Shown: positions 1 to 64,000 of the stretch, piece after piece
Layout of the letters: each line of letters begins with the position of its first letter
How positions within the stretch are numbered: position 1 is the first letter of the stretch
Assembly (NCBI GenBank): GCA_026417625.1
Contig: JAOACW010000004.1
Coordinates: 1-64,000, forward strand
Length of the DNA: 64,000 nt
Source: Syntrophales bacterium
GTDB lineage: Bacteria > Desulfobacterota > Syntrophia > Syntrophales > UBA8958
Direction of reading: 5' to 3'
The notes under the pieces: model-generated
The model's input: the letters and a program-made list of their open reading frames with translations, nothing else
Told to the model about the DNA's origin: nothing
The model's database searches: none
Translations under genes and position numbers: made by a program

Positions 1-268
<268 letters not shown>

Positions 269-333
269 GTATCCTAATCTCTAATCATTTTTCAAAGATT
301 TGGCCCGACAAATCTGCCATCCCAGTATTCAAA

Positions 334-345
334 TTTCAAAGAACA
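334..345 (-). promoter_or_regulatory. boxA-like antitermination site of the rRNA leader
   Basis: On the minus strand the leader reads TGTTCTTTGAAA about 65 bases before the 16S 5' end, close to the boxA consensus TGCTCTTTAACA bound by NusB/NusE. Its position between rrn promoter and 16S is where boxA is known to act. Assignment is by sequence similarity and position only. Confidence 0.6.
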
Positions 346-405
346 AAAAACTGAAGCTACACTTTTAGTCGAAACTCAACTTTCAGTCAAGAACTTTTTG
401 CTTAT

Positions 406-433
406 ATAATAGCACTCCCTTTTCAATTGTCAA
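406..433 (-). promoter_or_regulatory. rRNA operon promoter (sigma-70 type)
   Basis: On the minus strand TTGACA (433-428) and TATTAT (411-406) are separated by 16 bases, near-consensus -35 and -10 boxes. Transcription would start near 399, giving a ~130-base leader before the 16S 5' end. The remainder of the 269-520 gap is AT-rich and holds no gene. Confidence 0.65.
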
Positions 434-520
434 GAGCCTTCTGATTAAGAGAAATTAAAGATAATGAACTTTATTTTTGATCCTACCTATTATACTTCGC
501 TTTGTCAAGACAAAATTATA

Positions 521-1807
521 CTACTGATCCCGAACCTGTATTAAGAAATATTTTTTCTTCCCCTTACGCAACATTATCCGTCCTGATCCATCCGCATCTT
601 TGAGACTAACGATCTCATCTACCGTTTTAACTGGTCTCTCATTTACATAAGCTCCCCCCTGAAGAATCAGTCGTCTTGCTTCACTCCTAGATACACATAA
701 CCCCGTGCTATGGAAAAGTTCATAGGCCATTATACCGGACTCCAAGATTTCCCTGGATATAAACATCGACGGGATAGCAGAAAGATCATCTTCATCGATG
801 GAACGAGGTATACTACTAGAGGGAAAAACAGCGGGATCAACAGTACGTCCTCTGAACACCCCAATTGAAGCTCTCCAGGCCGCCCTGGCCGCATCTATTC
901 CATGAGTTATTCTCGTAGTCTCGTAAGCCAAAACTGATTTGGCCACATTCAGATCTTCATTAGCAAGTTGGTCAACTATCTCAATTTCCTCAACGGGCAG
1001 CGTTGTAAAAAGCAAAAGAAATCGTTTAACATCCTCGTCCTCCGTATTTACCCAGAACTGATAGAACTCATAGGGAGACGTCAATTCGGCATCGAGCCAA
1101 ACGGTTCCTCTTTCCGTTTTTCCCATCTTATGACCCGATGAGGTTGTTATTAAAGGAAAGGTAACACAATAGGCATCCTTACCTTCGACCCTTCTAATTA
1201 ACTCGCAGCCCGCAAGCATGTTGCCCCATTGATCGTTACCTCCCATCTGCAGCACACAATCATAATGCTGAAATAGATAAAGGAAATCATAAGCTTGTAG
1301 AAGCATATAGTTGAACTCTATAAAGTTTAAACCTTTTTCAAAACGCATCCTATAAGATTCAGCCGCTAACATTCTATTAACACTAAAATGTCTACCAATA
1401 TCCCTTAGGAATTCTATGTAATTCAGCCTCGTTAACCAATCAGCATTGTTCAACATCAGTGCCTTGTCATCTTTGAAATCAAGATAACGACTCAATTGCC
1501 TACGGATGCATTCCGCATTAAAATTCACCTGTTCCTTTGTAAGGATCTGTCGCATTTCTGTCTTACCAGAAGGATCTCCGATTAGCGCCGTTCCACCACC
1601 AATCAGCACAATCGGTCTATGGCCACCCTCCTGCACATGCCACAATGCCATAACAGGCACTAAGGAACCGACGTGTAGGCTTGTTGCTGTTGGATCAAAA
1701 CCAATATAACACGTAATTTGGTCCTTTCCCAGAAGGTCCCGCACCCTCTCGGGTTCATTTACTTGCTCCACAAAGCCTCTTTCCTGCAACACATCAAACA
1801 CATTCAT
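521..1807 (-). CDS. tyrS: Tyrosyl-tRNA synthetase
   Basis: Class I aminoacyl-tRNA synthetase that charges tRNA-Tyr in the cytoplasm. The 428-residue length is normal for the family. The HIGH-type signature appears as HVGS near residue 46 and the KMSKS-type loop as KMGKT near residue 228. The tyrosine-site stretch QMGGNDQWGN is present. The C-terminal ~65 residues form an S4 RNA-binding domain (SRSEARRLILQGGAYVNE). It is the last gene of a minus-strand run after ymdB (15-base gap) and lies just upstream of the rRNA operon promoter. There is nothing unusual in it. Confidence 0.97.
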   Translation of the reverse strand: MNVFDVLQERGFVEQVNEPERVRDLLGKDQITCYIGFDPTATSLHVGSLVPVMALWHVQEGGHRPIVLIGGGTALIGDPSGKTEMRQILTKEQVNFNAECIRRQLSRYLDFKDDKALMLNNADWLTRLNYIEFLRDIGRHFSVNRMLAAESYRMRFEKGLNFIEFNYMLLQAYDFLYLFQHYDCVLQMGGNDQWGNMLAGCELIRRVEGKDAYCVTFPLITTSSGHKMGKTERGTVWLDAELTSPYEFYQFWVNTEDEDVKRFLLLFTTLPVEEIEIVDQLANEDLNVAKSVLAYETTRITHGIDAARAAWRASIGVFRGRTVDPAVFPSSSIPRSIDEDDLSAIPSMFISREILESGIMAYELFHSTGLCVSRSEARRLILQGGAYVNERPVKTVDEIVSLKDADGSGRIMLRKGKKKYFLIQVRDQ

Positions 1808-1822
1808 ACAACACCTTTTACA

Positions 1823-2638
1823 TCAACCTTCATCTGGTAATGAAGATGTTAATCCGATGGAGATTCTCTCAATACTAAACGATTTTCCATTTCTTTCATC
1901 GACATCGAAAATCACACCCTGGAGACGAACATCCCCCTTCGCGACTTCAAATCTGTTGGGAATCTGTAAGAGGAATCTGTCAAATATAGCTTCCTTCTTT
2001 ATGCCTATAACAGAATCAAATGGTCCTGTCATCCCAGCATCTGTGATATATGCAGTACCACCCGGTAAAATTCTCTCATCAGCCGTTTGCACATGGGTAT
2101 GAGAACCAAAAACACCACTAACTCGCCCATCAAGAAACCACCCCATTGCCACCTTCTCCGAAGTAGCTTCTGCATGGAAATCGATAACAATGATCTTTGT
2201 TCTAGGTAACAATCTTAAAATCTCTTTTTCCACAGTTCTGAAGGGACAGTCACTCGGTCTCATAAAAACCCGTCCCGCCAGGTTAACTACACCCACATGA
2301 GCCCCTGACCTTGTGGGCATTAACACGCTTCCACGACCAGGAACACCCTCAGGATAATTTGCAGGTCTCAAAAGACTCTCGTAGTCCACTATGAATTCCA
2401 TTGCCTCCTTTTTATCCCATACATGATTCCCTGTAGTGAGCACATCAATGCCATAACTAAATAAATCTTCTACAATGTCTCTCGTTATACCGAAACCTGC
2501 CGCAGCATTTTCGCAATTAGCTACCACGAAATCTACCGATTTTTCTTTTATCAATAACGGCAACAATTCCCGAACTGCTCTCCTACCCGGACGCCCAACA
2601 ATGTCTCCAATGAACATAATCCTCATTTTACCTGGCAT
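1823..2638 (-). CDS. ymdB: YmdB-family metallophosphoesterase
   Basis: Dinuclear-metal phosphoesterase of the TIGR00282/YmdB family; the Bacillus member hydrolyses 2',3'- and 3',5'-cyclic nucleotides. The metal-binding motifs are in order: [11 protein letters not shown] near the start, [16 protein letters not shown] and [11 protein letters not shown]. Length (271 residues) is typical. Its ATG lies inside the 3' end of rny (11-base overlap), so the two are translationally coupled, a neighbourhood conserved in many bacteria. A second ATG four codons in is an alternative start. Confidence 0.92.
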
Positions 2639-4187
2639 AATCAGACACCCTGGTTTCTCGTATGACAGTCACTTTAATCTGACCAGGGTATGTAAGATCC
2701 CGCTCGATTTTTTTTACTATCTCTCTGCAAAGCATTACCGCATCATTATCAGAAATCTTCTCATTCTCCACAATAATACGTATTTCTCTGCCCGCCTGAA
2801 TCGCGTAACACCTATCCACACCACTGAACGAGTTTGCAATCTTCTCTAACTCTTCAAGACGCTTCAAATAACTTTCCAGCATTTCCCGTCTCGCCCCAGG
2901 CCTCGCCGCTGACAGCGTGTCAGCCGCCTGAACGAGCACACCTAGCAATGAGCTCGTCCGATCATCATCATGATGAGTGGCTATTGCTTGAACAATCTGC
3001 GGTGATTCACCAAATTTACGTGCATACTCAGCTCCTATTGCAGCGTGTGTTCCTTCAACTTCGTGATCCACGGCTTTTCCAATGTCATGGAGAAGTCCTG
3101 CCCTCTTTGCCTCTTTAACATTAAGTTTCAACTCAGCTGCCATCATTCCCGCCAGATGGGCCACCTCAATGGAATGTTGCAATACATTCTGTGAAAAACT
3201 CTTTCTAAACTTCAGGCTTCCTAGCAATTTTATTAATTCAGGGTGAATATCATGAATTCCCAGATCGAAACATACCCTCTCACCGGTTTCTCTTATAATA
3301 GCCTCGACCTCACTTCTCACCTTCTTCACTACCTCTTCGATTCTACCCGGATGTATCCTTCCATCGGAAATTAAGCGTTCCAGTGAGATCCTCGCCACCT
3401 CTCTACGCACAGGATCGAAACTGGAAAGGACTACAGCTTCTGGGGTATCATCCACAATCAAATCAACACCCGTAGCCGCTTCTATTGCCCTTATGTTTCT
3501 TCCTTCCCTACCGATAATTCTTCCCTTCATTTCCTCATTGGGAAGACTAACTACTGAAACTGTATTTTCGGCTATATAGTCACTTGCATAACGCTGTATA
3601 GCGTAGAGGATAATTTCCTGGGCTTTTTTTTCGGCAGTTTTTTTAGTCTCTTCCTCTATCTTTCTTATTATGGATGCGGCTTCTATTCTTGCCTCCGTCT
3701 CCATTGAAGTTATTAAAGCGTTCTTAGCCTCTTCCGCTGTCATTCCTGCAATCTCTTCAAGCTTCTTTTTCTGTTCATCCAGCTGCCGCTCAAGACATTC
3801 CTCCTTCTTCTGTAACGCGATCTCCTTTGCAACCAGCATTTTCTCTTTGTTTTCTAATACACTCTCCTTCTGCGAAAGAAGATCCATTCTTTTCTCTAAA
3901 TTCTCTTCCTTCGCCCGAATTTTTTTCTCCAGTATTTCTAATTCCTGTTTATGTTCCTTAGTTTCTTTCTCCAGCTCTGCTCTGATTTTTATAATGTTTT
4001 CCCGAGCCTGTAGCAGAACCTCTTTCTTTATATTCTCTGCCTCTTTCTTAGCCTCTTCAACTATCCGGTTCGCTAAAGTTAACGAGTGGGACTCCTTTCT
4101 TTTCTGGACAACGTAAAACAGTAAGGCACCTACAGTCATCCCAACGAGTGCTGAAACTATCGTTAACACTAATATGCTCGCTGACAA
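2628..4187 (-). CDS. rny: Ribonuclease Y
   Basis: Membrane-anchored endoribonuclease that initiates mRNA decay. The order is N-terminal transmembrane helix (about residues 5-27), long charged coiled coil (about 30-200), KH domain with the [11 protein letters not shown] loop, then HD domain with [13 protein letters not shown] near residue 370. The 519-residue length matches the family. The start is TTG, supported by the Shine-Dalgarno GGAGGG six bases upstream and by the membrane segment starting directly after it. It is followed by overlapping ymdB. Confidence 0.96.
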
Positions 4188-4260
4188 TTAAATCCCTCCT
4201 CTCCGTTGAGTTTTCAAATTAAGTCTTGTCAATACCTAAAATCCTTATAACAGGGATGGA

Positions 4261-4385
4261 GAAAGAGGGAAACCTTAGGTCTGGAAGTAGTGGTTTAGAT
4301 ATTACATCCTCTCAGGGAATTGTTCACTTAAACTTTCCGACTCCGAACCGATATAAACAACCTCCGAAATACTTCCCTTTGCACT
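4261..4385 (-). ncRNA. Candidate 6S RNA-like structured transcript downstream of zapA
   Basis: The 218-base zapA-rny gap folds, on the minus strand, into one long irregular hairpin. GGAAGTA (4376-4370) pairs with TACTTCC (4289-4283), GGTT.TTTA pairs with TAAACC just inside, and AAAGGGAA/TTTCCCTCTT extends the stem outwards. A long rod with internal bubbles, placed directly after zapA, is the known location and shape of 6S RNA (ssrS) in many proteobacteria. The pairing is seen; the 6S identity is inferred from position. It could instead be an rny leader structure. The boundaries are approximate. Confidence 0.4.
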
Positions 4386-4412
4386 TGTAAGTAAACTAAA
4401 CCCTTACCTATG

Positions 4413-4694
4413 TTAGAGACTATGATCAATTAGGTCGATCAATTGCTTCGAGCGACGCTCTACAGTGTGTATTGTGTCCTCTTTTTCAGCCTTTAATTTT
4501 AAATAATCATCGGCAATATTCAAAGCAATGAGAATTGCAAGATTGAGGGTATCCCAAACAAACGTCTTGTACTTAAGATCCTCAGCCTTTGCATTTACTA
4601 AGTCAACCACTTTACGCACATGGTCTTCTTCTGCATCACTCACAACCTCCAATGCTTGCCCTAAAATTTCTATGCAAAAACGCTTCTTCGACAA
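4413..4694 (-). CDS. zapA: Cell division protein ZapA
   Basis: Small FtsZ-ring-associated protein that bundles FtsZ protofilaments. The 93 residues show the ZapA family pattern: N-terminal beta segment (CIEILGQALEVVSDAEEDHV), the VDLVNAKAEDLK segment, LNLAILIALNIADDYLKL helix and a C-terminal coiled coil. It follows the coiled-coil gene at 4713-4988 by 18 bases, matching the usual zapB-zapA pairing in Deltaproteobacteria. Confidence 0.88.
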   Translation of the reverse strand: MSKKRFCIEILGQALEVVSDAEEDHVRKVVDLVNAKAEDLKYKTFVWDTLNLAILIALNIADDYLKLKAEKEDTIHTVERRSKQLIDLIDHSL

Positions 4695-4712
4695 GCGCCC
4701 TCTCGAAGCTGC

Positions 4713-4988
4713 TTATGTTTTATTTTGAATATCTTCAAGTAAATCTAGCAGAAAATCGACCTTCGAGCGAATGGTTTCTCTCTCCTCAATCAAATCCCTG
4801 TTCTTCTTTTTTATTTCCTCTAACTCTAACTCCCTTTGTTTAAGAATCTCCTCATATTCTTTAATTTTTTTTCTCAGTCTCCCATACTCGTTAAGAACCG
4901 ATTTTATCCGTTCTTCCAGTTCGTTGAATTTCTCAAAATCCACTTCTACACCTGTCAAGTAGTGATCAAAAAGCGAAATTTTTTTCAT
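4713..4988 (-). CDS. ZapB-like coiled-coil cell-division protein
   Basis: A 91-residue protein that is almost entirely predicted coiled coil (runs of Glu/Lys/Leu heptads from residue 15 on, such as KKIKEYEEILKQRELELEEI). ZapB is a small coiled-coil partner of ZapA at the Z ring, and the location directly before zapA supports this role. Coiled-coil sequence alone is weak evidence for homology, so the name is by context. The ATG at 4988 is preferred over the TTG one codon upstream. Confidence 0.6.
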   Translation of the reverse strand: MKKISLFDHYLTGVEVDFEKFNELEERIKSVLNEYGRLRKKIKEYEEILKQRELELEEIKKKNRDLIEERETIRSKVDFLLDLLEDIQNKT

Positions 4989-5048
4989 CAATCCAAAAGT
5001 TTTTACACGCTGTTTCTATGCCAAACCCCCCAGATAAAGTCAAGAAAT

Positions 5049-6017
5049 TTAAATGTTAAAAGTAAATCGAGAATGACTTTCTGTAAACAAAATATAGAGT
5101 TTTTCCTTTAATACCTCTACATCATCGATCCTGCTAAGCTCATTTCTGAGGCGCGCACTCCCCGGAAGTCCCTTTGTGTACCACAGCAGATGTTTGCGAA
5201 AGTTCCTCCAAAGATATCTATTTGGTTCAACCTCCATAATTTTTTGGACGTGATGATTAATGATTGGTAAGCGATCATTTAAAGTCCAAAACTCGCTTCC
5301 ACATCTTCTCAAAAGATGGGCAAAAATCCACGGCCTACCTAAGGCTCCCCGTCCTATCATTACCCCATCACAACCTGTTTCTGAAATCATCCTCTCCATA
5401 TCAGAAAGCGTTCGGACATCACCATTGCCAATAACAGGAATCTTAACAGCGTTCTTTACCTCTCTGATTAATCCCCAATCAGCCCTTCCACTAAATCCCA
5501 TTACGGCTGTTCGGGGATGTACAATTATGGCATCCACACCATTTGCCGCCGCCATACGGGATATTTCTACTACACAGATCTCCTCGTGGTTCCAACCAGA
5601 ACGAATTTTTATAGTCAGCGGGACTTTGATCTTCTTTCTAACTTCCTGAATAATTTTTTCAGCCCTTCTCAAGTCACGCAGGAGTGCCGCTCCTGCACCT
5701 GCCGACACCACTTTTCTGGCGGGACAACCCATGTTAATATCGATAATGTCAGCCCCCATATTCTCCAAAACCTGCGCCGCTTCAGACATGACTACCGGAC
5801 ATGAACCAAATATCTGAACACCAATTGGTCGGTCATCCTCTTCCACAGCAAAAAAGGTACGCTCTGATCCGTTCACAACACCACTAGCACTCAACATCTC
5901 CGTATAGGCTAAAGGACACCCAAACTTCCGAACCAAGGCCCGAAAAGGATAATCAGTCACCCCGGCCATCGGAGCAAGAAAAACGTTTCCTTCCAAAACA
6001 ACAGAACCAATTTTCAT
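5049..6017 (-). CDS. dusB: tRNA-dihydrouridine synthase, DusB family
   Basis: FMN enzyme that reduces uridines in tRNA D-loops. The family signature is complete: FLAPMAGVTDYPFR at residue ~13, YTEMLSASG, DINMGCPARKV with the catalytic Cys, the HPRTAVMGFSGRADW stretch, VIGNGDVRT and GVMIGRGALGRPWIF for FMN phosphate binding. The 322-residue length is typical. It lies five bases downstream of the nucleotidyltransferase gene, so the two are co-transcribed. Confidence 0.94.
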   Translation of the reverse strand: MKIGSVVLEGNVFLAPMAGVTDYPFRALVRKFGCPLAYTEMLSASGVVNGSERTFFAVEEDDRPIGVQIFGSCPVVMSEAAQVLENMGADIIDINMGCPARKVVSAGAGAALLRDLRRAEKIIQEVRKKIKVPLTIKIRSGWNHEEICVVEISRMAAANGVDAIIVHPRTAVMGFSGRADWGLIREVKNAVKIPVIGNGDVRTLSDMERMISETGCDGVMIGRGALGRPWIFAHLLRRCGSEFWTLNDRLPIINHHVQKIMEVEPNRYLWRNFRKHLLWYTKGLPGSARLRNELSRIDDVEVLKEKLYILFTESHSRFTFNI

Positions 6018-6022
6018 GGCAA

Positions 6023-6772
6023 TTAACTGTTCAAACGACCTTTTAGAATCATTTCAGCCTTCACCAGATCTTCTTGTGTATTAATCCCTATGAATTCATG
6101 AGGATCTTCAGCTAAAAATGCCTCCACTTTCAAACCCTCTTTCCGCGCAATATATACAATATCAGTCAGATAATACTCTCCCTGAACATTTCTCGGTTGT
6201 ATGGTTCTAACAGCTCTGAAAAGAAACTTAGTATCAACGAGGAAAATTCCAGTGTTTACCTCTCTTATATCTCGTTCCTCACCTTGGGCATCACTTGCCT
6301 CAACAATTTTCAGCACCGAACCATTGTCATCCCTCACTACTCTACCATAACTTCCAGGATCCTCCGGACACGTCGTCATTATTGTGATATGAGACTCTCG
6401 ACTTCTATGGTATTCGCAAAACGCCTCCAATGTAGACACCCTTATTAGAGGTACATCACCGCATAGGATTAGAACAGAACCCTCATGATGAAGGAAAAGA
6501 TCCTCAGTCTGTAACACAGCATGACCTGTTCCAAGCTGAGGCACCTGTAATACAAACGTTACATTGTAACTTGAAAATGCCTCCATGACCAAACGCGCTT
6601 GATGACCCACCACAATCACCACTTGTTTTGAACCTATCTGTCGCGCGCATTCTACAACGTAAGCGAGCATCGGTCTTCCACACAAAGGGTTTAGAACCTT
6701 TGGGAGAGCTGAACCCATACGCTTACCCTTCCCTGCAGCCAAGATTATGGTCCTCAAATCATCCTTCCCCAT
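6023..6772 (-). CDS. GlmU-type UTP:sugar-1-phosphate nucleotidyltransferase, N-terminal domain only
   Basis: The protein carries the pyrophosphorylase domain of GlmU: LAAGKGKRMGSALPKVL nucleotide-binding loop at the start, LGTGHAV, LCGDVPLI and GYGRVV-type SYGRVVRDD. It should make UDP-GlcNAc from GlcNAc-1-P and UTP. It ends at 249 residues, whereas bifunctional GlmU has about 450; the left-handed beta-helix acetyltransferase domain is absent and dusB begins five bases later, so the stop is genuine. Acetylation would need a separate protein, or a full GlmU may exist elsewhere and this is a paralogue. Confidence 0.82.
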   Translation of the reverse strand: MGKDDLRTIILAAGKGKRMGSALPKVLNPLCGRPMLAYVVECARQIGSKQVVIVVGHQARLVMEAFSSYNVTFVLQVPQLGTGHAVLQTEDLFLHHEGSVLILCGDVPLIRVSTLEAFCEYHRSRESHITIMTTCPEDPGSYGRVVRDDNGSVLKIVEASDAQGEERDIREVNTGIFLVDTKFLFRAVRTIQPRNVQGEYYLTDIVYIARKEGLKVEAFLAEDPHEFIGINTQEDLVKAEMILKGRLNS

Positions 6773-6795
6773 TGTAACCAGATAAAATTGAGTAT

Positions 6796-6824
6796 TTGAC
6801 GTAAGTAAGATTTTCCACTAACAT
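6796..6824 (+). promoter_or_regulatory. Promoter of the purD-purH-purE operon
   Basis: TTGACG (6796-6801) and TAACAT (6819-6824) are 17 bases apart in the 91-base divergent gap between the GlmU-like gene and purD. A Shine-Dalgarno AAGGAG follows just before the purD ATG. No purine riboswitch or PurR-like palindrome was recognised. Confidence 0.5.
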
Positions 6825-6863
6825 AAAATCGCATAATCTAACAACATCGAAGGAGCAATAAAA

Positions 6864-8198
6864 ATGCCCTTGAGAATCTTACTAATTGGTAACGGAGCAC
6901 GGGAGCACGTTATCGCTGAGACTCTGGTGAAATCAAAAAGAAATCCAGAACTTTATGCATTTATGAAAACCAACAATCCTGGAATTGCAGATCTCTCCTC
7001 AGCCACAATGTTAGGAAATTACAGCGATCTTAAAGTCATCGTGGAATTTGCAAAGAAAAACAAAGTTGATTTTGCCTTTATAGGACCTGAAGATCCCCTT
7101 AACGAGGGCGTTGTAGATGTCCTTGCAGAAGCAGGTATTCCCAGCATTGGGCCATTCAAAAACCTCGCTCGCCTAGAAACCTCCAAATCATTTACCCGAA
7201 ACCTCCTCAGAAAACATGGCATACCAGGAAATCCCCACTTCCGTGTTTTCAACAACCTGGAAGGAATCGAAGCCTTTACAAAAACAATTGGATCTTTCGT
7301 TATAAAACCTGATGGCCTCACAGGAGGCAAAGGCGTAATGGTGCAGGGAGACCACTTCAACTCGCTGGAAGAAGGTTTGAAGCTCTGCGAGTTTGTGTTA
7401 GAAAACCATCCTTGTGTTATTATCGAGGAAAAGGTAGAGGGAGAAGAATTTTCACTTCAGTGCTTCTGCGATGGTAAAACCGTGATTCCTACCCCCCCCG
7501 TTCAGGATCATAAAAGACGCTTCGTGGGAGACAAAGGTCCCAACACAGGAGGTATGGGTTCGTATTCATGCGAGGATCACTCCCTACCTTTCTTGGAGAA
7601 AGAAGATCTCACCGCTGCCCTGGATATAACATCTCAGGTAGCCAATGCCCTATTCAAAGAGGAAGGCCTTTATTACAAAGGCATCATGTACGGGGGTTTC
7701 ATAGCAACCAAAGATGGTGTCAAACTCCTGGAGTACAATGCCCGTTTTGGCGATCCAGAAGCGATGAATGTCCTACCCCTTCTCAAAAATGATTTTGTGG
7801 ACATTTGTGAGGCTATTATTCACGGCAAACTAAACGAAATTACCGTAGAATTTGAAAGAAAAGCAACGGTATGTAAATACATCGTTCCGAAGGGCTACGG
7901 ACTACCCAAGGACCATCCTGATGCATCTTCTACATCTGCGCGTATAGAAATCGGCGATACAGGGGATGCTAAACTCTATTTCGCATCCATTGACAGAAAA
8001 GAGGATGGACTGTATATGACCACATCTCGAGCTATTGGTATTGTGGGTATAGGATCAAATCTCCGTGAAGCAGAAGCAAAAGCAGAAAAAGCTACTAAAT
8101 CAATACGGGGACCCGTCGACTACCGACCTGATATCGGTACAGAAGAGCTTATAAATAAAAGAATAAAACATATGAGAGATTTAAGAAGAAAGCAGTAG
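6864..8198 (+). CDS. purD: Phosphoribosylamine-glycine ligase
   Basis: ATP-grasp enzyme joining glycine to phosphoribosylamine (GAR synthetase), purine pathway step 2. Seen: N-terminal LLIGNGAREHVIAETL, the FIGPEDPLNEGVVD stretch, ATP-grasp region FVIKPDGLTGGKGVMV, DHKRRFVGDKGPNTGGMGSY and the EYNARFGDPEAM metal/ATP-site motif. The 444 residues are normal. It is first in a purD-purH-purE run with short gaps (22 and 18 bases). Confidence 0.95.
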   Translation: MPLRILLIGNGAREHVIAETLVKSKRNPELYAFMKTNNPGIADLSSATMLGNYSDLKVIVEFAKKNKVDFAFIGPEDPLNEGVVDVLAEAGIPSIGPFKNLARLETSKSFTRNLLRKHGIPGNPHFRVFNNLEGIEAFTKTIGSFVIKPDGLTGGKGVMVQGDHFNSLEEGLKLCEFVLENHPCVIIEEKVEGEEFSLQCFCDGKTVIPTPPVQDHKRRFVGDKGPNTGGMGSYSCEDHSLPFLEKEDLTAALDITSQVANALFKEEGLYYKGIMYGGFIATKDGVKLLEYNARFGDPEAMNVLPLLKNDFVDICEAIIHGKLNEITVEFERKATVCKYIVPKGYGLPKDHPDASSTSARIEIGDTGDAKLYFASIDRKEDGLYMTTSRAIGIVGIGSNLREAEAKAEKATKSIRGPVDYRPDIGTEELINKRIKHMRDLRRKQ

Positions 8199-8220
8199 GA
8201 TCTCAATCAGGAGTCATCGG

Positions 8221-9786
8221 ATGAAACAAAACAAGATTAAAACTGCGCTTATCAGTCTTACCGATAAACAGGGTATTGAAGATTTCGCGAGAGGACTCTT
8301 GTCCTTCGGTGTGGAAATCCTATCCACAGGAGGGACTGCTGAGCACCTTAGACGGGCTGGTGTTCCAGTTCTTGAAGTATCAGATTACACCCAGTTCCCA
8401 GAAATAATGGATGGCCGGGTAAAAACACTTCATCCGAAAATACACGGAGGCATACTAGCTAAAAGGGATTCACGGGAACATTTGGTTGCTGCAGAAATGC
8501 ACAACATAAAATTCATAGATATGCTAGTCATCAACCTTTACCAATTTGAGAAAATAATTGCCCGCGAAAATTCAACTCTTGATGAAATCTTGGAAAACAT
8601 TGATATCGGTGGTCCTGCAATGATCCGAGCCGGGGCAAAGAATTACAAGTATGTCACTGTGATCACAGATCCAGAAGATTACCCTTCAATTCTAAGGGAA
8701 ATGAACGAAAGCGGTGGGTCTGTATCCGAGGGAACAAACTTCAAGCTAGCGCTAAAAGCTTTCCAACTAACAGCAAGATACGATGGAATAATTTCAAATT
8801 ACCTTGGTAGGTTAAGATTAGATGGGGAACTACGCCCATTTCCGGAGACCTTTACCTTTCAAGTTTCGCTTGTTCAAGAATTACGTTACGGAGAAAATCC
8901 TCACCAGAAAGCGGCATTTTACAGAGAAATTTCGCCAACCCTCTCATCCATCGCATCAGCACGACAGCTTCAGGGTAAAGAGCTGTCCTACAACAATATC
9001 ATGGACGCTGACGCTGCGTGGCAGGCGGTCAATGATTTCTCACAACCCGCTGCTGTCATTGTTAAGCATGCAAATCCTTGCGGAGTGGCTATCTCAAAAG
9101 ACCTCAAAGATGCTTTTTTTAAAGCCCTAGAAACAGATCCAGTATCAGCTTTCGGAGGGATTGTAGCCTTTAACAGGCCTGTGGATGCAGAAACCGCTCG
9201 ATTACTTACAGATATTTTTCTCGAAATAGTTATAGCACCAGCTTTCGAAGAGGATGCAAAGGTAATCCTCTCATCGAAGAAAAACCTACGCATTTTAGAA
9301 GTTCCTTGTCTAAGTGCCCCCCCAAAAGGGGACTTCGATTTTAGAAGAGTGGTGGGTGGTTTACTGGTACAGGAGAGGGATTACGATGGTACGGACATCC
9401 GTAAGGCAAAAGTGGTAACGGAGAGACATCCAACCGACGAAGAGTATGAAGCTCTAGATTTTGCATGGAGGGTCGTAAAATACGTAAAATCGAATGCAAT
9501 TGTAGTGGCTACTAAAGATAAACTACTCGGTGTTGGAGCCGGCCAGATGAGCCGTGTTGATGCAGTAAGAATTGCCCTGATGAAAGCTGGATCAGCAGCA
9601 AGGGGTGCAGTTCTTGCGTCCGATGCATTTTTCCCGTTTCGAGACAGTGTGGATCTCGCAGCACAGGCAGGTATAACAGCTATCATTCAGCCGGGAGGTT
9701 CACTCCGAGACGAGGAGTCCATTGTAGCAGCCAATGAGCATGGTATAGCGATGATCTTCACTGGAGTACGTCATTTCAGACATTAA
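8221..9786 (+). CDS. purH: Bifunctional AICAR transformylase / IMP cyclohydrolase
   Basis: Catalyses the last two steps of IMP synthesis. The N-terminal IMP cyclohydrolase domain (about 1-200) shows the STGGTAEHLR and VKTLHPKIHGGILAKRD motifs. The C-terminal AICAR transformylase domain (about 210-521) shows RYGENPHQKAA, VKHANPCGVA with the catalytic Lys-His, SNAIVVA and GVGAGQMSRVDAVRIA. Length 521 is typical. It is translated from ATG after AGGAG. Confidence 0.97.
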   Translation: MKQNKIKTALISLTDKQGIEDFARGLLSFGVEILSTGGTAEHLRRAGVPVLEVSDYTQFPEIMDGRVKTLHPKIHGGILAKRDSREHLVAAEMHNIKFIDMLVINLYQFEKIIARENSTLDEILENIDIGGPAMIRAGAKNYKYVTVITDPEDYPSILREMNESGGSVSEGTNFKLALKAFQLTARYDGIISNYLGRLRLDGELRPFPETFTFQVSLVQELRYGENPHQKAAFYREISPTLSSIASARQLQGKELSYNNIMDADAAWQAVNDFSQPAAVIVKHANPCGVAISKDLKDAFFKALETDPVSAFGGIVAFNRPVDAETARLLTDIFLEIVIAPAFEEDAKVILSSKKNLRILEVPCLSAPPKGDFDFRRVVGGLLVQERDYDGTDIRKAKVVTERHPTDEEYEALDFAWRVVKYVKSNAIVVATKDKLLGVGAGQMSRVDAVRIALMKAGSAARGAVLASDAFFPFRDSVDLAAQAGITAIIQPGGSLRDEESIVAANEHGIAMIFTGVRHFRH

Positions 9787-9804
9787 AAATAGAGGGTAAC
9801 CACA

Positions 9805-10308
9805 ATGAGTTTACAAAGCAAACCGGTGGTGAGCATTGTTATGGGAAGTGAGAATGATCTCCCTATTATGAGAGAAGCCGCTGAGGTTTTAAAAAAATTC
9901 GGTGTTTCTTACGAGTATTTTCTGACCTCAGCCCATAGGTCACCCGAGAGGACTTGGAAATTTGCGAAATCAGCTGAAGAAAGAGGTATAAAGATAATTA
10001 TCGCTGGTGCTGGTGCAGCGGCGCATTTACCAGGGGTCATCGCTTCCCTTACCACGTTACCGGTCATAGGTGTACCTATAGATTCTACAGCACTGGGAGG
10101 ACTCGACGCGCTTCTTTCCATAGCACAGATGCCGGGTGGAGTACCCGTAGCAACAATGGCAATTGGAAAAGCAGGTGCGAGAAACGCCGCCCTTTTTGCT
10201 ATCCGTATCTTATCATTAACGGACGATGATTTGAAAGGTAAACTACAAAATTATTTCAAAGAATTGGCTGAAAATGTAGAACAAAAACAGAAAAGCTTAT
10301 CCATATGA
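9805..10308 (+). CDS. purE: N5-carboxyaminoimidazole ribonucleotide mutase
   Basis: Converts N5-CAIR to CAIR. The substrate-binding motifs are VMGSENDLPIM, SAHRSPERT, AGAGAAAHLPGVIAS and QMPGGVPVATMAIGKAGA. The AAHLPG signature is the class I (bacterial) form, which implies a purK partner; none is in this window. Length 167 is normal. The stop overlaps the next gene by four bases (ATGA). Confidence 0.94.
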   Translation: MSLQSKPVVSIVMGSENDLPIMREAAEVLKKFGVSYEYFLTSAHRSPERTWKFAKSAEERGIKIIIAGAGAAAHLPGVIASLTTLPVIGVPIDSTALGGLDALLSIAQMPGGVPVATMAIGKAGARNAALFAIRILSLTDDDLKGKLQNYFKELAENVEQKQKSLSI

Positions 10309-10937
10309 TACTGAAAATTGATCCAGAAAAACCGGAAGATTCTCTCATTGAAAAAGTAATTAGCTTCATGAGAGAGGGTGGGGTTGTCGTTTACCCAACC
10401 GAAACCTTCTACGGTCTCGGCGCTGATTATGAAAACAAGCACGCAATTGAAAAGATATTCCATCTCAAGGGTCGCACTTTCAGTAACCCCATAGCCCTTA
10501 TCGGCAAAGGAAGAGAAGATCTCTTTCTCATTACAAATCAAATTTCAGAATCAGCAAGAAAATTAATAGATGTTTTCTGGCCAGGGCCACTTACACTTGT
10601 ATTTAAGGCTCTACCCTCAGTTTCATCTCTACTACATGCGGGAACTGGAAAAATAGGCATTAGAGTATCACCCCATCCCATAGCCCAGAAATTAACATCA
10701 AACTTGGGAAAACCAATAACAGCCACGAGTGCAAACATTTCAGGCCACAAGGAGTGTCGAACAGCAGCAGAGTTCATCGATCAGGTGGGAATCAGAGACG
10801 ATCTCATGATCATAGATGGAGGACCTTCACCTGGTGGTAGAGGTTCAACAATTTTGGACGTCAGTTGTGAACCCCCACTCCTTATAAGAGAGGGTGCGAT
10901 TCCATATGAGAAGATAAAATCGGTTATTCAAACTTGA
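10305..10937 (+). CDS. tsaC: L-threonylcarbamoyladenylate synthase (Sua5/YciO/YrdC family)
   Basis: Makes threonylcarbamoyl-AMP for the t6A37 modification of tRNA. The YrdC fold is visible: GGVVVYPTETFYGLGAD near residue 25, IFHLKGR, FWPGPLTLVF, GIRVSPHP and TATSANISG. At 210 residues it is the short form without the Sua5 C-terminal domain. ATGA overlap with purE shows translational coupling. Confidence 0.93.
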   Translation: MILKIDPEKPEDSLIEKVISFMREGGVVVYPTETFYGLGADYENKHAIEKIFHLKGRTFSNPIALIGKGREDLFLITNQISESARKLIDVFWPGPLTLVFKALPSVSSLLHAGTGKIGIRVSPHPIAQKLTSNLGKPITATSANISGHKECRTAAEFIDQVGIRDDLMIIDGGPSPGGRGSTILDVSCEPPLLIREGAIPYEKIKSVIQT

Positions 10938-11749
10938 AAGTCCTCGAATATGAAACTGTAAACACGAGAAAAAGCCAGCCAATGCTTCTCGGCAAAAAGA
11001 TTATCGTTGTGATGCCAGCATACAATGCTGCAAAAACAATCCTAAAAACCCACGAAGAAGTCTTAGCTCAGGGTATTGTGGATCTTGTCATTATAGTTGA
11101 TGACGCCAGTTCAGATAAAACAGTTGAAATTGCTCGAACTTTACCTAAAACAAAAGTTTATGTTCACGAAAAAAACAGAGGATACGGGGCAAATCAAAAA
11201 ACATGTTACAAACTCGCCCTAGAAGAGGGTGGGGATATAATAATAATGGTACACCCCGATTATCAATACACACCAAAGTTGATCCCTGCTATGGCCTATT
11301 TAATAGCAAACGGCCTCTATCCCTGTGTAATCGGATCCCGCATACTCGGCGGCTATGCCTTGAAAGGAGGAATGCCCTGGTGGAAATACGTAGCAAACAG
11401 AGTTCTTACATTTGCGGAAAACATAATTATAGGTGCAAAACTTTCAGAATACCATACAGGATACAGAGCGTTCTCCAGAGAGACTCTGCTATCCATACCA
11501 TTCGACAAAAACTCGGATGATTTTACGTTCGACAACCAGGTATTAGCTCAGATCCTCTGGAAGGGTTATACTATAGCAGAAATAAGCTGCCCAACCAAAT
11601 ACTTCGAAGAAGCCTCAAGTATAAACTTCACCCAAAGTGTACGCTACGGTATAGGATGTCTAGCCACAGCATTTACATTCCGTCTGAGTAAAATGGGTAT
11701 ACTTAAATCCCCACTTTTCATCAGCGATCACGTTCACAATAAAAAATAA
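10934..11749 (+). CDS. Family 2 glycosyltransferase, dolichol-phosphate-mannose-synthase-like
   Basis: The GT-A fold is clear: KKIIVVMPAYNAAKTI, IIVDDASSDKT (nucleotide-binding DDxSxD), HEKNRGYGANQKTCYKLA, IIMVHPDYQYTP in the DxD position, and GSRILGG. Such enzymes move a sugar from a nucleotide donor to a polyprenyl phosphate or glycan. There is no transmembrane segment. The longest frame begins with TTG overlapping the tsaC stop; the first ATG, at 10982 (MLLGKKIIVV), fits the domain boundary better and may be the true start. The acceptor is unknown. Confidence 0.85.
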   Translation: MKVLEYETVNTRKSQPMLLGKKIIVVMPAYNAAKTILKTHEEVLAQGIVDLVIIVDDASSDKTVEIARTLPKTKVYVHEKNRGYGANQKTCYKLALEEGGDIIIMVHPDYQYTPKLIPAMAYLIANGLYPCVIGSRILGGYALKGGMPWWKYVANRVLTFAENIIIGAKLSEYHTGYRAFSRETLLSIPFDKNSDDFTFDNQVLAQILWKGYTIAEISCPTKYFEEASSINFTQSVRYGIGCLATAFTFRLSKMGILKSPLFISDHVHNKK

Positions 11750-11751
11750 GC

Positions 11752-11804
11752 TTGACGGAAAAAATTTTTTTTGCCATTTTATGACCTGCGGTCAAAAAAT
11801 GACC
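11752..11804 (+). promoter_or_regulatory. Promoter and palindromic operator of the TetR-family regulator
   Basis: A -35-like TTGACG (11752-11757) is followed at about -10 spacing by AT-rich sequence and then the perfect palindrome TGACC-TGC-GGTCA (11782-11794), with an extra half-site TGACC at 11800-11804. A symmetric site overlapping the start of transcription directly before a TetR gene is the usual autoregulatory arrangement. The palindrome is seen; binding by the adjacent regulator is inferred. Confidence 0.6.
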
Positions 11805-11834
11805 ATTGTTCACTATAAGAAGGTCTTATCTTCA

Positions 11835-12482
11835 ATGGGAACTGCGGACAGAAAAAAAAGAGAGAAAGAAAACAAAAAAAATACCCTTTTAAAGGTAGCC
11901 CGAAAACTCTTTCTTACGAAAGGTCTTCGCTCGGTAACTATTGAAGAAATAGCAAGGAAAGCAGAAATTAGTAAAGGTGCGATCTATCTACTGTTCCATT
12001 CAAAAGAAGAGATTTACACACAGATACTTTTAAACGACGTGGAGAAGTTCCATCAGAAGGTGTCAGCTCTGATACAGCATGAACAAACTGCTAGTGATGC
12101 GCTGGTACGTTTTGCCGAATTTTACGTGGACTTTTTTCTCCAGGATCGGGAGCTTTTCCGCATACTTATCACCTACATGCTACACACAGAAGTGATGAAA
12201 CTATCGGAGGACATGGATAGAAAACTTGTGAGTGCCACTAACAGAACAGTTAATATCATCGAAGATATACTTAATTATGGCATCTCGTCGGGTGAGTTTC
12301 ACTCAAGGATAGACGTACGTACCTGCCGAAACGTCATATGGGGTTTGTTGAATGGCATCATTGCCCTGCACTTGTTTACGGGCAAAGAATCAAAGAGGGA
12401 GGAAAAAATACGCAACACAGTAAGAGTAGGTTTAGAATCAATTTTGAATGCCCTAAGAACAGGGTCTAATGCAGCACAATAA
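11835..12482 (+). CDS. TetR-family transcriptional regulator
   Basis: The N-terminal helix-turn-helix is typical: LLKVARKLFLTKGLRSVTIE, then IARKAEISKGAIYLLFHSKE, with a ~150-residue ligand-binding domain behind it. An in-frame ATG exists at 11781, but it sits inside the operator palindrome; the start at 11835, 16 codons before the HTH, is preferred, giving 215 residues. It lies 18 bases upstream of a beta-oxidation operon, so a role as an acyl-CoA-responsive repressor of that operon is likely but not shown. Confidence 0.88.
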   Translation: MGTADRKKREKENKKNTLLKVARKLFLTKGLRSVTIEEIARKAEISKGAIYLLFHSKEEIYTQILLNDVEKFHQKVSALIQHEQTASDALVRFAEFYVDFFLQDRELFRILITYMLHTEVMKLSEDMDRKLVSATNRTVNIIEDILNYGISSGEFHSRIDVRTCRNVIWGLLNGIIALHLFTGKESKREEKIRNTVRVGLESILNALRTGSNAAQ

Positions 12483-12500
12483 TCTACAGGAGGGCATTAT

Positions 12501-14360
12501 ATGGGTAATGGTTTGGTAAATACCAGAGATCAACAATTCCTCTTATTTGAGCAGTTCAACATTCAGGACTTCCTTGGAAAAGAACCTTACGAGGAATACT
12601 CAAAGGATACGGTGCTCATGATACAAAACGAAGCAGAAAAAATGGCAATTAACACCATACTTCCTACATTCTCTCAAGGTGACCGTGAAGGCTGCCATAT
12701 AGACGAAAGAGGACAAGTGAGGGTCCCAAAGTGCTTCCACGATGCATTCAAAAAGTTCTGTGATGGTGGGTGGTTGGCGATGGTGAGATCACCAGAATAT
12801 GGAGGACAGGGGATGCCGTTCACAGTAGCCCTAGCTTGTTCGGAATATTTTGCCGCAGCCAATTTTTCATTTCTAATGTACGCAGGTCTCACCAGTGGAG
12901 CTGCCCATCTAATAGAACTGTATGGAACAGAAGAAATGAAAAACAAATATCTTTACAAGATGTATTCCGGGCAGTGGGGTGGAACCATGTGTCTGACAGA
13001 ACCGTGGGCGGGCACAGATGTTGGGGCGTTGAGAACCACTGCAAAACGTCTACCTGATGGTAAATATCTGATTTCAGGCACTAAATGCTTTATATCAGCA
13101 GGAGATCACGACCTAACGGAAAACATCATTCACACTGTCCTTGCCCGTATAGAAGGAGATCCTCCTGGGACTGCAGGCATCTCGATTTTTGTGGTTCCCA
13201 AGATACGTGTAAACGAGGATGGTTCACTCGGCGAACCTAACGATGTAAAAACAGGCAATGTGGAACACAAGATGGGTATTAAAGGATCAGCAACTTGTAC
13301 CCTGGTCTTTGGTGAGGACGGAAATTGCATTGGTGAACTTCTAGGAAAAGAAAGAGAAGGAATGAAAATAATGTTCAATCTCATGAATGAGGCACGTCTA
13401 GAGGTGGGACTCCAATCCCTCGGACACGCATCTGCCGCTTATGAACAGGCCCTTCGATACGCAAAAGAAAGGATCCAGAGCATCCCGATATGGGAAATGA
13501 AAAACCCCGACGCCAAACCCGTTCCCATAATTATGCATCCCGATGTGCGCAGAGATCTACTTTGGATGAAAGCTTTCGTAGAGGGGATAAGGGCCTTGAA
13601 TTATTTTGCCGCGTATTCCCTAGACAAGGTAAAAACCTCTAAATCAGCTGAAGAGAAAGCAAAATATCAGGGATTCGCCGATCTTCTTATACCCATCTGC
13701 AAAGCCTACTCTTCAGATATGGCCTGTTTGGTAACTTCAAAAGCAATTGATGTCCACGGTGGTTACGGATACTGCCAGGAATATCCAGTTGAACAGCACA
13801 TGCGGGATGTTAAAATCGCCACCATTTACGAGGGCACCAACGGCATCCAAGCCCTCGATCTTGTGGGAAGGAAACTCGGACAAAATAAAGGGCAGAACGT
13901 GATGAATATGGCAGCAGAAATACAGTCTACAATAAATAAAACGATGATAATCCCGGCCCTTGCAAAGTACTCATCAAAACTTGAAGAGGCATACCGGGCC
14001 TTCGCAGACCTCACTACGACGTTTGCAAATCTAGGTAAAAGTTCAAGCTTCCTCATACCCATCCTTTACGCCTCACCCTACCTGGAGATATTTGGCGATC
14101 TGCTCCTCGGTCATTTTCTGCTGTGGGGTGCGGAAATCGCCTATAGAAAACTTGAGGCCATATATGAAGCTGAGGGAGCGGATACCATAGGAAAAAAACG
14201 AGCCCTTGTGCATAAAAACGCTGATGTGGCCTTCTACGAAGGGAAAATAGCTGCAGCTAAATTTTTTGCCGTGGAAGTGTTGACCACTGTTAAGGCGCGA
14301 TGTGAGGCCATTAAAATGGGTGAAAAGATACCTATGGAATTGGCAATTGAATCTTTTTAA
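12501..14360 (+). CDS. Large acyl-CoA dehydrogenase (FadE5/DmdC-like, with C-terminal extension)
   Basis: FAD enzyme for the first oxidation of acyl-CoAs. The 619 residues exceed the ~380 of short-chain dehydrogenases and match the group with an extra C-terminal helical domain. Seen: GTMCLTEPWAGTDVGAL (FAD/substrate), KYLISGTKCFISAGDHDL, the MNEARLEVG helix, GGYGYCQEYPVEQHMRDVKI and IYEGTNGIQALDLVGRKL with the catalytic Glu. A good Shine-Dalgarno (AGGAGGG) precedes the ATG. First structural gene of the TetR-linked operon; by family and partners, medium- or long-chain substrates are likely. Confidence 0.9.
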   Translation: MGNGLVNTRDQQFLLFEQFNIQDFLGKEPYEEYSKDTVLMIQNEAEKMAINTILPTFSQGDREGCHIDERGQVRVPKCFHDAFKKFCDGGWLAMVRSPEYGGQGMPFTVALACSEYFAAANFSFLMYAGLTSGAAHLIELYGTEEMKNKYLYKMYSGQWGGTMCLTEPWAGTDVGALRTTAKRLPDGKYLISGTKCFISAGDHDLTENIIHTVLARIEGDPPGTAGISIFVVPKIRVNEDGSLGEPNDVKTGNVEHKMGIKGSATCTLVFGEDGNCIGELLGKEREGMKIMFNLMNEARLEVGLQSLGHASAAYEQALRYAKERIQSIPIWEMKNPDAKPVPIIMHPDVRRDLLWMKAFVEGIRALNYFAAYSLDKVKTSKSAEEKAKYQGFADLLIPICKAYSSDMACLVTSKAIDVHGGYGYCQEYPVEQHMRDVKIATIYEGTNGIQALDLVGRKLGQNKGQNVMNMAAEIQSTINKTMIIPALAKYSSKLEEAYRAFADLTTTFANLGKSSSFLIPILYASPYLEIFGDLLLGHFLLWGAEIAYRKLEAIYEAEGADTIGKKRALVHKNADVAFYEGKIAAAKFFAVEVLTTVKARCEAIKMGEKIPMELAIESF

Positions 14361-14401
14361 GACTAACTGCGAAACGATGCCTAATGATGAAGGAGGAAAT
14401 C

Positions 14402-16822
14402 ATGGATTATGAAATCAAAAAAGCGGCCGTTTTGGGCGCGGGGGTTATGGGAGCCGCAATCGCTGCCCACCTTGCCAATGCTGGAATACCATGTTACCTG
14501 CTCGACATCGTACCACCCGAATTGACAGAGGAAGATAGAAAGAAAGGTTTAACAGACCAAAGTAAAGAGTGGAGAAACAAGTTTGCCGCGAATGGTTTAG
14601 CAAATGCTTTACAGTCAAAACCGGCAAGTTTTTTTAGTAAGAAAAAAGCATCTCTCATAACGATAGGTAACTTTGAAGATGACCTCGAAAAGCTGCAAGA
14701 AGTGGACTGGGTCATTGAAGCTGTTGTAGAAAACCTTAAAATCAAACAAGAACTTTTGGCCCGGGTTGAAAAAGTCATCAGCCAAAACTGTATAGTTTCC
14801 ACCAACACATCAGGGATCCCAATTAGAGAGATATGCGCCAACCTCGGCAAAAATATGAAGAGAAGATTCCTCGGAACTCATTTCTTTAATCCTCCAAGAT
14901 ATATGAAACTCCTGGAAATAATTCCAGGACCGGAAACGGATCAAAATGTCATTGATTACATGGTTAAGTTCGGCGAACAGGTTCTTGGCAAAGGGGTTGT
15001 TATCTGCAAAGACGTTCCAAACTTCGTAGGTAACCGTATAGGGGCCTTCGACATTGCCAACGCGATAAGACTTACCATAGAAAAAGGATTCAAAATCGAA
15101 GAAACAGACACAATCCTGGGAAAGGCTGTAGGAAGACCAGGATCTGCTATATTCGGAACTCTAGACATCGTTGGTCTAGATACTGCCTACCACGTAATGA
15201 AAAATCTCTACAACGCAGTTCCTCACGACGAAGCTCGTGGGCTTTTTGTCCCTCCCCCGTTCCTCGAAAAAATGATGGAACTTAAATGGTTGGGAAACAA
15301 AACTAAACAGGGTTTCTACAAAAAAATCCCTGAAACTAAGGGCAAAAGAGAAAAAATGGTATTAGACTACAATACAATGGAGTACTTACCCGCCAGTAAA
15401 CCGAAATTTGAATCCATATCGCTTGCCAAAAAGAAAGCAGATGAAGGACCAGCGGCAACTGTTAAAATCGTTTTCAACGGAAACGACAGGGCTTCCGAGT
15501 TGGTAAGAGAATATCTTTGCAACAATTTCATTTACGCGGCAAACAGAATTCCAGAGATATGTGATACTATCGTAGCCATCGATAACGCCATGAAGTGGGG
15601 ATACAACCACGCCCTTGGACCATTTGAAACCTGGGATGCTCTAGGCGTACGTAACGTTGTGGGTGTAATGAAACAACTAAATTTGCCCGTCCCAGAAAAA
15701 GTTGAGGAAATGTTGTCACTTGGCTATGAAAGCTTCTATCTACGAAAAGAGGATGGCCTCTACTGCTATGATTTCGAGAAAAAGGGATACGTCAAAGTTG
15801 AAGAGAACCCGCGAATAATCATACTGGCTAATCTCAAAGATAGAAACAAAGTTATTGTCTCCAATCCCGGCGCATCACTGATAGACATAGATGATGGTGT
15901 TGCCTTGCTCGAGTTCCACACTAAGATGAACACTGTGGATGACCAGATCATTTCCATGATAATGAAGAGTTGTGACATAGTTGAGAAGGACTTTCTCGGT
16001 CTTGTTGTAGGAAACAACGGACCTCATTTTTCAGCAGGTGCAAACCTATTCAAAGTGCTAACACTAATCCAGTTGAACGATTGGGACATCCTGGAACAGA
16101 TGATAACCGATTTCCAGAATGCTAATATGCGGATGAAGTATTTGTCTAAGCCGGTTGTTATGGCACCAGCTGGCCTAACACTCGGTGGAGGTTGCGAAAT
16201 GGCAATGCATGGGGCGAAATGTCAGGCATGCGCAGAAACGTACATGGGGCTGGTAGAAGTGGGAGTTGGGGTGATACCCGCAGGCGGCGGTTGTAAAGAA
16301 CTCATGGTACGTCTCACAGAAGGACTACCCGAGGGTGTTGTGGAAGCAGGTCTGAATCTCCAAACTATTTATGCAAAAGCTTTTGAAAACATAGGAATGG
16401 CAAAGGTATCGTCCAGTGCCCAAGAAGCTATGGAACTGGGTTATCTCCGCAAAACTGATGGAATCTCCATGAACAAAGATCAGCAGTTGTGGGATGCTAA
16501 AGAGGTTGTTCTTGGTCTATCAAGGTTCTACAAAAAACCTGAACCAGCCCGTATTCCCGTTATGGGGGAAAACTTGAGAGGAATAGCAGAAGCTGTTCTG
16601 TACAATATGTACCACGGCAACTTCATAACCGAATATGACATACACATAGGGAGAAAATTGGCCTATGTACTATCCGGTGGGGACTGTCCCGAAGGCACTT
16701 TCGTCACGGAACAGGACATACTGGAACTAGAAAAGGAAGCTTTCCTCAGTCTTGCAGGTGAGAAAAAAACACAAGACAGAATAATGCATATGTTAACAAC
16801 AGGAAAACCCTTGCGTAACTGA
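14402..16822 (+). CDS. fadN: 3-hydroxyacyl-CoA dehydrogenase / enoyl-CoA hydratase fusion (FadN type)
   Basis: Two middle steps of beta-oxidation in one chain. The dehydrogenase comes first (GAGVMGAAIAAHLANAGI NAD site; GTHFFNPPRYMKLLEII; KDVPNFVGNRIG), followed by a second HAD C-domain (CDTIVAIDNAMKWGYN) and a crotonase domain from about residue 490 (FSAGANLFKV, PAGLTLGGGCEMAMHGA oxyanion region). This order is the FadN arrangement, opposite to FadB/FadJ. The frame opens at 14384, but AAGGAGG at 14390-14396 points to the ATG at 14402, giving 806 residues. Confidence 0.92.
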   Translation: MDYEIKKAAVLGAGVMGAAIAAHLANAGIPCYLLDIVPPELTEEDRKKGLTDQSKEWRNKFAANGLANALQSKPASFFSKKKASLITIGNFEDDLEKLQEVDWVIEAVVENLKIKQELLARVEKVISQNCIVSTNTSGIPIREICANLGKNMKRRFLGTHFFNPPRYMKLLEIIPGPETDQNVIDYMVKFGEQVLGKGVVICKDVPNFVGNRIGAFDIANAIRLTIEKGFKIEETDTILGKAVGRPGSAIFGTLDIVGLDTAYHVMKNLYNAVPHDEARGLFVPPPFLEKMMELKWLGNKTKQGFYKKIPETKGKREKMVLDYNTMEYLPASKPKFESISLAKKKADEGPAATVKIVFNGNDRASELVREYLCNNFIYAANRIPEICDTIVAIDNAMKWGYNHALGPFETWDALGVRNVVGVMKQLNLPVPEKVEEMLSLGYESFYLRKEDGLYCYDFEKKGYVKVEENPRIIILANLKDRNKVIVSNPGASLIDIDDGVALLEFHTKMNTVDDQIISMIMKSCDIVEKDFLGLVVGNNGPHFSAGANLFKVLTLIQLNDWDILEQMITDFQNANMRMKYLSKPVVMAPAGLTLGGGCEMAMHGAKCQACAETYMGLVEVGVGVIPAGGGCKELMVRLTEGLPEGVVEAGLNLQTIYAKAFENIGMAKVSSSAQEAMELGYLRKTDGISMNKDQQLWDAKEVVLGLSRFYKKPEPARIPVMGENLRGIAEAVLYNMYHGNFITEYDIHIGRKLAYVLSGGDCPEGTFVTEQDILELEKEAFLSLAGEKKTQDRIMHMLTTGKPLRN

Positions 16823-16874
16823 GGAAATCGAAACCTGAACAAACTTTTTCCTTTTAAACTTGGAGGTAATAAAA

Positions 16875-18074
16875 ATGACAGACGCCGTTATCATCGATGC
16901 TGTAAGGAGTCCGGGAGGCAGATACAGAAGAGGGGGGCTTGCCGCAACAAGAGCAGAAGAATTCGGCATCCAGGTAGTTAAAGGTCTCCTCAAAAGAGTG
17001 CCCCAGCTCCCCCCAGAGGACGTAGATGATTTGATTGTGGGTTGTTCTTTTCCCGAAGGCGAAACTGGTATGAACTTAGGTAGAATCCTAGCCATAGGCG
17101 CTGGTCTTCCCATATCCACATGCGGCATGACAATAAACAGGTTTTGTTCGTCAGGCCTCCAGTCCATTGCTGATGCCACTGCTAAGATAAAAGCGGGATG
17201 GTCAGATGTTATTATCGCTGGGGGATGTGAAACAATGACCCACATCCCGATGGGAGGTAGTGTTTTCCGTCCCGATCCCGATTGGAAATTCGATGGAAGC
17301 ATGCCAAATCTTTACATCGCTATGGGCGTTACAGCAGAAAACGTGGCTGCCAAATACAACATTTCAAGGGAAGATCAGGACCGATATGCCATGGAAAGCC
17401 ACAGAAGAGCCTATGAGGCTCAAAAAACAGGTAAGTTCAACGACGAAATTATACCGATAACCGCATACAGGTACAAAATCCTCAAAAATGGAAAACGTGT
17501 AAGAGAAACCTTCGTTTTTGAACAAGATGATGGCATCCGTTGGCCAACCACTATGGAAGACCTCGGAAGGTTAAAATCTCCTTTTAAGGTTGGTGGAACA
17601 GTCACGGCAGGTAACGCCTCACAGATGACAGATGGGGCTGCCTTCGCCCTAGTTATGTCAGCTGATAAGGCGGAAAAACTAGGAGTAAAACCTATAGCCA
17701 GATTGGCATACTATGCAGTTGCCGGTTGCCCCGCTGAAGAAATGGGAATCGGTCCAGTATATGCCATACCTAAGGTACTGAAGATGGCAGGCATGAGTCT
17801 AAAGGATATAGATCTATTCGAAATAAACGAAGCCTTTGCTTCGCAGTTTATATATTGTTGCCGTGCTCTAGGTATAGAGGACCGATACTGGGCTGGAGAT
17901 GTGAACCCAAACGGTGGTGCAATTGCCCTCGGACACCCCCTAGGTTGCACAGGGGCGAAACTAACCGCTCAGCTGATATACGAAATGAAACGACGGGGTA
18001 GCAAATGGGGCATTGTCTCCATGTGCATTGGCGGTGGCATGGGTGCCGCTGGAATTTACGAAATGCTTATATAA
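16875..18074 (+). CDS. Acetyl-CoA acyltransferase (thiolase, beta-oxidation)
   Basis: Cleaves 3-ketoacyl-CoA to acetyl-CoA and a shortened acyl-CoA. Catalytic Cys in [10 protein letters not shown], catalytic His in [10 protein letters not shown], second Cys in CIGGGMGAA. The start is the ATG at 16875 behind GGAGG; the TTG at 16860 lies within the ribosome-binding region. The 399-residue protein is the third enzyme of the operon, so dehydrogenase, hydratase/dehydrogenase and thiolase together form a complete spiral. Confidence 0.93.
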
Positions 18075-18090
18075 AACCCTTCTTCTCAGA

Positions 18091-18122
18091 AACCCCATTC
18101 AGTTATTGGATGGGGTTTTTTG
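18091..18122 (+). terminator. Rho-independent terminator of the beta-oxidation operon
   Basis: AACCCCAT / ATGGGGTT stem with an 11-base loop followed by a run of T, starting 16 bases after the thiolase stop. Confidence 0.88.
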
Positions 18123-18182
18123 TTGAATTGGGGAAGAAAAGAATTTAAAATTGAAATAATCTCATTGTCAAAGGCAAATAAA

Positions 18183-18443
18183 ATGGGTACCTTCAAGAAA
18201 AACATGGAAGAGTTTAGAAAGGAAATGGCCATTCTCGAAGCTAAATCCGCCGCAGCCATAGAGTCAGCTTCGAAAACTGAAATGCGAAAAAGAGAAGAAC
18301 CCCTAACAGTCGACAAAAGTAGTTCATCGAGGAGCGAAGCTCAAATGCCCGCTAACCTGCAAAAGATTTGGCCCACAATCATTGCCGTTCTCATGGCAAT
18401 TACCATGTTACTACTGTCTCTGTTAACCTGGCCGCAAAGATAA
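18183..18443 (+). CDS. Small hypothetical protein with C-terminal membrane helix
   Basis: 86 residues from the ATG at 18183; the longer frame starts inside the preceding terminator and is rejected. The N-terminal two thirds are charged and probably helical (FKKNMEEFRKEMAILEAK), then a Ser/Glu-rich linker, then one hydrophobic helix (TIIAVLMAITMLLLSLLTW) ending in PQR. Such a tail-anchored layout suggests a cytoplasmic helical domain bound to the inner membrane. No family was recognised. Stable frame and membrane segment make it likely real. Confidence 0.55.
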   Translation: MGTFKKNMEEFRKEMAILEAKSAAAIESASKTEMRKREEPLTVDKSSSSRSEAQMPANLQKIWPTIIAVLMAITMLLLSLLTWPQR

Positions 18444-18453
18444 AACTTTGGCC

Positions 18454-18482
18454 TTGAAAAGGAGACATCTTTGATGTATAAA
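18454..18482 (+). promoter_or_regulatory. Promoter of tRNA-Val
   Basis: TTGAAA (18454-18459), 17-base spacer, TATAAA (18477-18482), placing the start of transcription about four bases before the tRNA. Confidence 0.7.
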
Positions 18483-18492
18483 TTGAGTCAAC

Positions 18493-18567
18493 GGGCGGTT
18501 AACTCAGCGGGAGAGTGCTACCTTCACACGGTAGAAGTCACTGGTTCAAATCCAGTACCGCCTACCA
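18493..18567 (+). tRNA. tRNA-Val (anticodon CAC), CCA encoded
   Basis: The cloverleaf can be drawn: acceptor GGGCGGT/ACCGCCT (first pair G-U), D-arm with AACTCAGCGGGAGAG, anticodon stem CTACC/GGTAG around loop TTCACAC (anticodon CAC), T-arm CTGGTTCAAATCCAG, discriminator A and encoded CCA. Single isolated tRNA with its own promoter and terminator. Confidence 0.95.
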
Positions 18568-18575
18568 TGAATACG

Positions 18576-18601
18576 AAAGGCCAGTTTTAAAACTGGCCTT
18601 T
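18576..18601 (+). terminator. Terminator between tRNA-Val and kdsD
   Basis: Perfect 26-base palindrome, arms AAAGGCCAGTTTT / AAAACTGGCCTTT. It can terminate both the tRNA transcript and the convergent kdsD transcript. Confidence 0.75.
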
Positions 18602-18619
18602 GATTCTTTAAGGAAGGCT

Positions 18620-19639
18620 TTAGACAGAAATTCTTATTGTTCCGCCCCGACCTAAAATGTCGTGTAAATGTATGTAACCCCGCAACCTATTATCTTGGTC
18701 AATTACCACTAGGGTCGTTATTTCCAACCGCTGCATAGTCTCTATGGTTTCCGCTATGGAGGTATTTTCGTCAATCGTCTTGGGATTTCTAGTCATAAAC
18801 TCGTCAATGGGTTTATCCATAAAAGCCCGCCCACGGCGAACCAAGCGACGAAGGTCACCGTCAGTAAGTATTCCCTTCAAAATATCATTACCATCCACTA
18901 CGAGCACAAACCCTCTGTTCTTATTGTCCATCTCTTCAATAGCCACGTTTACGGGGGTCCCCGAGATAACTTTAGGAACCATGGCACCCTGTATCATTAT
19001 ATCGCGGACTCTGCTCCTCAGGCGTGCGCCAAGATGACCTCCGGGGTGAAATTTGAAGAAATCTTGTTCCTTAAAATTTCTTTTGTGGACTAAAGCTATG
19101 GCAAGAGCATCACCCATAGCAAGTGCCGCGGTGGAACTGGAAGTAGGCGCAAGACCAAAGGGGCAGGCTTCACGTTCAACACCAACGTCAACAATCACAT
19201 CACTCATCTTTGCCAGGGTTGAATCGGAACGACCTGTAAATGAAATCACAGGTATTCCAATCTGACGAATATTTTTTACAATGGTATTAACCTCATGTGT
19301 CTCGCCGCTGTTAGAAATCGCAAGGATAACATCATCTTTCGTAACTATGCCCAGGTCACCGTGCAAACCCTCTACAGGATGAAGAAATATAGCGGGAGTT
19401 CCTGTGCTTGTCAGCGTTGCTACAATCTTTCTCCCCACGAGGCCTGATTTTCCCAATCCCGTAACTATAACCCTGCCTTTCGAGTCAAGTATTGTATTCA
19501 CAGCCTTTACAAAGGATTCATCAAGTCTATCCACTAAGGCTAGGATACTCTCAGCCTCGATTTTTAAAACATTCCGTGCGTGATTCAGTGTATCTTTTTC
19601 CTCTTCCATAGGGGCGGTCCCTACCAAAAATATTTGCAC
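18620..19639 (-). CDS. kdsD: Arabinose-5-phosphate isomerase (KdsD/KpsF)
   Basis: Isomerises ribulose-5-P to arabinose-5-P, the first step of KDO synthesis for lipopolysaccharide. An N-terminal SIS domain (about 40-190) carries VTGLGKSGLVGRKIVATLTS, HPVEGLHGDLGI and ISNSGETHEV; two CBS domains fill the C-terminus (VNVAIEEMDNKNRGFVLVVD, then TIDENTSIAETIETMQRLEI). The frame begins with GTG; the in-frame ATG at 19609 (MEEEKDTLNH) is the alternative and closer to usual family length (~328). Its presence supports an LPS-bearing outer membrane. Confidence 0.93.
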   Translation of the reverse strand: MQIFLVGTAPMEEEKDTLNHARNVLKIEAESILALVDRLDESFVKAVNTILDSKGRVIVTGLGKSGLVGRKIVATLTSTGTPAIFLHPVEGLHGDLGIVTKDDVILAISNSGETHEVNTIVKNIRQIGIPVISFTGRSDSTLAKMSDVIVDVGVEREACPFGLAPTSSSTAALAMGDALAIALVHKRNFKEQDFFKFHPGGHLGARLRSRVRDIMIQGAMVPKVISGTPVNVAIEEMDNKNRGFVLVVDGNDILKGILTDGDLRRLVRRGRAFMDKPIDEFMTRNPKTIDENTSIAETIETMQRLEITTLVVIDQDNRLRGYIHLHDILGRGGTIRISV

Positions 19640-19665
19640 ATAGCAAGACCATTTTTAGGATCGAA

Positions 19666-19693
19666 TTGACAAAATAAACAATACGCGTAATAA
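19666..19693 (+). promoter_or_regulatory. Promoter of the transglutaminase-like/ABC operon
   Basis: TTGACA (19666-19671) and TAATAA (19688-19693) with a 16-base spacer, 21 bases before the ATG at 19715. Confidence 0.55.
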
Positions 19694-19714
19694 AACTTTC
19701 TAAAACACTGGACC

Positions 19715-21202
19715 ATGAACGGAAGACTGAGATGGCACCATATAGCCGGGGGGTTGTGTATAACCTTCTTCCTTTTCCTCCTTCTCATAAAACTAAACTA
19801 CATCGTGGCTGAAGACACACCATCCCCTCTATCCAATCCTGTCTCCAAAACAGGCAAAATCCATGAAGATGAATCATGGATGAGCATTTATAGAGAAGGA
19901 CAGAAAGTGGGATATTGCCATCGTGTTTTTACGCGAGAGAATGGAGGATACAGAGTTTCGGAAGCAATATTCCTAAGGATAAATGCCATGGGCACCGTTC
20001 AAGCTGTTAAACTCTCCACCAAAGGAAGACTGAATAGAGATTTTACCTTGTCCTCCTTTGAAATGGAACTTCAGTCGAACTTCTCCAGTTATGAGGCCCG
20101 TGGCAGAATTCAGGGGAGAAGACTAATACTTGAAGCAGGACCAAAAGGTATGTCCAGACGATACGATCTGATCCTAAAAGAAAAACCATACATGTCAACA
20201 GGTCTTAGAGAAGTGCTCCTCCAAGGAAATTTAGAAGAGGGGAAAATCATCTCTATACCTATCTTCGACCCCGCAACACTGGGAACCGTTACAGTAAAGA
20301 TTACAAAAGTGGGTAAAGGTAGGATTAAAATGAGAGATAGATATATGGATCTCACAAAAATTTCAATTGACTTTAAAGGAGCAACACAACTCGCATGGAT
20401 AGACGATCATGGCCGCATTATGCGAGAAGAGGGAGCAATGGGGTTTGTGTTAGAAAGAACAACCAAAGAAGAGGCTTTAGCAAGCATTATCGAAGATAAT
20501 ACAGGTAGCACGGACATAGTATTCTCAGCTTCCGTGCTTCCGAATTTACCCATTCCAAATCACAAAAACATAAGCATATTGAAAATAGAGCTTATCATAC
20601 CCTATGCGGAGAGGTTCGCCTTACATGGTGGCCGCCAAATTTGGGATGGTAAAACTCTAACCATAGTTAAAGAAAACCTCCCAGTAGACGGCAGTGAATC
20701 AGGTGATCTGGGGAACCCTGAATTTTTCCTAAAACCATCTCCTTTTATTCAGTCCGATCATCCAGAAATAACAGATGCAGTCAACAAAATATTGGGAAAA
20801 GAAAAGGATGACATGGTAAAAGCGAGGAAAATTGTATCTTGGGTTCATAAAAACATTGAGAAATGTCCTGTATTTGCACTTTCGAATGCCCTAGAAACGC
20901 TAAATAGGAGAATGGGAGACTGCACAGAACACGCTGTTCTTGTAGCAGCATTTGGAAGGGCAGCGGGTATACCAACAGCAGTGGAAACAGGCCTCGTCTA
21001 CCAAGAAGGGCGGTTTTACTTTCATGCATGGAACGCATTTTACATAAAAAATCTCAAAAAATGGATCACAGCTGATGCAGTCATGGATCAAATTCCCGCA
21101 GATGTCACTCATATACGGTTCATAAGGGGGGATTTAGAAAACCAGATAGATCTAATCAGTTTAATCGGTCAAATCCATATCAGAATACTGGAGATGAAGT
21201 GA
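19715..21202 (+). CDS. Transglutaminase-like protein with N-terminal membrane anchor
   Basis: 495 residues. One hydrophobic helix near residues 9-30 (signal anchor) precedes a long beta-rich region of unknown type (about 45-350). The C-terminal third is a transglutaminase core with the Cys-His-Asp triad: MGDCTEHAVLVAAFGRAAGI (Cys), FYFHAWNAFYI (His), WITADAVMDQ (Asp). Prokaryotic members are usually cysteine proteases or peptide-processing enzymes outside the cytoplasm. The stop overlaps the ABC ATPase start by four bases, so it is made together with that exporter and could process or assist its substrate. Confidence 0.8.
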   Translation: MNGRLRWHHIAGGLCITFFLFLLLIKLNYIVAEDTPSPLSNPVSKTGKIHEDESWMSIYREGQKVGYCHRVFTRENGGYRVSEAIFLRINAMGTVQAVKLSTKGRLNRDFTLSSFEMELQSNFSSYEARGRIQGRRLILEAGPKGMSRRYDLILKEKPYMSTGLREVLLQGNLEEGKIISIPIFDPATLGTVTVKITKVGKGRIKMRDRYMDLTKISIDFKGATQLAWIDDHGRIMREEGAMGFVLERTTKEEALASIIEDNTGSTDIVFSASVLPNLPIPNHKNISILKIELIIPYAERFALHGGRQIWDGKTLTIVKENLPVDGSESGDLGNPEFFLKPSPFIQSDHPEITDAVNKILGKEKDDMVKARKIVSWVHKNIEKCPVFALSNALETLNRRMGDCTEHAVLVAAFGRAAGIPTAVETGLVYQEGRFYFHAWNAFYIKNLKKWITADAVMDQIPADVTHIRFIRGDLENQIDLISLIGQIHIRILEMK

Positions 21203-21927
21203 TTCACTTGCACGAACTCACAAAGAAATACAACAACTTAGTTGCAGTTGATCGTCTATCACTGAAGGTTGAAAGAGGGGAGTTGTTCGGCTTTATAGGA
21301 CCAAACGGTGCAGGAAAGACAACAACCATAAGAATGCTCGGGGGAGTACTCAAACCCACGTCCGGTTCTATAATTATTGATGAGATTTCGATGGAGGAAA
21401 ATCCCATAGAAGCTAAGAAGAGAATTGGCTTTATACCGGACAGACCCTATATTTACGAAAAACTCACGGGAATGGAATTTATGATGTTTTATGCCGATCT
21501 TTACAGACTTGGAAAAGGAGCAGAAAAAAAAGCTATTGAACTTCTCGAGCAATTTGGATTGGACCAATGGAAGAATGAGCTAATCGAGTCATACTCCCAC
21601 GGTATGAAACAACGTCTCATAATTGCCAGCGCCCTCCTTCATAATCCCTTGGTTATCATTGTAGATGAACCGATGGTGGGACTCGATCCAGCAGCAGTGA
21701 AAATGGTTAAAGACATATTCCGCGAACAAGTCCGAAAAGGAAAAACAATTTTTTTATCTACTCATACCTTAACTGTGGCCGAAGATCTATGCGACCGTAT
21801 AGGCATAATCGACAGAGGTAAGTTAATAGCCCTAGGGACAGTGGGTGATCTAAAGAAAATTGCCAGTGTCGGAGAAGGTGATCTTGAAGAAGTTTTTATC
21901 AAATTAACACGGGAAATTTCCGGGTAA
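21199..21927 (+). CDS. ABC transporter ATP-binding protein
   Basis: Complete ATPase: Walker A GPNGAGKTTTIRMLGG, Q-loop FIPDRPYIYEKLTG, signature ESYSHGMKQRLIIASALLH, Walker B LVIIVDEPMVGLD, switch His in FLSTHTL. 242 residues, close to the ABC-2 type exporter ATPases (CcmA/YxlF-like). It starts with GTG overlapping the upstream stop and overlaps the permease by one base. Confidence 0.95.
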   Translation: MIHLHELTKKYNNLVAVDRLSLKVERGELFGFIGPNGAGKTTTIRMLGGVLKPTSGSIIIDEISMEENPIEAKKRIGFIPDRPYIYEKLTGMEFMMFYADLYRLGKGAEKKAIELLEQFGLDQWKNELIESYSHGMKQRLIIASALLHNPLVIIVDEPMVGLDPAAVKMVKDIFREQVRKGKTIFLSTHTLTVAEDLCDRIGIIDRGKLIALGTVGDLKKIASVGEGDLEEVFIKLTREISG

Positions 21928-23612
21928 TGCATTGCTTTTTGGTGCTCCTAAGGCCCCGCATTCTGTCATTTCGTTTACTAACAAAAACCAAAAAAGAAAC
22001 GATAACTCGGTTCATCTTTTTCGCGCTAATGACAATAGTCCTTTGGGTCGGAATCTTCGTTTTTTTCCACAGAATTCTTAGCTACTTCCAGCGCACCGAA
22101 GTTATTGGGAACATACTGGCATCCAAACTCCTCTACATGATAATTGTAACCTTATTTACGCTTCTCATATTCAGTAGCATAATCATACTTCTCACCAGAC
22201 TTTACCTCAGTGCGGACCTCATTTCCATTCACGCTCTTCCTGCAAAGCCTGAAGAGATTTTTCTCACCCGATTGACGGAAAGTTTCCTCGATAGCTCATG
22301 GATGGTAGTACTTTTTGGTTTTCCGGTCTTATTGGCGTACGGAAAAGTTTTCCATGCATCCTTCCACTACTACCCACTCACATTAATAACAATTATATTT
22401 ATGTGTATCACAGCAGTATGCATCAGTGCGATTCTCGTTCTTCTAGTAACCGTTCTGCTTCCCGCAGGTCGACTGCGTGTCATCTTTATCCTCATAGGAA
22501 CTATCCTAATAACCACTCTAATATTCGCAATCCGCTTACTGAGACCTGAACAGCTCGTTAACCCGGAAACTTTCCTTTCGCTTGCTGTCTATCTTCGCAC
22601 TATGGAGGCAATCCCCACACCTGCATTCCCTACCACCTGGATTTATGACGCCATAATGGGTATCTTATTGGGAGATCTTGGCCAATCTATCTTCAACATA
22701 GCCTTGATTGGTACCTTTTCTATAAGTCTTATATTCGTTTCCACCTGGTGCTCAGCATCAATCTACTTCACTGGTTTTTCAAAGGCACAGACAACTTCAC
22801 AAACCCTCTTCCGACCCCTACTTAGAAACGGATACAGCAAACGCGCCTTTTCCTTTTTACCTCCACCTATCAGGGGGTTAGTAATAAAAGAGATTATCAC
22901 TTTTTGGCGAGACGCGAGGCAATGGCCTCAGGTGTTTCTCATTGCCGCTCTGATAATTATATACCTGTACAATTTCGCCGTTTTACCTATCGATAAAACA
23001 CCTCTAAAGGCGTTCTATCTCCAGAACATCCTATCTTTTATGAATATGGGACTCGCCACATTTGTCATGGCTGCCATCGCGGCCCGTTTTGTGTTTCCTG
23101 CTGTGAGCATGGAAGAGAAGGCTTTCTGGATCGTAAAATCTGCGCCCATTTCCCTGCAATCCATCCTATGGGTAAAATTCGGTGTATACCTCATACCACT
23201 CTTTCTGCTTGCCGAGTTTCTGACTGTGGTCTCAAATATCCTCCTAGGTGTGACTCCATTTATGATGGCTCTCTCAACAGTAACGGTGCTCCTTATGACA
23301 CCCGCAGTTGTTGGCCTTGGAGTTGGCATTGGTGCTGCCTTCCCTGACTTTTCATCCGAAAACCCTGCACAATCCATAACCAGTTTTGGTGGTCTACTCT
23401 ACATGACTCTTTCCATAATCTTCATCGCAATAGTGATTCTACTGGAATCACTTCCGGTGTACCATTTGTTCCTGAGATATTTCACTGGAAAAACAATTAC
23501 ACCTGTCCACCTGCTTTTGACAACTGTATCATTCGCTGTGGTTATAATTCTCTGTCTCCTGACCACCGTCTTGCCCATAAAACTGGGAGCTAAAAAGTTA
23601 AATGACTTATAA
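21927..23612 (+). CDS. Putative ABC transporter permease
   Basis: 561 residues with about 12 hydrophobic segments, arranged as two halves separated by a hydrophilic stretch near residues 275-315. The start ATG shares its first base with the ATPase stop. No substrate motif is recognised; large two-half permeases of this size pair with single ATPases in many anaerobes. It converges tail to tail with the enoyl-CoA hydratase gene, only one base apart. Confidence 0.78.
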   Translation: MHCFLVLLRPRILSFRLLTKTKKETITRFIFFALMTIVLWVGIFVFFHRILSYFQRTEVIGNILASKLLYMIIVTLFTLLIFSSIIILLTRLYLSADLISIHALPAKPEEIFLTRLTESFLDSSWMVVLFGFPVLLAYGKVFHASFHYYPLTLITIIFMCITAVCISAILVLLVTVLLPAGRLRVIFILIGTILITTLIFAIRLLRPEQLVNPETFLSLAVYLRTMEAIPTPAFPTTWIYDAIMGILLGDLGQSIFNIALIGTFSISLIFVSTWCSASIYFTGFSKAQTTSQTLFRPLLRNGYSKRAFSFLPPPIRGLVIKEIITFWRDARQWPQVFLIAALIIIYLYNFAVLPIDKTPLKAFYLQNILSFMNMGLATFVMAAIAARFVFPAVSMEEKAFWIVKSAPISLQSILWVKFGVYLIPLFLLAEFLTVVSNILLGVTPFMMALSTVTVLLMTPAVVGLGVGIGAAFPDFSSENPAQSITSFGGLLYMTLSIIFIAIVILLESLPVYHLFLRYFTGKTITPVHLLLTTVSFAVVIILCLLTTVLPIKLGAKKLNDL

Positions 23613-23613
23613 A

Positions 23614-24411
23614 CTAACCCTTTTTTGCCAAAACCTCTCTTATCTTTTGAAGATTGAGAAAAGCGGCATTCCAGCTCGCAACGTACTTCATACCATCCAA
23701 AACACCGTGATCATCCATGTAGTTCAAAATGTGTTTGGCTCCCATTACAGCTTCTCTGGTATTGGAAGCTATTTCCATCGCGAGGTAACAAGCCTCTCTC
23801 ATTAATTCTTCACGATTATCATAGAGACCATTTAAAAGTCCCATGAGCCTTACCTCTTCCGCAGAGAAATCCCGACCTGTAAAAGCCATCATCCGGGTAT
23901 TGCCCTGACCTATAATCTTAGGTAACCTATTTAGACTCCCCATATCGGCCACAATGGCAATCCGTGTTTCCCGTAGCGAAAATATTGCATCCCTTGTAGC
24001 TAAACGTAAATCGCAGGCTGCTATCAGATCTAGTCCCCCACCGATACAATAACCATGAACAGCAGCAATGTAGATATTCTCTCCATAAGCTATTCTGTTG
24101 AACCCTTCCTGCATCTGCAGAATAAGTTTATAGAGATCCTCCCTCTTTTCTGGACTTTTCCCTTCCAGTATATCTTGGAAACGAGTGAAAAAGTCATACA
24201 CATCAAGCCCCACGCTAAACGCACGCCCTTTACCAGCTATGATGACCACACGGACCTCAGGGTCCTTTTCCAAATCATTTATAACAAGAGGAAGATCACT
24301 CCAGAAAGACCAGTTCATGGCGTTCAATTTTTCGGGGCGATTCAGGTAAACCACCGCTGTTTGTTTGGCAGGCACTTTCTCCACAAGAAAAAAAGGATAC
24401 GTTCCATCCAT
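23614..24411 (-). CDS. Enoyl-CoA hydratase/isomerase family protein
   Basis: Crotonase-fold protein of 265 residues: YLNRPEKLNAMNWSFW, GKGRAFSVGLDVYDFF (first oxyanion loop), AVHGYCIGGGLDLIAACDLR (second oxyanion loop) and SLRETRIAIVADMGSLNRLP. The DMGSL segment after the loop, with Asp in the position of the second Glu of hydratases, resembles dienoyl-CoA isomerases (ECH1), so isomerase activity is possible. GGAGGTG precedes the ATG. It lies alone among envelope genes. Confidence 0.87.
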   Translation of the reverse strand: MDGTYPFFLVEKVPAKQTAVVYLNRPEKLNAMNWSFWSDLPLVINDLEKDPEVRVVIIAGKGRAFSVGLDVYDFFTRFQDILEGKSPEKREDLYKLILQMQEGFNRIAYGENIYIAAVHGYCIGGGLDLIAACDLRLATRDAIFSLRETRIAIVADMGSLNRLPKIIGQGNTRMMAFTGRDFSAEEVRLMGLLNGLYDNREELMREACYLAMEIASNTREAVMGAKHILNYMDDHGVLDGMKYVASWNAAFLNLQKIREVLAKKG

Positions 24412-24532
24412 AAAAACACCTCCAGGTTTTTATCCGTTAATAGCACAACATCACTTTCATCGGCTAATCTATTCTTGTCATGGAATATTTAAGGTGCGTT
24501 ATGATATTATAGAAAACTCAACGGATACCACC

Positions 24533-25720
24533 ATGAAAAAAGGGAAATTTACTGCGATAATAATACTCATCCTCTCAACACTCATGCCTGTGGAGCACAC
24601 AATGGGGAACTCTACCTTTCAAAGTGAAAAAACGTGCAATAAATCAGAGCGAAACATTGACGTTAGAGTCCTCATACAGTCAGGGGCGGAGATTGTAAAG
24701 GTAAAAGCCCATAATGCTATCAAAATCAAAGGGAAAAATGGGTATTACTCCATCCTATACCAGGAGGGAAAAGACACTCTAACTATAAATGCAAAGGACC
24801 TGAAAGAAGAACTTTACCTTTCAGATACAAATGGAGAAACTGTATCAATAAACGGTAAACTGTACAGAGGAACCCTCAGGATCATTCCCAGGGGAGAATC
24901 CATGGAAATAGTGAATATCTTGCCGCTAGAGGATTATCTCCGCGGAGTTTTACCTCTCGAGATATCACACAAATGGCCTCCTGAAACACTTAAGGCCCAG
25001 GCCGTAGCTTCTAGAACCTTTACAATACACAATCTGAAAACGAATATAAAAGGAGATTATGATTTGCAGGCAAACATTTTATCACAGGCATATGGCGGAG
25101 CTGGAGTGGAAAAGGAAACAACCGACAGAGCCATCAAAGAAACGGAAGGAATGGTTGTTCTTCACGATAACAAAATAGCCTTAACCTATTTTCACGCCCA
25201 TAGCGGTGGCTATACAGAAGATGCCAAACGTGTGTGGTCTGTTGATCTTCCGTATCTTAGATCAATGCCGGACAAGTATACAGAAATAGCCCCACCTATG
25301 GATTGGACATACACTCTCTCAGAGGAAACAATAAGGGATCTCCTCAAAAAGAACGGAAAACTTATAGGTTACATAGAGGCTATTATACCCGAAGATATAG
25401 GACCTTCAGGACGGGCAAGATTGATTAAGATAGTTCACAGCGAGGGAGAAACCACGATCTCCAGTAATACCTTTCGACTATATCTCAATCCGCTACTTAT
25501 AAAAAGCACAAATTTCAACGTGGAAAAAAAGGATAACAACTTCACGTTTAAAGGAAAAGGTTTTGGACATGGGGTAGGAATGAGCCAATGGGGAGCCTAC
25601 GTCATGGCAAAGGAAGGTTACTCATTCACTGACATCCTCTCGTTCTATTACCCGGGAACAGAAATCAGCTGTATTAATGAAACAACGATAGATTATCCCA
25701 GTGATGATGAACACCAGTAA
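24533..25720 (+). CDS. SpoIID/LytB domain protein, secreted
   Basis: 396 residues from the ATG at 24533, where a signal peptide starts (MKKGKFTAIIILILSTLMP). The longer frame runs antisense through the neighbouring hydratase start and is rejected. The SpoIID domain is recognised by LPLEDYLRGVLPLEI, LKAQAVASRTF, YFHAHSGGYTEDAKRVW and GFGHGVGMSQWGAYVMAKEG near the end. SpoIID of spore formers is a lytic transglycosylase on stripped glycan strands; here it probably acts on periplasmic peptidoglycan. Overlaps the next gene by 20 bases. Confidence 0.9.
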   Translation: MKKGKFTAIIILILSTLMPVEHTMGNSTFQSEKTCNKSERNIDVRVLIQSGAEIVKVKAHNAIKIKGKNGYYSILYQEGKDTLTINAKDLKEELYLSDTNGETVSINGKLYRGTLRIIPRGESMEIVNILPLEDYLRGVLPLEISHKWPPETLKAQAVASRTFTIHNLKTNIKGDYDLQANILSQAYGGAGVEKETTDRAIKETEGMVVLHDNKIALTYFHAHSGGYTEDAKRVWSVDLPYLRSMPDKYTEIAPPMDWTYTLSEETIRDLLKKNGKLIGYIEAIIPEDIGPSGRARLIKIVHSEGETTISSNTFRLYLNPLLIKSTNFNVEKKDNNFTFKGKGFGHGVGMSQWGAYVMAKEGYSFTDILSFYYPGTEISCINETTIDYPSDDEHQ

Positions 25721-26423
25721 TGTCATATCACTGCTATTTAGATTATTCCTGCTTTCTTTATGCTTTTCCCCAACCCTATTGGCCGCGAACTGGGATAAAG
25801 CCCGCGAATCCATGGTAAACAACCAGATCATTCAGCGCGGCATTAAAGACAAAGCTACAATTCAAGCGATGAGAAAAGTCCCGAGGCATGTTTTTGTACC
25901 TGCCACGTGGATTAATTCGGCTTACGATGATCACCCTCTTCCTATCGGATATGGACAGACAATCTCCCAGCCGTACATTGTAGCTTATATGACTGAGATA
26001 ATTAAACCAAAACCCACTGATAGAATCCTGGAGATAGGAACCGGTTCGGGATACCAGGCAGCAGTGCTCGCAGAAATCGTAAAAGAGGTGTTCACGGTTG
26101 AAATAATACCAGCTCTAGGGAAGCAAGCGGAGGAAAGGTTAAAAAAACTGGGGTATAGAAACATAGAGGTTAAAATAGGAGACGGCTTTTATGGATGGCC
26201 AGAAAAATCCCCGTTCGATGCTATAGTTGTTACTGCTGCCTGTGAATACATTCCTCCCCCCCTTATCCAGCAATTGAAAAGAGGTGGGAGAATGGTAATT
26301 CCGGTGGGCTCACCATTTTTCGTTCAGACATTAATACTGGTAGAAAAAGACGCACATGACCAAATCTACACGAAAAATCTTATGCCCGTGCGTTTCGTAC
26401 CTTTAACACGGGCAAAAAACTGA
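25701..26423 (+). CDS. pcm: Protein-L-isoaspartate O-methyltransferase with signal peptide
   Basis: SAM-dependent repair methyltransferase for isoaspartyl residues. Family motifs: VPRHVFVPATW, PIGYGQTISQPYIVAYM, RILEIGTGSGYQAAVLAE (SAM site), DAIVVTAACEYIPPPL and RMVIPVG. Unlike the usual cytoplasmic enzyme, it begins with a hydrophobic stretch (VISLLFRLFLLSLCFSPTLL) ending in an AxA-like site near residue 28, so export is predicted. Its frame overlaps the SpoIID gene, suggesting coupled expression. Confidence 0.9.
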   Translation: MMMNTSNVISLLFRLFLLSLCFSPTLLAANWDKARESMVNNQIIQRGIKDKATIQAMRKVPRHVFVPATWINSAYDDHPLPIGYGQTISQPYIVAYMTEIIKPKPTDRILEIGTGSGYQAAVLAEIVKEVFTVEIIPALGKQAEERLKKLGYRNIEVKIGDGFYGWPEKSPFDAIVVTAACEYIPPPLIQQLKRGGRMVIPVGSPFFVQTLILVEKDAHDQIYTKNLMPVRFVPLTRAKN

Positions 26424-26444
26424 ATTTTAAATGGGAAAACAAAA

Positions 26445-28835
26445 GTGAACGTCTTACATATACTCACCCTGACTTGTATCTCTTCTATAACCATCGCTTA
26501 CCAGATTGTTCTGATGCAATTTCTATCTACCACCCAATGGTACCATTTTGCTTACATGGTGATCTCTATTGCCCTCCTCGGGTTTGGTGCATCAGGAACA
26601 GTGCTATGCTTCACTGGGGAAAGGTGGTGTAAAAGATTTGAATGGTTTTTCCCCTCTCTAACAATCACTATGGGCGCAACGATAGCGGGATGCAGTACCA
26701 TTGTCCAGCATCCTTTACTGCGTTTCGATTCCTACATGATCTTTCTGGGAGCTATCCCATTTTTCAAATTACTTCTGACGTACGTGACCTTTACAGTACC
26801 CTTTCTACTCGCCGGCACTGCAATTGGCCTGACCTTTATCAAATACAGAAACCACATAGGTCTCGTTTATTTCTGGAATCTAATAGGAGCCGCCACAGGC
26901 GGAGTAATCTCTTTACTGCTTCTAAACTCCCTTCATCTATCATACATCACAGGAGTTTTAGGTCTTTTTACCATTGTATGTGGATCTATCTCTCTCCCCC
27001 ACAAACGGAATGCTTTTACCATCCTTTTAATTTTCCTCACTACTATATACATAGTTTACGAGATCAAAAACCCCAAAAAGCTCATACCTTCTGAATACAA
27101 AGACATAAGCAGAGTGCTTCTCTATCCTTCAGCAAAAATCGAAAAAGAAGTATTCAGTTCATACGGCTTACTCCAAATAGTGAGTTCTCCCATTGTACGT
27201 TTCGCACCCGGTCTCAGCTTGGTGTACACAGGCAATGTGCCCAACGTACGTTCAGTTTTCATCAATGGAGATTATGTGGGACCCATTCCTTCGGGTACAG
27301 CGAGTGAGATAATTAACATCTTGGATCATACCACTCAATGTTTGCCATACCACATAGGTCCGCGTAAAAAGATCCTCATTCTCGGCGCCTCAACTGGCGT
27401 TCACGCATTTCACGCAATTGCCAAAAACCCTCATAAGGTGACAATCGTCGAAATGAACCCGATACTTGTCAATTTGATTAGGGAAGAGCTGTCCCACCAT
27501 GAACTGCCAAAAAATGACTGGAGTAAAATAGATCTTATTAATGACGATCCCCGTGGGTGGCTCCAAAAAACAAAAGAAAAATTCGATACCGTTATTCTTC
27601 CTGTGTTGTACGCCTCCTTTGGTGGTACAGGAATGAACGCCCTTTCTGAACACTATCTTTTCACCATCGATGCACTAGAAGATATGTGGCAGATTTTGAC
27701 ACCAGATGGTATTATCATTATCACTTGTTTCGTTGATAACCCCCCACGTTATTCTCTTAGGTTGCTCGCGTCACTACTTCAACTTCTGGAAAACAGAGGG
27801 ATTAAAGACACCAAAAACCACATAGCAGCCGTGCAGAGTTGGAATACTATAACCTTTGTTGTTAAAAAAAGTGTCCTCACACCTAAGGAGGTGGTAAACA
27901 TAAAACGTTTCTGTAATATAATGAAATTCACGCCTCTCATCATACCGAATGAGAGACCTCAGCAATCGCTCATCCATCATGGGTCGAGCGAGGAATTATT
28001 GCCCTCTGCCATTGATCAATTGCTCTCTCCGGGAAGGGAAACATTTATCAAAGAATACGAATTTCATATTTCTCCAGTGACGGATATGAAACCATTCTTT
28101 GCCCAATTTTTGAAATTGGAAAAAGTACCGTATCTCGCCCGTATTATAGGTAGAACGAATTTACCCTTTCTGGAAGTGGGTTACATCGTGGTATTCTTAA
28201 CACTACTGCAAATCCTTCCCCTAGCCTTTACTTTAATAGTACCTGCTTTACTCCAAAAAAACAAAGACCCCAAAATCGGAAAAAAAAGGGTATTCTTCTA
28301 CTTCGGAGGAATTGGAATGGGGTTCATGTGCGCAGAAATAGCACTGATAAACCTTTACAATCTCTACTTTGGATTTCCCATAAAGACCGCTGCTTATGTT
28401 ATTGCCTTTGTCCTTCTTGCCTCAGGATTGGGAAGTTATTTCACGACGAAGATAAACAGCTTTAAAGAAAAAATAGAAGAAATACACCTTGTTTTAATAC
28501 CACCACTCATGATTCTCTACGCAATATTGTTGTATCCCGCAATAAAACACACAATGGGATATCCATTTATTGTAAAAAAGATTCTATTCATTATATTTAC
28601 CTTTCCCCCTGCATTCTTGATGGGAATGCCATTTCCTTTGGGGGTGAGATCAATCACACATAAGAACAGCCATCTTTTCGCATGGGCTTGGGGGGTAAAC
28701 GGCTGTTTTTCCGTCCTTGGATCGGTAGTTTCAATGATAATATCCGTGGAATGGGGCTTTTCATCACTCCTCTTCTTTGCTTCTTTTGCATACACAATAT
28801 CTTTTTTAACATTTCCGGGAAGAAGTAGCCCCTAA
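26445..28835 (+). CDS. Membrane-embedded spermidine-synthase-like protein
   Basis: 796 residues in three parts: about six transmembrane helices (1-215), a soluble Rossmann methyltransferase-like domain of the spermidine synthase fold (about 290-430: KKILILGASTGVHAFHAIAK, VTIVEMNPILVNLIREEL, KFDTVILPVL), then about six more helices from residue 575. Proteins of this design are widespread and mostly uncharacterised; polyamine synthesis is not proven for them. It starts with GTG 21 bases after pcm. Confidence 0.75.
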   Translation: MNVLHILTLTCISSITIAYQIVLMQFLSTTQWYHFAYMVISIALLGFGASGTVLCFTGERWCKRFEWFFPSLTITMGATIAGCSTIVQHPLLRFDSYMIFLGAIPFFKLLLTYVTFTVPFLLAGTAIGLTFIKYRNHIGLVYFWNLIGAATGGVISLLLLNSLHLSYITGVLGLFTIVCGSISLPHKRNAFTILLIFLTTIYIVYEIKNPKKLIPSEYKDISRVLLYPSAKIEKEVFSSYGLLQIVSSPIVRFAPGLSLVYTGNVPNVRSVFINGDYVGPIPSGTASEIINILDHTTQCLPYHIGPRKKILILGASTGVHAFHAIAKNPHKVTIVEMNPILVNLIREELSHHELPKNDWSKIDLINDDPRGWLQKTKEKFDTVILPVLYASFGGTGMNALSEHYLFTIDALEDMWQILTPDGIIIITCFVDNPPRYSLRLLASLLQLLENRGIKDTKNHIAAVQSWNTITFVVKKSVLTPKEVVNIKRFCNIMKFTPLIIPNERPQQSLIHHGSSEELLPSAIDQLLSPGRETFIKEYEFHISPVTDMKPFFAQFLKLEKVPYLARIIGRTNLPFLEVGYIVVFLTLLQILPLAFTLIVPALLQKNKDPKIGKKRVFFYFGGIGMGFMCAEIALINLYNLYFGFPIKTAAYVIAFVLLASGLGSYFTTKINSFKEKIEEIHLVLIPPLMILYAILLYPAIKHTMGYPFIVKKILFIIFTFPPAFLMGMPFPLGVRSITHKNSHLFAWAWGVNGCFSVLGSVVSMIISVEWGFSSLLFFASFAYTISFLTFPGRSSP

Positions 28836-28858
28836 AATACCGGTTGAACGTAAAGAAC

Positions 28859-29680
28859 TCAACAATCGGCTTGAATTAAGGTTCTCCATGTTCGCTTCTC
28901 AAGAAAACTGCCTGCTACCTCGTTTTCCATCTCCAAGAAAAGTTGCCAGGGAACAGCCATTGTAAAAACATCCGGTTCCAGTAAGTTTTTCATATGCAAA
29001 CGAGCCGATATGTCTGTGAGACCGAGAACCGCCCGTGGATATTCTGAACGACACTCCTTATAAGCAAATATACCTATTGTCTGACAGGCCGCAGCGTAAG
29101 GCACAACAACATTATTAACCCCCTTTCGACCATAGTTAGCCATTATAACAAGGGCACAAAGCTGATGGGGATTAACCAGAAAAACCACGACTTCAGGTTT
29201 CACGACCTCAGGATCTACACTGCTCAGGGGTGAAAAAACCACGTATCGGGTAGGCACCTCAAAGATAGGTAGTTCCTTTACGAACCCCTCAACAAGCGCA
29301 GGAGACTTTACGTAACCCTCGCCCTGCAGAAAATCTTCCAAAAATTCCTCCCTTGCATGGGGTGCCAAATCCTCCGCGATTCGCCTACCCTCCTCCCTTC
29401 CAGCATTTCCAATGGATAAAAAATAATAAAATCCCTCTAAACCTCCCGGAAATGAGAGGTACTGGTTTCCAAACCCAAGCCCAACACCGCCCCCCCAGCA
29501 TCCATATGTTTCTCTGGAAAAAACCGCTGGTGTACCTTTAGCAGCAGCAGAAAGCATCCACATTACACATCCCCATCTGCCCGGTCGAAATTCCTTAGCA
29601 CCTTCTGGTTTCACATCCGTCCATAAGATAGCCACAGGCTGGTATTTCAAATTTAGGCCTACTGCAAGCTTACTCCTCAT
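28859..29680 (-). CDS. DUF169 family protein
   Basis: 273 residues with the DUF169 pattern: opening LNLKYQPVAILW, a Cys-rich/Gly-rich centre (GCVMWMLSAAAKG, TYGCWGGGVGLGFG), VVFLVNPHQLCALVIM, VVPYAAACQTIGIFAY and LGLTDISARLHM. The family is common in anaerobes and methanogens, and its function is not established. There is no signal peptide. It stands alone, divergent from the BepA-like gene. Confidence 0.8.
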   Translation of the reverse strand: MRSKLAVGLNLKYQPVAILWTDVKPEGAKEFRPGRWGCVMWMLSAAAKGTPAVFSRETYGCWGGGVGLGFGNQYLSFPGGLEGFYYFLSIGNAGREEGRRIAEDLAPHAREEFLEDFLQGEGYVKSPALVEGFVKELPIFEVPTRYVVFSPLSSVDPEVVKPEVVVFLVNPHQLCALVIMANYGRKGVNNVVVPYAAACQTIGIFAYKECRSEYPRAVLGLTDISARLHMKNLLEPDVFTMAVPWQLFLEMENEVAGSFLEKRTWRTLIQADC

Positions 29681-29720
29681 ATTTACCTCCTACGATCGAT
29701 AAGTGCCTGACCATCAAATC

Positions 29721-29749
29721 TTGAATGTTATTCTAAAAAGAGATATAAG
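29721..29749 (+). promoter_or_regulatory. Promoter of the M48 protease gene, possibly leaderless
   Basis: TTGAAT (29721-29726), 17-base spacer, TATAAG (29744-29749), then only six bases before the ATG at 29756. The expected start of transcription falls on or next to the A of the ATG, and no Shine-Dalgarno sequence is visible. Confidence 0.55.
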
Positions 29750-29755
29750 CCAGAT

Positions 29756-31159
29756 ATGAATTTATCGAATAAATCAAAAAAGATACTACTCTCCTTACTT
29801 TTTTTTCTGGTATTAACATTTCCGACCCGCGCATACCCCGATTTCACCATAGAAGATGAAAGAAGAATTGGCAAGGAAATATATGAGAAACTCTCTCGAG
29901 AGGGTTTATTACTCAAAGATGAAAGGGTCAATCAGTACATTACTTCAGTAGGTAACAAAGTACTCACAGGGGCCGACAGAGTTTTATTTGACTTCAAGTT
30001 CTTGATTGTCCAGAGTTCAGCCATAAACGCCTTTGCAACACCTGGGGGTTATGTTTACGTAAATGCCGGCCTTATCAACCTCTGTGAAACAGAGAGTGAG
30101 CTCGCCAGTGTGCTTGCTCATGAGATCGCTCACGTGAACAGTCGTCATATCGCCGACATTGTTAGCAAAACACGCAAAATAAGTATGGCCGCACTGGCAG
30201 GTATACTCACCGGGGTTCTTCTCGGTGGTGGAGGAGACCTTTCAGCTGCAATTACAGGTTTCTCTTATGCCACAGCTGCTACTATGTACCTCCGTTATAG
30301 TAGAGAACATGAAGAAGAGGCAGATCGCTTGGGCATGTCTTACCTCGTAAACGCAGGATACAATCCAGGGGGGATGCTTTCCCTTCTTAGATCCATGAGG
30401 AAGTACGAGTATTACTCAAACACTGTTCCATCCTACTTCCTTACCCATCCCGGTACAGACGAACGAATCCGCTACTTGGACTCCCTACTTCAGACATCTT
30501 ACACCGGAAATGGAAAAACAAATCTCGTTGGAAATTTTAAGAGGATCCAAACGCTGTTGCTACTCTCAACTTGCGACTGGGAAGGGATAAGAAGAAGATT
30601 CACTGAAAACCTAAAAAAAGACCATAAAAGCGTTGATGATCTTTTCGGCCTTGCAGTTACAGAGCAAAACGTAGGACACTTTGAAGAATCCATCAACCTT
30701 TTCAAACAGGCCCTGTCATTAGCACCGCAGGATGTGGACATCCTGCGAAGTCTGGGGATTGTGTACCACAGAACAGGAAAAATAGACGATGCCATACATT
30801 ACCTTAAAGAATCCCTGAAGTACGACGACAGGGATCCCAAAACCATTGTTTACCTCGGTCTATCATACGAAGCGAAAGGTGATCTCAATCAAGCCGTAGA
30901 AACTTTGAACATTCTGCGGGAGAATCATACAATTCAAGAGGCCGATCTATACTACCAGATGGCCGGCCTTTACGGAAGAGCAGGGAAAAAATATCAATCT
31001 CATTACTACTTTGCACAGTACTTCAAAAAAAAGAAACGCTTGGAAAGCGCCCTTTTCCACCTAGGAGAAGCATTGAAATACTGCACCGACGATTCAAAGA
31101 TAGAGCAGTTAAAAAAAGAAATGGAAAACTTAAAACAAGAAAACGTAAGAACCAAATGA
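29756..31159 (+). CDS. M48 metalloprotease with TPR domain (BepA-like)
   Basis: Periplasmic zinc protease/chaperone of the BepA (YfgC) type, which in E. coli assists LptD and other outer-membrane protein assembly. An N-terminal signal segment (ILLSLLFFLVLTFPTRA), the zinc site VLAHEIAHVNSRH near residue 122, and the third ligand region HEEEADRLGMSYLVNAGYNP are visible, followed by about four TPR units from residue 290 on (AVTEQNVGHFEESINLFKQA and later). 467 residues is typical. Confidence 0.9.
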   Translation: MNLSNKSKKILLSLLFFLVLTFPTRAYPDFTIEDERRIGKEIYEKLSREGLLLKDERVNQYITSVGNKVLTGADRVLFDFKFLIVQSSAINAFATPGGYVYVNAGLINLCETESELASVLAHEIAHVNSRHIADIVSKTRKISMAALAGILTGVLLGGGGDLSAAITGFSYATAATMYLRYSREHEEEADRLGMSYLVNAGYNPGGMLSLLRSMRKYEYYSNTVPSYFLTHPGTDERIRYLDSLLQTSYTGNGKTNLVGNFKRIQTLLLLSTCDWEGIRRRFTENLKKDHKSVDDLFGLAVTEQNVGHFEESINLFKQALSLAPQDVDILRSLGIVYHRTGKIDDAIHYLKESLKYDDRDPKTIVYLGLSYEAKGDLNQAVETLNILRENHTIQEADLYYQMAGLYGRAGKKYQSHYYFAQYFKKKKRLESALFHLGEALKYCTDDSKIEQLKKEMENLKQENVRTK

Positions 31160-31168
31160 AGGAAATTT

Positions 31169-32770
31169 CTATATATCCACCTGGTCTGGTGATAGTTCCC
31201 TCTTTGCGTATTCTAGAGGTATGTTACCTTCGATAAAGATCTTAAGTAAATCCCCATCGATGTGACCACTCGCCGCCATGTCCTCCATGATGCGAAGCGC
31301 CTCCTTAACCGTTTTACCCTTCTTGTATGGACGATCACTAGCTGTTAACGCTTCAAAGATATCTGCAATGGCAATGATCCGCGCCTGCAAGGGTATTTCC
31401 TTGCCTTTTAGACCCAGGGGATAACCTTTACCATCCAACCTTTCATGGTGTGCCGACGCGTAAAGAGGAATTCCCCTCAATTTGCGCGGGAAAGGAAGAC
31501 TGCTCAACATCTTGTAAGTCATCAATGCATGGTTGTTTACTATCTTTCTCTCACCTTCACTTAAAGTACCTTGTCTTGTAGCAAGTTTCTCCTCTTCCCG
31601 CTCAGAGATTACTTTCTCTTCTCTTCCCCGCAAAAAACTGAAAAAACTATAGTTTAAACCCATCTTGCTCAATCTCTCCAGATGAATATCCTCAAGACGG
31701 CAATCCCCCCTGTTCACCTTTTCGAGAAAAGCCAAATTCTCCTTAATCTCATTTAGATATTTTTCAACTTCGCTCTTAACCTGTTGCAGATACTCACCTC
31801 CAGATCCACTACGTAAAAACCTTCTCGTAAGTGACAATTCGAATTCACGTAACATCACTTCGAATCTCAGTCTTATAAGTTCTATCCGATCAAACACCGT
31901 CTCTAGTTTACTCCTCTTATCGAGCACATGCTCCGGAGTGGTTATTTTACCCACATCATGAAGCCACGCCGCCATACGCAGTTCCTCTAACTCCGTCTCA
32001 GATAAAAAACTGGGTAATCCAAAATCTTTCTTGCGCTCATTCACCTGTTTAGCAAGCGCAACTGACAGTTCTGCCACCCTCCTTATGTGACCACTCGTGT
32101 AAGGAGATTTTTCATCAATAGCGGTACCAATTGTCTTTATAAATGCATCCAGGAGGGTTTCCAGTTCTCTGATCAATCTTTTTTGTGATAAGGCTACGGC
32201 TGCCTGCGAAGCTAAAGACTCGGCCAACATCTCGCTTTCACGACTAAAAGTGGTTACCTCTCCCGTCTCTCTATCCATGGCATTTATGAGTTGCAAAACG
32301 CCGGTGATTACACCTTCATGGTCCCTCATAGGTACTACCAACATAGATTTCGATCGGTAACCTGTTCGACTGTCGAAATCCCGTGTACCCTCGAAATTAA
32401 AACCTTCAGCATAATAAACATCCGAAATATTCAACACTTCGCCAGTAAGAGCTGCATAGGCTGAAACATTGGAATAGTTATTCGAACCATTAGGTAGAAT
32501 AAGAGGAATGGGTTCCCAGGATATAGGTCCGGCAACTCCTCCCATTCTAATACCAAGAGACTCATTCTGTACCACAACAAAATGTAGAACATTGTCAGTT
32601 TCAGAAACCAAATACAGTGTCCCTCCATCTGCGTTGGTCAGTATTCTGGCCTCGTCTATTATCATTTCAAAAAGACGATTCAAATTCTTTTCCGCAGAGA
32701 GCGCAACCCCCACCTTTGTTAAACGCGCTATACATTCACGCATAAACTCCATATCTACCCGAGAAGCCAT
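31169..32770 (-). CDS. GAF/HD-GYP signalling protein with an inserted segment
   Basis: 533 residues. An N-terminal GAF domain (about 20-200) is followed by an HD-GYP phosphodiesterase domain that usually hydrolyses cyclic di-GMP: SGHIRRVAELSVALA, WLHDVGKITTPEHVLDK, HHERLDGKGYPLGLKGK and IADIFEALTASDRPYKKGK. Between the HD motif and the next conserved His (NNHA) lie about 143 residues where ~33 are usual, so ~110 residues, helical and charged, are inserted inside the catalytic domain. The ATG at 32770, four bases after AGAGGTGATT, is preferred to the GTG two codons upstream. Nine bases from nrdG. Confidence 0.88.
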   Translation of the reverse strand: MASRVDMEFMRECIARLTKVGVALSAEKNLNRLFEMIIDEARILTNADGGTLYLVSETDNVLHFVVVQNESLGIRMGGVAGPISWEPIPLILPNGSNNYSNVSAYAALTGEVLNISDVYYAEGFNFEGTRDFDSRTGYRSKSMLVVPMRDHEGVITGVLQLINAMDRETGEVTTFSRESEMLAESLASQAAVALSQKRLIRELETLLDAFIKTIGTAIDEKSPYTSGHIRRVAELSVALAKQVNERKKDFGLPSFLSETELEELRMAAWLHDVGKITTPEHVLDKRSKLETVFDRIELIRLRFEVMLREFELSLTRRFLRSGSGGEYLQQVKSEVEKYLNEIKENLAFLEKVNRGDCRLEDIHLERLSKMGLNYSFFSFLRGREEKVISEREEEKLATRQGTLSEGERKIVNNHALMTYKMLSSLPFPRKLRGIPLYASAHHERLDGKGYPLGLKGKEIPLQARIIAIADIFEALTASDRPYKKGKTVKEALRIMEDMAASGHIDGDLLKIFIEGNIPLEYAKRELSPDQVDI

Positions 32771-32779
32771 AATCACCTC

Positions 32780-33469
32780 TTATCTGATAATCACCTGCTC
32801 CACATAACGTTCCATGTAATCCCTAATTTCCTGCAATTCTTCAACCGGGTAAGGTGGTTTCTCTACATACGAAGAGTCTACATGCTTGGAAGGTTGAAAC
32901 CGTTGCAGGACTAACCTTTTTGCCCCTTTTATTTCCCTGGCAATCGCCTTAACATCCTCAAAAATCACAAGATCAGGAACAAGGGTAATACGGAACTCAT
33001 ACAACCCATTCCACCCCATCAGTAATTTTGCACTTTCCACAATTAACTTAGGGTCTATGTTGGAAGCAGTAACCGTTCTATATCTATCAAAGGAGGATTT
33101 TATATCCATAGCGACGTAGTCAACTAAACCTCTTTCTAGAAGCTTGCGCATTACATCAGGTCGCGATCCATTAGTGTCCACCTTCACAAGATAACCTTTC
33201 CCACGTATCCTTTTAAGAAAGGACTGTAAATTTCTCTGAATCGTTGGTTCACCACCTGTTATCACTACACCCTCGAGCTTGCCCCGGCGACGCTCGAGAA
33301 ACGAAAGAACACTAACTTCGTCGATAGGGGTTTCAAAATACTCACTCAACACAAGCTCCGGATTGTGACAATAGGGACAACGGAAATTGCAGCCCTGTGT
33401 AAAAATCACTGCAGAAATCACATCAGGATAGTCTATTAGGGACACCCTCTTAAGCGCGCCGATCTTCAT
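32780..33469 (-). CDS. nrdG: Anaerobic ribonucleotide reductase activating protein
   Basis: Radical SAM activase that installs the glycyl radical on NrdD. The Fe-S motif is CNFRCPYCHNPEL near residue 29, with GVVITGGEPTIQ for SAM binding and the opening KRVSLIDYPD typical of the NrdG2 subgroup. 229 residues. It is directly downstream of nrdD (14 bases) and shares its promoter. Confidence 0.93.
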   Translation of the reverse strand: MKIGALKRVSLIDYPDVISAVIFTQGCNFRCPYCHNPELVLSEYFETPIDEVSVLSFLERRRGKLEGVVITGGEPTIQRNLQSFLKRIRGKGYLVKVDTNGSRPDVMRKLLERGLVDYVAMDIKSSFDRYRTVTASNIDPKLIVESAKLLMGWNGLYEFRITLVPDLVIFEDVKAIAREIKGAKRLVLQRFQPSKHVDSSYVEKPPYPVEELQEIRDYMERYVEQVIIR

Positions 33470-33483
33470 AACTGACTACACGA

Positions 33484-35574
33484 TCAGAATTGAAATGTCC
33501 GCCGAATCGAAAATTCAGCCTGTTTTCCTTTGTTCCACTGTTTCACAGGTCTCAAGTACCCTACCACACGGGAATACACCTCACACTCCTCACCACATCT
33601 GGGACAATTTCTCGCTTCTCCCTTGATGTAACCATGATTGGGACAGACACTGAACGTTGGCGTGAAGGTAAAGTATGGAATACGGTAAGTTGTACAAATC
33701 TTCCTTATAAGTTTTCTAACAGCCCCTGGTTCATCGATCCGTTCACCAGCAAATATATGAAAAACAGTTCCACCTGTATATTTAACCTGGATGCTCTCCT
33801 GTAAATCGAGGGCCTCAAAAATATCATCTGTGTAGTTAACAGGAAGTTGTGTGGAATTTGTATAGAACGGTTCAGCGCCTAACTTCTGAAAAGCTTCCTC
33901 ATTCGCACATATAATTTCAGGATACTTCTGTTTATCTATTTTGGCGAGGCGATAAGAAGTCCCTTCCGCAGGTGTCGCTTCTAAATTGTAACTATTGCCC
34001 GTCTCTTTCTGAAACTGCAGAAGCTGATCCCTCATAAAATCAAGCACCTTCTCGGCAAAACGAATTCCTTCTGGAGAAGCTATATTTTTTCCGAAAAGGT
34101 TAAGACACGCTTCATTCATCCCTACCAGACCAATCGTGGAAAAATGATTCTTCCAATACGCGCCGAACCGGTCCTTAATACTCCGGAGATAATACTTCGT
34201 ATACGGGTAAAGATTACCTTCAGTGAATTTTTCTAACACCTTTCTCTTTGTCTCCAGACTTTCCTTAGCGAGGCGCATAAGCTTTTCCAAACGCTCAAAA
34301 AACTCCTTTTCCGTTCTCGAAAGGTACCCAATTCGAGGCATATTAAGTGTTACCACACCAATGGAACCTGTGAGAGGATGAGAACCGAAAAGACCACCAC
34401 CCCGTTTCTCCAGTTCTCTATTGTCAATGCGCAGCCGACAGCACATACTGCGCGCATCTTCGGGTTTCATGTCCGAATTTATGAAATTCGAAAAGTAGGA
34501 AACCCCATATTTTGCTGTCATCTCCCATAATCCCTGAAGGTTAGGATCCGACCAATTAAAGTCTTTTGTTATGTTATAGGTGGGGATTGGAAACGTAAAA
34601 ACTCTCCCCTTCGCGTCCCCTTCAACCATAACCTCCAAAAAAGCCCTGTTGAACATATTCATCTCTTCCTGAAATTCGACGTAAGTCTCCTTCTGAAGTT
34701 CTCCTCCAATTATGACAGGCTGATTGGCATAATACTCAGGAACGGTAACATCGAGGGTAACATTGGTGAAGGGTGTCTGGAAACCCACCCGAGTGGGTAC
34801 GTTTATATTGAAGATAAACTCCTGCAAAGCCTGTTTGACTTCGCGATAGCTCAAACCATCATAGCGTATAAATGGAGCAAGTAGGGTGTCAAAGTTAGAA
34901 AACGCCTGAGCCCCTGCAGCTTCACCCTGGAGGGTATAAAAGAAATTTACCACCTGACCCAAAGCACTCCTTAGGTGGCGTGCTGGTCTGCTTTCCACCT
35001 TACCTGAAACCCCACGAAAACCCTGAACCAGCAAATCATAAAGATCCCATCCTACACAGTAAACCGATAGTAAACTGAGATCGTGGATGTGAAAGTCTCC
35101 CTCGACATGGGCTTTTCTAATTTCCGGTGAGTACACCTCGTTCAACCAGTAAACCTTACTGACTTCCGAGGAAATGTAATTGTTTAAACCCTGAAGGGAA
35201 TAATCCATATTACTGTTTTCGTTAACTTTCCAATCAATCTTCTTCAGATATTGATCTACAAGGTCGACCTCCATCTTATTGGCAATCTCCCTTAACCTCG
35301 CGTGCTGGTCCCGGTATATAATGTACGCTTTAGCGGTCCTCCTATAAGGCGAAGATAAAAGCACCTCCTCTACTATATCTTGAACATCCTCAACGCCCAT
35401 CACCTGATCACCATACAACTTCTCCGCAAGATTAAGCACCCTTATCGTAAGACGTCTGGCTGTTTTTTCATCAAATTCCCCCGTTGCCGCCCCCGCCTTA
35501 GCAATAGCATTTGTTATTTTCTGGGCGTCAAACTCTACAAGCCTTCCGTCTCTTTTACGGATCTTACTATTCAT
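33484..35574 (-). CDS. nrdD: Anaerobic ribonucleoside-triphosphate reductase (class III)
   Basis: Makes dNTPs under anaerobic conditions. An N-terminal ATP-cone (KIRKRDGRLVEFDAQKITNA) gives allosteric control, followed by the glycyl-radical barrel. Near the C-terminus are a zinc site (CPNHG and CPRCGEEC) and the glycyl-radical loop SRVVGYLRP. The open frame extends to 35652, but it then runs through both NrdR boxes; the ATG at 35574, with AAAGGGAAG before it, is the likely start (696 residues). Confidence 0.95.
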   Translation of the reverse strand: MNSKIRKRDGRLVEFDAQKITNAIAKAGAATGEFDEKTARRLTIRVLNLAEKLYGDQVMGVEDVQDIVEEVLLSSPYRRTAKAYIIYRDQHARLREIANKMEVDLVDQYLKKIDWKVNENSNMDYSLQGLNNYISSEVSKVYWLNEVYSPEIRKAHVEGDFHIHDLSLLSVYCVGWDLYDLLVQGFRGVSGKVESRPARHLRSALGQVVNFFYTLQGEAAGAQAFSNFDTLLAPFIRYDGLSYREVKQALQEFIFNINVPTRVGFQTPFTNVTLDVTVPEYYANQPVIIGGELQKETYVEFQEEMNMFNRAFLEVMVEGDAKGRVFTFPIPTYNITKDFNWSDPNLQGLWEMTAKYGVSYFSNFINSDMKPEDARSMCCRLRIDNRELEKRGGGLFGSHPLTGSIGVVTLNMPRIGYLSRTEKEFFERLEKLMRLAKESLETKRKVLEKFTEGNLYPYTKYYLRSIKDRFGAYWKNHFSTIGLVGMNEACLNLFGKNIASPEGIRFAEKVLDFMRDQLLQFQKETGNSYNLEATPAEGTSYRLAKIDKQKYPEIICANEEAFQKLGAEPFYTNSTQLPVNYTDDIFEALDLQESIQVKYTGGTVFHIFAGERIDEPGAVRKLIRKICTTYRIPYFTFTPTFSVCPNHGYIKGEARNCPRCGEECEVYSRVVGYLRPVKQWNKGKQAEFSIRRTFQF

Positions 35575-35600
35575 TGCTAACTTCCCTTTCTGACCTTCAT

Positions 35601-35646
35601 CCCAATATATTGTAGTGTTATTTTTGTTACCACAATATATTGTTGT
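35601..35646 (-). promoter_or_regulatory. Pair of NrdR boxes controlling nrdDG
   Basis: Two copies of the core CAATATATTG (35603-35612 and 35633-35642) lie 30 bases apart centre to centre, i.e. on the same face of the helix after three turns. Each has flanks (ACA...TGT/TGTAGTG) like the NrdR consensus acaCwATATATwGtgt. NrdR is the ATP/dATP-sensing repressor of ribonucleotide reductase genes, and paired boxes of this spacing are its known operator. Confidence 0.88.
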
Positions 35647-35691
35647 CATCAAGCTTTTATTAAAAACTGAAAGTAAGTTTCAAGATGAATG

Positions 35692-36897
35692 TTACGCACC
35701 GAATTTATCTAATCTTAGTGCATGAGCAAGGGCAAGACCCATGAGATTAACCATCGGCATCCGTCCTAGACCACCTGATATGCATGCTCTTTCAGAAAAA
35801 CATTTAACGGCGTCAGGACGACACGTCCGGGAGTATAGCAAAACCGGGACCGGATGCCAGCTATGGGAGGCAAGGACGGCGGGAGTTGAATGATCACCAG
35901 TTACAACTAGAACATCGGGGTTTAACTCCATTAACAAGGGGATATAACGGTCTATCTCCTCAATTACCTTGACTTTAGCCTCAAAATCACCGTCTTCCCC
36001 TCTCGAATCTGTCTCTTTAATGTGCACATAGAAAAAATCATATTCGGGGAAGTGCTTCTCCAAAAGTTCAAATTCTCCCGAAATACTGTCCACTTTTTCC
36101 GCCACGTCCATACCCAAAAGACGGGCAAGACCTCGGTACATAGGATAAGACGCAATCGCCAGCGGATGCAAACCAAAACGTTCCCGGAGGGAAGGATACC
36201 TCCGGTAGCGCGCGTAACCCCTAAGAAGAATAAAATTAGCTGTCTCTCCGGCTAAGACACTCTTTGATTGTTCAATAAGTTCTCTCAAAACTCTGGAAGT
36301 CCACTCCGCCTCCGGACGCAGAGCCTCTGGCTGTAATGGTGGAAAACCAGTCCGCTGAGGATCAGTCTCCCGAATACCCTCGTCCAGATGTTCTCCCCTC
36401 AACACGAGCAAAGCGCGATGATCTTTTACAGCTTCAAAAAACACCTCAATATTTTCAAGTTTTACATTATCCTTTAGTTTCCTGCACAAACGCACGTTAG
36501 TTAAAGTGTCTATACGCCCCGCACGGCGATCAACGACTATTCCTTTCTCATCAATAGTGGCAAAATTCACCCTGATCAGTAGATCCCTTTCCGTCATAGG
36601 AAAATCTATACCAGCTCCTTCCAGCACACCCCTTCCAATGGTGTTTTTTTCAGGATCATATCCGAAGAGGGCAAAATGGGCAGGACCGCTGCCGGGAGTA
36701 ATACCGCACCCTATGGGATCGAGAAGACCACATACAGACCTAGAAGCAAGTTCATCCAAATGGGGTGTGCGAGCCTTTTCTAATTCCGTCAAACCATCCT
36801 CTTCCCGGGGAATGCCTCCCAACCCATCGAGAACCAAAAAAACAATCTTTGTAGTGTTAGACACAACCAATCGATCAATGAATTCAGGATCACTCAT
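35692..36897 (-). CDS. apgM: 2,3-bisphosphoglycerate-independent phosphoglycerate mutase, archaeal type
   Basis: Interconverts 3- and 2-phosphoglycerate in glycolysis/gluconeogenesis. It is of the ApgM (alkaline-phosphatase superfamily, ~400 residue) form: VFLVLDGLGGIP at the start (metal Asp), GCGITPGSGPAHFALFGYDP with the catalytic Ser, HIKETDSRGEDGD, VVTGDHSTPAVLASHSWHPV metal site. The frame opens at 36951 inside a terminator; the ATG at 36897 after AGGGG is the probable start. Confidence 0.92.
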   Translation of the reverse strand: MSDPEFIDRLVVSNTTKIVFLVLDGLGGIPREEDGLTELEKARTPHLDELASRSVCGLLDPIGCGITPGSGPAHFALFGYDPEKNTIGRGVLEGAGIDFPMTERDLLIRVNFATIDEKGIVVDRRAGRIDTLTNVRLCRKLKDNVKLENIEVFFEAVKDHRALLVLRGEHLDEGIRETDPQRTGFPPLQPEALRPEAEWTSRVLRELIEQSKSVLAGETANFILLRGYARYRRYPSLRERFGLHPLAIASYPMYRGLARLLGMDVAEKVDSISGEFELLEKHFPEYDFFYVHIKETDSRGEDGDFEAKVKVIEEIDRYIPLLMELNPDVLVVTGDHSTPAVLASHSWHPVPVLLYSRTCRPDAVKCFSERACISGGLGRMPMVNLMGLALAHALRLDKFGA

Positions 36898-36925
36898 CCT
36901 GTGAACCCCTTCAATTTTAGCATTT

Positions 36926-36962
36926 AAAAAGGGTGAGTGGCATAAAACCACCCACCCTTTTT
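36926..36962 (-). terminator. Terminator of the thiolase-hbd-crotonase-dehydrogenase operon
   Basis: Arms AAAAAGGGTGGGTGG and CCACTCACCCTTTTT, on the minus strand 14 bases after the acyl-CoA dehydrogenase stop, with a U-run at the end. Confidence 0.8.
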
Positions 36963-36975
36963 GTGTTTGTGATTG

Positions 36976-38124
36976 TCAACGGAGCCCCAGAAGTTTCCGA
37001 GCGATCACGATTCTCTGAATCTCGTTAGTACCCTCGTAAATCTGGCAGATCTTTGCATCTCTTAAATGACGCTCAGCTGGGTACTCTTTACAGTAACCGT
37101 AACCGCCGAAAATTTGCACACATTCTATAGCTGCTTTCATCGCCACATCGGAGGCGTACATCTTGGCCATGGCCGATTCTTTTTCGTAATCCATACCTTG
37201 GTCTTCCATCCAGGCCGCCCTGAGCAGAAGCAGTTCTGCTGCATCCAATTCCGTTGCCATATCCGCCAGCTTGAACTGAATAGCTTGGAATGTGGCAATA
37301 GGCTTACCAAACTGTACCCTCTGTTTAGCATACTCTAGAGCATCCTCAAGACATGCGCGACCAATACCACAAGCCTGCGCTCCTATACCGATTCGACCAG
37401 CGTCTAAACCTGATAGCATCTGCCTGAATCCCTGCCCTGGTTTACCGAGTAGATTTTCTGCTGGCACCTCCGCATCTTCGAAAACGAGCTCCGCTGTGCC
37501 TGATGCCAGAATACCCAATTTCTCCTCGATCTTACCTATAGAAAAACCGGGGGTGTTCTTCAGATCTACAATGAGATTGATAATTCCCTTGTATCCCATA
37601 GAGGGATCCTGTGTAGCTGCCAGAACGCAGTAGTGAGCCACATTGCCACTGGTAATGAACCGTTTAACACCATTTACAATCCAACGGTCTCCCTTGAGCT
37701 CAGCCCGGCACTGCAGCGATGCAGCATCAGAACCGGCATTGGCCTCCGTAAGTGCATAACAACCTTCCACTTTACCACTCGCCACAGGCGCCAAGTACTT
37801 CTTCTTCTGTTCCTCATTGCCGAAATGGAGCAGAGGGTATCCGTAAAGGGAATTGTTAACTGAAACTATCACTGCGGTACTCGCACAGGCCTTAGCAATC
37901 TCAATCATGCATAACACGTACGTTACATTGTCCATCCCGGCACCACCGTACTCAGTGGGCACCGCCACACCCATAATGCCCATCTCACCCAGTTTTCGAC
38001 AGATTTCTTCCGGATGACGATGCGTGCGGTCAAGTTCAGCTGCCACAGGTTTGATCTCTGATTCCGCAAATTTGCGCACCATGTCTCTAACCATTCGTTG
38101 CTCTTCTGTTAGCGCAAAATTCAT
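36976..38124 (-). CDS. Short-chain acyl-CoA dehydrogenase (butyryl-CoA dehydrogenase-like)
   Basis: 382-residue FAD dehydrogenase: MNFALTEEQRMVRDMVRKFA opening, CYALTEANAGSDAASL, VNGVKRFITSGNVA, GLDAGRIGIGAQACGIG, GGYGYCKEYPAERHLRDAKI and QIYEGTNEIQR with the catalytic Glu. It is the last gene of an operon with thiolase, hbd and crotonase, which fits interconversion of butyryl-CoA and crotonyl-CoA. No etfAB genes are adjacent, so the electron partner is elsewhere. Confidence 0.92.
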   Translation of the reverse strand: MNFALTEEQRMVRDMVRKFAESEIKPVAAELDRTHRHPEEICRKLGEMGIMGVAVPTEYGGAGMDNVTYVLCMIEIAKACASTAVIVSVNNSLYGYPLLHFGNEEQKKKYLAPVASGKVEGCYALTEANAGSDAASLQCRAELKGDRWIVNGVKRFITSGNVAHYCVLAATQDPSMGYKGIINLIVDLKNTPGFSIGKIEEKLGILASGTAELVFEDAEVPAENLLGKPGQGFRQMLSGLDAGRIGIGAQACGIGRACLEDALEYAKQRVQFGKPIATFQAIQFKLADMATELDAAELLLLRAAWMEDQGMDYEKESAMAKMYASDVAMKAAIECVQIFGGYGYCKEYPAERHLRDAKICQIYEGTNEIQRIVIARKLLGLR

Positions 38125-38146
38125 AATAAAACCCCCTCCTATTTTT

Positions 38147-38929
38147 TTAACAACCTTTAAAAACAGGCTTTCTCTTCTCTAGAAATGCTTTCATGCCTTC
38201 CTTCTGATCCTCTGTGCTGAAACACTGGGCACAGCACTGAGTCTCCAGTCTCATAGCATTGTCCAGAGCAAGATCATAACCGAAGTTAATGGCGTGTTTA
38301 GCCATCTTAAGGGCAAATCCAGGTAAAGTCGCCAATCGCGCAGCGTACTTCTTAGTTTCTGGCATAAGCTGTTCCAAAGGAAATACTCTATTCACCAAAC
38401 CTATCTCATATGCTCGCTGCGCTGTGATCTGTTCTCCACCCATTATAAGTTCCTTTGCCCTACCCATACCAACAAGACGTGCCAATCTCTGCGTTCCACC
38501 CCAACCGGGGATCAGCCCAATTAAAATCTCCGGCTGACCGAAACGGGCATTCTCCGAGGCAAAACGAATGTCACACGCCATAGCAAGCTCTGTTCCACCA
38601 CCTAGAGCAAAGCCATTAACAGCTGCAATCACTGGCTTCGGCATGGTTTCTATAAGTCTGAATGTTTCAATACCAAACTCCATAAATTTCATAGCCTCTT
38701 GGGGCTTCATATCCACCATCTGCGCGATATCAGCACCGGCAACAAATGATTTTTCCCCTGCCCCTGTAATGATGACAACTTTTATAGCATCGTCTTTTAT
38801 ACAATTTGTTATTGCCGTATTAAGTTCTCCCATTACTTCGGAATTCAAAGCATTGAGCGCCTTCGGTCTGTTTATGGTTATCGTTGCTACACCTTCTTCC
38901 ACTTCAAAAAGCAAGTTTTTAAATTCCAT
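38147..38929 (-). CDS. Enoyl-CoA hydratase (crotonase)
   Basis: Hydrates crotonyl-CoA to 3-hydroxybutyryl-CoA. 260 residues from the ATG at 38929 (MEFKNLLFEVEEG), 10 bases after GGGGAGG; the longer frame overlaps hbd and is rejected. Motifs: ITINRPKALNALNSEVM, AGEKSFVAGADIAQM (first oxyanion loop), AVNGFALGGGTELAMACDIR (second), and the two catalytic Glu in GGTELAMA and GQPEILIGLIPGWGGTQRL. Confidence 0.93.
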   Translation of the reverse strand: MEFKNLLFEVEEGVATITINRPKALNALNSEVMGELNTAITNCIKDDAIKVVIITGAGEKSFVAGADIAQMVDMKPQEAMKFMEFGIETFRLIETMPKPVIAAVNGFALGGGTELAMACDIRFASENARFGQPEILIGLIPGWGGTQRLARLVGMGRAKELIMGGEQITAQRAYEIGLVNRVFPLEQLMPETKKYAARLATLPGFALKMAKHAINFGYDLALDNAMRLETQCCAQCFSTEDQKEGMKAFLEKRKPVFKGC

Positions 38930-38957
38930 GTCCGAATACCTCCCCCTCACCTCTAAT

Positions 38958-39815
38958 TTATTTGCTGTAATCATACACACCTTTGCCCGTTTTCCTTCCA
39001 AGCCAACCAGCATCAACGTATTTCTTTAGCAACGGGCATGGTCTGTATTTGGAATCACCGAACCCTTGATAGAGCACATTCATAATCGCCCAGCACGTAT
39101 CCAGCCCTATAAGATCGGCGAGGGCAAGAGGACCCATGGGGTGGTTCATCCCTAGAACCATAATATCATCTATCGCCTTGGGTGTCCCTACGCCTTCCAT
39201 CAGAGCATAAAAAGCTTCGTTAATCATAGGCATGAGTATCCGATTAGAGACAAAACCGGGAAAGTCATTGCACTCCACAGGCACCTTCCCAAACTGTTTC
39301 GCAAGTTTCTCAGTGAGTTCATAAGTTTCCTGAGATGTGGCCATTCCGCGGATTATCTCCACAAGCCTCATAACTGGAACAGGGTTCATAAAATGCATAC
39401 CGATGACCTTCTCCGGTCGTTTCGTAGCACCAGCAATACGTGTGATTGGAATAGATGAGGTATTCGTAGCAAGAACAACATCAGGTCGGCATATAGCATC
39501 TAGCTTGCGAAAGATATCAAGCTTCAGATCCTCCTTTTCAATAGCGGCCTCAACAATAAAATCAGCATCTTTCATATCCTCTATATTTGTACTCTTTCGG
39601 ATACGACTTAATATTTCATTCTTCTGTTCCTCAGTTAACTTTTCCTTCGCCACCAACCGATCAAGATTTTTCGAAATCGTATCATAGCCTCTATTCACAA
39701 ATTGATCCGCGATGTCGTTCATTATTACGTTAAGCCCCCCAGGATAAGCCGCAACCTGAGCAATACCACTTCCCATCTGACCGGCACCTACAACACCAAT
39801 TGTTTTAACCTCCAT
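38958..39815 (-). CDS. hbd: 3-hydroxybutyryl-CoA dehydrogenase
   Basis: NAD(P)-dependent oxidation of 3-hydroxybutyryl-CoA to acetoacetyl-CoA. The Rossmann motif [16 protein letters not shown] is at residue 8, followed by [30 protein letters not shown] with the catalytic His, and [20 protein letters not shown]. 285 residues is standard for the single-function enzyme. It lies between thiolase and crotonase genes. Confidence 0.95.
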
Positions 39816-39882
39816 AACAGCACCCTCCTTACTTATAGTGATTATTGTTGCACACGTTTAATCATGCACAACTCCTTCTGCT

Positions 39883-41247
39883 TCATCCCTTCTCCACTCT
39901 TATTAACATTGCATCTCCCTGCGCATGTCCCGAACATATCCCACAAACACCTAAACCGCCACCTCTCCTCCTAAGTTCATATCCCAGCGTCATCAGAATG
40001 CGTGCCCCTGTCGCTCCAATAGGATGTCCGTAAGCTATAGCACTACCATTTACGTTAACTTTTTTGATCATTTCTTCTTTGGACATTCCAAGCACAGCTC
40101 TGGCGCTTATCAGAACAACCGCTGCAAAAGCCTCATTTATCTCGATTAAATCGATATCGTCCAAGGTAAGATCATTCTGTTCCAGCACCTTCTTAATGGA
40201 AAGACCGGGAACAGTGGCGATATCTTTCGTTGGCTGTGAGACTTCAGCGTAATCAACTATAGTAAATATGGGCTTCATTCCAAGTTCATCCGCCTTCTCC
40301 CGACTCATAAGCAAACAAACATCAGCACCATCGTTTACACCGGGAGCGTTACCCGCCGTCACACTTCCAGGTTTACCCGTTACAGCACTTACGTGACCGA
40401 ACACTGGAGGTAACTTAGCCAGTCCTTCCATTGTCGTATCCGGCCGCGGCTGTTCATCTTTATCAAATACCACCCAATCTTTTCCCTTTTGAACTAAAAC
40501 AGGGAATATTTCATCATCCAGACGACCCTCTTTCATAGCTGCTGCAGCTCGCATTTGGGAAAGATAAGCCCATTCATCCAATTCCTCACGGGTGAATCCA
40601 AACTCATCAGCTGTCTCAGAACCATGAATAGCCATATGTCTGTTATAAAAAGCATCCCATAGACCATCGTAGACCATGAGATCCACCACACGTCCATTGG
40701 GAAGTCCCATACGGCTACCCCACCGCATATCTGGAAGCGCATAAGGACAGTTAGACATACTCTCCTGTCCACCAGCGATCACAATCTCCGCCCTTCCCGT
40801 CATTATCATTTGGGCAGCCAAATCAATCGTCTTTATACCTGAGGAGCACACTTTGTTAACCGTTATGGAAGGAACCCATTCCGGCAATCCTGCAAGAAGC
40901 GTAGCTTGACGGCTTGGTACCTGCCCACATCCAGCTGGTACAACCTGGCCCATGATTACATAATCAATATCCTCTCCTTTTACCTTGCCTCCCGTCCTTC
41001 TCAAACATTCCTTTATAGCCAAAGCGCCAAGTTGTGCGGCATCATAATCTTTTAAAGCTCCGCCGAACCTCCCATAAGGTGTTCTACAAGCTTCCACACA
41101 GACGACCTCACGTAAATTTTTGTACGTGTTCTTGGTCTTCCTCCCCATCGTTGAATAATCGGGTTTTCGCTCACCAAAACCTGTAACTTTGGCATTGGCA
41201 TAGTAGTCCCTCCTTGTGAGTTCCAATTTCTGAGGTACTTTTTCCAT
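39883..41247 (-). CDS. Acetyl-CoA C-acetyltransferase (thiolase) with N-terminal extension
   Basis: Splits acetoacetyl-CoA to acetyl-CoA. Catalytic Cys in VNKVCSSGIK, His in GHPIGATGAR, and a C-terminal Cys in CSGHAQGDAM, where beta-oxidation thiolases have CIGGG. The start is the ATG at 41247 directly behind GAGGAGGG. About 45 residues of basic, polar sequence (KLELTRRDYYANAK...) precede the point where thiolases normally begin (REVVCVEACRTPYGRFGG); the strong ribosome site supports this extension. First gene of the operon; 454 residues. Confidence 0.92.
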   Translation of the reverse strand: MEKVPQKLELTRRDYYANAKVTGFGERKPDYSTMGRKTKNTYKNLREVVCVEACRTPYGRFGGALKDYDAAQLGALAIKECLRRTGGKVKGEDIDYVIMGQVVPAGCGQVPSRQATLLAGLPEWVPSITVNKVCSSGIKTIDLAAQMIMTGRAEIVIAGGQESMSNCPYALPDMRWGSRMGLPNGRVVDLMVYDGLWDAFYNRHMAIHGSETADEFGFTREELDEWAYLSQMRAAAAMKEGRLDDEIFPVLVQKGKDWVVFDKDEQPRPDTTMEGLAKLPPVFGHVSAVTGKPGSVTAGNAPGVNDGADVCLLMSREKADELGMKPIFTIVDYAEVSQPTKDIATVPGLSIKKVLEQNDLTLDDIDLIEINEAFAAVVLISARAVLGMSKEEMIKKVNVNGSAIAYGHPIGATGARILMTLGYELRRRGGGLGVCGICSGHAQGDAMLIRVEKG

Positions 41248-41301
41248 CGCCCTCCTCCTCTTTGTTATATTAGAGATCTTCAACTTCTAATAACGATTTC
41301 G

Positions 41302-41334
41302 CGCAAAAAGCATCTCCACTTTTCGCGTTTTTTT
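41302..41334 (+). terminator. Terminator-like hairpin inside the thiolase leader (plus-strand polarity)
   Basis: CGCAAAAAG (41302-41310) and CTTTTCGCG (41319-41327) form a nine-pair stem (one G-U on the minus-strand RNA) with an eight-base loop; on the plus strand a run of T follows. Polarity is opposite to the thiolase operon, and no plus-strand gene ends nearby. Confidence 0.4.
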
Positions 41335-41495
41335 CCACTTTAGGGAAAGCAAATAAACACAAATTCATTAGAAAATAAAAAGGGATTCCAAGACATAATC
41401 TTTGTGGATCAACCCCCACGTTATGGCTCTAGTTAAACTGGCAGTATTACGCGCGGCGCCTTTTTCGAGCATGTTCCCTGCGAATGGTCCATTCA

Positions 41496-41524
41496 GCTAT
41501 ATAATTTTAAGCTTGTATTGTCAA
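41496..41524 (-). promoter_or_regulatory. Promoter of the thiolase-hbd-crotonase-dehydrogenase operon
   Basis: On the minus strand TTGACA (41524-41519), 17-base spacer, TATAGC (41501-41496). Consensus -35, moderate -10. Confidence 0.5.
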
Positions 41525-41618
41525 TTCTAAAGTGAACAAAGGGAAGATTTTTCGGACCTGATGTGGTATAGGTACCTCCGTTATTAGACATAACCTAAGT
41601 TAAGGAGGGAAGTTTCGT

Positions 41619-42797
41619 ATGATAAACCTCAGGCCCTGCCCCAAGGCATACCTCCGTGAGACACACCGCGCTAAAACACCCGAAGAAACACTAGCTTTCG
41701 TGGATACAATCAAAGACACCCTGGCAATGATAGACATGAAAAACATTACTGATCTCGATAGAATCGGTATCCCTGTATTCTCATGCTTTCGTATACGACG
41801 GGATAACTCCACTACATTTCATACTGGAAAAGGTACGACCAATGTTCAGGCTCAGGTGTCCCTCACTATGGAAGCAGTAGAACGTTTCTCATCTGAATAT
41901 GATCCTTCGAAAGAAGGACGTTTAATTAAGGGAAGCTGGAAAGAGCTTAAAAAAAAGTTCAATATACTTCACCCCACGGAACTGATTCTTTCCCAGTTTG
42001 CCGATTATGATGAAAATCACGAAATCAGCTGGGTAGAAGGTTTTGATCTCATAAATTCAGAAAACATCCTGGTTCCCGCATGTGCAGTATTTCATCCATT
42101 CGAGAACAGCGAAACTTTTCTTCTTTCCACTCACACGAACGGCATTGCTTCAGGAAACACTATGGAAGAAGCAATACTCCATGGAGTTTTCGAAGTTATT
42201 GAAAGGGATGCCATAAGTATCGTTAAGTTTTCCCGTAATAAAAGAGAACAAGTAATCATAGGGGATGAACAAGAAAATGAGTTTCTGCAAAATCTACACA
42301 AACACTTTCACAAAGCCCAATTGGAACTAACACTTTACAACTATACATCTGATCTCGGAATTCCAGTTTTAGCGGCAAGAATAGAGGACCAAATTTATAG
42401 CGATTTAATGCCCACTGAAGGATACGGGGCTCATCTGGACCCCAAAGTGGCTGCTGCAAGGGCCATACTCGAAGCTGCATCAAGTAGAGCACTACTTATT
42501 CAACGCTATGGATTGGAAAACCTTCGTGAAACCCCTATTCCATATTTGGAACCTGAGATGTATCTAGAAAACGAGGAATTTATCACCCTTAGCGAAATGA
42601 ACAGTGGCTATTCGTTAGACATAAAAGAGGATATTGAAACAGTGCTCGATGGTATTAAATCAGCGGGTTTTACAAAGGCAATTGTGGTTGATCTCACATC
42701 TCCTGAAATAGGGATACCCGTTGTCCGGGTAATAATCCCAGGAATGGAGGTCTTCAGTTTCGACAGATCTCGCCGAGGACAAAGACTTTATAGGTAG
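41619..42797 (+). CDS. YcaO-domain protein, resembling the thioamide-forming/methanogenesis marker 1 type
   Basis: 392 residues, essentially all YcaO domain. YcaO enzymes phosphorylate peptide backbone amides with ATP, making azolines, thioamides or amidines. Seen: CPKAYLRETHRAKTPEETL opening as in methanogenesis marker protein 1, the ATP/Mg motifs S81-x3-E85-x2-E88-R89 and E192-V-I-E195-R196-D197, and E285-AASSR290, with Ser where most members have Gln. The C-terminus lacks the PxPxP tail of azoline synthetases. No tfuA, precursor peptide or mcr gene is near. Three bases separate it from the next gene. The substrate is unknown. Confidence 0.85.
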   Translation: MINLRPCPKAYLRETHRAKTPEETLAFVDTIKDTLAMIDMKNITDLDRIGIPVFSCFRIRRDNSTTFHTGKGTTNVQAQVSLTMEAVERFSSEYDPSKEGRLIKGSWKELKKKFNILHPTELILSQFADYDENHEISWVEGFDLINSENILVPACAVFHPFENSETFLLSTHTNGIASGNTMEEAILHGVFEVIERDAISIVKFSRNKREQVIIGDEQENEFLQNLHKHFHKAQLELTLYNYTSDLGIPVLAARIEDQIYSDLMPTEGYGAHLDPKVAAARAILEAASSRALLIQRYGLENLRETPIPYLEPEMYLENEEFITLSEMNSGYSLDIKEDIETVLDGIKSAGFTKAIVVDLTSPEIGIPVVRVIIPGMEVFSFDRSRRGQRLYR

Positions 42798-42800
42798 GCC

Positions 42801-43148
42801 ATGCTAAGTGAAAAAGAAGTGAGAGATCGAGCTGAGTATTGTTACCTTGTATTTTATCAACTGTCCTGTTTGAGGGCTGCAGATGTACCACCCCATAAAT
42901 ACCTGGAATATTTAGAAAATTCTTCTCTAAAACTCGGAGAGGACGAATTCATCCGTTCCATAATAGAAGAAGACCTTTTTCTGGGCATACCAGACGGAGG
43001 TCTTCAGTATTTGATTACACTCTACGAAGGATTCACTCATGCCCTCTGCGAAGTTTTGGAAACTAACGTAGAATCCCTTCGTGACAGCATACCCAAATCG
43101 TTACTGGAAAAACTCGCAACTGAGATCCGATCAAAAGAACCTTACTGA
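42801..43148 (+). CDS. Unrecognised 115-residue protein, partner of the YcaO gene
   Basis: The ATG lies three bases after the YcaO stop, so the pair is co-translated. The protein is acidic, predicted mostly helical (RAEYCYLVFYQLSCLRAAD, GLQYLITLYEGFTHALCEVL), has three Cys (residues ~14, 20, 91) without a metal motif, and no signal or membrane segment. No known family was recognised; it is not TfuA-like. It could be a substrate-binding or delivery subunit for YcaO. Confidence 0.75.
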   Translation: MLSEKEVRDRAEYCYLVFYQLSCLRAADVPPHKYLEYLENSSLKLGEDEFIRSIIEEDLFLGIPDGGLQYLITLYEGFTHALCEVLETNVESLRDSIPKSLLEKLATEIRSKEPY

Positions 43149-43164
43149 TTTACGCGCATTTATC

Positions 43165-43194
43165 TTGACAAAAGTGAACGATTTTCGCTATGAT
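43165..43194 (+). promoter_or_regulatory. Promoter of the gctAB-like operon
   Basis: TTGACA (43165-43170), 18-base spacer, TATGAT (43189-43194). It lies just after the stop of the YcaO partner gene and leaves a leader of about 100 bases with GAAAAAGGAGGAGG before the ATG at 43300. Confidence 0.7.
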
Positions 43195-43299
43195 ACAACT
43201 GCTCTTATGGAGGGGAAGGGGGTGGTCAGTGTAAAGTCGTAAAAGCTCCTACCAAATTAAAGTGCTGTAAACTTTATCTAGAAAAAGGAGGAGGTAGTT

Positions 43300-44358
43300 A
43301 TGCCGAGAATTCGCGGGAAAACAAAAAAAGCCGAGATAATGACCCTTGAAGAAGCAGTAAAGACATTCATGCACGATGGTGCAATGATAGCTTTCAGCGG
43401 ATTTACAGGCTTTAACCGGAACCCCTTTGCTTTTGCATGGGAAACGGTTAGACAGGGTTTTAAAGACCTACACGTCATCGACCGCCATGGTAGCACTTGT
43501 ACGTGGCTCCTTAATGCAGTCGGAGCTATAAAGATCTATGAGACCGACTGGATGGGCTGGGGCGAAATGGCAGGCAAGCTTGATATAAACTTAGAACGAA
43601 ACTACAAAGCTGGTAAGATGATACTTGAAGATTACTCCCACGGCGCAATGGCGATGCGCTTCCTGGCAGGTGCTATTGGCGCTCCGTTCATTCCATATTA
43701 CGCACCTCTTGGATCGGATCTCTACAATCCTAAATACGACGCCTTAGGAAGAGCGGGACTAAGAGACGGCAAGAATCCATTTATTCCTAAGAAAAAATTT
43801 ATCCAAATGGAAGAACCCTTCTGGTGGGGTGGTGGTGATGTGGTTCTACTGCCGGCAGCCACACCTGAACTTGCAATAATACATGTGTCACAGGCAGGTG
43901 ATAAAGGAACCGCCCGATGGAGAGGTGTAGGTACCATAGATAAAGAAATAGCCTTCGCCTGTGAAAAGGTAGTAATCATTGCTGAAGAAATTGTTCCAGA
44001 AGGAGAAATGAGAAAATATCCGGAAAACAATCAGATACCTTATTTTGTCGTGGATGCCATTGTGGAATGTCCGTGGGGTGCCTTCCCGAGTGCCGTCCCT
44101 TACTACTACGATTATGATGCTCCTTTCATGAGAGAAATGGATAAGGCCTCCAGAAATCCAGAGGACTTGAAGAAATGGCTCGATGAATGGGTCTACGGTC
44201 CCAAGAATTGGGAGGAATTCCTAACCAAATTAGGCACAAAACGGCTTCTGGATCTAAGGGCAGATAGCGTTACTGGCTACAGTACACGCATGATGAGAGG
44301 TAAGAAACCAGCACCCAGAATGAAGATGCCCTTGTCTGTGGCAAGAAGTGGCTACTAA
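43300..44358 (+). CDS. gctA: CoA-transferase alpha subunit, glutaconate CoA-transferase-like
   Basis: Family I CoA-transferase alpha subunit, 352 residues. Seen: GAMIAFSGFTGFNRNPFAFA (CoA-binding Gly-rich loop), MGWGEMAGKLD, GAIGAPFIPYYAPLGSDLY, and VVLLPAATPELAIIHVSQA. The size and the GSDL block are closer to GctA of Acidaminococcus than to the smaller acetoacetate CoA-transferases. It needs the beta subunit encoded 20 bases downstream. In context, glutarate or glutaconate activation is likely, but substrate specificity cannot be read from sequence. Confidence 0.85.
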   Translation: MPRIRGKTKKAEIMTLEEAVKTFMHDGAMIAFSGFTGFNRNPFAFAWETVRQGFKDLHVIDRHGSTCTWLLNAVGAIKIYETDWMGWGEMAGKLDINLERNYKAGKMILEDYSHGAMAMRFLAGAIGAPFIPYYAPLGSDLYNPKYDALGRAGLRDGKNPFIPKKKFIQMEEPFWWGGGDVVLLPAATPELAIIHVSQAGDKGTARWRGVGTIDKEIAFACEKVVIIAEEIVPEGEMRKYPENNQIPYFVVDAIVECPWGAFPSAVPYYYDYDAPFMREMDKASRNPEDLKKWLDEWVYGPKNWEEFLTKLGTKRLLDLRADSVTGYSTRMMRGKKPAPRMKMPLSVARSGY

Positions 44359-44378
44359 AGAAAGGGGGGTAAGGAAAC

Positions 44379-45281
44379 ATGGCTAAAACGATGGAAGAAT
44401 TGATGGCTTTGATCGATGTAATACCAAATGAACCTGCTAAAGATGGGGAATTCATACTACCTGAGTTGATGGCAATTGCTGTAGCTCATGAAGTGCGGAA
44501 CGATGACATAGTGTTTGCGGGAACCGGGCTACCCATGGTGGGTATAATGACAGCCCAATTTATAAATGCTCCCAAGGCTATGTTGATCTATGAGTCAGGA
44601 ATATGTGACGGTAAAACCATGCATGTTCCGATGTCTGTTTGCGATCAGAGAGCAGCAAACTTGTGCTCCACTCTGGGTGGTCTGGTGGATACATTCGGCT
44701 ACTACCTCCAGCAGGGTTACGTTACTCTTGGGTTCCTTGGGGGAGCAGCTATTGATAAGTACGGTGGGGTGAACGTTACATCTATAGGCGATTATTACTC
44801 TCCATCACACAGATTTACGGGTTCAGGCGGTAACGGCGACATAGGCACTATGGCAAAACGAACAGCATTCATTATCCTACAAGAGAAGAGGCGTTTCGTA
44901 GAAAGGAACGACTACACAACAACGCCTGGATGGTGGTGCTGGGACTGGAAAGACGGAAAATGGAAACCAAAGAAGGAAGTTTGGAAAGGTACTCCTTTCG
45001 CAGATTGCGGGCCCGTTGCTGTTGTGACCAATATGGGCGTCTATCGTTTCGATGAAGATGGTATCATCTATCTCGAAACATGTCATCCTGGTGTAACAGT
45101 TGAACAGATCAAGGACAACTGCGGATTCGATCTAAACGTGTCACGTGTGAAAGGCGAAACACCGAGACCCACATATAGGGAGCTCTTCGTTCTCCGTGAA
45201 TTCGTGGATCCCGAGTTGATTTTCCTGCCTGCAAAGACGCCATACCCACCTGATATTCAGGCGATTATAGATAAAGCTTAA
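44379..45281 (+). CDS. gctB: CoA-transferase beta subunit, glutaconate CoA-transferase-like
   Basis: Carries the catalytic glutamate that forms the enzyme-CoA thioester, in the block MLIYESGICDG near residue 71. Other family blocks: IVFAGTGLPMVGIMTAQ, GYVTLGFLGGAAIDKYGGVN, GSGGNGDIGTMAKR. 300 residues; a Trp-rich insertion (GWWCWDWKDGKWKPK) lies near residue 185. It ends shortly before a strong terminator, so gctAB form a two-gene operon. Confidence 0.86.
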   Translation: MAKTMEELMALIDVIPNEPAKDGEFILPELMAIAVAHEVRNDDIVFAGTGLPMVGIMTAQFINAPKAMLIYESGICDGKTMHVPMSVCDQRAANLCSTLGGLVDTFGYYLQQGYVTLGFLGGAAIDKYGGVNVTSIGDYYSPSHRFTGSGGNGDIGTMAKRTAFIILQEKRRFVERNDYTTTPGWWCWDWKDGKWKPKKEVWKGTPFADCGPVAVVTNMGVYRFDEDGIIYLETCHPGVTVEQIKDNCGFDLNVSRVKGETPRPTYRELFVLREFVDPELIFLPAKTPYPPDIQAIIDKA

Positions 45282-45301
45282 AATTAACCATAGGGAAACC
45301 T

Positions 45302-45332
45302 AAAGAGGGGAAGCTTGCTTCCCCTCTTTTCT
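45302..45332 (+). terminator. Terminator of gctAB
   Basis: Stem GAGGGGAAGC / GCTTCCCCTC with a two-base loop, followed by TTTTCTT, 20 bases after the gctB stop. Confidence 0.93.
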
Positions 45333-45338
45333 TGAACC

Positions 45339-45368
45339 TTGAAAAACTAGATAAGGATGGGATATAAA
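45339..45368 (+). promoter_or_regulatory. Promoter of the acyl-CoA dehydrogenase/crotonase pair
   Basis: TTGAAA (45339-45344), 18-base spacer, TATAAA (45363-45368), about 43 bases before the ATG at 45412, which has AAGGAGG upstream. Confidence 0.55.
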
Positions 45369-45411
45369 GTATCATCAAATTATTAAAACTTGATGAAAGT
45401 AAGGAGGAATA

Positions 45412-46569
45412 ATGAATTTCGACTTAACAGAAGATCAACGCATGATTCAGGAAACAGCTCGTAACTTTGCGAAAACGGAGCTGGAGCCAGTTGCTGCAAA
45501 GATGGACGAAGAAGGTGACCGGGATACATTTTTAAAAAACCTCAGAAAGCTAGCAGAACTGGGAATGATGGGCATCAACGTAAAGGCTGAATACGGTGGA
45601 TCTGAAGCAGGAGTCATTGCTTTCAGCCTTGCAATTACGGAAATTGCCCGGGCCTGTGCATCCACAGCAGTTACCATGTCCGTGACGAACATGGTTTGTG
45701 AAGTCATCCAGGCTGTAGGAACGGAGGAGCAGAAACGTAAATACATTCCAAAAATGTGTTCCGGTGAGTATTACGCTGGAGGCTTCGGACTTACAGAACC
45801 TACAGCAGGCTCCGACGCAGCGGGAGTCCGTTGTACAGCCGTACTCGACGGAAATGAATGGGTATTAAACGGGAATAAAATCTTCATTACCAGTGGCGAA
45901 TACGCAGGTGTATTCGTGGTCTGGGCTGTAACGGACAAATCTGCTCCAAAAGGCAAAGGCATTTCCACATTCCTCGTTGAAAACGGCACGAAAGGATTCA
46001 CAATAGGTAGGGCGGAACACAAAATGGGACAGCATGCCTCTGCCACAAACGAACTGATCTTCGAGGATTGCCGAATTCCTAAAGATGCCTTATTGGGGGA
46101 GTTAAACGGTGGATTACGAATCGCACTAGGTGAACTTTCCGGGGGTAGAATAGGCATAGGTTCCCTTGCGCTCGGTGTGGGTCAGGCCGCTATTGAATAC
46201 GCCACACGTTACGCCGTGGAAAGAAGGCAGTTCGATCAGCCAATCAGCAATTTCCAAGCCATCCAGTGGATGATAGCTGAATCCCATACAGAGCTCGAGG
46301 CGGCAAGATTGCTCCTCCTTTACGCTGCTTTCCTTAAAGAAAAGGGGAGACCATTTGCCAGACAGGCTTCTATGGCAAAATACTACGCTACTGAGGCAGC
46401 AGAAAGGGCATGCTACAACGCCATCCAGATCTGCGGCGGATATGGGTACACAAAGGAATTTCCTGTGGAAAGGTATTACAGAGATGTGAGGGTTACGTCC
46501 ATCTACGAAGGTACCAACCAGATTCAAAGACTCATTATTGCCCGTGATATTCTGAGTAGTATAAAATAA
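45412..46569 (+). CDS. Acyl-CoA dehydrogenase, possibly glutaryl-CoA dehydrogenase
   Basis: 385 residues with full dehydrogenase motifs: GGFGLTEPTAGSDAAGV, LNGNKIFITSGEYAG, GELSGGRIGIGSLALGVG, GGYGYTKEFPVERYYRDVRV and SIYEGTNQIQRL with the catalytic Glu. It follows the glutaconate-CoA-transferase-like genes, which favours glutaryl-CoA as substrate, either with decarboxylation to crotonyl-CoA or stopping at glutaconyl-CoA as in Desulfococcus. No decarboxylase gene is in the window. A general short-chain acyl-CoA dehydrogenase is the alternative. Confidence 0.85.
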   Translation: MNFDLTEDQRMIQETARNFAKTELEPVAAKMDEEGDRDTFLKNLRKLAELGMMGINVKAEYGGSEAGVIAFSLAITEIARACASTAVTMSVTNMVCEVIQAVGTEEQKRKYIPKMCSGEYYAGGFGLTEPTAGSDAAGVRCTAVLDGNEWVLNGNKIFITSGEYAGVFVVWAVTDKSAPKGKGISTFLVENGTKGFTIGRAEHKMGQHASATNELIFEDCRIPKDALLGELNGGLRIALGELSGGRIGIGSLALGVGQAAIEYATRYAVERRQFDQPISNFQAIQWMIAESHTELEAARLLLLYAAFLKEKGRPFARQASMAKYYATEAAERACYNAIQICGGYGYTKEFPVERYYRDVRVTSIYEGTNQIQRLIIARDILSSIK

Positions 46570-46589
46570 CTCCAAAGAGAAAGGGATAA

Positions 46590-46621
46590 GAGGCCCTGTC
46601 TTTTAACCATGATGGGGCCTC
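46590..46621 (+). other. Intergenic hairpin between dehydrogenase and crotonase genes
   Basis: GAGGCCC (46590-46596) and GGGCCTC (46615-46621) form a seven-pair GC-rich stem with an 18-base loop. There is no T-run, so it may be an mRNA processing or attenuation element rather than a terminator. Confidence 0.4.
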
Positions 46622-46636
46622 GCAACGTAAAACTAC

Positions 46637-47371
46637 ATGTTCACAAAAAACGTGATAGCTGAAATTTCAGAGGGACTAGGAATTATCAAACTTAACAGAC
46701 CGGCGAAAAAGAATGCCATAAACATTGAAATGCGCAGAGAAATAACAGAGGTCCTCAGAAAATGGAAAGAAGACTCCAATGTGGGAGCTGTTATCATAAC
46801 TGGAAATGGTGACGTTTTCTCTGCAGGGTTCGATCTCGGAGAGTTCAAAGAAACGCAATTAATCACAGAAATCTTCAAAACCTCCTCTACGTATCATAGA
46901 GAAGTGTGGTACTTTCCCAAACCCACAATGGCGGCAGTAAACGGTCCAGCCCTAGCAGGGGGATTTGACCTTGCCAAACTTTGCGACCTCCGCATATGCT
47001 CTGATAGAGCAACATTCGGTCATCCCGAAATTAGGTTTACACCCACCCTCTACACTCCTCTCAAATGGTTGATCGGTGCAGGTCTAGCTCGAGATCTTTG
47101 CCTCAGTGGAAGAATAATTGATGCCCAAGAAGCTTTCCGCATTGGGCTGGTAAGTGAAATAACACTACCGGGACGTCTACTTGGACGGGCCAAAGAAATA
47201 ATGAAAAAAATCATAGATCAAACACCACAACACGTACTGAACATTCAAAAGCGTTTTTTCCAGACACACGATGTCTTAGGGTTTGAAGAATCCTTCGCCA
47301 TAGAACACGATGCCGCATTTCAAGAATTCCTACTCAGAACCATAGCCGACAGGACAGCGACAAAAAATTAA
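46637..47371 (+). CDS. Enoyl-CoA hydratase/isomerase family protein
   Basis: 244-residue crotonase-fold protein: IIKLNRPAKKNAINIEMRRE, GNGDVFSAGFDLGEF (first oxyanion loop), AAVNGPALAGGFDLAKLCDL (second loop) and FGHPEIRFTPTLYTPLKWLI. In the second loop Asp replaces the first catalytic Glu of classical hydratases, so isomerase or another crotonase reaction is possible. Its 3' end overlaps the convergent radical SAM gene by four bases. Confidence 0.86.
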   Translation: MFTKNVIAEISEGLGIIKLNRPAKKNAINIEMRREITEVLRKWKEDSNVGAVIITGNGDVFSAGFDLGEFKETQLITEIFKTSSTYHREVWYFPKPTMAAVNGPALAGGFDLAKLCDLRICSDRATFGHPEIRFTPTLYTPLKWLIGAGLARDLCLSGRIIDAQEAFRIGLVSEITLPGRLLGRAKEIMKKIIDQTPQHVLNIQKRFFQTHDVLGFEESFAIEHDAAFQEFLLRTIADRTATKN

Positions 47372-48843
47372 AAAATCTCCGCCAATGCCGTTTCAATCAT
47401 ATTCACAGCCTCCTCCATGGCAGCGTTCCCCCGGTAAAACTTATTATCTCGCCAGTCCCTATAGTCTGGCGGGATCTTACCCTCGAGAAGATAATCCAAC
47501 ATGGAAAACTCGTAGAATGTTTTGCGGAGGGTGAAATAAGGATCTGCACCATGAGTCACCCGCACCATTGCCCTCGCTAAATCGAAAATTTTATACATCC
47601 GATCGATGTCCAATTCTCGATAGGAGGAAAAGTAATAGACCCATTCCTTTTCATGCCATTTTCCATCTCTGATAAGGGTTTCCTGAATGGGAGTACCAGG
47701 GAAGGGAATAAGAGACTCAGTATACGCAATTTCAGCACCCATTTTGAAAATAGCACAACCCAGACGAATCGTCTCTCTTATTGTATCAACAGTATCCCAG
47801 GGTCCAAAAAGAATAAAACTCACAACGGGCGTTAGATTCTGTTCCACACAGTAACTTACACCTTTTATGATATTCTCCACTTGAAGATCCTTCCCATAAA
47901 GGGAAAGTATCTCTTCTGAACCAGACTCTGCACCGATGTAAAGGCCTTTGAAACCTGCTTCGCTCATCCAGGATGCCATTAAAGGTTGCCTGCAGACATC
48001 GTCAATCCTACCCTGGGCATAAAACTCTACGTCTTGATTAAGAAAATTTCTAGTAATGGCCCGGCATATTTCCCTAACCCTTTCAGGGAAAGATGTAAAA
48101 TTGTCATCTGTAAAAAGGATACGTCGCGCACCCATACCTCTTAGCATTCCTATTTCTTCCAAAACTTTCTCCAGCGGTTCAAAGCGCACTTTAGATCCAT
48201 AAAGTCTTCTGATGGAGCAGAAAGTACACCGGTTAGGACAACCTCTGCTGGAGGAAATCGAACGAACCTTATAATATCTGCTATCAGAGAGGTGAAAAGC
48301 AGGGAAAGGATAACTACCGAGATCTCTTACAAGGGGCCGGTTGGGATTGTGTATTACCTCTTTACCCCTTCTGTAACTTAAACCAGGCACATCTTCGGGT
48401 GGATGACCACAGTAGATATCCTGTACAAGTTCCTGAAACGTCTCCTCTCCTTCCCCCCGACAAACCACATCCACAACTTCATAATCTCTAAGGATCTCAT
48501 CGTAGAGGACCGTGGCATGGATTCCGCCCAAAACAGTCAAAACGTCACTATTTCTATTTTTAGCTCTCTCGCATATCTTTAAGGCCTCTCCGACCGTGTT
48601 GGACATGCATGTGACCCCGAGTATCAACGGCCTCTTCGTCTCGAGATAACAATCCAAAATTTCATACCGCTCCTCTTTTTCCCCAACATCCATATCGAGG
48701 ATGTGCACATCAAATCCGTCCTCCAAAACTGGTGTGGCAAGTGACTCCAACGCAAGGGGAGATACTTCCGACAACCCATTGAACCGGGGATTTACAAGAA
48801 GGATAAAAGGAACCTTACCTTTCCAGGAAAAAAAATCGCTCAT
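47368..48843 (-). CDS. B12-binding radical SAM protein
   Basis: 491 residues. The N-terminal half (about 10-150) is a cobalamin-binding Rossmann-like domain (FILLVNPRFNGLSEVSPLAL, VLTVLGGIHATVLYDEIL), the middle a radical SAM barrel with SRGCPNRCTFCSIRRLYG for the 4Fe-4S cluster, and the C-terminal ~90 residues are unassigned. Class B radical SAM enzymes of this layout methylate unactivated carbons or rearrange rings. The substrate is unknown; the gene is preceded by the Cys-rich gene at 48862-49176 with an 18-base gap. Confidence 0.88.
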   Translation of the reverse strand: MSDFFSWKGKVPFILLVNPRFNGLSEVSPLALESLATPVLEDGFDVHILDMDVGEKEERYEILDCYLETKRPLILGVTCMSNTVGEALKICERAKNRNSDVLTVLGGIHATVLYDEILRDYEVVDVVCRGEGEETFQELVQDIYCGHPPEDVPGLSYRRGKEVIHNPNRPLVRDLGSYPFPAFHLSDSRYYKVRSISSSRGCPNRCTFCSIRRLYGSKVRFEPLEKVLEEIGMLRGMGARRILFTDDNFTSFPERVREICRAITRNFLNQDVEFYAQGRIDDVCRQPLMASWMSEAGFKGLYIGAESGSEEILSLYGKDLQVENIIKGVSYCVEQNLTPVVSFILFGPWDTVDTIRETIRLGCAIFKMGAEIAYTESLIPFPGTPIQETLIRDGKWHEKEWVYYFSSYRELDIDRMYKIFDLARAMVRVTHGADPYFTLRKTFYEFSMLDYLLEGKIPPDYRDWRDNKFYRGNAAMEEAVNMIETALAEIF

Positions 48844-48861
48844 TTTTACCCCTAACCTCCA

Positions 48862-49176
48862 TTATAGGAAATCCCCAATTCCCGAAAACTTCCTGAGCTT
48901 TCGCAATACTGTCTCCACTATGCACACCTCTCTTACTTTCTCGTGATCCACTGTATCAGCCGCCACAACTACATACAGATTTGAAGAAGGTGGATGGTAC
49001 TTCAGAGCGCAGCATGTGTAACAGCCATTCATGTAAACCACATAATCAGCATGATCCACATTGTACATAACTGAGACGCCTTCTCTCTCGAGGCAACTCC
49101 TCAAAGCTTCAGCCACTTTTCCTCGGTCTATTTGAGAATTGCAACCACCGCAAAACCGAATGCACACCCTAAACAT
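48862..49176 (-). CDS. Small Cys-rich protein (CGGC type)
   Basis: 104 residues from the ATG at 49176. Two Cys groups: RVCIRFCGGCNSQIDRGKVA at the N-terminus and NGCYTCCALK in the middle, plus CIVET near the end. The spacing suggests a metal or Fe-S site on a small alpha/beta (thioredoxin/ferredoxin-like) fold. No named family was recognised. It is probably co-transcribed with the downstream B12-radical SAM gene, so it may be its electron donor or scaffold. Confidence 0.7.
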   Translation of the reverse strand: MFRVCIRFCGGCNSQIDRGKVAEALRSCLEREGVSVMYNVDHADYVVYMNGCYTCCALKYHPPSSNLYVVVAADTVDHEKVREVCIVETVLRKLRKFSGIGDFL

Positions 49177-49178
49177 CC

Positions 49179-49265
49179 CTATTTCCAAATAATATCCCAG
49201 AGTTCCCCGTACCAGACACGGCGTGGTATATCCTCTCTAAATTCCCGGACCAACCCATCATCCGT
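49179..49265 (-). other. 28-codon open stretch resembling a coding remnant
   Basis: Between the 4-hydroxybutyryl-CoA dehydratase stop and the Cys-rich gene, one frame reads DDGLVREFREDIPRRVWYGE and ends IIWK followed by TAG two bases before the next ATG. The composition is protein-like. In-frame stops lie directly upstream, so it is either the last piece of a decayed gene or a tiny leader peptide starting at TTG. Nothing else was seen in the 201-base gap. Confidence 0.25.
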
Positions 49266-49377
49266 TTACAAGTTAAGGAAAATCGATCTCATCATCACAG
49301 TAACTCAGAAGAAGCCCCACCTGTATATCAAGTATCTTCTCCACCTCTCACAAAATACCCAATAGCCCTTTTCCGTT

Positions 49378-50832
49378 TTAATCCTCTGGGATACCTGCAA
49401 TCTTCTTGGCCAGCTTTATCTTATGCTCAAGGTTACCCTGGCGGGCTATCATGATACGCTGAGCCTGAGGGGAACCTGCACCGTGCATGGATTCTGTTCT
49501 GTAGCCCACCGCCGCTGTTCCCAGTGTAAGATTTTCTATTAAGCGGAGGATGCGGAGGCGGTACTCCGTTGGTACTCCTGCTACGCCTTTCAAGTACTTT
49601 TCAATATACTTACCAGCAATGGGATGTCGGAAATCCTTTTCAGATGGCATGGTAACCATAAGACCCCCCGCAATGTCTTCAGCTAACCGCGCTATCTCAT
49701 AGGGAAACCGTGTCACATTCTGCTTACACACGTTTGCCAGGAGAAGGTTGATGAGATAAGTGCCGGATGCAGTTTGATAACCCTCTGCTGAACAGGCGAT
49801 TCCACATGCATAAAGGGTTTCATTTAGGTGAATCATTTCTATCAGCTTTTCTCTTATATGAGACGCCCTACTTACACCGTTGTATTCAGCTGCAAGAGCA
49901 GCGGCACCGATAAGGACATCTCCCACACCTACCTTGCAACCGCCATAACTCTGACGATGGTATCCTGCAAAACGTTCTACAAGTAAACCACTGAACTCAT
50001 ATTCCCCACACATGAAAACGTTTTCCCAGGGCACGAATAAGTCATCAAAAATCATCATCGCCTCGTGACCGCCAAAATAACGATTACCTATATCAATCTC
50101 TCCGCCTTCCAATTTCCTCGTATCGCAGGATTGCCGACCGTAAATGTATATGATACCTTCCGCATCGGCCGGGGCAGCGAAACAAAGGGCATAATCGGCA
50201 TCTTCTTTCGTCAAAGTCATGGTGGGCATCACTAAAATCCAGTGGGAATTTACTGCTCCAGTCTGGTGGGCTTTACATCCCCGAACAACAATGCCATCGG
50301 ACCGCTTCTCCACCACTCTGCAGAAGAGATCCGGATCCTTCTGTTTGCTCGGTCCCAGACTCCTATCACCCTTAACATCAGTCATAGCACCATCCACAGT
50401 CCAGTCCTCTTCCTGCATACGAAGGAGAAACCTGGTGAAACGACTGTGATAGTCTGTTCCTAGTTTTCTATCCATCTCGTACGTGACACTATCCACCGCA
50501 TTTATCGCATCCATTCCCACACATCTTTGAAAACAGGCCGCTGTTTTCTGACCCATAAGACGAAGCATCTTCACTTTCTTAATGAGATCATCTGTACTAC
50601 GGTGAAGATGACAGAAGCGGTTGATCTTGTTGCCTGTTAGGTGGGACGTAGCCGTCATTAAATCCTCATACTGCGGATCCTGTGCAAGGGCGTAAGTCAT
50701 TTTAACTGAATTCATGGATGGCCTTATTATAGGGTGGTCCACCACGTTCTTCACCTCTTCCCCCATCAGGAAAACACGGAATTTCATCCTGCGGAGGCTC
50801 TCCTCGTATTCTTCCGCGGTTTTCAAAGGCAT
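49378..50832 (-). CDS. abfD: 4-hydroxybutyryl-CoA dehydratase / vinylacetyl-CoA isomerase
   Basis: Member of the 4-hydroxyphenylacetate-hydroxylase superfamily; 484 residues from the ATG at 50832 (GGGAGGG upstream). The characterised Clostridium enzyme binds its oxygen-sensitive 4Fe-4S cluster by Cys99, Cys103, His292 and Cys299; here ACFQRC (C100, C104) and HRQSYGGC (H292, C299) give the same set and spacing. FAD and a ketyl radical dehydrate 4-hydroxybutyryl-CoA to crotonyl-CoA. These ligands are absent in the hydroxylases, so the call is firm at the superfamily branch. Confidence 0.92.
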   Translation of the reverse strand: MPLKTAEEYEESLRRMKFRVFLMGEEVKNVVDHPIIRPSMNSVKMTYALAQDPQYEDLMTATSHLTGNKINRFCHLHRSTDDLIKKVKMLRLMGQKTAACFQRCVGMDAINAVDSVTYEMDRKLGTDYHSRFTRFLLRMQEEDWTVDGAMTDVKGDRSLGPSKQKDPDLFCRVVEKRSDGIVVRGCKAHQTGAVNSHWILVMPTMTLTKEDADYALCFAAPADAEGIIYIYGRQSCDTRKLEGGEIDIGNRYFGGHEAMMIFDDLFVPWENVFMCGEYEFSGLLVERFAGYHRQSYGGCKVGVGDVLIGAAALAAEYNGVSRASHIREKLIEMIHLNETLYACGIACSAEGYQTASGTYLINLLLANVCKQNVTRFPYEIARLAEDIAGGLMVTMPSEKDFRHPIAGKYIEKYLKGVAGVPTEYRLRILRLIENLTLGTAAVGYRTESMHGAGSPQAQRIMIARQGNLEHKIKLAKKIAGIPED

Positions 50833-50855
50833 ACTCAATCCCTCCCTTTATCTTT

Positions 50856-52079
50856 TTATCCCTCCCGCCACACCCGGTAGGGATAATAAGTTTCCACTAC
50901 GTCCAATCTGCCCAACTGACCTCCACCCAGCCAGATTTGGATAATTTTACTATCCCTCAGATACTTCTCCACATGGTATTCTCTGGCGTAACCATAAGAT
51001 CCCATGAGTTCCATTGCACGGTTACAGACCATTTCTGTTACATCACAGGCATAAACCTTCGCTGCACTAGCCCTACCAAGTAAAAAATCGTCGCCGGGAC
51101 CACCGTATTTCTTTCGATTGTTAAACATCGTTGCCACAGAAAGATAAAAGGCGCGCGCAGATTCTATACCAATGGCCATATCAGCAATCATAGCCGCCTG
51201 AAGAGAATGATTCCGCACCGGTTTTCCTCCATAGGCCCTGGTTTTAGAGAATTCTATCACAATTTCGAGAACTGCCTGAGCATTACCAATTGCCATAGGA
51301 GCACTGGTAAGCCTCCCCCAACCTACATTGGCACGGAGTAGTTGCCAATCCACACCTGGCCCACCAGCACGGTATTCTTTTGGAACACGCACATTATCAA
51401 AATATATCGCGGTATTGACATCCGTAACCTTCATACCCATCTTTTGCTCAGGTTTTCCAAAGGTCATACCTGTTGTATCCTTTGGGACGTATATTAGGGC
51501 CACACCATCTTCCTTCAGAGCAGGATCGGTAGTACACACAACGCAGTAAAGATCAGCAATACTAGCACCACTTGGCCACATCTTTTTTCCGTTTATCACC
51601 CACTCATCTCCTTCTAATCTTGCCCGTGTTTTTATGGTCATAGCGTGTTCCCCTGGATCCTCTATGTTGCAACCGCCCTCCGGCTCAGTTATAGCCATGC
51701 AGCCACAACGGGGAACATCTTCACAGAACATGGGAATAAATCTGTCCATCAGGAACTTGTTTCGCGCTCCCATTGCAGGAGCCAGACACCAGGGTATGAT
51801 CAAAGTGTGCAAAGCGAGACCACTATCCCCTCTTGCAATTTCTTCTGTTATGGCACATACCACTGGTGCAGAACGAATTCCCAAACCTCCGTACTCCGGT
51901 GAAAATCCCCGCCTCTGGATTCCCAACTTAACAAGGCCGGTGTAAACCTTTTCAAAAACGCTATAATCCTCGTCAAGTTCCAGACGCCGAGGCATAACCT
52001 CGCGATCCACATAATTCCGGATGGTTTGCAGGAAAGCAATTTCCTCTTCGCTCGTAATAAACTCTCCGTAGCGCTTCAT
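50856..52079 (-). CDS. Acyl-CoA dehydrogenase-like protein lacking the usual catalytic Glu
   Basis: 407 residues from the ATG at 52079 (GGGGG six bases before). The fold is intact: MAITEPEGGCNIEDPGE, VINGKKMWPSGASIADLY, GWGRLTSAPMAIGNAQ and GSYGYAREYHVEKYLRDSKI. However, where relatives have YEGTN with the catalytic Glu, this protein has IWLGGGQLGR, and no Glu is at the alternative helix-G position either (GWGR instead of x-E-R). FAD binding seems kept, so it may act on an unusual substrate with another base, or be non-catalytic. It sits between abfD and an Fe-alcohol dehydrogenase. Confidence 0.87.
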   Translation of the reverse strand: MKRYGEFITSEEEIAFLQTIRNYVDREVMPRRLELDEDYSVFEKVYTGLVKLGIQRRGFSPEYGGLGIRSAPVVCAITEEIARGDSGLALHTLIIPWCLAPAMGARNKFLMDRFIPMFCEDVPRCGCMAITEPEGGCNIEDPGEHAMTIKTRARLEGDEWVINGKKMWPSGASIADLYCVVCTTDPALKEDGVALIYVPKDTTGMTFGKPEQKMGMKVTDVNTAIYFDNVRVPKEYRAGGPGVDWQLLRANVGWGRLTSAPMAIGNAQAVLEIVIEFSKTRAYGGKPVRNHSLQAAMIADMAIGIESARAFYLSVATMFNNRKKYGGPGDDFLLGRASAAKVYACDVTEMVCNRAMELMGSYGYAREYHVEKYLRDSKIIQIWLGGGQLGRLDVVETYYPYRVWREG

Positions 52080-52096
52080 GACATACCCCCTTTTTT

Positions 52097-53269
52097 TCAA
52101 CCCTTACAAAGTTCAAGAATCTCCAAAATGACCTCTTTCGTATAACCCTTCATTCTCCACACTGAAGCTGTGAACGAGGCATGTTCCGCTATTTTCTCCA
52201 TATCCCCCTCAGGTATACGGACTTCCCTCAAGGTAACAGGACTACCTATTCGAGCAAACCAATCTTTTAGAAGACGAATGCCCTCTTCTGCGGCTTTTAA
52301 ATCGTCCGCAATATCTACACCCATAACTTCCCTTGCCAAACGGGCAAATTTCGAAGGATTGTTCCTTAAGGCATACTTCATCCAAGCTGGTAGTGTAATG
52401 CTCAAACCTGCACCATGGGGAACATCGTAGAGGGCACTCAATGAATGCTCCACCATATGAGCAGGAAAAGATATGATCCCCAATCCCGCTGTAGTAATTC
52501 CGCTGAAAGCCAGAACAGCTGACCACATTATATTTGCCCTTCCATTGTAGTGCTCCGGATCCTTCAAAACTACTTCTGTACTCTCCATCACAGTTTTCAT
52601 CAGTCCCTCTACCAATCTATCCTGCAGTACACTCTCTGGCTCCTGGTTGTTGAAGTAACCTTCGAGAAGATGGGCAATGATGTCCACTGAACTGTACGCT
52701 GTGTAATTTGAGGGCAAAGTAAAAAGTACCGTGGGGTCAAGAATAGAAACCCTAGGTTGAATAAACGGTGAAGTGAGGGTTAGTTTCTGCGCTCCTTCAT
52801 CCTTGGTCATTACCGCATGAGGATTAGACTCTGACGAACTCGCAGAAACAGTAACTACCGCCACAACAGGTAGTGCATCTTTTATTCTTTTCTTAAGCGT
52901 GAAGTAGTCCCATATGTCTTCCTGAGGGTCCATCCTCACACCAGCTGCAATAGTCTTTGCCGTATCGATGACACTACCACCTCCCACAGCAAGAACTACA
53001 TCTGCCCTTTCTTCACGGCAGAGCTTTATGCCATTCACTGCATGGGAAAGAAGCGGATTGGATCGTACACCTGAAAACTCAATAATTTCCACACCTGCAT
53101 CCTTCAGTGATTGTACCACTTTTTCGTAAGTTCCCGTTCTTTTGATACTACCTTGACCGAAAACAAAAAAAACTCTTTGCCCCAGCCTTTTAACTTCCTC
53201 ACCAACACGCTCTATCATTCCTTTGCCAAAAAGAATCCTCGTTGGGTTATGAAAGACGAAATTCTGCAT
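52097..53269 (-). CDS. Iron-containing alcohol dehydrogenase
   Basis: 390 residues, group III alcohol dehydrogenase. NAD(P) site VLAVGGGSVIDTAKTIAAG; metal-binding Asp/His set in YSSVDIIAHLLEGYF and PAHMVEHSLSALYDVPHGAG. The sequence is nearest the butanol dehydrogenase/YqhD type. With abfD and CoA-transferases in the same run, 4-hydroxybutyrate (succinate semialdehyde) dehydrogenase activity is an attractive inference, not established by sequence. Confidence 0.9.
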   Translation of the reverse strand: MQNFVFHNPTRILFGKGMIERVGEEVKRLGQRVFFVFGQGSIKRTGTYEKVVQSLKDAGVEIIEFSGVRSNPLLSHAVNGIKLCREERADVVLAVGGGSVIDTAKTIAAGVRMDPQEDIWDYFTLKKRIKDALPVVAVVTVSASSSESNPHAVMTKDEGAQKLTLTSPFIQPRVSILDPTVLFTLPSNYTAYSSVDIIAHLLEGYFNNQEPESVLQDRLVEGLMKTVMESTEVVLKDPEHYNGRANIMWSAVLAFSGITTAGLGIISFPAHMVEHSLSALYDVPHGAGLSITLPAWMKYALRNNPSKFARLAREVMGVDIADDLKAAEEGIRLLKDWFARIGSPVTLREVRIPEGDMEKIAEHASFTASVWRMKGYTKEVILEILELCKG

Positions 53270-53292
53270 ATAAAACCTCCCTAAAAAAATTT

Positions 53293-53322
53293 GGGGGGGG
53301 TGTTTACAGACCCACCCCCCCC
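53293..53322 (-). terminator. Terminator after the acyl-CoA ligase gene
   Basis: On the minus strand a G-run (GGGGGGGGTGGGTCTG) pairs with CACCCCCCCC and is followed by AAATTTTTTT. It lies between the ligase stop and the Fe-alcohol dehydrogenase start, so it may split the run into two transcription units or attenuate it. Confidence 0.7.
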
Positions 53323-53344
53323 ATAATTACACTCCCCTAGTTAC

Positions 53345-54982
53345 TCACTTGTCTTTGAACATCTGCCTCATTTCACGCTTCAGTATCTTCCCGGTCGGGG
53401 TTTTAGGAAGGGCATCCACGAAGAAAACCTTTTTCGGACATTTGAAGGGTGCAAGGTGACTTCGACAATGTCCCATCAGTTCTTCTTCTGTCATCTTTTC
53501 TCCCGGCTTGAGAACAACCACAGCGGTAACCACCTCTACCCACTTAGGATCGGGCAAACCGATAACGGCCACTTCCTGAACCCTCTTGTCGAGGTAAATA
53601 GCTTCTTCAACCTCGCGGGTGGAGACATTTTCACCACCTGTCTTTATCATGTCTTTCTTGCGATCCACAACTGTTATGTAACGGTCCTCATCCATAACAC
53701 CCACATCTCCGGAATGGAACCATCCACCCTTCATAGCCTCTTCCGTTTTCTCAGGATCCTTGAAGTACATGATCATTACATGAGGACCACGACCGCATAT
53801 TTCACCGGGTACGCCAGGTTTATCTATGGGATTTCCGTCATCATCCTCAAGACGGGTCTCCATGTTTAATCCACCCATACCCGCCGAACCGATCTTCCTA
53901 AGAGCATCTTTCGCTTTTAGAATGGTATGATACGGTGCAAGTTCAGTCTGACCGTAATAGTTGTAAATTCTCACGCCTGGGAGCCTTTCCATCATCTCTT
54001 TTAAAATCTCCACAGGCATTATAGATGCGCCGTAATAACACTTCTTCAAGGATGAGAGATCGCGTTTATCGAAATCTGGGTGACGAAGCATACCTATCCA
54101 CACTGTCGGCGGGGCGAAGAAGAGTGTTGCTTTATAGGCTTCAATATTCTGTAATATCTGCCCAATATCAGGCGTCATGAGGATGTTCGTTCCACCAAGC
54201 CAGAAAATAGGGTTCATGAACACATCCCTTTGAGCACAATGATAAATAGGCAGGGCATTCAGGTTGATATCCTCCTCCTCGTACTGACCATCCACTATCG
54301 TCCCCATGTACTGGGCAAGCAAAGCCTGATTGCTGATGATGACACCCTTGGGAAGGGCCTCGGTGCCACTTGTGTATGTCATCTGACAGGGATCCTCAAT
54401 GTGAAGTATACAATCTGGTTCCGTATCGGGATACGCTTTGTACCACGTATTGAAATCAATAAAACGATCGCTAATTGGCGGTTTCCCCGCCATATCGTCA
54501 GACCAGATATACGTTTTAACGGTGGGCATATCATCCATCACGTCTTTCACCAGGTCATAGAGGGCATCCTCGATAATAAACACTTTGCTCTCAGAGTGGT
54601 TTATGCAATACGAAATATCTTTGCCCCTAAGAAGGTAGTTTATCGCCAGATAGATAGCCCCAATTTTGCAGCAACCGAACCAAGTAAGGACGTGATGAAT
54701 CGTGTTGTGGGCAAGAATTGCTACCCTATCGTACTTCTGCACTCCTAGCGACAAAAGGGCATTTGCTACCTTGTTACATTCCTTCTCTAATTGCTCGTAG
54801 GTCAGTGTTCTGTCCTTGAAAATCAAAGCAGGTTTATTGGGATAACGGTAAGCACTACGTCTAATAATATCAGCAATTACCCAGCGGTTAACCCTGTTGT
54901 AGCGGTTCATCAAAAATTCCAGATTTTCCTTGTTAATTACATTGTACCTCTGTTTCTCTTCCTCTTTAAGTGGCGCCCACAT
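53345..54982 (-). CDS. AMP-dependent acyl-CoA synthetase (CaiC/FadD type)
   Basis: 545 residues. Activates a carboxylic acid to its CoA thioester with ATP. Core motifs: MTYTSGTEALPKGVIISN (P-loop; Glu replaces the common Ser/Thr-x pattern), YNYYGQTELAPY, GGWFHSGDVGVMDEDRYITV, DRKKDMIKTGGENVSTREVE and the catalytic Lys in TPTGKILKRE. Together with two CaiB-type genes and a dehydrogenase it recalls the carnitine cai cluster, but substrate is not readable. Confidence 0.92.
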   Translation of the reverse strand: MWAPLKEEEKQRYNVINKENLEFLMNRYNRVNRWVIADIIRRSAYRYPNKPALIFKDRTLTYEQLEKECNKVANALLSLGVQKYDRVAILAHNTIHHVLTWFGCCKIGAIYLAINYLLRGKDISYCINHSESKVFIIEDALYDLVKDVMDDMPTVKTYIWSDDMAGKPPISDRFIDFNTWYKAYPDTEPDCILHIEDPCQMTYTSGTEALPKGVIISNQALLAQYMGTIVDGQYEEEDINLNALPIYHCAQRDVFMNPIFWLGGTNILMTPDIGQILQNIEAYKATLFFAPPTVWIGMLRHPDFDKRDLSSLKKCYYGASIMPVEILKEMMERLPGVRIYNYYGQTELAPYHTILKAKDALRKIGSAGMGGLNMETRLEDDDGNPIDKPGVPGEICGRGPHVMIMYFKDPEKTEEAMKGGWFHSGDVGVMDEDRYITVVDRKKDMIKTGGENVSTREVEEAIYLDKRVQEVAVIGLPDPKWVEVVTAVVVLKPGEKMTEEELMGHCRSHLAPFKCPKKVFFVDALPKTPTGKILKREMRQMFKDK

Positions 54983-55005
54983 GTGGTACCTCTCCTTCAG
55001 TTTTT

Positions 55006-56355
55006 TTATATAATTCCTTCCGTCTCAAGTTCTTTAAGCTTTGCAGGTCCATACCCGAGGTATTTCAGATAGATGTAACCATTGTCGTAACCCACAGGAC
55101 GACACACCCACTTAGTTCTAGGTGGTGTACCTGTAGATTTCCACTGGGCCTGAGCGCATATAACAGGACCGTAAACCGGATCGTTTACAGGAGTAAAAAT
55201 GCCACGATCGTTCCATACAGGGTCTTTCATCGTTTCCATCGGTGGAACAATGGGTGCTACAACCGCTGTGATCGGGGCTAGACGACCCTTCTTGGCATAG
55301 TCCACTGACATTTGGACTAACTCTTCGCTTGTATACTTGGAGGTTTCAGGATTGATCATGGCTTGGTACTTGAGTTGCCAGTCCTTCTTCATGAAAGGCG
55401 CCAGAGTTGTCCATTCAGCAGCTCCCCACTCTTCATACTTTCCGATAATATCCACGAAAGCCTTCCACATTTCGAGACGTAAACCACCTAGAAAAACACC
55501 ACCGTTCTTCGTGGGGAAAAACCCATACAACCAGAGTGCTGTATCGAGGTTGCCAAATCTCTCAGCTATTACCCCCTGACCCGCATACCAGTGCAGGGCA
55601 TAGTCATGAAGACGCTCATAGGCTTCGTAACTGGCAACGTCAATAGCCTGACCCTCCCCAGTATTCATGCGGTGCAGAAGAGCTGCTAAAATACCAATCG
55701 CCCCAAAAGTTCCCGAAACGGCCCAGGCAATCCAAACACCCGCCTTAGTTGGAACAGCATATGGCATCTCGTCATAAGTTTTGCCCTCGGGAAGTATTTC
55801 CCCCGTTGTGTATTGCACACCCGAGCGGGCCTGTGCTACGTTGTCGTAATCGTACTGCTGTCTCAGACTCTCAGGTCCAAATCTACCAAAAGCACTGATG
55901 GAGGTGTAGATCAAGCGAGGATTTATCTTTGATAAATCTTCATACCCCAGTCCCCAACTGTCCATAACACCGGTGGGATAGGTTTCAATCAAAACATCTG
56001 CATATCCCACAAGTTTCTTGAGTATCTCCCTTCCCTCTTCCTTCTCTAAGTTAAGGGTTATGTGATACTTGTTCCGCCCTTCCTGAAGATAAGCATAACC
56101 TGTCCCCATGTGCATTAGACCGTTCGGCGAGTACGTCCTGACTATATCGCCCCCCGGTGGCTCAATACGGATGGTTTCCGCCCCCAGTTCTGCTAAAAGG
56201 GAAGAGCAAAAACAACCAGCCATGCTCCTGGAACTGAGATCAAGAACAACAAGATCATCGAGTGCTTCGGGCTTCTCAAAATTCTTCGCAGGATCGTCAA
56301 GGGACCTTATATAATCAGCCCATGGTGCCCATTTTGGCCTTTCGTGCTGTGTCAT
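55006..56355 (-). CDS. CaiB/BaiF family CoA-transferase, subunit lacking the catalytic Asp
   Basis: 449 residues of the class III CoA-transferase fold: LVVLDLSSRSMAGCFCSSLL, LGAETIRIEPPGGDIVR, ISAFGRFGP, and GILAALLHRMNTGEGQAIDV. Aligned to formyl-CoA transferase, the catalytic Asp (Asp169, in LGDSNTG) falls on Trp211 here (GVWIAWAVSGTFG). It is six bases downstream of a second CaiB gene that keeps the Asp, which suggests a heteromeric enzyme with a non-catalytic subunit. Confidence 0.9.
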   Translation of the reverse strand: MTQHERPKWAPWADYIRSLDDPAKNFEKPEALDDLVVLDLSSRSMAGCFCSSLLAELGAETIRIEPPGGDIVRTYSPNGLMHMGTGYAYLQEGRNKYHITLNLEKEEGREILKKLVGYADVLIETYPTGVMDSWGLGYEDLSKINPRLIYTSISAFGRFGPESLRQQYDYDNVAQARSGVQYTTGEILPEGKTYDEMPYAVPTKAGVWIAWAVSGTFGAIGILAALLHRMNTGEGQAIDVASYEAYERLHDYALHWYAGQGVIAERFGNLDTALWLYGFFPTKNGGVFLGGLRLEMWKAFVDIIGKYEEWGAAEWTTLAPFMKKDWQLKYQAMINPETSKYTSEELVQMSVDYAKKGRLAPITAVVAPIVPPMETMKDPVWNDRGIFTPVNDPVYGPVICAQAQWKSTGTPPRTKWVCRPVGYDNGYIYLKYLGYGPAKLKELETEGII

Positions 56356-56361
56356 GGCTCG

Positions 56362-57687
56362 TCACCTCCTCAGTATTGCACCCGATTCACCATCCCAGTC
56401 TGAGGGAGGACGTCTACCCTGCATATCTTTCCACTTACCAAGTACTCCTTCCTCATACAACTTCTCTATTTGCGACTGGGAGTAGCCCAGGATCTTTGTC
56501 ATAATAAAGTCATTGTCAAAACCTACTGGTCTTACCGTCCACCTATGTTTGGGTGGGGTTTTGGACATCATCACGGGAAATTCATGGTCAGGGTATCTTC
56601 CGTACATGGGATCATCGATAAATTTCATAAAATCCCTGGCGCGCCTGTGGGGGTCTTCAAACATATCCCGGGCATTGTGAAGTCGACTCGCCGCAAAACC
56701 GTAATACTTGCCCAACTCCTCAATCTCACGTGCCGTTTTCGTCCTTGCCCAATCGGCAATTATTTTCAATATCGCGAGAGCATTCTCATCTTTCAGACGA
56801 GTAGAATGATCCTTGAAGCGTGGATCCTCCGCCAATTCCGGTCTCCCCATCGCCTTGCACAAACCAGCAAACTCATCAGGCGCTGGAGCTGCAATAGCAA
56901 CAAATAGATCATCTTTACAGAGAAACGTATCAGCAGGACAGATACACTGATCCCTGTTTCCAGCAGGCTCCACACCTTTACCTGTAAACTGTTGGTACGG
57001 CCAAACCCAACCCATTGCCCGCATTATATTCTCACTTTGGGACAGTTCAATGTACTGACCCTTTCCTGTCTTTTTCCTGTAATAAAGAGCGGAAAGAACC
57101 GCCACTTCTCCCATCATGGCCCCAAATACATCACAGATCCAAATGCTCTGTTTCAAAGGAGGCCTACCGGGAAAAGAGGATATCCATGCATACCCTGACA
57201 TTGCTTGAGCAGCTCCATCGTTAGATGGTCGATCCTGCTCCGCATATAGACCCCACTGTCCAAATCCATTCTTCTCTATGTAGATTATACCCGGATTTAT
57301 CTTTTTAATATCCTCGTAACCGACATTCCATCTGTTAGGAACCGCAGGCCTCATGTTGAACTCAATGATATCGGCCTTCTTCGCCAGTTCTCTAAATATC
57401 TCCTGCCCTTTCTCCTTATGAAGGTCAAGGGCCATGTAGTACTTATCCGTGTTTATATGCATGAACATCGGTCCCTGTTCTTTGTAAAACCATCCAAAGG
57501 GATTTAGCGATCGCGTAACATCACCGAGAGGTGGTAATTCGATTTTTATAACCTCGGCACCGAGACTGGCAAGAAAGGAAGGACCTGCAGGACCGAAAAG
57601 TAACGTACATACCTCAAGAACCCGTATGCCTTTGAGTGGACCAGGACGGGAATACTTATTGGCAACATAATTCTGAAATGTGATCAT
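56362..57687 (-). CDS. CaiB/BaiF family CoA-transferase, subunit with catalytic Asp
   Basis: 441 residues from the ATG at 57687 (AAGGGGGGG upstream). Motifs: GIRVLEVCTLLFGPAGPSFL, LGAEVIKIELPPLGDVTRSL, NGFGQWGLY, catalytic Asp186 in SIWICDVFGAMMG, and YYRKKTGKGQYIELSQ. Class III transferases move CoA between carboxylates through an aspartyl-CoA thioester. Pairing with the Asp-less neighbour resembles two-subunit enzymes such as benzylsuccinate CoA-transferase. Confidence 0.9.
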   Translation of the reverse strand: MITFQNYVANKYSRPGPLKGIRVLEVCTLLFGPAGPSFLASLGAEVIKIELPPLGDVTRSLNPFGWFYKEQGPMFMHINTDKYYMALDLHKEKGQEIFRELAKKADIIEFNMRPAVPNRWNVGYEDIKKINPGIIYIEKNGFGQWGLYAEQDRPSNDGAAQAMSGYAWISSFPGRPPLKQSIWICDVFGAMMGEVAVLSALYYRKKTGKGQYIELSQSENIMRAMGWVWPYQQFTGKGVEPAGNRDQCICPADTFLCKDDLFVAIAAPAPDEFAGLCKAMGRPELAEDPRFKDHSTRLKDENALAILKIIADWARTKTAREIEELGKYYGFAASRLHNARDMFEDPHRRARDFMKFIDDPMYGRYPDHEFPVMMSKTPPKHRWTVRPVGFDNDFIMTKILGYSQSQIEKLYEEGVLGKWKDMQGRRPPSDWDGESGAILRR

Positions 57688-57713
57688 TATAATCCCCCCC
57701 TTCATCTATTTAC

Positions 57714-57743
57714 CATGGGGGGACATATATACATCCCCCCATG
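57714..57743 (-). other. Inverted repeat between permease and CaiB genes
   Basis: CATGGGGGGA and its complement TCCCCCCATG around a 10-base AT loop. There is no T-run on either side. It may be a transcript-stabilising or partial terminator structure inside the operon. Confidence 0.5.
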
Positions 57744-57777
57744 CGCTTCAATGACAAAATTCTGAACCCCTTTAAGA

Positions 57778-58503
57778 TTAGGCCTTTATCACTGGTGGCG
57801 GTGTGGGGTAAATCTTCTTGCCATAAATGGTGTTCACCACCACAGCACCTGACATGTAGACACCATACCAACCGGAGATGATAAGCAACCAACCGATAAT
57901 AGGTTTCAGGGTCTTGGGATCACCATACCAACCGGTATCGACACCAACGATCAACCAGAGTACAATGTCAATTAGAATAACCAGCATGAACAACGGACTA
58001 CGTAAATATGCCGGTGTTACCACTGTGAGGAATGCTGCTCCAGCCATCCAGTTCCATCCTTCTACGTGAACGGCCTTTTGCATCATTGCACCCACCGCTT
58101 TACCGACATCCGCCTTTACCTTGGCCATCACCTCAGGTGAAAGCAGCTTCGGATCCGTTACCCCCGCGGCTGCCATTGCCGCATCCAAAGCCTCTTTCTG
58201 TGCCTTTGGAACAAACATAAAATTGATCATGTACCACTTGGCAAACACACTAAGCGCCGCAGCAAACATGAAGAACGCAGAAAAGAATAGAAAAACGTTA
58301 CCGCCGGTAATATTGAAATCCTTCAATTCAATGACAGCAGTGGTGTACTGCACTATTCCACCACCGACTAGCCATGCGGCAAGAAGAGGTAGACCACTTA
58401 CATCCACCTTACCAAGAAAAACTGCACCAAAACCAAAACATGCCACTGCCAGCGCACCCAAACCTGCTGGTCCTGGTGTTGCAAAGTTGTGTTCATGAGC
58501 CAT
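57778..58503 (-). CDS. GPR1/FUN34/YaaH (AceTr/SatP) family acetate-type transporter
   Basis: 241 residues with six hydrophobic helices. The family motif region is NFATPGPAGLGALAVACFGF near residue 6. A ~50-residue hydrophilic insertion (KAQKEALDAAMAAAGVTDPK and on) separates helices 3 and 4, which the ~190-residue SatP proteins lack. Family members carry acetate, succinate or other short acids across the inner membrane; in this cluster a short hydroxy acid or acetate is likely. AAGGAGG precedes the ATG. Confidence 0.86.
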   Translation of the reverse strand: MAHEHNFATPGPAGLGALAVACFGFGAVFLGKVDVSGLPLLAAWLVGGGIVQYTTAVIELKDFNITGGNVFLFFSAFFMFAAALSVFAKWYMINFMFVPKAQKEALDAAMAAAGVTDPKLLSPEVMAKVKADVGKAVGAMMQKAVHVEGWNWMAGAAFLTVVTPAYLRSPLFMLVILIDIVLWLIVGVDTGWYGDPKTLKPIIGWLLIISGWYGVYMSGAVVVNTIYGKKIYPTPPPVIKA

Positions 58504-58742
58504 AGACTATTACCTCCTTTTTTTCATAAACTACCGATAAGTAAATGTTCCGTTTTTCATGAGCTCACCTCTACGCTTTTCCAATCCTCTGGATTTTTGC
58601 CCCTTCATCCCCCCTTTCTTTTAATGCAAAGATACTCTTTGCAAAATAATCATTGGTATAAACTGAAGTAGCGTGGCGGGTTTTTCTACTCCCTCCTCAG
58701 GTGTTTTAGTTAACAAATAGTAAAAGCCTTGTCAAGTGAAAA

Positions 58743-58913
58743 CTACCAGAGTCTCCCGTACTTCGCCACAATGACGATTAACCCGAGCAGCCATACTACT
58801 GTGACTATGAGCATCAAATCGCCGCGGTTTATCGTTCTCTTCTTGGATAAACCGGCAAGACGCTTTTCCAGCTCCATTTCTCTCTTCTTTTCCCTTTTCT
58901 TCTTTTTTCCCAT
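58743..58913 (-). CDS. 56-residue membrane peptide in the CoA-transferase/permease operon
   Basis: Short frame with a highly basic N-terminus (MGKKKKREKKREMELEKRL), then NRGDLMLIVTVVWLLGLIVI as one transmembrane helix and a short tail AKYGRLW. GGTGATG stands eight bases before the ATG. It lies between the CoA-transferase gene and the AceTr permease gene on the same strand. The basic-then-hydrophobic layout predicts a cytoplasmic N-terminus. It may be a small accessory subunit of the permease. Confidence 0.6.
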   Translation of the reverse strand: MGKKKKREKKREMELEKRLAGLSKKRTINRGDLMLIVTVVWLLGLIVIVAKYGRLW

Positions 58914-58935
58914 AATACATCACCGAATCTAATAG

Positions 58936-58967
58936 AAAAGACCCAGGGATATATTTCCCCGGGTCTT
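58936..58967 (-). terminator. Terminator after the acetyl-CoA-hydrolase-type CoA-transferase gene
   Basis: On the minus strand AAGACCCGGGG / CCCTGGGTCTTTTCT, stem with one mismatch and a short AT loop followed by T-rich sequence, 24 bases after the stop. The 239-base gap from 58504 to 58742 downstream of the small peptide contains no clear gene, only a TTGACA (58735-58730) that may belong to a promoter for the permease. Confidence 0.72.
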
Positions 58968-58990
58968 CTGCCTTTCCGCAAAGGATCCGA

Positions 58991-60505
58991 TCACTTTCCA
59001 CTCTGATAAGGATCCCAATCGAATCCCCAAAGTTCGCTGTGGTGGGGCAGTTTGTAGTTGCGGCGTTCGTCGTAAGATGGATACCTTCTGTTCCCACCTT
59101 CCTCTGGCAGGAAGTTGATCTTCGATTTTGGTGGAAGCAGACCATCCTCGTAAGCAGCTTTGCGCAGCCACTCTCTATCATCGGGATGGGCAATGGAAAT
59201 CAAAGCCTCGGCACGCTCGTAACCGTTAAGACCCCTGAGGTTCACAATACCGTACTCTGTACAAACGTAATTCACAAGCTGAGCAGGCACGTCCACAGAA
59301 CAACCCTCAGGCAGGAAGGGAACAATGCGGGATGTACCGTGTTTGCTTCGGGATGTCATAGACACCACACTTCTTCCCCCTCTGCTCTGACAACAGAAGC
59401 TTATGAAGTTAAAGAATCCACCTGATGAAGAAATGGGCCTCTTCTCGTAGAACCCACAGCAGGCCTGACCGAGAAGATCTACAGCGACAGCATTGTTTAT
59501 AGCCAACATGTTATCGATGCGCGTCAAGGTTTGAGCATTGTTCGTATAGCTTATGTCATAGACAGCTAGATTCATGTTTCTATGGATTGTGTTGTAGTAC
59601 CACTCAGTATCCACCGGGAAGGCGAACGTCCAGACACTTCTACCCCTATCAATGGACTTGTATCGGTTTGTCACCGAACCGGACTCGATAAGATTGAGGA
59701 GACCAAAGTTCATCATTTCCGTATGGATCCCCAAATCCTTAAGTCCCGCTTCGCTGAGGGCCGTTGCCACAGCGGATGGCAGAGCACCTATACCCAGCTG
59801 GATAACATCTCTGTCACGGGCAATCTTCATTATATTATTGGCAATGGCCACTTCCTCATCTCTCGGTTTTATCGCCTTCTCGTTTATCTGAGGCCAACGA
59901 TACTTCTCACAATCCACTTCCACCCAGTAGTCAATATCATCTATATGGATGGTATTAAAGCGACCACCCTCAGCCCAAGGATAATCGCTACGAACCTCGA
60001 GAACTATCTTCTTGGCACATTGCCTGAAAATATTGCAGTTATTTGTACCATATGAAAAGTTCGCAAATCCGTGTTCATCAAAGGGAGTTGCGGCATTCCA
60101 CCACCAATCCAAACCCCGCTTCTCTTTTACTGCATGGATAAATCGGTAGTGCTGAAACCACATTCCCATAGCCCAACCCCAGTTGGCCCAACTTGTAACC
60201 TTGTTCGTGTCCCGCGCTTTCCTGTTCCACGGGAAGAAGAAGTACTCATGAATCACATGATACTCCTGATGGGGATCCACCTGCTGGAACTCTGGATGGG
60301 GATAAAAATTTGCGTACTGCCATATCTCAATGTCCTTTAATTGACCGGGCCCTGGACCGAGACGCTTGGCCAACTCCTTCATTAAAACTGTAGAATCACC
60401 TCCCACAGATCCCGGCTGAATCCAGTCGCCACTTTTTACCATATCCAGAATCTGCTCGGGTGTACGTTTTTTATCCCTGATTTTTTGCTGTATTGGTGTT
60501 GTCAT
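58991..60505 (-). CDS. Acetyl-CoA hydrolase/transferase family protein (4-hydroxybutyrate CoA-transferase-like)
   Basis: 504 residues of the class I CoA-transferase fold fused in one chain. The catalytic Glu lies in LGIHTEMMNFG near residue 266; other blocks are DVIQLGIGALPSAVATALSE and EYGIVNLRGLNGYERAEALI. The family's SGGQxDF stretch is altered to SSGGFFNFISF. Next to abfD, transfer of CoA from acetyl-CoA to 4-hydroxybutyrate is the natural guess; other short acids are possible. First gene of the minus-strand run ending at 49378. Confidence 0.88.
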   Translation of the reverse strand: MTTPIQQKIRDKKRTPEQILDMVKSGDWIQPGSVGGDSTVLMKELAKRLGPGPGQLKDIEIWQYANFYPHPEFQQVDPHQEYHVIHEYFFFPWNRKARDTNKVTSWANWGWAMGMWFQHYRFIHAVKEKRGLDWWWNAATPFDEHGFANFSYGTNNCNIFRQCAKKIVLEVRSDYPWAEGGRFNTIHIDDIDYWVEVDCEKYRWPQINEKAIKPRDEEVAIANNIMKIARDRDVIQLGIGALPSAVATALSEAGLKDLGIHTEMMNFGLLNLIESGSVTNRYKSIDRGRSVWTFAFPVDTEWYYNTIHRNMNLAVYDISYTNNAQTLTRIDNMLAINNAVAVDLLGQACCGFYEKRPISSSGGFFNFISFCCQSRGGRSVVSMTSRSKHGTSRIVPFLPEGCSVDVPAQLVNYVCTEYGIVNLRGLNGYERAEALISIAHPDDREWLRKAAYEDGLLPPKSKINFLPEEGGNRRYPSYDERRNYKLPHHSELWGFDWDPYQSGK

Positions 60506-60741
60506 CTAATAATTTCCCTCCTTCCGAAGATTTTCTTTGACATTTAAAAAAGACAAATAATTGAGACTACCCTTTTACAGCACCATCCCCCCCTTCTAAA
60601 AAATGAAAATTTATACAGTCATAGCCATCTACTTTTGATTTGGACCCTCCTCCGCAAGACTCTCGACTTGATTTTATAGGACAATTTACTGAAATACCGT
60701 AAAACATCTTCCGTACGTTGTCAAGGGAAAAAGAAAGGGCC

Positions 60742-60770
60742 TTGTTGTATTTGGCAATTTAGAGTATAAA
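60742..60770 (+). promoter_or_regulatory. Promoter of the Nudix gene, possibly leaderless
   Basis: TTGTTG (60742-60747), 17-base spacer, TATAAA (60765-60770), then seven bases to the ATG at 60778, so transcription should begin at or beside the start codon. No Shine-Dalgarno sequence is visible. The rest of the 60506-60741 gap holds no gene; a TTGACA on the minus strand (60724-60719) may belong to a promoter of the CoA-transferase run, but its -10 is poor. Confidence 0.55.
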
Positions 60771-60777
60771 GTATTAC

Positions 60778-61578
60778 ATGAATACCCTTTCTACAACTCC
60801 CAAAGAAGCTGCAACAGTAATACTCCTTCGAAAAAGTTATCAAAATGAAGATATTGAAGTTCTCATGGTAAAACGCCACCCAAAAAGCGTTTTCGTACCT
60901 AATTGCTACGTATTTCCCGGCGGTTGTGTTGAAGACGAAGATCTCGAATCAGAAATGGAATCACTCTGCAGAAACCTCAACCGCGATCTTGCGTATAACT
61001 TGTTGAAAAATGCGAAAACAAAAGAAATAGCCTTAGCATCGTGGATCGCTGGTATAAGGGAAACCTTTGAAGAAACCGGCATACTTCTCGCGTATGATAA
61101 GGAGGGAAATTTTCTCGCCGATGGTCATTATTGTTCGAATGTTCTGAAACACGTAAGAGAAAAACATAACTCCTTCAGAGATCTTTTGATGTCCAACAGT
61201 TTTCTACTTGCTACCGACAGACTTGTATACTTTGCTCATTGGATCACACCGGAGGGTCTGCCACATCGCTACGACGTGCGTTTTTTTTTGGTCGAGGTTT
61301 CCCCATTGCTCGAGGCGGAAATCGACGGTAAAGAATTAACAGAACACACCTGGATAAGCCCCCGAGATGCTTTAAAGAGATACGAAGAGGGGAATTTCTC
61401 GTTGGTTCTCCCCACGATTATGACGTTAAAAGAAATAAGTGCTTTTAGAAACATTGAAGAGCTTATGAGACACGCTCAAAGGAAGATTATACCCACCATC
61501 TTGACCAGAATATCCCACGTGAACGGCCGCCTCGTGGAAATAATGCCAGATGGGAAAATATTCAGCCCCCTTCGCTAG
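60778..61578 (+). CDS. Nudix hydrolase with split Nudix box (NUDT19-like)
   Basis: 266 residues. The Nudix box begins FVPNCYVFPGGCVEDED near residue 40-55 but its second half, GIRETFEETGILL, comes only ~40 residues later, so an insertion splits the motif. The mammalian coenzyme A diphosphatase NUDT19 has such an insertion. CoA or acyl-CoA diphosphatase activity would fit the surrounding CoA-ester metabolism but is inferred. The 3' end overlaps the convergent PHP gene by four bases. Confidence 0.84.
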   Translation: MNTLSTTPKEAATVILLRKSYQNEDIEVLMVKRHPKSVFVPNCYVFPGGCVEDEDLESEMESLCRNLNRDLAYNLLKNAKTKEIALASWIAGIRETFEETGILLAYDKEGNFLADGHYCSNVLKHVREKHNSFRDLLMSNSFLLATDRLVYFAHWITPEGLPHRYDVRFFLVEVSPLLEAEIDGKELTEHTWISPRDALKRYEEGNFSLVLPTIMTLKEISAFRNIEELMRHAQRKIIPTILTRISHVNGRLVEIMPDGKIFSPLR

Positions 61579-62240
61579 GGCGCTTTTTCACCCGCCATTA
61601 ATTTTTCGGCCAGCTCTTCTCCCTTTTTCAGAAGACCGAGGACCTCTTCAGTGCTTAATCCCGCACCCTGGGCTATCTTAACAGCCTCTTCACAGGTTAT
61701 GAGATCTTCCGGAGCATGAGCGTCTGTGTTTAGTATCAGCGATGCACCGTACAATTTTGCCAAACGAACCACATGACCGTTAGCGAGGCAATGACCCTTC
61801 CTGGTAGAAATTTCCAAAAAAACACCTCGCTGGGCTGCTAAAGCAACTTCTTCTTCAGTTATAAGCCCCGGGTGGGCCAGTATATGCACTCCCGCTTCAA
61901 TTGCCGCCCTGTTTGTGCCCACAGGTACAGGTTCCACCAACGTTTCCCCGTGAACTAAAATGATCTGTGCACCCAGACGTCGGGCTTGTCCAACAAGCGA
62001 GTCTATCATTTCTGGGGGTACATGGGTGATCTCTATGCCACCAAGAATCGGCATGCCGTAAACCTTTGTCAACTTACTACAAATATGAACCACACGGGGG
62101 ATTATGAAGTCTATATTAGACTCATCACCATGGTCAGTAATGGCAATAGCCCGATACCCTTTCGTTCTTGCTCTTTGTACGAGCTCAGAGGGGATAAGCT
62201 CTCCGTCACTGAAGATAGAATGGGTATGGAGATCGATCAC
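61575..62240 (-). CDS. PHP-domain phosphoesterase
   Basis: About 221 residues from GTG at 62240 behind AGGAGA; a TTG six codons earlier is the alternative. Metal-binding PHP motifs are IDLHTHSIFSDGE at the start, IAITDHGDESN, GGIEITHVPPE, ILAHPGLITEE and LILNTDAHAPEDL. Relatives include histidinol phosphatase and 5'-3' exonuclease-like (RNase AM/YciV) proteins. No his genes are nearby, so the substrate is open. Confidence 0.86.
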   Translation of the reverse strand: MIDLHTHSIFSDGELIPSELVQRARTKGYRAIAITDHGDESNIDFIIPRVVHICSKLTKVYGMPILGGIEITHVPPEMIDSLVGQARRLGAQIILVHGETLVEPVPVGTNRAAIEAGVHILAHPGLITEEEVALAAQRGVFLEISTRKGHCLANGHVVRLAKLYGASLILNTDAHAPEDLITCEEAVKIAQGAGLSTEEVLGLLKKGEELAEKLMAGEKAP

Positions 62241-62327
62241 CCTAGCTGTTCTCCTCAAATTCCTTGACTTTTGTCGTTGTACGTATCAGAGTTAAAATCA
62301 AATATCAACCCGCTTCTTAAGAAAACA

Positions 62328-63524
62328 ATGATTTCTCGGCGAACATTTATCAGAAATCTGGGGAAAGGAATACTGATCATTGCGGGTTCAACCGTTCTAC
62401 CCCTCAATCTCTTAGCGAGGGAAAGAAAACTCAACCTCGACACCGATGCTCCCCGGGCAAGATACTGGGTTTCCGTAGAAACAGCTTCAAGCTGCGCCGT
62501 GTGCCACGGCCCCGTACCGATGAGTGGCGGGGGATCATACCGCCATGAAAAGAACTTGATCCGCTGTTTACTCTGTGCCCAGGGATGCTTCATTAGGGCG
62601 GGAAAAAGAGGACGGTGTCGAGCAAGGATGAACGTAGACGGCGAATTAAGAAGCCTAGTTTACGGAAGACCTGTCGCCATTCATACTGACCCTATCGAAA
62701 AGAAACCTTTTTACCACTATTTACCAGGAGCAGCAGCTTTTTCTCTGGCCACTACCGGGTGTCCACTGAGTTGTCGCTTTTGTCAGAACTGGGAAATCTC
62801 GCAGGCCGCTCCGGAAGACCATCCCGTTCCATATACTCCGCCCGATGTTATCGTACACATGGCGCAAAAAAACAAAGCTCCTGTGATAGCGTTCACATAC
62901 AACGAACCCACAGTGTTTACAGAGTACATGGTAGACATCGCCAAGGAAGCTAAAAAAAGAGGAATAAGATCCGTGCTTGTCACATGCGGATTTATGAATG
63001 AGGATCCACTTTCAGAACTCTGCTCCTGTCTTGACGCAATTAAGGTAGATCTCAAAGGATTCAGCGAGGATTTCTACCGAGAGGTATGCGGAGCGGAGCT
63101 CTATCCGGTTTTGAAAACGATAAAGTTCATTGCCAAAAAAAAAGTTCACTTGGAAATCGTAAATTTAGTTGTACCTACACTTAATGACTCAGAGAGCATG
63201 ATAAGTGCATTGGCCGATTGGCTCTACAAGGAAGTTGGGCCAGATGTGCCTCTCCACTTCACTCGCTTTCATCCTGACTACCGCCTTTTAAATCTGCCTC
63301 CCACTCCCGTTGAAGTTCTGGAAAGAGCCCGCAAAATCGCCATGAAGAGAGGTCTACATTATGTATACGTGGGGAATGTCCCTGACCATCCTGCAAACTC
63401 AACCTATTGTCCGAACTGTGGCAAGATGGTAATATCCCGTACAGGCTTTTTTGTGAAGCAGATACACATTAAAAACGGAAAATGTGCCTTCTGCAATAGA
63501 AAAATTTCAGGTGTATGGGCTTAA
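62328..63524 (+). CDS. amrS: AmmeMemoRadiSam-system radical SAM enzyme with Tat signal
   Basis: 398 residues from the ATG at 62328. It begins with a twin-arginine signal (ISRRTFIRNLGKGILIIAG). Then come a Cys motif IRCLLCAQGCFIRAGKRGRC, the radical SAM cluster motif TTGCPLSCRFCQNWEIS, VIAFTYNEPTVFTEYM, and a C-terminal zinc-ribbon-like pair (YCPNCGKM, CAFCNRK). This is the AmrS family, found with Memo and AMMECR1; its reaction is not established. The stop overlaps the Memo gene. Confidence 0.92.
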   Translation: MISRRTFIRNLGKGILIIAGSTVLPLNLLARERKLNLDTDAPRARYWVSVETASSCAVCHGPVPMSGGGSYRHEKNLIRCLLCAQGCFIRAGKRGRCRARMNVDGELRSLVYGRPVAIHTDPIEKKPFYHYLPGAAAFSLATTGCPLSCRFCQNWEISQAAPEDHPVPYTPPDVIVHMAQKNKAPVIAFTYNEPTVFTEYMVDIAKEAKKRGIRSVLVTCGFMNEDPLSELCSCLDAIKVDLKGFSEDFYREVCGAELYPVLKTIKFIAKKKVHLEIVNLVVPTLNDSESMISALADWLYKEVGPDVPLHFTRFHPDYRLLNLPPTPVEVLERARKIAMKRGLHYVYVGNVPDHPANSTYCPNCGKMVISRTGFFVKQIHIKNGKCAFCNRKISGVWA

Positions 63525-64000
63525 AATGGTTTAAAAGCCCGATTATTCAAATCATCGTAATGCTAACCATCCTTCTTGGAGGTGTTATGGTAATAAATGC
63601 AGACAAAAAATCCAGCAAAGTTATTAGACCCTCCGCCGTTGACGGGAGGTTCTATCCTGGAAATAAAGTAACATTGAAAAAAACGGTGGAAATCCTGCTA
63701 GAAAGCGCGGTCAAATCCCCCGTAAAGGACCCGATTGCCATCGTTGCCCCCCATGCAGGCTACATTTATTCCGGGCAGATAGCTGCGGATGCCTTCAAAC
63801 AGGTGGCAGGAAAAGATTATGATACCGTTATTATTCTGGGTACAAATCACACATCCGCTACATTAAAGGGTATTGCCCTTTATCCTGGTGATGGTTTTGA
63901 AACCCCACTAGGTACAGTTTGGATTGACCAGGAATTGGTGCACACGTTGCTAGAAAACTCACCTGACTGCGTCATGGATAGCAGCGCCCATGCTAAAGAA
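63515..64000 (+). CDS. Memo family protein (AmmeMemoRadiSam system protein B), partial at window end
   Basis: The ATG overlaps the amrS stop by 10 bases; 162 codons are present and the frame is open at the window edge. An N-terminal hydrophobic segment (IIQIIVMLTILLGGVMV) predicts export or membrane anchoring. The Memo domain follows: RPSAVDGRFYPGNK, IVAPHAGYIYSGQIAADAF with a metal-type His, and VIILGTNHTS. Memo proteins share the fold of class III extradiol dioxygenases; the bacterial function is unknown. Confidence 0.9.
   Translation, partial: MGLKWFKSPIIQIIVMLTILLGGVMVINADKKSSKVIRPSAVDGRFYPGNKVTLKKTVEILLESAVKSPVKDPIAIVAPHAGYIYSGQIAADAFKQVAGKDYDTVIILGTNHTSATLKGIALYPGDGFETPLGTVWIDQELVHTLLENSPDCVMDSSAHAKE

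Follow-up and report, generated by a model that had tools for sequence, protein, structure and literature searches.

A YcaO enzyme paired with a conserved small helical protein beside a CoA-transferase operon in Syntrophales: a candidate protein-backbone thioamidase

A YcaO enzyme and a 115-residue protein, here called SM, form a conserved gene pair in a Syntrophales bacterium, a relative of Syntrophus. The YcaO belongs to a separate clade that co-occurs with one subfamily of the CoA-transferase subunit GctA, while TfuA, MCR and a flanking precursor peptide are absent. With somewhat less than even confidence, we read this YcaO as a bacterial protein-backbone thioamidase with SM as a non-TfuA partner, most likely serving the CoA-transferase GctAB. 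In the window, that is, the whole 64,000-nucleotide stretch of DNA that was analysed, the pair lies between a divergent thiolase-HBD-ECH-ACAD operon and gctA-gctB-ACAD-ECH, in keeping with the preliminary description of this DNA, which put it between a thiolase operon and gctAB. The following features are considered:

41619 to 42797, plus strand: YcaO-family ATP-dependent backbone-amide-activating enzyme, 392 aa (Pfam, NCBIfam, phmmer against PDB, fold and tree)
42801 to 43148, plus strand: SM, conserved 115-aa all-helical protein, candidate YcaO partner or adaptor (conservation, AF2 model and adjacency)
43300 to 44358, plus strand: GctA, class I CoA-transferase alpha subunit of a strongly conserved subfamily (PDB 1poi_A, 1.4e-50)
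44379 to 45281, plus strand: GctB, CoA-transferase beta subunit, proposed substrate (PDB 1poi_B, 3.6e-47)
45412 to 46569, plus strand: ACAD2, acyl-CoA dehydrogenase after gctB in the same operon (synteny)
47368 to 48843, minus strand: B12-binding radical SAM protein (co-occurrence and family search)

The window YcaO is the sole YcaO of its genome (1.79 Mb, 97.8% complete) and belongs to the superfamily defined by Pfam PF02624 (264 bits, cut-off 25.7). Its top NCBIfam match is TIGR03266, the family of YcaO enzymes that thioamidate the McrA glycine, at 341.3 bits. This agrees with its earlier placement closest to the methanogenesis marker 1 group, although the score lies below the equivalog cut-off of 365 bits. 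All 31 clade YcaOs checked, which are bacterial, also score below 365 bits, the window copy scoring highest. The McrA-glycine enzyme (MJ1094 of M. jannaschii, PDB 6pe3/6peu) is the best match at the level of family, sequence and fold alike: MJ1094 heads the phmmer search of PDB (9e-63), the predicted model of the window YcaO aligns with 6peu, the M. jannaschii YcaO with bound peptide, at a target-normalised TM of 0.85, and its fold matches include 6peu and 6ci7. Both are proteins of about 390 aa with a single YcaO domain and conserved ATP residues; the catalytic and ATP residues E85, E88, R89, E192, E195, R196 and E285 are invariant in the 31 clade YcaOs. The replacement of Gln by Ser in the third ATP motif, pointed out previously, was found at Ser288, which aligns with the Gln of MJ1094 (TEVAQSRA). 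It is, however, a trait of the clade rather than an oddity of the window copy, since this position is Thr in 29 of the 31. The clade thus differs from the McrA-glycine enzymes in its Q to T/S change, in its pairing with SM and in its linkage to a CoA-transferase. A PxPxP C-terminus is one criterion for azoline-forming (TOMM) YcaO enzymes. The window protein ends in RRGQRLYR, with no PxPxP, and scores 182 bits against the SagD-type model TIGR03604 (cut-off 219), which places it outside that group. Taken together, its chemistry is quite probably backbone thioamidation.

TfuA (PF07812) was absent from the bacterium's own genome. It was detected in two of the 155 class genomes, neither of them with a YcaO of the window clade. 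MCR alpha (PF02249) was absent from the bacterium's own genome and from all 155 class genomes, with methanogen controls positive. The ORF lists of both flanks of the pair contained no plausible precursor peptide, and its conserved neighbourhood no recognised RiPP partner. The locus is therefore, as first described, without mcr, TfuA or a short precursor peptide, but the absence of TfuA is unremarkable, because thioglycine is also formed in M. jannaschii and M. kandleri, both of which lack TfuA (PMC5589413). Compared with the YcaO-TfuA pairs known from thioamitide RiPP pathways and from methanogens, the window locus is alike in having a small partner gene adjacent to ycaO and, in one sub-clade of the window YcaO group, a sulfur-transfer neighbourhood. 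It differs in that SM matches no TfuA model and no precursor peptide was found at the window locus.

The SM reading frame starts three bases after the YcaO stop codon, in the frame of YcaO. It had been described as belonging to no recognised family, and indeed gave no match to Pfam, NCBIfam or PDB sequences; 25 members of the SM family likewise gave no convincing match to Pfam. The AF2 model is all-helical and confident (pLDDT 94.3), and a fold search with it returned no relative in PDB (best E 1.4) or a viral library (best E 2.4). SM is nevertheless a real, conserved family, being present in 29 of the 155 class genomes, 27 of which also carry YcaO (the other two are G018 and G028). It also directly follows YcaO in two genomes of the phylum sample that lie outside the class and carry the YcaO clade (G511 and G421), and in a Desulfarculales-named MAG (L100). 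A single-sequence scan of genome contigs found nothing, and a scan with an SM profile retrieved 19 loci, almost every one of which belongs to the class or to one Desulfarculales-named MAG. A loop with the sequence SSLxL is conserved at residues ~41-45, and no Gly or Cys is invariant across the family. A single-chain model of the fused YcaO-SM read-through reached a pTM of 0.78 and gave no indication of a fixed interface, although its two-residue link makes it a weak interface test. Among 17 paired genomes, SM distances correlated with YcaO distances at r 0.75 (Mantel p 0.0005) and with GctA distances at 0.40; these correlations are minor support, as they are moderate only and the rank correlations weak. 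We hold it slightly more probable than even that SM is a partner of YcaO, in which case it offers a new, non-TfuA kind of YcaO partner protein.

The YcaO clade is monophyletic (98/99) and separate from MJ1094, the M. kandleri YcaO and a TfuA-linked YcaO of the class (G105). SM lies directly downstream in 23 of the 41 members, inside and outside the class, and the remaining 18 form a single nested clade (100/99) without adjacent SM. This suggests that the ancestor of the clade already had the pair and that it was separated a single time; the question raised earlier, whether the small protein always follows this YcaO clade, is answered with yes for the 23 and with no for the nested group. The G105 YcaO (L091), of another clade, stands beside TfuA and branches with MJ1094, a possible thioamitide-type cluster. 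Two genomes carry both an SM/gctAB-type and a sulfur-gene-type YcaO (G152, L058/L063; G148, L060/L090).

In the nested clade, gene names were read from the sequences with no family search. Members of family f1 have NifS-MnmA-NadA-MOSC-CysE-YcaO-FdhD operons, NifS being a cysteine desulfurase; NifS, IscU-like, MnmA, NadA, MOSC, CysE and FdhD genes occur in the operons of L070, L071, L089, L090, L148 and L151, and YcaO stands beside MnmA in G116 and G117. This operon context suggests a sulfur relay that may feed the nested-clade YcaO, and archaeal ycaO-tfuA genes have a similar neighbourhood of sulfur and molybdopterin genes (PMC5589413). In family f14 (L062, L065, L087, L149), the neighbours of YcaO include methylmalonyl-CoA mutase as well as a MeaB-like GTPase, and YcaO lies about 15 kb from gctAB in four f14 genomes; SM was not found in these genomes, which retain YcaO and GctAB. 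An MBL-fold-like protein directly follows YcaO in L065, L087 and L149 (319 aa in L087).

We assessed the co-occurrence of YcaO and GctA in two samples, the 155 genomes of the class holding Syntrophales and a 395-genome phylum sample, in the latter of which the GctA subfamily was defined at E values up to 1e-90. Of the 395 phylum-sample genomes, six carry the YcaO clade and exactly these six carry the GctA subfamily; four of the six belong to the class, and in G421 the two lie on different contigs. Within the class, the GctA subfamily was found in 31 of the 37 YcaO genomes, with G147 counted from its GctB. Conversely, seven class genomes have the GctA subfamily but no YcaO, including the near-complete G028 and G085; several of the exceptions come from incomplete MAGs or from the ends of contigs. 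The association in the class gave a Fisher value of 5e-20 ignoring kinship, and held at family level in 9/9 families (9/0/2/10, p 2e-4). Such near confinement of the YcaO clade to GctA-subfamily genomes means that the enzyme may modify the CoA-transferase rather than make a natural product. The preliminary description had suggested a metabolic enzyme as the target, naming a CoA-transferase or a thiolase. The former is favoured by co-occurrence, linkage and the McrA-like motif described below. The latter was rejected as a YcaO partner, the neighbouring thiolase being far too broadly distributed (95 of 154 genomes; Jaccard index with YcaO 0.31, against 0.70 for GctA). The literature consulted contained nothing relevant that links YcaO to Syntrophales, to Desulfobacterota or to a CoA-transferase. 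As to variation around the pair, a second, distant CoA-transferase pair (GctB ~36% identical) lies convergently, directly after or near SM, in L059, L069 and L073, and an IS200-like transposase ORF (7280-7708 of L140, G511) separates SM from a convergent gctAB.

The nearest solved structure to the window GctAB, and of the same fold family, is the glutaconate CoA-transferase of A. fermentans (PDB 1poi), and the window GctB retains the glutamate of its ESG motif (Glu72). It differs in the sequence FGYYLQ, which is absent from 1poi_B and from the majority of the other GctB paralogues compared. In McrA, the residue that carries the thioamide is Gly465 within LGFFG465FDLQDQCG (PMC5589413), and F-G-Y-Y-L-Q of GctB resembles this F-G-F-D-L-Q thioglycine site, making Gly107 (codon 44697-44699) the candidate residue. 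The stretch DTFG[YF][YF]LQ is present without exception in the aligned full-length GctB proteins of the YcaO-linked subfamily. Within the 386,420 residues of the 1,171 gene models surrounding the loci, the pattern [FY]G[FY]xLQ, which was chosen post hoc after the match had been seen, is confined to GctB. The majority of distant GctB proteins lack this pattern, and Ala replaces Gly107 in a GctB paralogue of a YcaO-positive genome (G154p). FGYYLQ also occurs in a haloarchaeal GctB encoded on a plasmid of Haladaptatus halobius (L261), and GctB proteins of YcaO-negative genomes retain FG[YF][YF]LQ. A comparison of GctA, GctB and ACAD2 residues between YcaO-positive and YcaO-negative genomes gave no convincing separating difference. 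Since short McrA peptides are modified by a methanogen YcaO, that enzyme reads a local stretch (PMC13063428). We regard GctAB as a plausible but tentative substrate, clearly below even probability, and Gly107 as the site of modification is doubtful. The predicted tryptic peptide of GctB that contains Gly107 is AANLCSTLGGLVDTFGYYLQQGYVTLGFLGGAAIDK, with a monoisotopic mass of 3695.85, to which a thioamide would add 15.977 Da.

A further companion is the B12-binding radical SAM protein, found in 25 class genomes, of which 24 also have YcaO. It is close to no named family (best ApyD, 127 bits; 95 bits against the family of MCR glutamine C-methyltransferases), and elsewhere its gene often adjoins one for an acyl-CoA synthetase-like protein of ~550 aa. 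Because thioamidation and radical-SAM C-methylation meet on one protein in MCR (PMC7581889), a joint role of this enzyme and YcaO is possible. The combined picture, in which GctB would be thioamidated at Gly107 (F-G-Y-x-L-Q), SM would replace TfuA and the B12-radical SAM enzyme might add a second modification, echoing MCR, seems to us rather unlikely as a whole.

Two other roles for SM have to be weighed. SM might belong to the CoA-transferase operon, in GctAB assembly or regulation, with no YcaO role and an adjacency that reflects operon order. This is unlikely, in our estimation: SM does adjoin gctAB, directly upstream, where YcaO is encoded elsewhere (L077, L078, L080, L081) or is missing (L142), but YcaO accompanies SM in 27 of 29 genomes, SM divergence follows YcaO better than GctA, and SM stays by YcaO where gctAB is distant (G421, G091). 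Being tied to both YcaO and gctAB, SM behaves as an adaptor would. Alternatively, SM might itself be the YcaO substrate, a small protein with a thioamide as its working group, as its ancestral adjacency, small size and SSLxL loop could suggest. That is very unlikely given a confidently folded helical model with poor access for backbone modification, the lack of an invariant Gly or Cys, the f14 genomes that keep YcaO and in which SM was not found, and SM without YcaO in G018 and G028.

A stronger competitor, to which we give appreciable weight though well short of even, is that YcaO thioamidates a protein encoded elsewhere, such as ribosomal uL16 or another enzyme belonging to this metabolism, and that the clade-wide linkage to gctAB may be joint inheritance of one cluster. 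The E. coli YcaO modifies uL16 with no linked precursor or TfuA (PMC13063428), features shared by the window locus, where the target would likewise be a folded housekeeping protein. Seven genomes have GctA but no YcaO, and the nested-clade YcaO has left gctAB for sulfur operons or the methylmalonyl-CoA mutase neighbourhood. Against this stands the phylum-wide co-presence of YcaO and GctA, even on separate contigs. As for uL16 in particular, the window YcaO falls in a subfamily distant from the E. coli enzyme (18 bits against NF040716, cut-off 700), is shorter, has no TPR extension and sits in another gene context; the E. coli protein is also very acidic, with a pI of 4.4 (PMC13063428) against 5.13 for the window YcaO. 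A last reading is a RiPP pathway, making an azoline or thioamide natural product from an unlinked precursor; it is opposed by the conservation of YcaO alongside metabolic genes. RiPPs are the substrates of most studied YcaO enzymes, and the class does contain a TfuA-linked YcaO of another clade (G105), but the absence of an adjacent precursor ORF, of TfuA in the genome, of any known RiPP partner among the conserved neighbours and of a PxPxP C-terminus leaves this reading with hardly any probability.

If YcaO is a protein-backbone thioamidase serving GctAB, it would use ATP to phosphorylate a backbone amide oxygen, and sulfide would then replace the activated carbonyl oxygen, as in the McrA enzyme, where ATP phosphorylates the amide oxygen and sulfide takes its place (PMC7581889). 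The target would be a housekeeping enzyme and not a natural-product peptide, most likely GctAB next door, with Gly107 of GctB as the leading candidate site. SM would most likely present GctAB to YcaO, bringing the two together, a role useful rather than essential, because one lineage is without SM. Sulfide or a persulfide relay could come from the anaerobic setting and from the sulfur operons seen in the nested clade. To our knowledge, MCR and uL16 are the only proteins known with YcaO-made thioamides. The 2026 study of uL16 suggested that further YcaO protein substrates await discovery (PMC13063428), and this Syntrophales locus puts forward a concrete third candidate, with an enzyme, a residue and a peptide mass.

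Follow-up and report, generated by a model that had tools for sequence, protein, structure and literature searches.

Here we present an analysis of an eight-gene cluster at positions 49378-60505 of a 64,000-nucleotide stretch of Syntrophales DNA (that whole stretch is referred to as the window), which belongs to a 1.79 Mb assembly of 32 contigs that is 97.8% complete and comes from a relative of bacteria that degrade fatty acids syntrophically. All eight genes are complete and lie on the minus strand, and family searches agree with the names that the original prediction had given them. In order of transcription, they encode CoAT1, a class I CoA-transferase of the AbfT/butyryl-CoA:acetate group (504 aa; 58991-60505); a SatP-like short-acid permease of 241 aa with several hydrophobic segments (57778-58503); CaiB1 (56362-57705) and CaiB2 (55006-56355), two CoA_transf_3 proteins (PF02515); LIG, an AMP-forming acyl-CoA ligase (53345-54982); FeADH, an iron-containing alcohol dehydrogenase (PF00465; 52097-53269); ACAD, a protein of the acyl-CoA dehydrogenase fold (50856-52079); and AbfD, named as a 4-hydroxybutyryl-CoA dehydratase/vinylacetyl-CoA isomerase (49378-50832). 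The starts of AbfD and ACAD were moved to 50832 and 52079 by comparison with relatives, the TTG starts in the program-made list of open reading frames lying a few codons too early. Intergenic gaps from the permease to AbfD measure 6-75 bp, and 487 bp separate CoAT1 from the permease. Given these short gaps and the ribosome-binding-like sequences that precede most of the cluster genes, the stretch from permease to AbfD fits a single transcript. Promoter and terminator scans gave a signal no higher than in shuffled sequences, and an Rfam search returned no match.

The cluster continues into a larger island. On the minus strand, AbfD is followed by a small cysteine protein of 108 aa with a CGGC motif (48862-49188), a homologue of which adjoins AbfD or lies close to it in many Syntrophales loci, and by a B12-binding radical-SAM protein (47368-48843). 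On the plus strand lie genes for an enoyl-CoA hydratase-like protein (46637-47371), for ACAD45, an acyl-CoA dehydrogenase that has the catalytic Glu (YEGT; 45412-46569), and for a class I two-subunit CoA-transferase named from its sequence as GctA/GctB-type (43300-45281). Further on, the bcd, crt, hbd and thiolase genes (minus strand, 36976-41283) would form the crotonyl-CoA outlet; the predicted presence of such an outlet in the window was borne out, and these genes are part of the conserved island of the cluster.

CoAT1 has the Glu of its HTEM motif, and many Syntrophales genomes carry orthologues that are 70-83% identical to it; a search of its own genome at E 1e-60 turned up no other AbfT-group CoA-transferase. 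The permease scores barely above the PF01184 cut-off (26.7 against 25 bits) and has an orthologue of 85% identity in G001, a genome of the same family. LIG matches PRK08316 at 793 bits (cut-off 663); its gene adjoins CaiB2 in G001 and G033 and is accompanied by thl/crt-like genes in G026. FeADH is closest to butanol dehydrogenases and reaches 135 bits on the 4-hydroxybutyrate dehydrogenase model, against a cut-off of 500; its assignment was accordingly revised to butanol dehydrogenase/YqhD-like rather than 4-hydroxybutyrate dehydrogenase.

CaiB1 and CaiB2, which are 28% identical to one another, were found adjacent in all of the 16 pairs compared. In each of the 16, CaiB1 carries the catalytic Asp of class III CoA-transferases (WICD or WVCD) and CaiB2 has Trp in its place (WIAW in the window). 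Of the 100 genomes of relatives searched, the own genome included, about 30 carry a full-length CaiB2 orthologue of at least 76% identity. On the strength of this constant adjacency and the loss of Asp from one partner, CaiB1 and CaiB2 probably constitute one heteromeric enzyme, with CaiB2 as the putative pseudo-subunit of a catalytic CaiB1. BbuB and BbuC of the gut bbu cluster, two class III proteins described as active only together (PMC8364193), provide a published precedent. Three independent routes to a CoA thioester had been proposed for the cluster. Ligase, class III and class I enzymes are indeed all there, but the class III pair most likely counts as a single heteromer and the GctA/GctB-type enzyme adds a further CoA-transferase to the island.

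AbfD matches PDB 1u8v over its full length (756 bits over 479 residues), and its CFQRC and HRQSYGGC motifs align letter for letter with that structure. All four Fe-S ligands are kept; the residues bound to the [4Fe-4S] cluster are Cys99, Cys103, His292 and Cys299. With this score and these ligands, the AbfD-type assignment of the dehydratase holds, and by sequence the protein looks like a bona fide 4-hydroxybutyryl-CoA dehydratase. Its homologues also include 6vjr, a named vinylacetyl-CoA delta-isomerase. Five genes of the HpaB/AbfD family score above the Pfam cut-off in this genome, and the histidine position is altered in three of the four others.

The ACAD protein has the fold of its superfamily, PF02771, PF02770 and PF00441 all scoring above cut-off. 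Active-site places, assigned from sequence alignments, reveal Leu at the position of the catalytic Glu (Leu384, WLGG) in 11 of 11 members of the ACAD clade, and Gly at the place of the isovaleryl-CoA dehydrogenase Glu in all of them. The catalytic Glu of an alpha,beta-dehydrogenating enzyme is thus absent from both places examined, and the protein is atypical, as had been suspected. The nearest sister clades, at 62% and about 50% identity, retain the Glu (WEGG). A histidine, His91, is invariant in the 11 members and absent from these Glu-keeping sisters; it also occurs in two distant Glu-less Chloroflexi proteins, and alignment would locate it in the acyl pocket region. Loss of the loop Glu within this fold has parallels in the ACAD 7p98, where Asp91 has a role, and in 3-sulfinopropionyl-CoA desulfinase, an ACAD-fold enzyme of the same kind. 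Unlike in 7p98, however, Trp97 aligns at the place of Asp91, and His91 falls elsewhere in the pocket region of the alignment. Since the flavoprotein fold is kept and the normal base is missing, ACAD probably does not act as a usual butyryl-CoA dehydrogenase and is more likely a lyase, an isomerase or an enzyme acting at the gamma position, with His91 as a candidate acid/base.

ACAD adjoins AbfD in seven of the nine Syntrophales loci examined. In six ACAD loci, of which one belongs to a named Syntrophales genome and the other five are assigned elsewhere or not at all, neither AbfD nor Fe-ADH lies alongside within contig reach, which suggests that ACAD can function without AbfD. Among named relatives, the closest ACADs are carried by Syntrophaceae/Syntrophales, and no close relative was found in 391 Clostridia genomes. 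Two distantly related ACAD sequences are reported to contain in-frame stops. Another conserved pair, of an AbfD-like protein and an ACAD, was considered as a further base-less case (IWTGT) and rejected, because a Glu stands at the place used by isovaleryl-CoA dehydrogenase (PERL).

The neighbourhoods of ACAD, AbfD and CaiB2 were compared across Syntrophales relatives; these include metagenome assemblies in which several contexts end at contig ends, and the counts refer to the loci examined. The comparison divides the island into two gene sets. Set B comprises CoAT1, the permease, CaiB1/CaiB2, the ligase, the radical-SAM protein, the enoyl-CoA hydratase, ACAD45, GctBA and, further on, thiolase-hbd-crt-bcd; set T is the trio of FeADH, ACAD and AbfD. 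In G001 (contig C80), the order CoAT1-SatP-CaiB1-CaiB2-LIG-rSAM-ECH-ACAD45-GctB-GctA is that of the window with no trio, and thiolase-hbd-crt-bcd lie further along the same contig, as they do here. The proteins are 82-92% identical between the two genomes (90-92% for the GctA/GctB pair), except for the radical-SAM protein (52%) and the enoyl-CoA hydratase (65%). The radical-SAM gene directly follows the ligase in G001, whereas in the window the trio stands between them, and no ACAD of the base-less kind was found in the G001 genome. This sister genome is the only one in which a complete set B was seen, and there set B has no AbfD beside it. Conversely, FeADH-ACAD-AbfD occurs without set B genes in five genomes of other families (G037, G025, G075, G065 and G061), and FeADH adjoins ACAD in every trio locus within contig reach. 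Partial versions exist as well: ACAD-AbfD at a contig end in G049, FeADH-ACAD without AbfD in G026 and FeADH-AbfD without ACAD in G021. CaiB1-CaiB2 stands without either ligase or AbfD in most relatives, and a GctA/GctB-type pair also adjoins the CaiB pair in G051.

Judged by these gene orders, the cluster is a composite operon that joins two gene sets kept apart in relatives. The original prediction of a composite matching neither abf nor cai clusters agrees with the gene order in relatives and with the scores below cai cut-offs given further on. In the comparison of gene order that it proposed as a check, the CaiB pair and the trio each recur and the full combination is split in two. Its grouping of the CoA-activation genes around the dehydratase did not hold up, the block being complete in G001 without AbfD and the trio occurring elsewhere without the block. 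The arrangement is nonetheless not a chance one, because CaiB1-CaiB2 are adjacent in every pair and FeADH-ACAD-AbfD recurs in other families. The data are most simply explained if FeADH, ACAD, AbfD and the small CGGC protein were inserted in this lineage as one block, with the ligase gene on one side and the radical-SAM gene on the other; G008, in which the CaiB pair lies near the radical-SAM gene and the trio is absent from that place, fits this direction.

Phylogenetic trees add to the history of the trio. In a tree of 24 AbfD sequences, the window AbfD groups with the copies from G065:C122, G007 and G051 (support 100/99), which have a CGGC protein alongside and mostly an AbfT gene too. It falls outside the group of the other trio AbfDs, and a single clade of all trio AbfDs was rejected (AU p 0.003). 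The window ACAD, on the other hand, does group with the trio ACADs (support 98/94). From these different placements we conclude that AbfD either joined FeADH-ACAD on more than one occasion or has been exchanged for another copy. If it joined repeatedly, this hints at a functional link with FeADH-ACAD, without proving one.

We hold the following account of the whole to be a little better than an even call: the cluster is a composite of set B and set T that would lead from a 4-hydroxybutyrate-type acid to crotonyl-CoA, with an ACAD that is not an ordinary dehydrogenase. Set B would import short acids, convert them to CoA thioesters and pass them to beta-oxidation. Set T, which this lineage has between its ligase and radical-SAM genes and whose AbfD and CGGC protein come from another AbfD subclade than in other trios, would add a route of gamma-elimination. 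The acid would need to be imported, as the genome (97.8% complete) yielded no succinate-semialdehyde dehydrogenase and no GABA transaminase and FeADH differs in type from 4-hydroxybutyrate dehydrogenase. Once inside, it would receive CoA from the CaiB1/CaiB2 heteromer, CoAT1 or the ligase; AbfD, by its [4Fe-4S]/FAD radical mechanism, would remove the gamma-hydroxyl to give crotonyl-CoA; and hbd and thiolase of the same island would carry this on to acetyl-CoA. ACAD might catalyse a lyase, isomerase or gamma-position step beside FeADH, a putative broad aldehyde/alcohol dehydrogenase. We infer these roles, the substrate, the direction of the pathway and its co-transcription; 4-hydroxybutyrate is the most likely substrate, its basis being AbfD itself.

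Each kind of component is known from other systems. The bbs operon (BbsEF benzylsuccinate CoA-transferase with the ACAD BbsG) also has two different class III CoA-transferase subunits, and CaiB1 scores higher against 9fn0 chain B (126 vs 84 bits), CaiB2 against chain A (85 vs 75). Here, however, no BbsCD/BbsAB/BbsH set was recognised, the ACAD is without the catalytic Glu and AbfD is present. The enteric cai operon likewise has CaiB-family, ligase and ACAD genes, but the cluster scores far below the cai models: 69 against a cut-off of 540 for crotonobetainyl-CoA dehydrogenase, 93-106 against 413 for carnitine CoA-transferase and 271 against 651 for carnitine-CoA ligase. The benzene 'Magic' cluster contains a class III pair and, as described, neither AbfD nor ACAD (PMC13101534). 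A search of one paper library found no description of the present gene arrangement, and the combination of an AbfD module with a syntrophic short-acid island is unusual. By these scores the cluster is not a cai operon; it is probably no bbu cluster either, transporter and linkage being different, and it is not the clostridial pathway from GABA or succinate.

The last two deserve consideration as explanations. The clostridial 4hbD-abfT-abfD module, which ferments GABA or succinate through 4-hydroxybutyrate, resembles the cluster in bringing together an Fe-ADH, an AbfT-group transferase and an AbfD with all ligand motifs, with crotonyl-CoA as product. The cluster differs in its butanol dehydrogenase-type Fe-ADH (with the low model score given above), in the added base-less ACAD, ligase and putative class III heteromer, and in having no entry genes for GABA or succinate. 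The genome has a single aldehyde dehydrogenase-family gene, ProA, and just two class III aminotransferases, ArgD and HemL. Because the required genes were not found in a genome of this completeness, GABA and succinate are unlikely precursors, and such a fermentation is extremely improbable and largely refuted already. Degradation of gamma-butyrobetaine to trimethylamine, as by the bbu/gbu cluster of Emergencia timonensis, would have the CaiB pair form butyrobetainyl-CoA, ACAD release trimethylamine and the resulting crotonyl-CoA be oxidised. The bbu report describes two class III CoA-transferases, both required and 30% identical to one another (28% in the pair here), and a lyase of the ACAD family with crotonyl-CoA as its product (PMC8364193). 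Against this, the CaiB pair and ACAD are unlinked in every other genome examined, AbfD would be superfluous, and a SatP-type permease stands in place of the betaine/carnitine/choline transporter and ferredoxin genes that serve as a bbu criterion. Published work counts a lyase as BbuA-type when its identity exceeds 70%. The lack of a close ACAD relative among the Clostridia genomes also speaks against this reading, and no MttB was found in the genome, which argues against an economy based on trimethylamine. We consider it very unlikely.

Two other readings keep the trio in view. Set B and set T may share an operon without sharing a pathway, since in G001 no AbfD accompanies set B; the trio would then be inserted in a short-acid activation operon and act on something else. 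That both sets are found whole at other loci from which the partner set is missing, and that most relatives have the CaiB pair without ligase or AbfD, speaks for such neighbours. Yet the genes lie on the same strand with short gaps from permease to AbfD, and AbfD requires a CoA thioester, for which the genome offers no other AbfT-group transferase at the threshold used; we judge this separation unlikely. Alternatively, AbfD could be chiefly a vinylacetyl-CoA isomerase: ACAD would turn a gamma-substituted or alkoxylated acyl-CoA into a 3-enoyl-CoA, whose double bond AbfD would then shift to give crotonyl-CoA. The frequent adjacency of ACAD with AbfDs of two different lineages, the loss of the normal base from a conserved fold and the presence of 6vjr among the homologues would suit such a division of labour, but the position of His91 comes from alignment and some ACAD loci are without AbfD, so that we regard it as distinctly unlikely. 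A bolder proposal, speculative and in our estimate unlikely, is that His91 has taken over as the base in the FeADH-linked ACAD, making it a redox-neutral flavoenzyme of a new kind that works in tandem with AbfD to eliminate a gamma-substituent or form 3-enoyl-CoA. Two flavoproteins of the same structural superfamily would then serve one gamma-elimination pathway of syntrophic bacteria.

Returning to the composite of set B and set T, the Asp pattern of CaiB1 and CaiB2 would offer an easy way to recognise heteromeric class III CoA-transferases from their sequences. If the account is true, a beta-oxidation island of syntrophic bacteria has gained a radical gamma-dehydratase, which these bacteria have paired more than once with a base-less protein of the ACAD fold. 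Work on BbuA raised the question of whether ACAD-fold flavoenzymes and AbfD achieve the same C4 elimination by different mechanisms (PMC8364193). The ACAD described here would be a direct test case for that question.

The window's own genome (G000, 1.79 Mb) carries five HpaB/AbfD-family genes above the Pfam cut-off, located at five places, and in several of these the iron-sulphur ligand residues are altered. A second conserved gene pair, in which an AbfD-like protein adjoins an isovaleryl-type acyl-CoA dehydrogenase-fold protein (ACAD), was found in the same genome on contig C8 (locus L222, 223-2982), as well as at loci L223, L225-L229 and L232-L234. The AbfD-like protein of this pair has Gln at the His position, its ACAD partner has the Glu, in PERL, and in several relatives the product of the next gene starts like beta-keto acid cleavage enzymes.

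ACAD genes were also found in tandem, at L028, L031 and L051-L057, in both bacterial and archaeal hosts, with the catalytic Glu of one tandem member replaced by Met (WMGGK); some of these loci adjoin genes resembling benzoyl-CoA reductase-type or corrinoid proteins. For two distant ACAD relatives, L013 (genome G031) and L015 (G002), TAG and TGA were reported in frame, within or close to the gene.

At many Syntrophales loci, AbfD is adjoined or closely accompanied by a small cysteine protein, represented in the window at 48862-49188, which carries CGGCN..IDR and a second cysteine motif; L187, L188, L189, L192, L193, L194, L198 and L200 are among the others. A Pfam search matched the window protein to no family; it may have a role in AbfD assembly or redox. 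Three relatives share a cassette in which a membrane-type protein of 470 aa is grouped with AbfD and a CoA-transferase resembling AbfT (L187, 767-6057; L189, 5976-11048; L203, 2182-7118), and in two of the three the CGGC protein lies between AbfD and the transferase. This cassette is probably a simpler 4-hydroxybutyrate unit.
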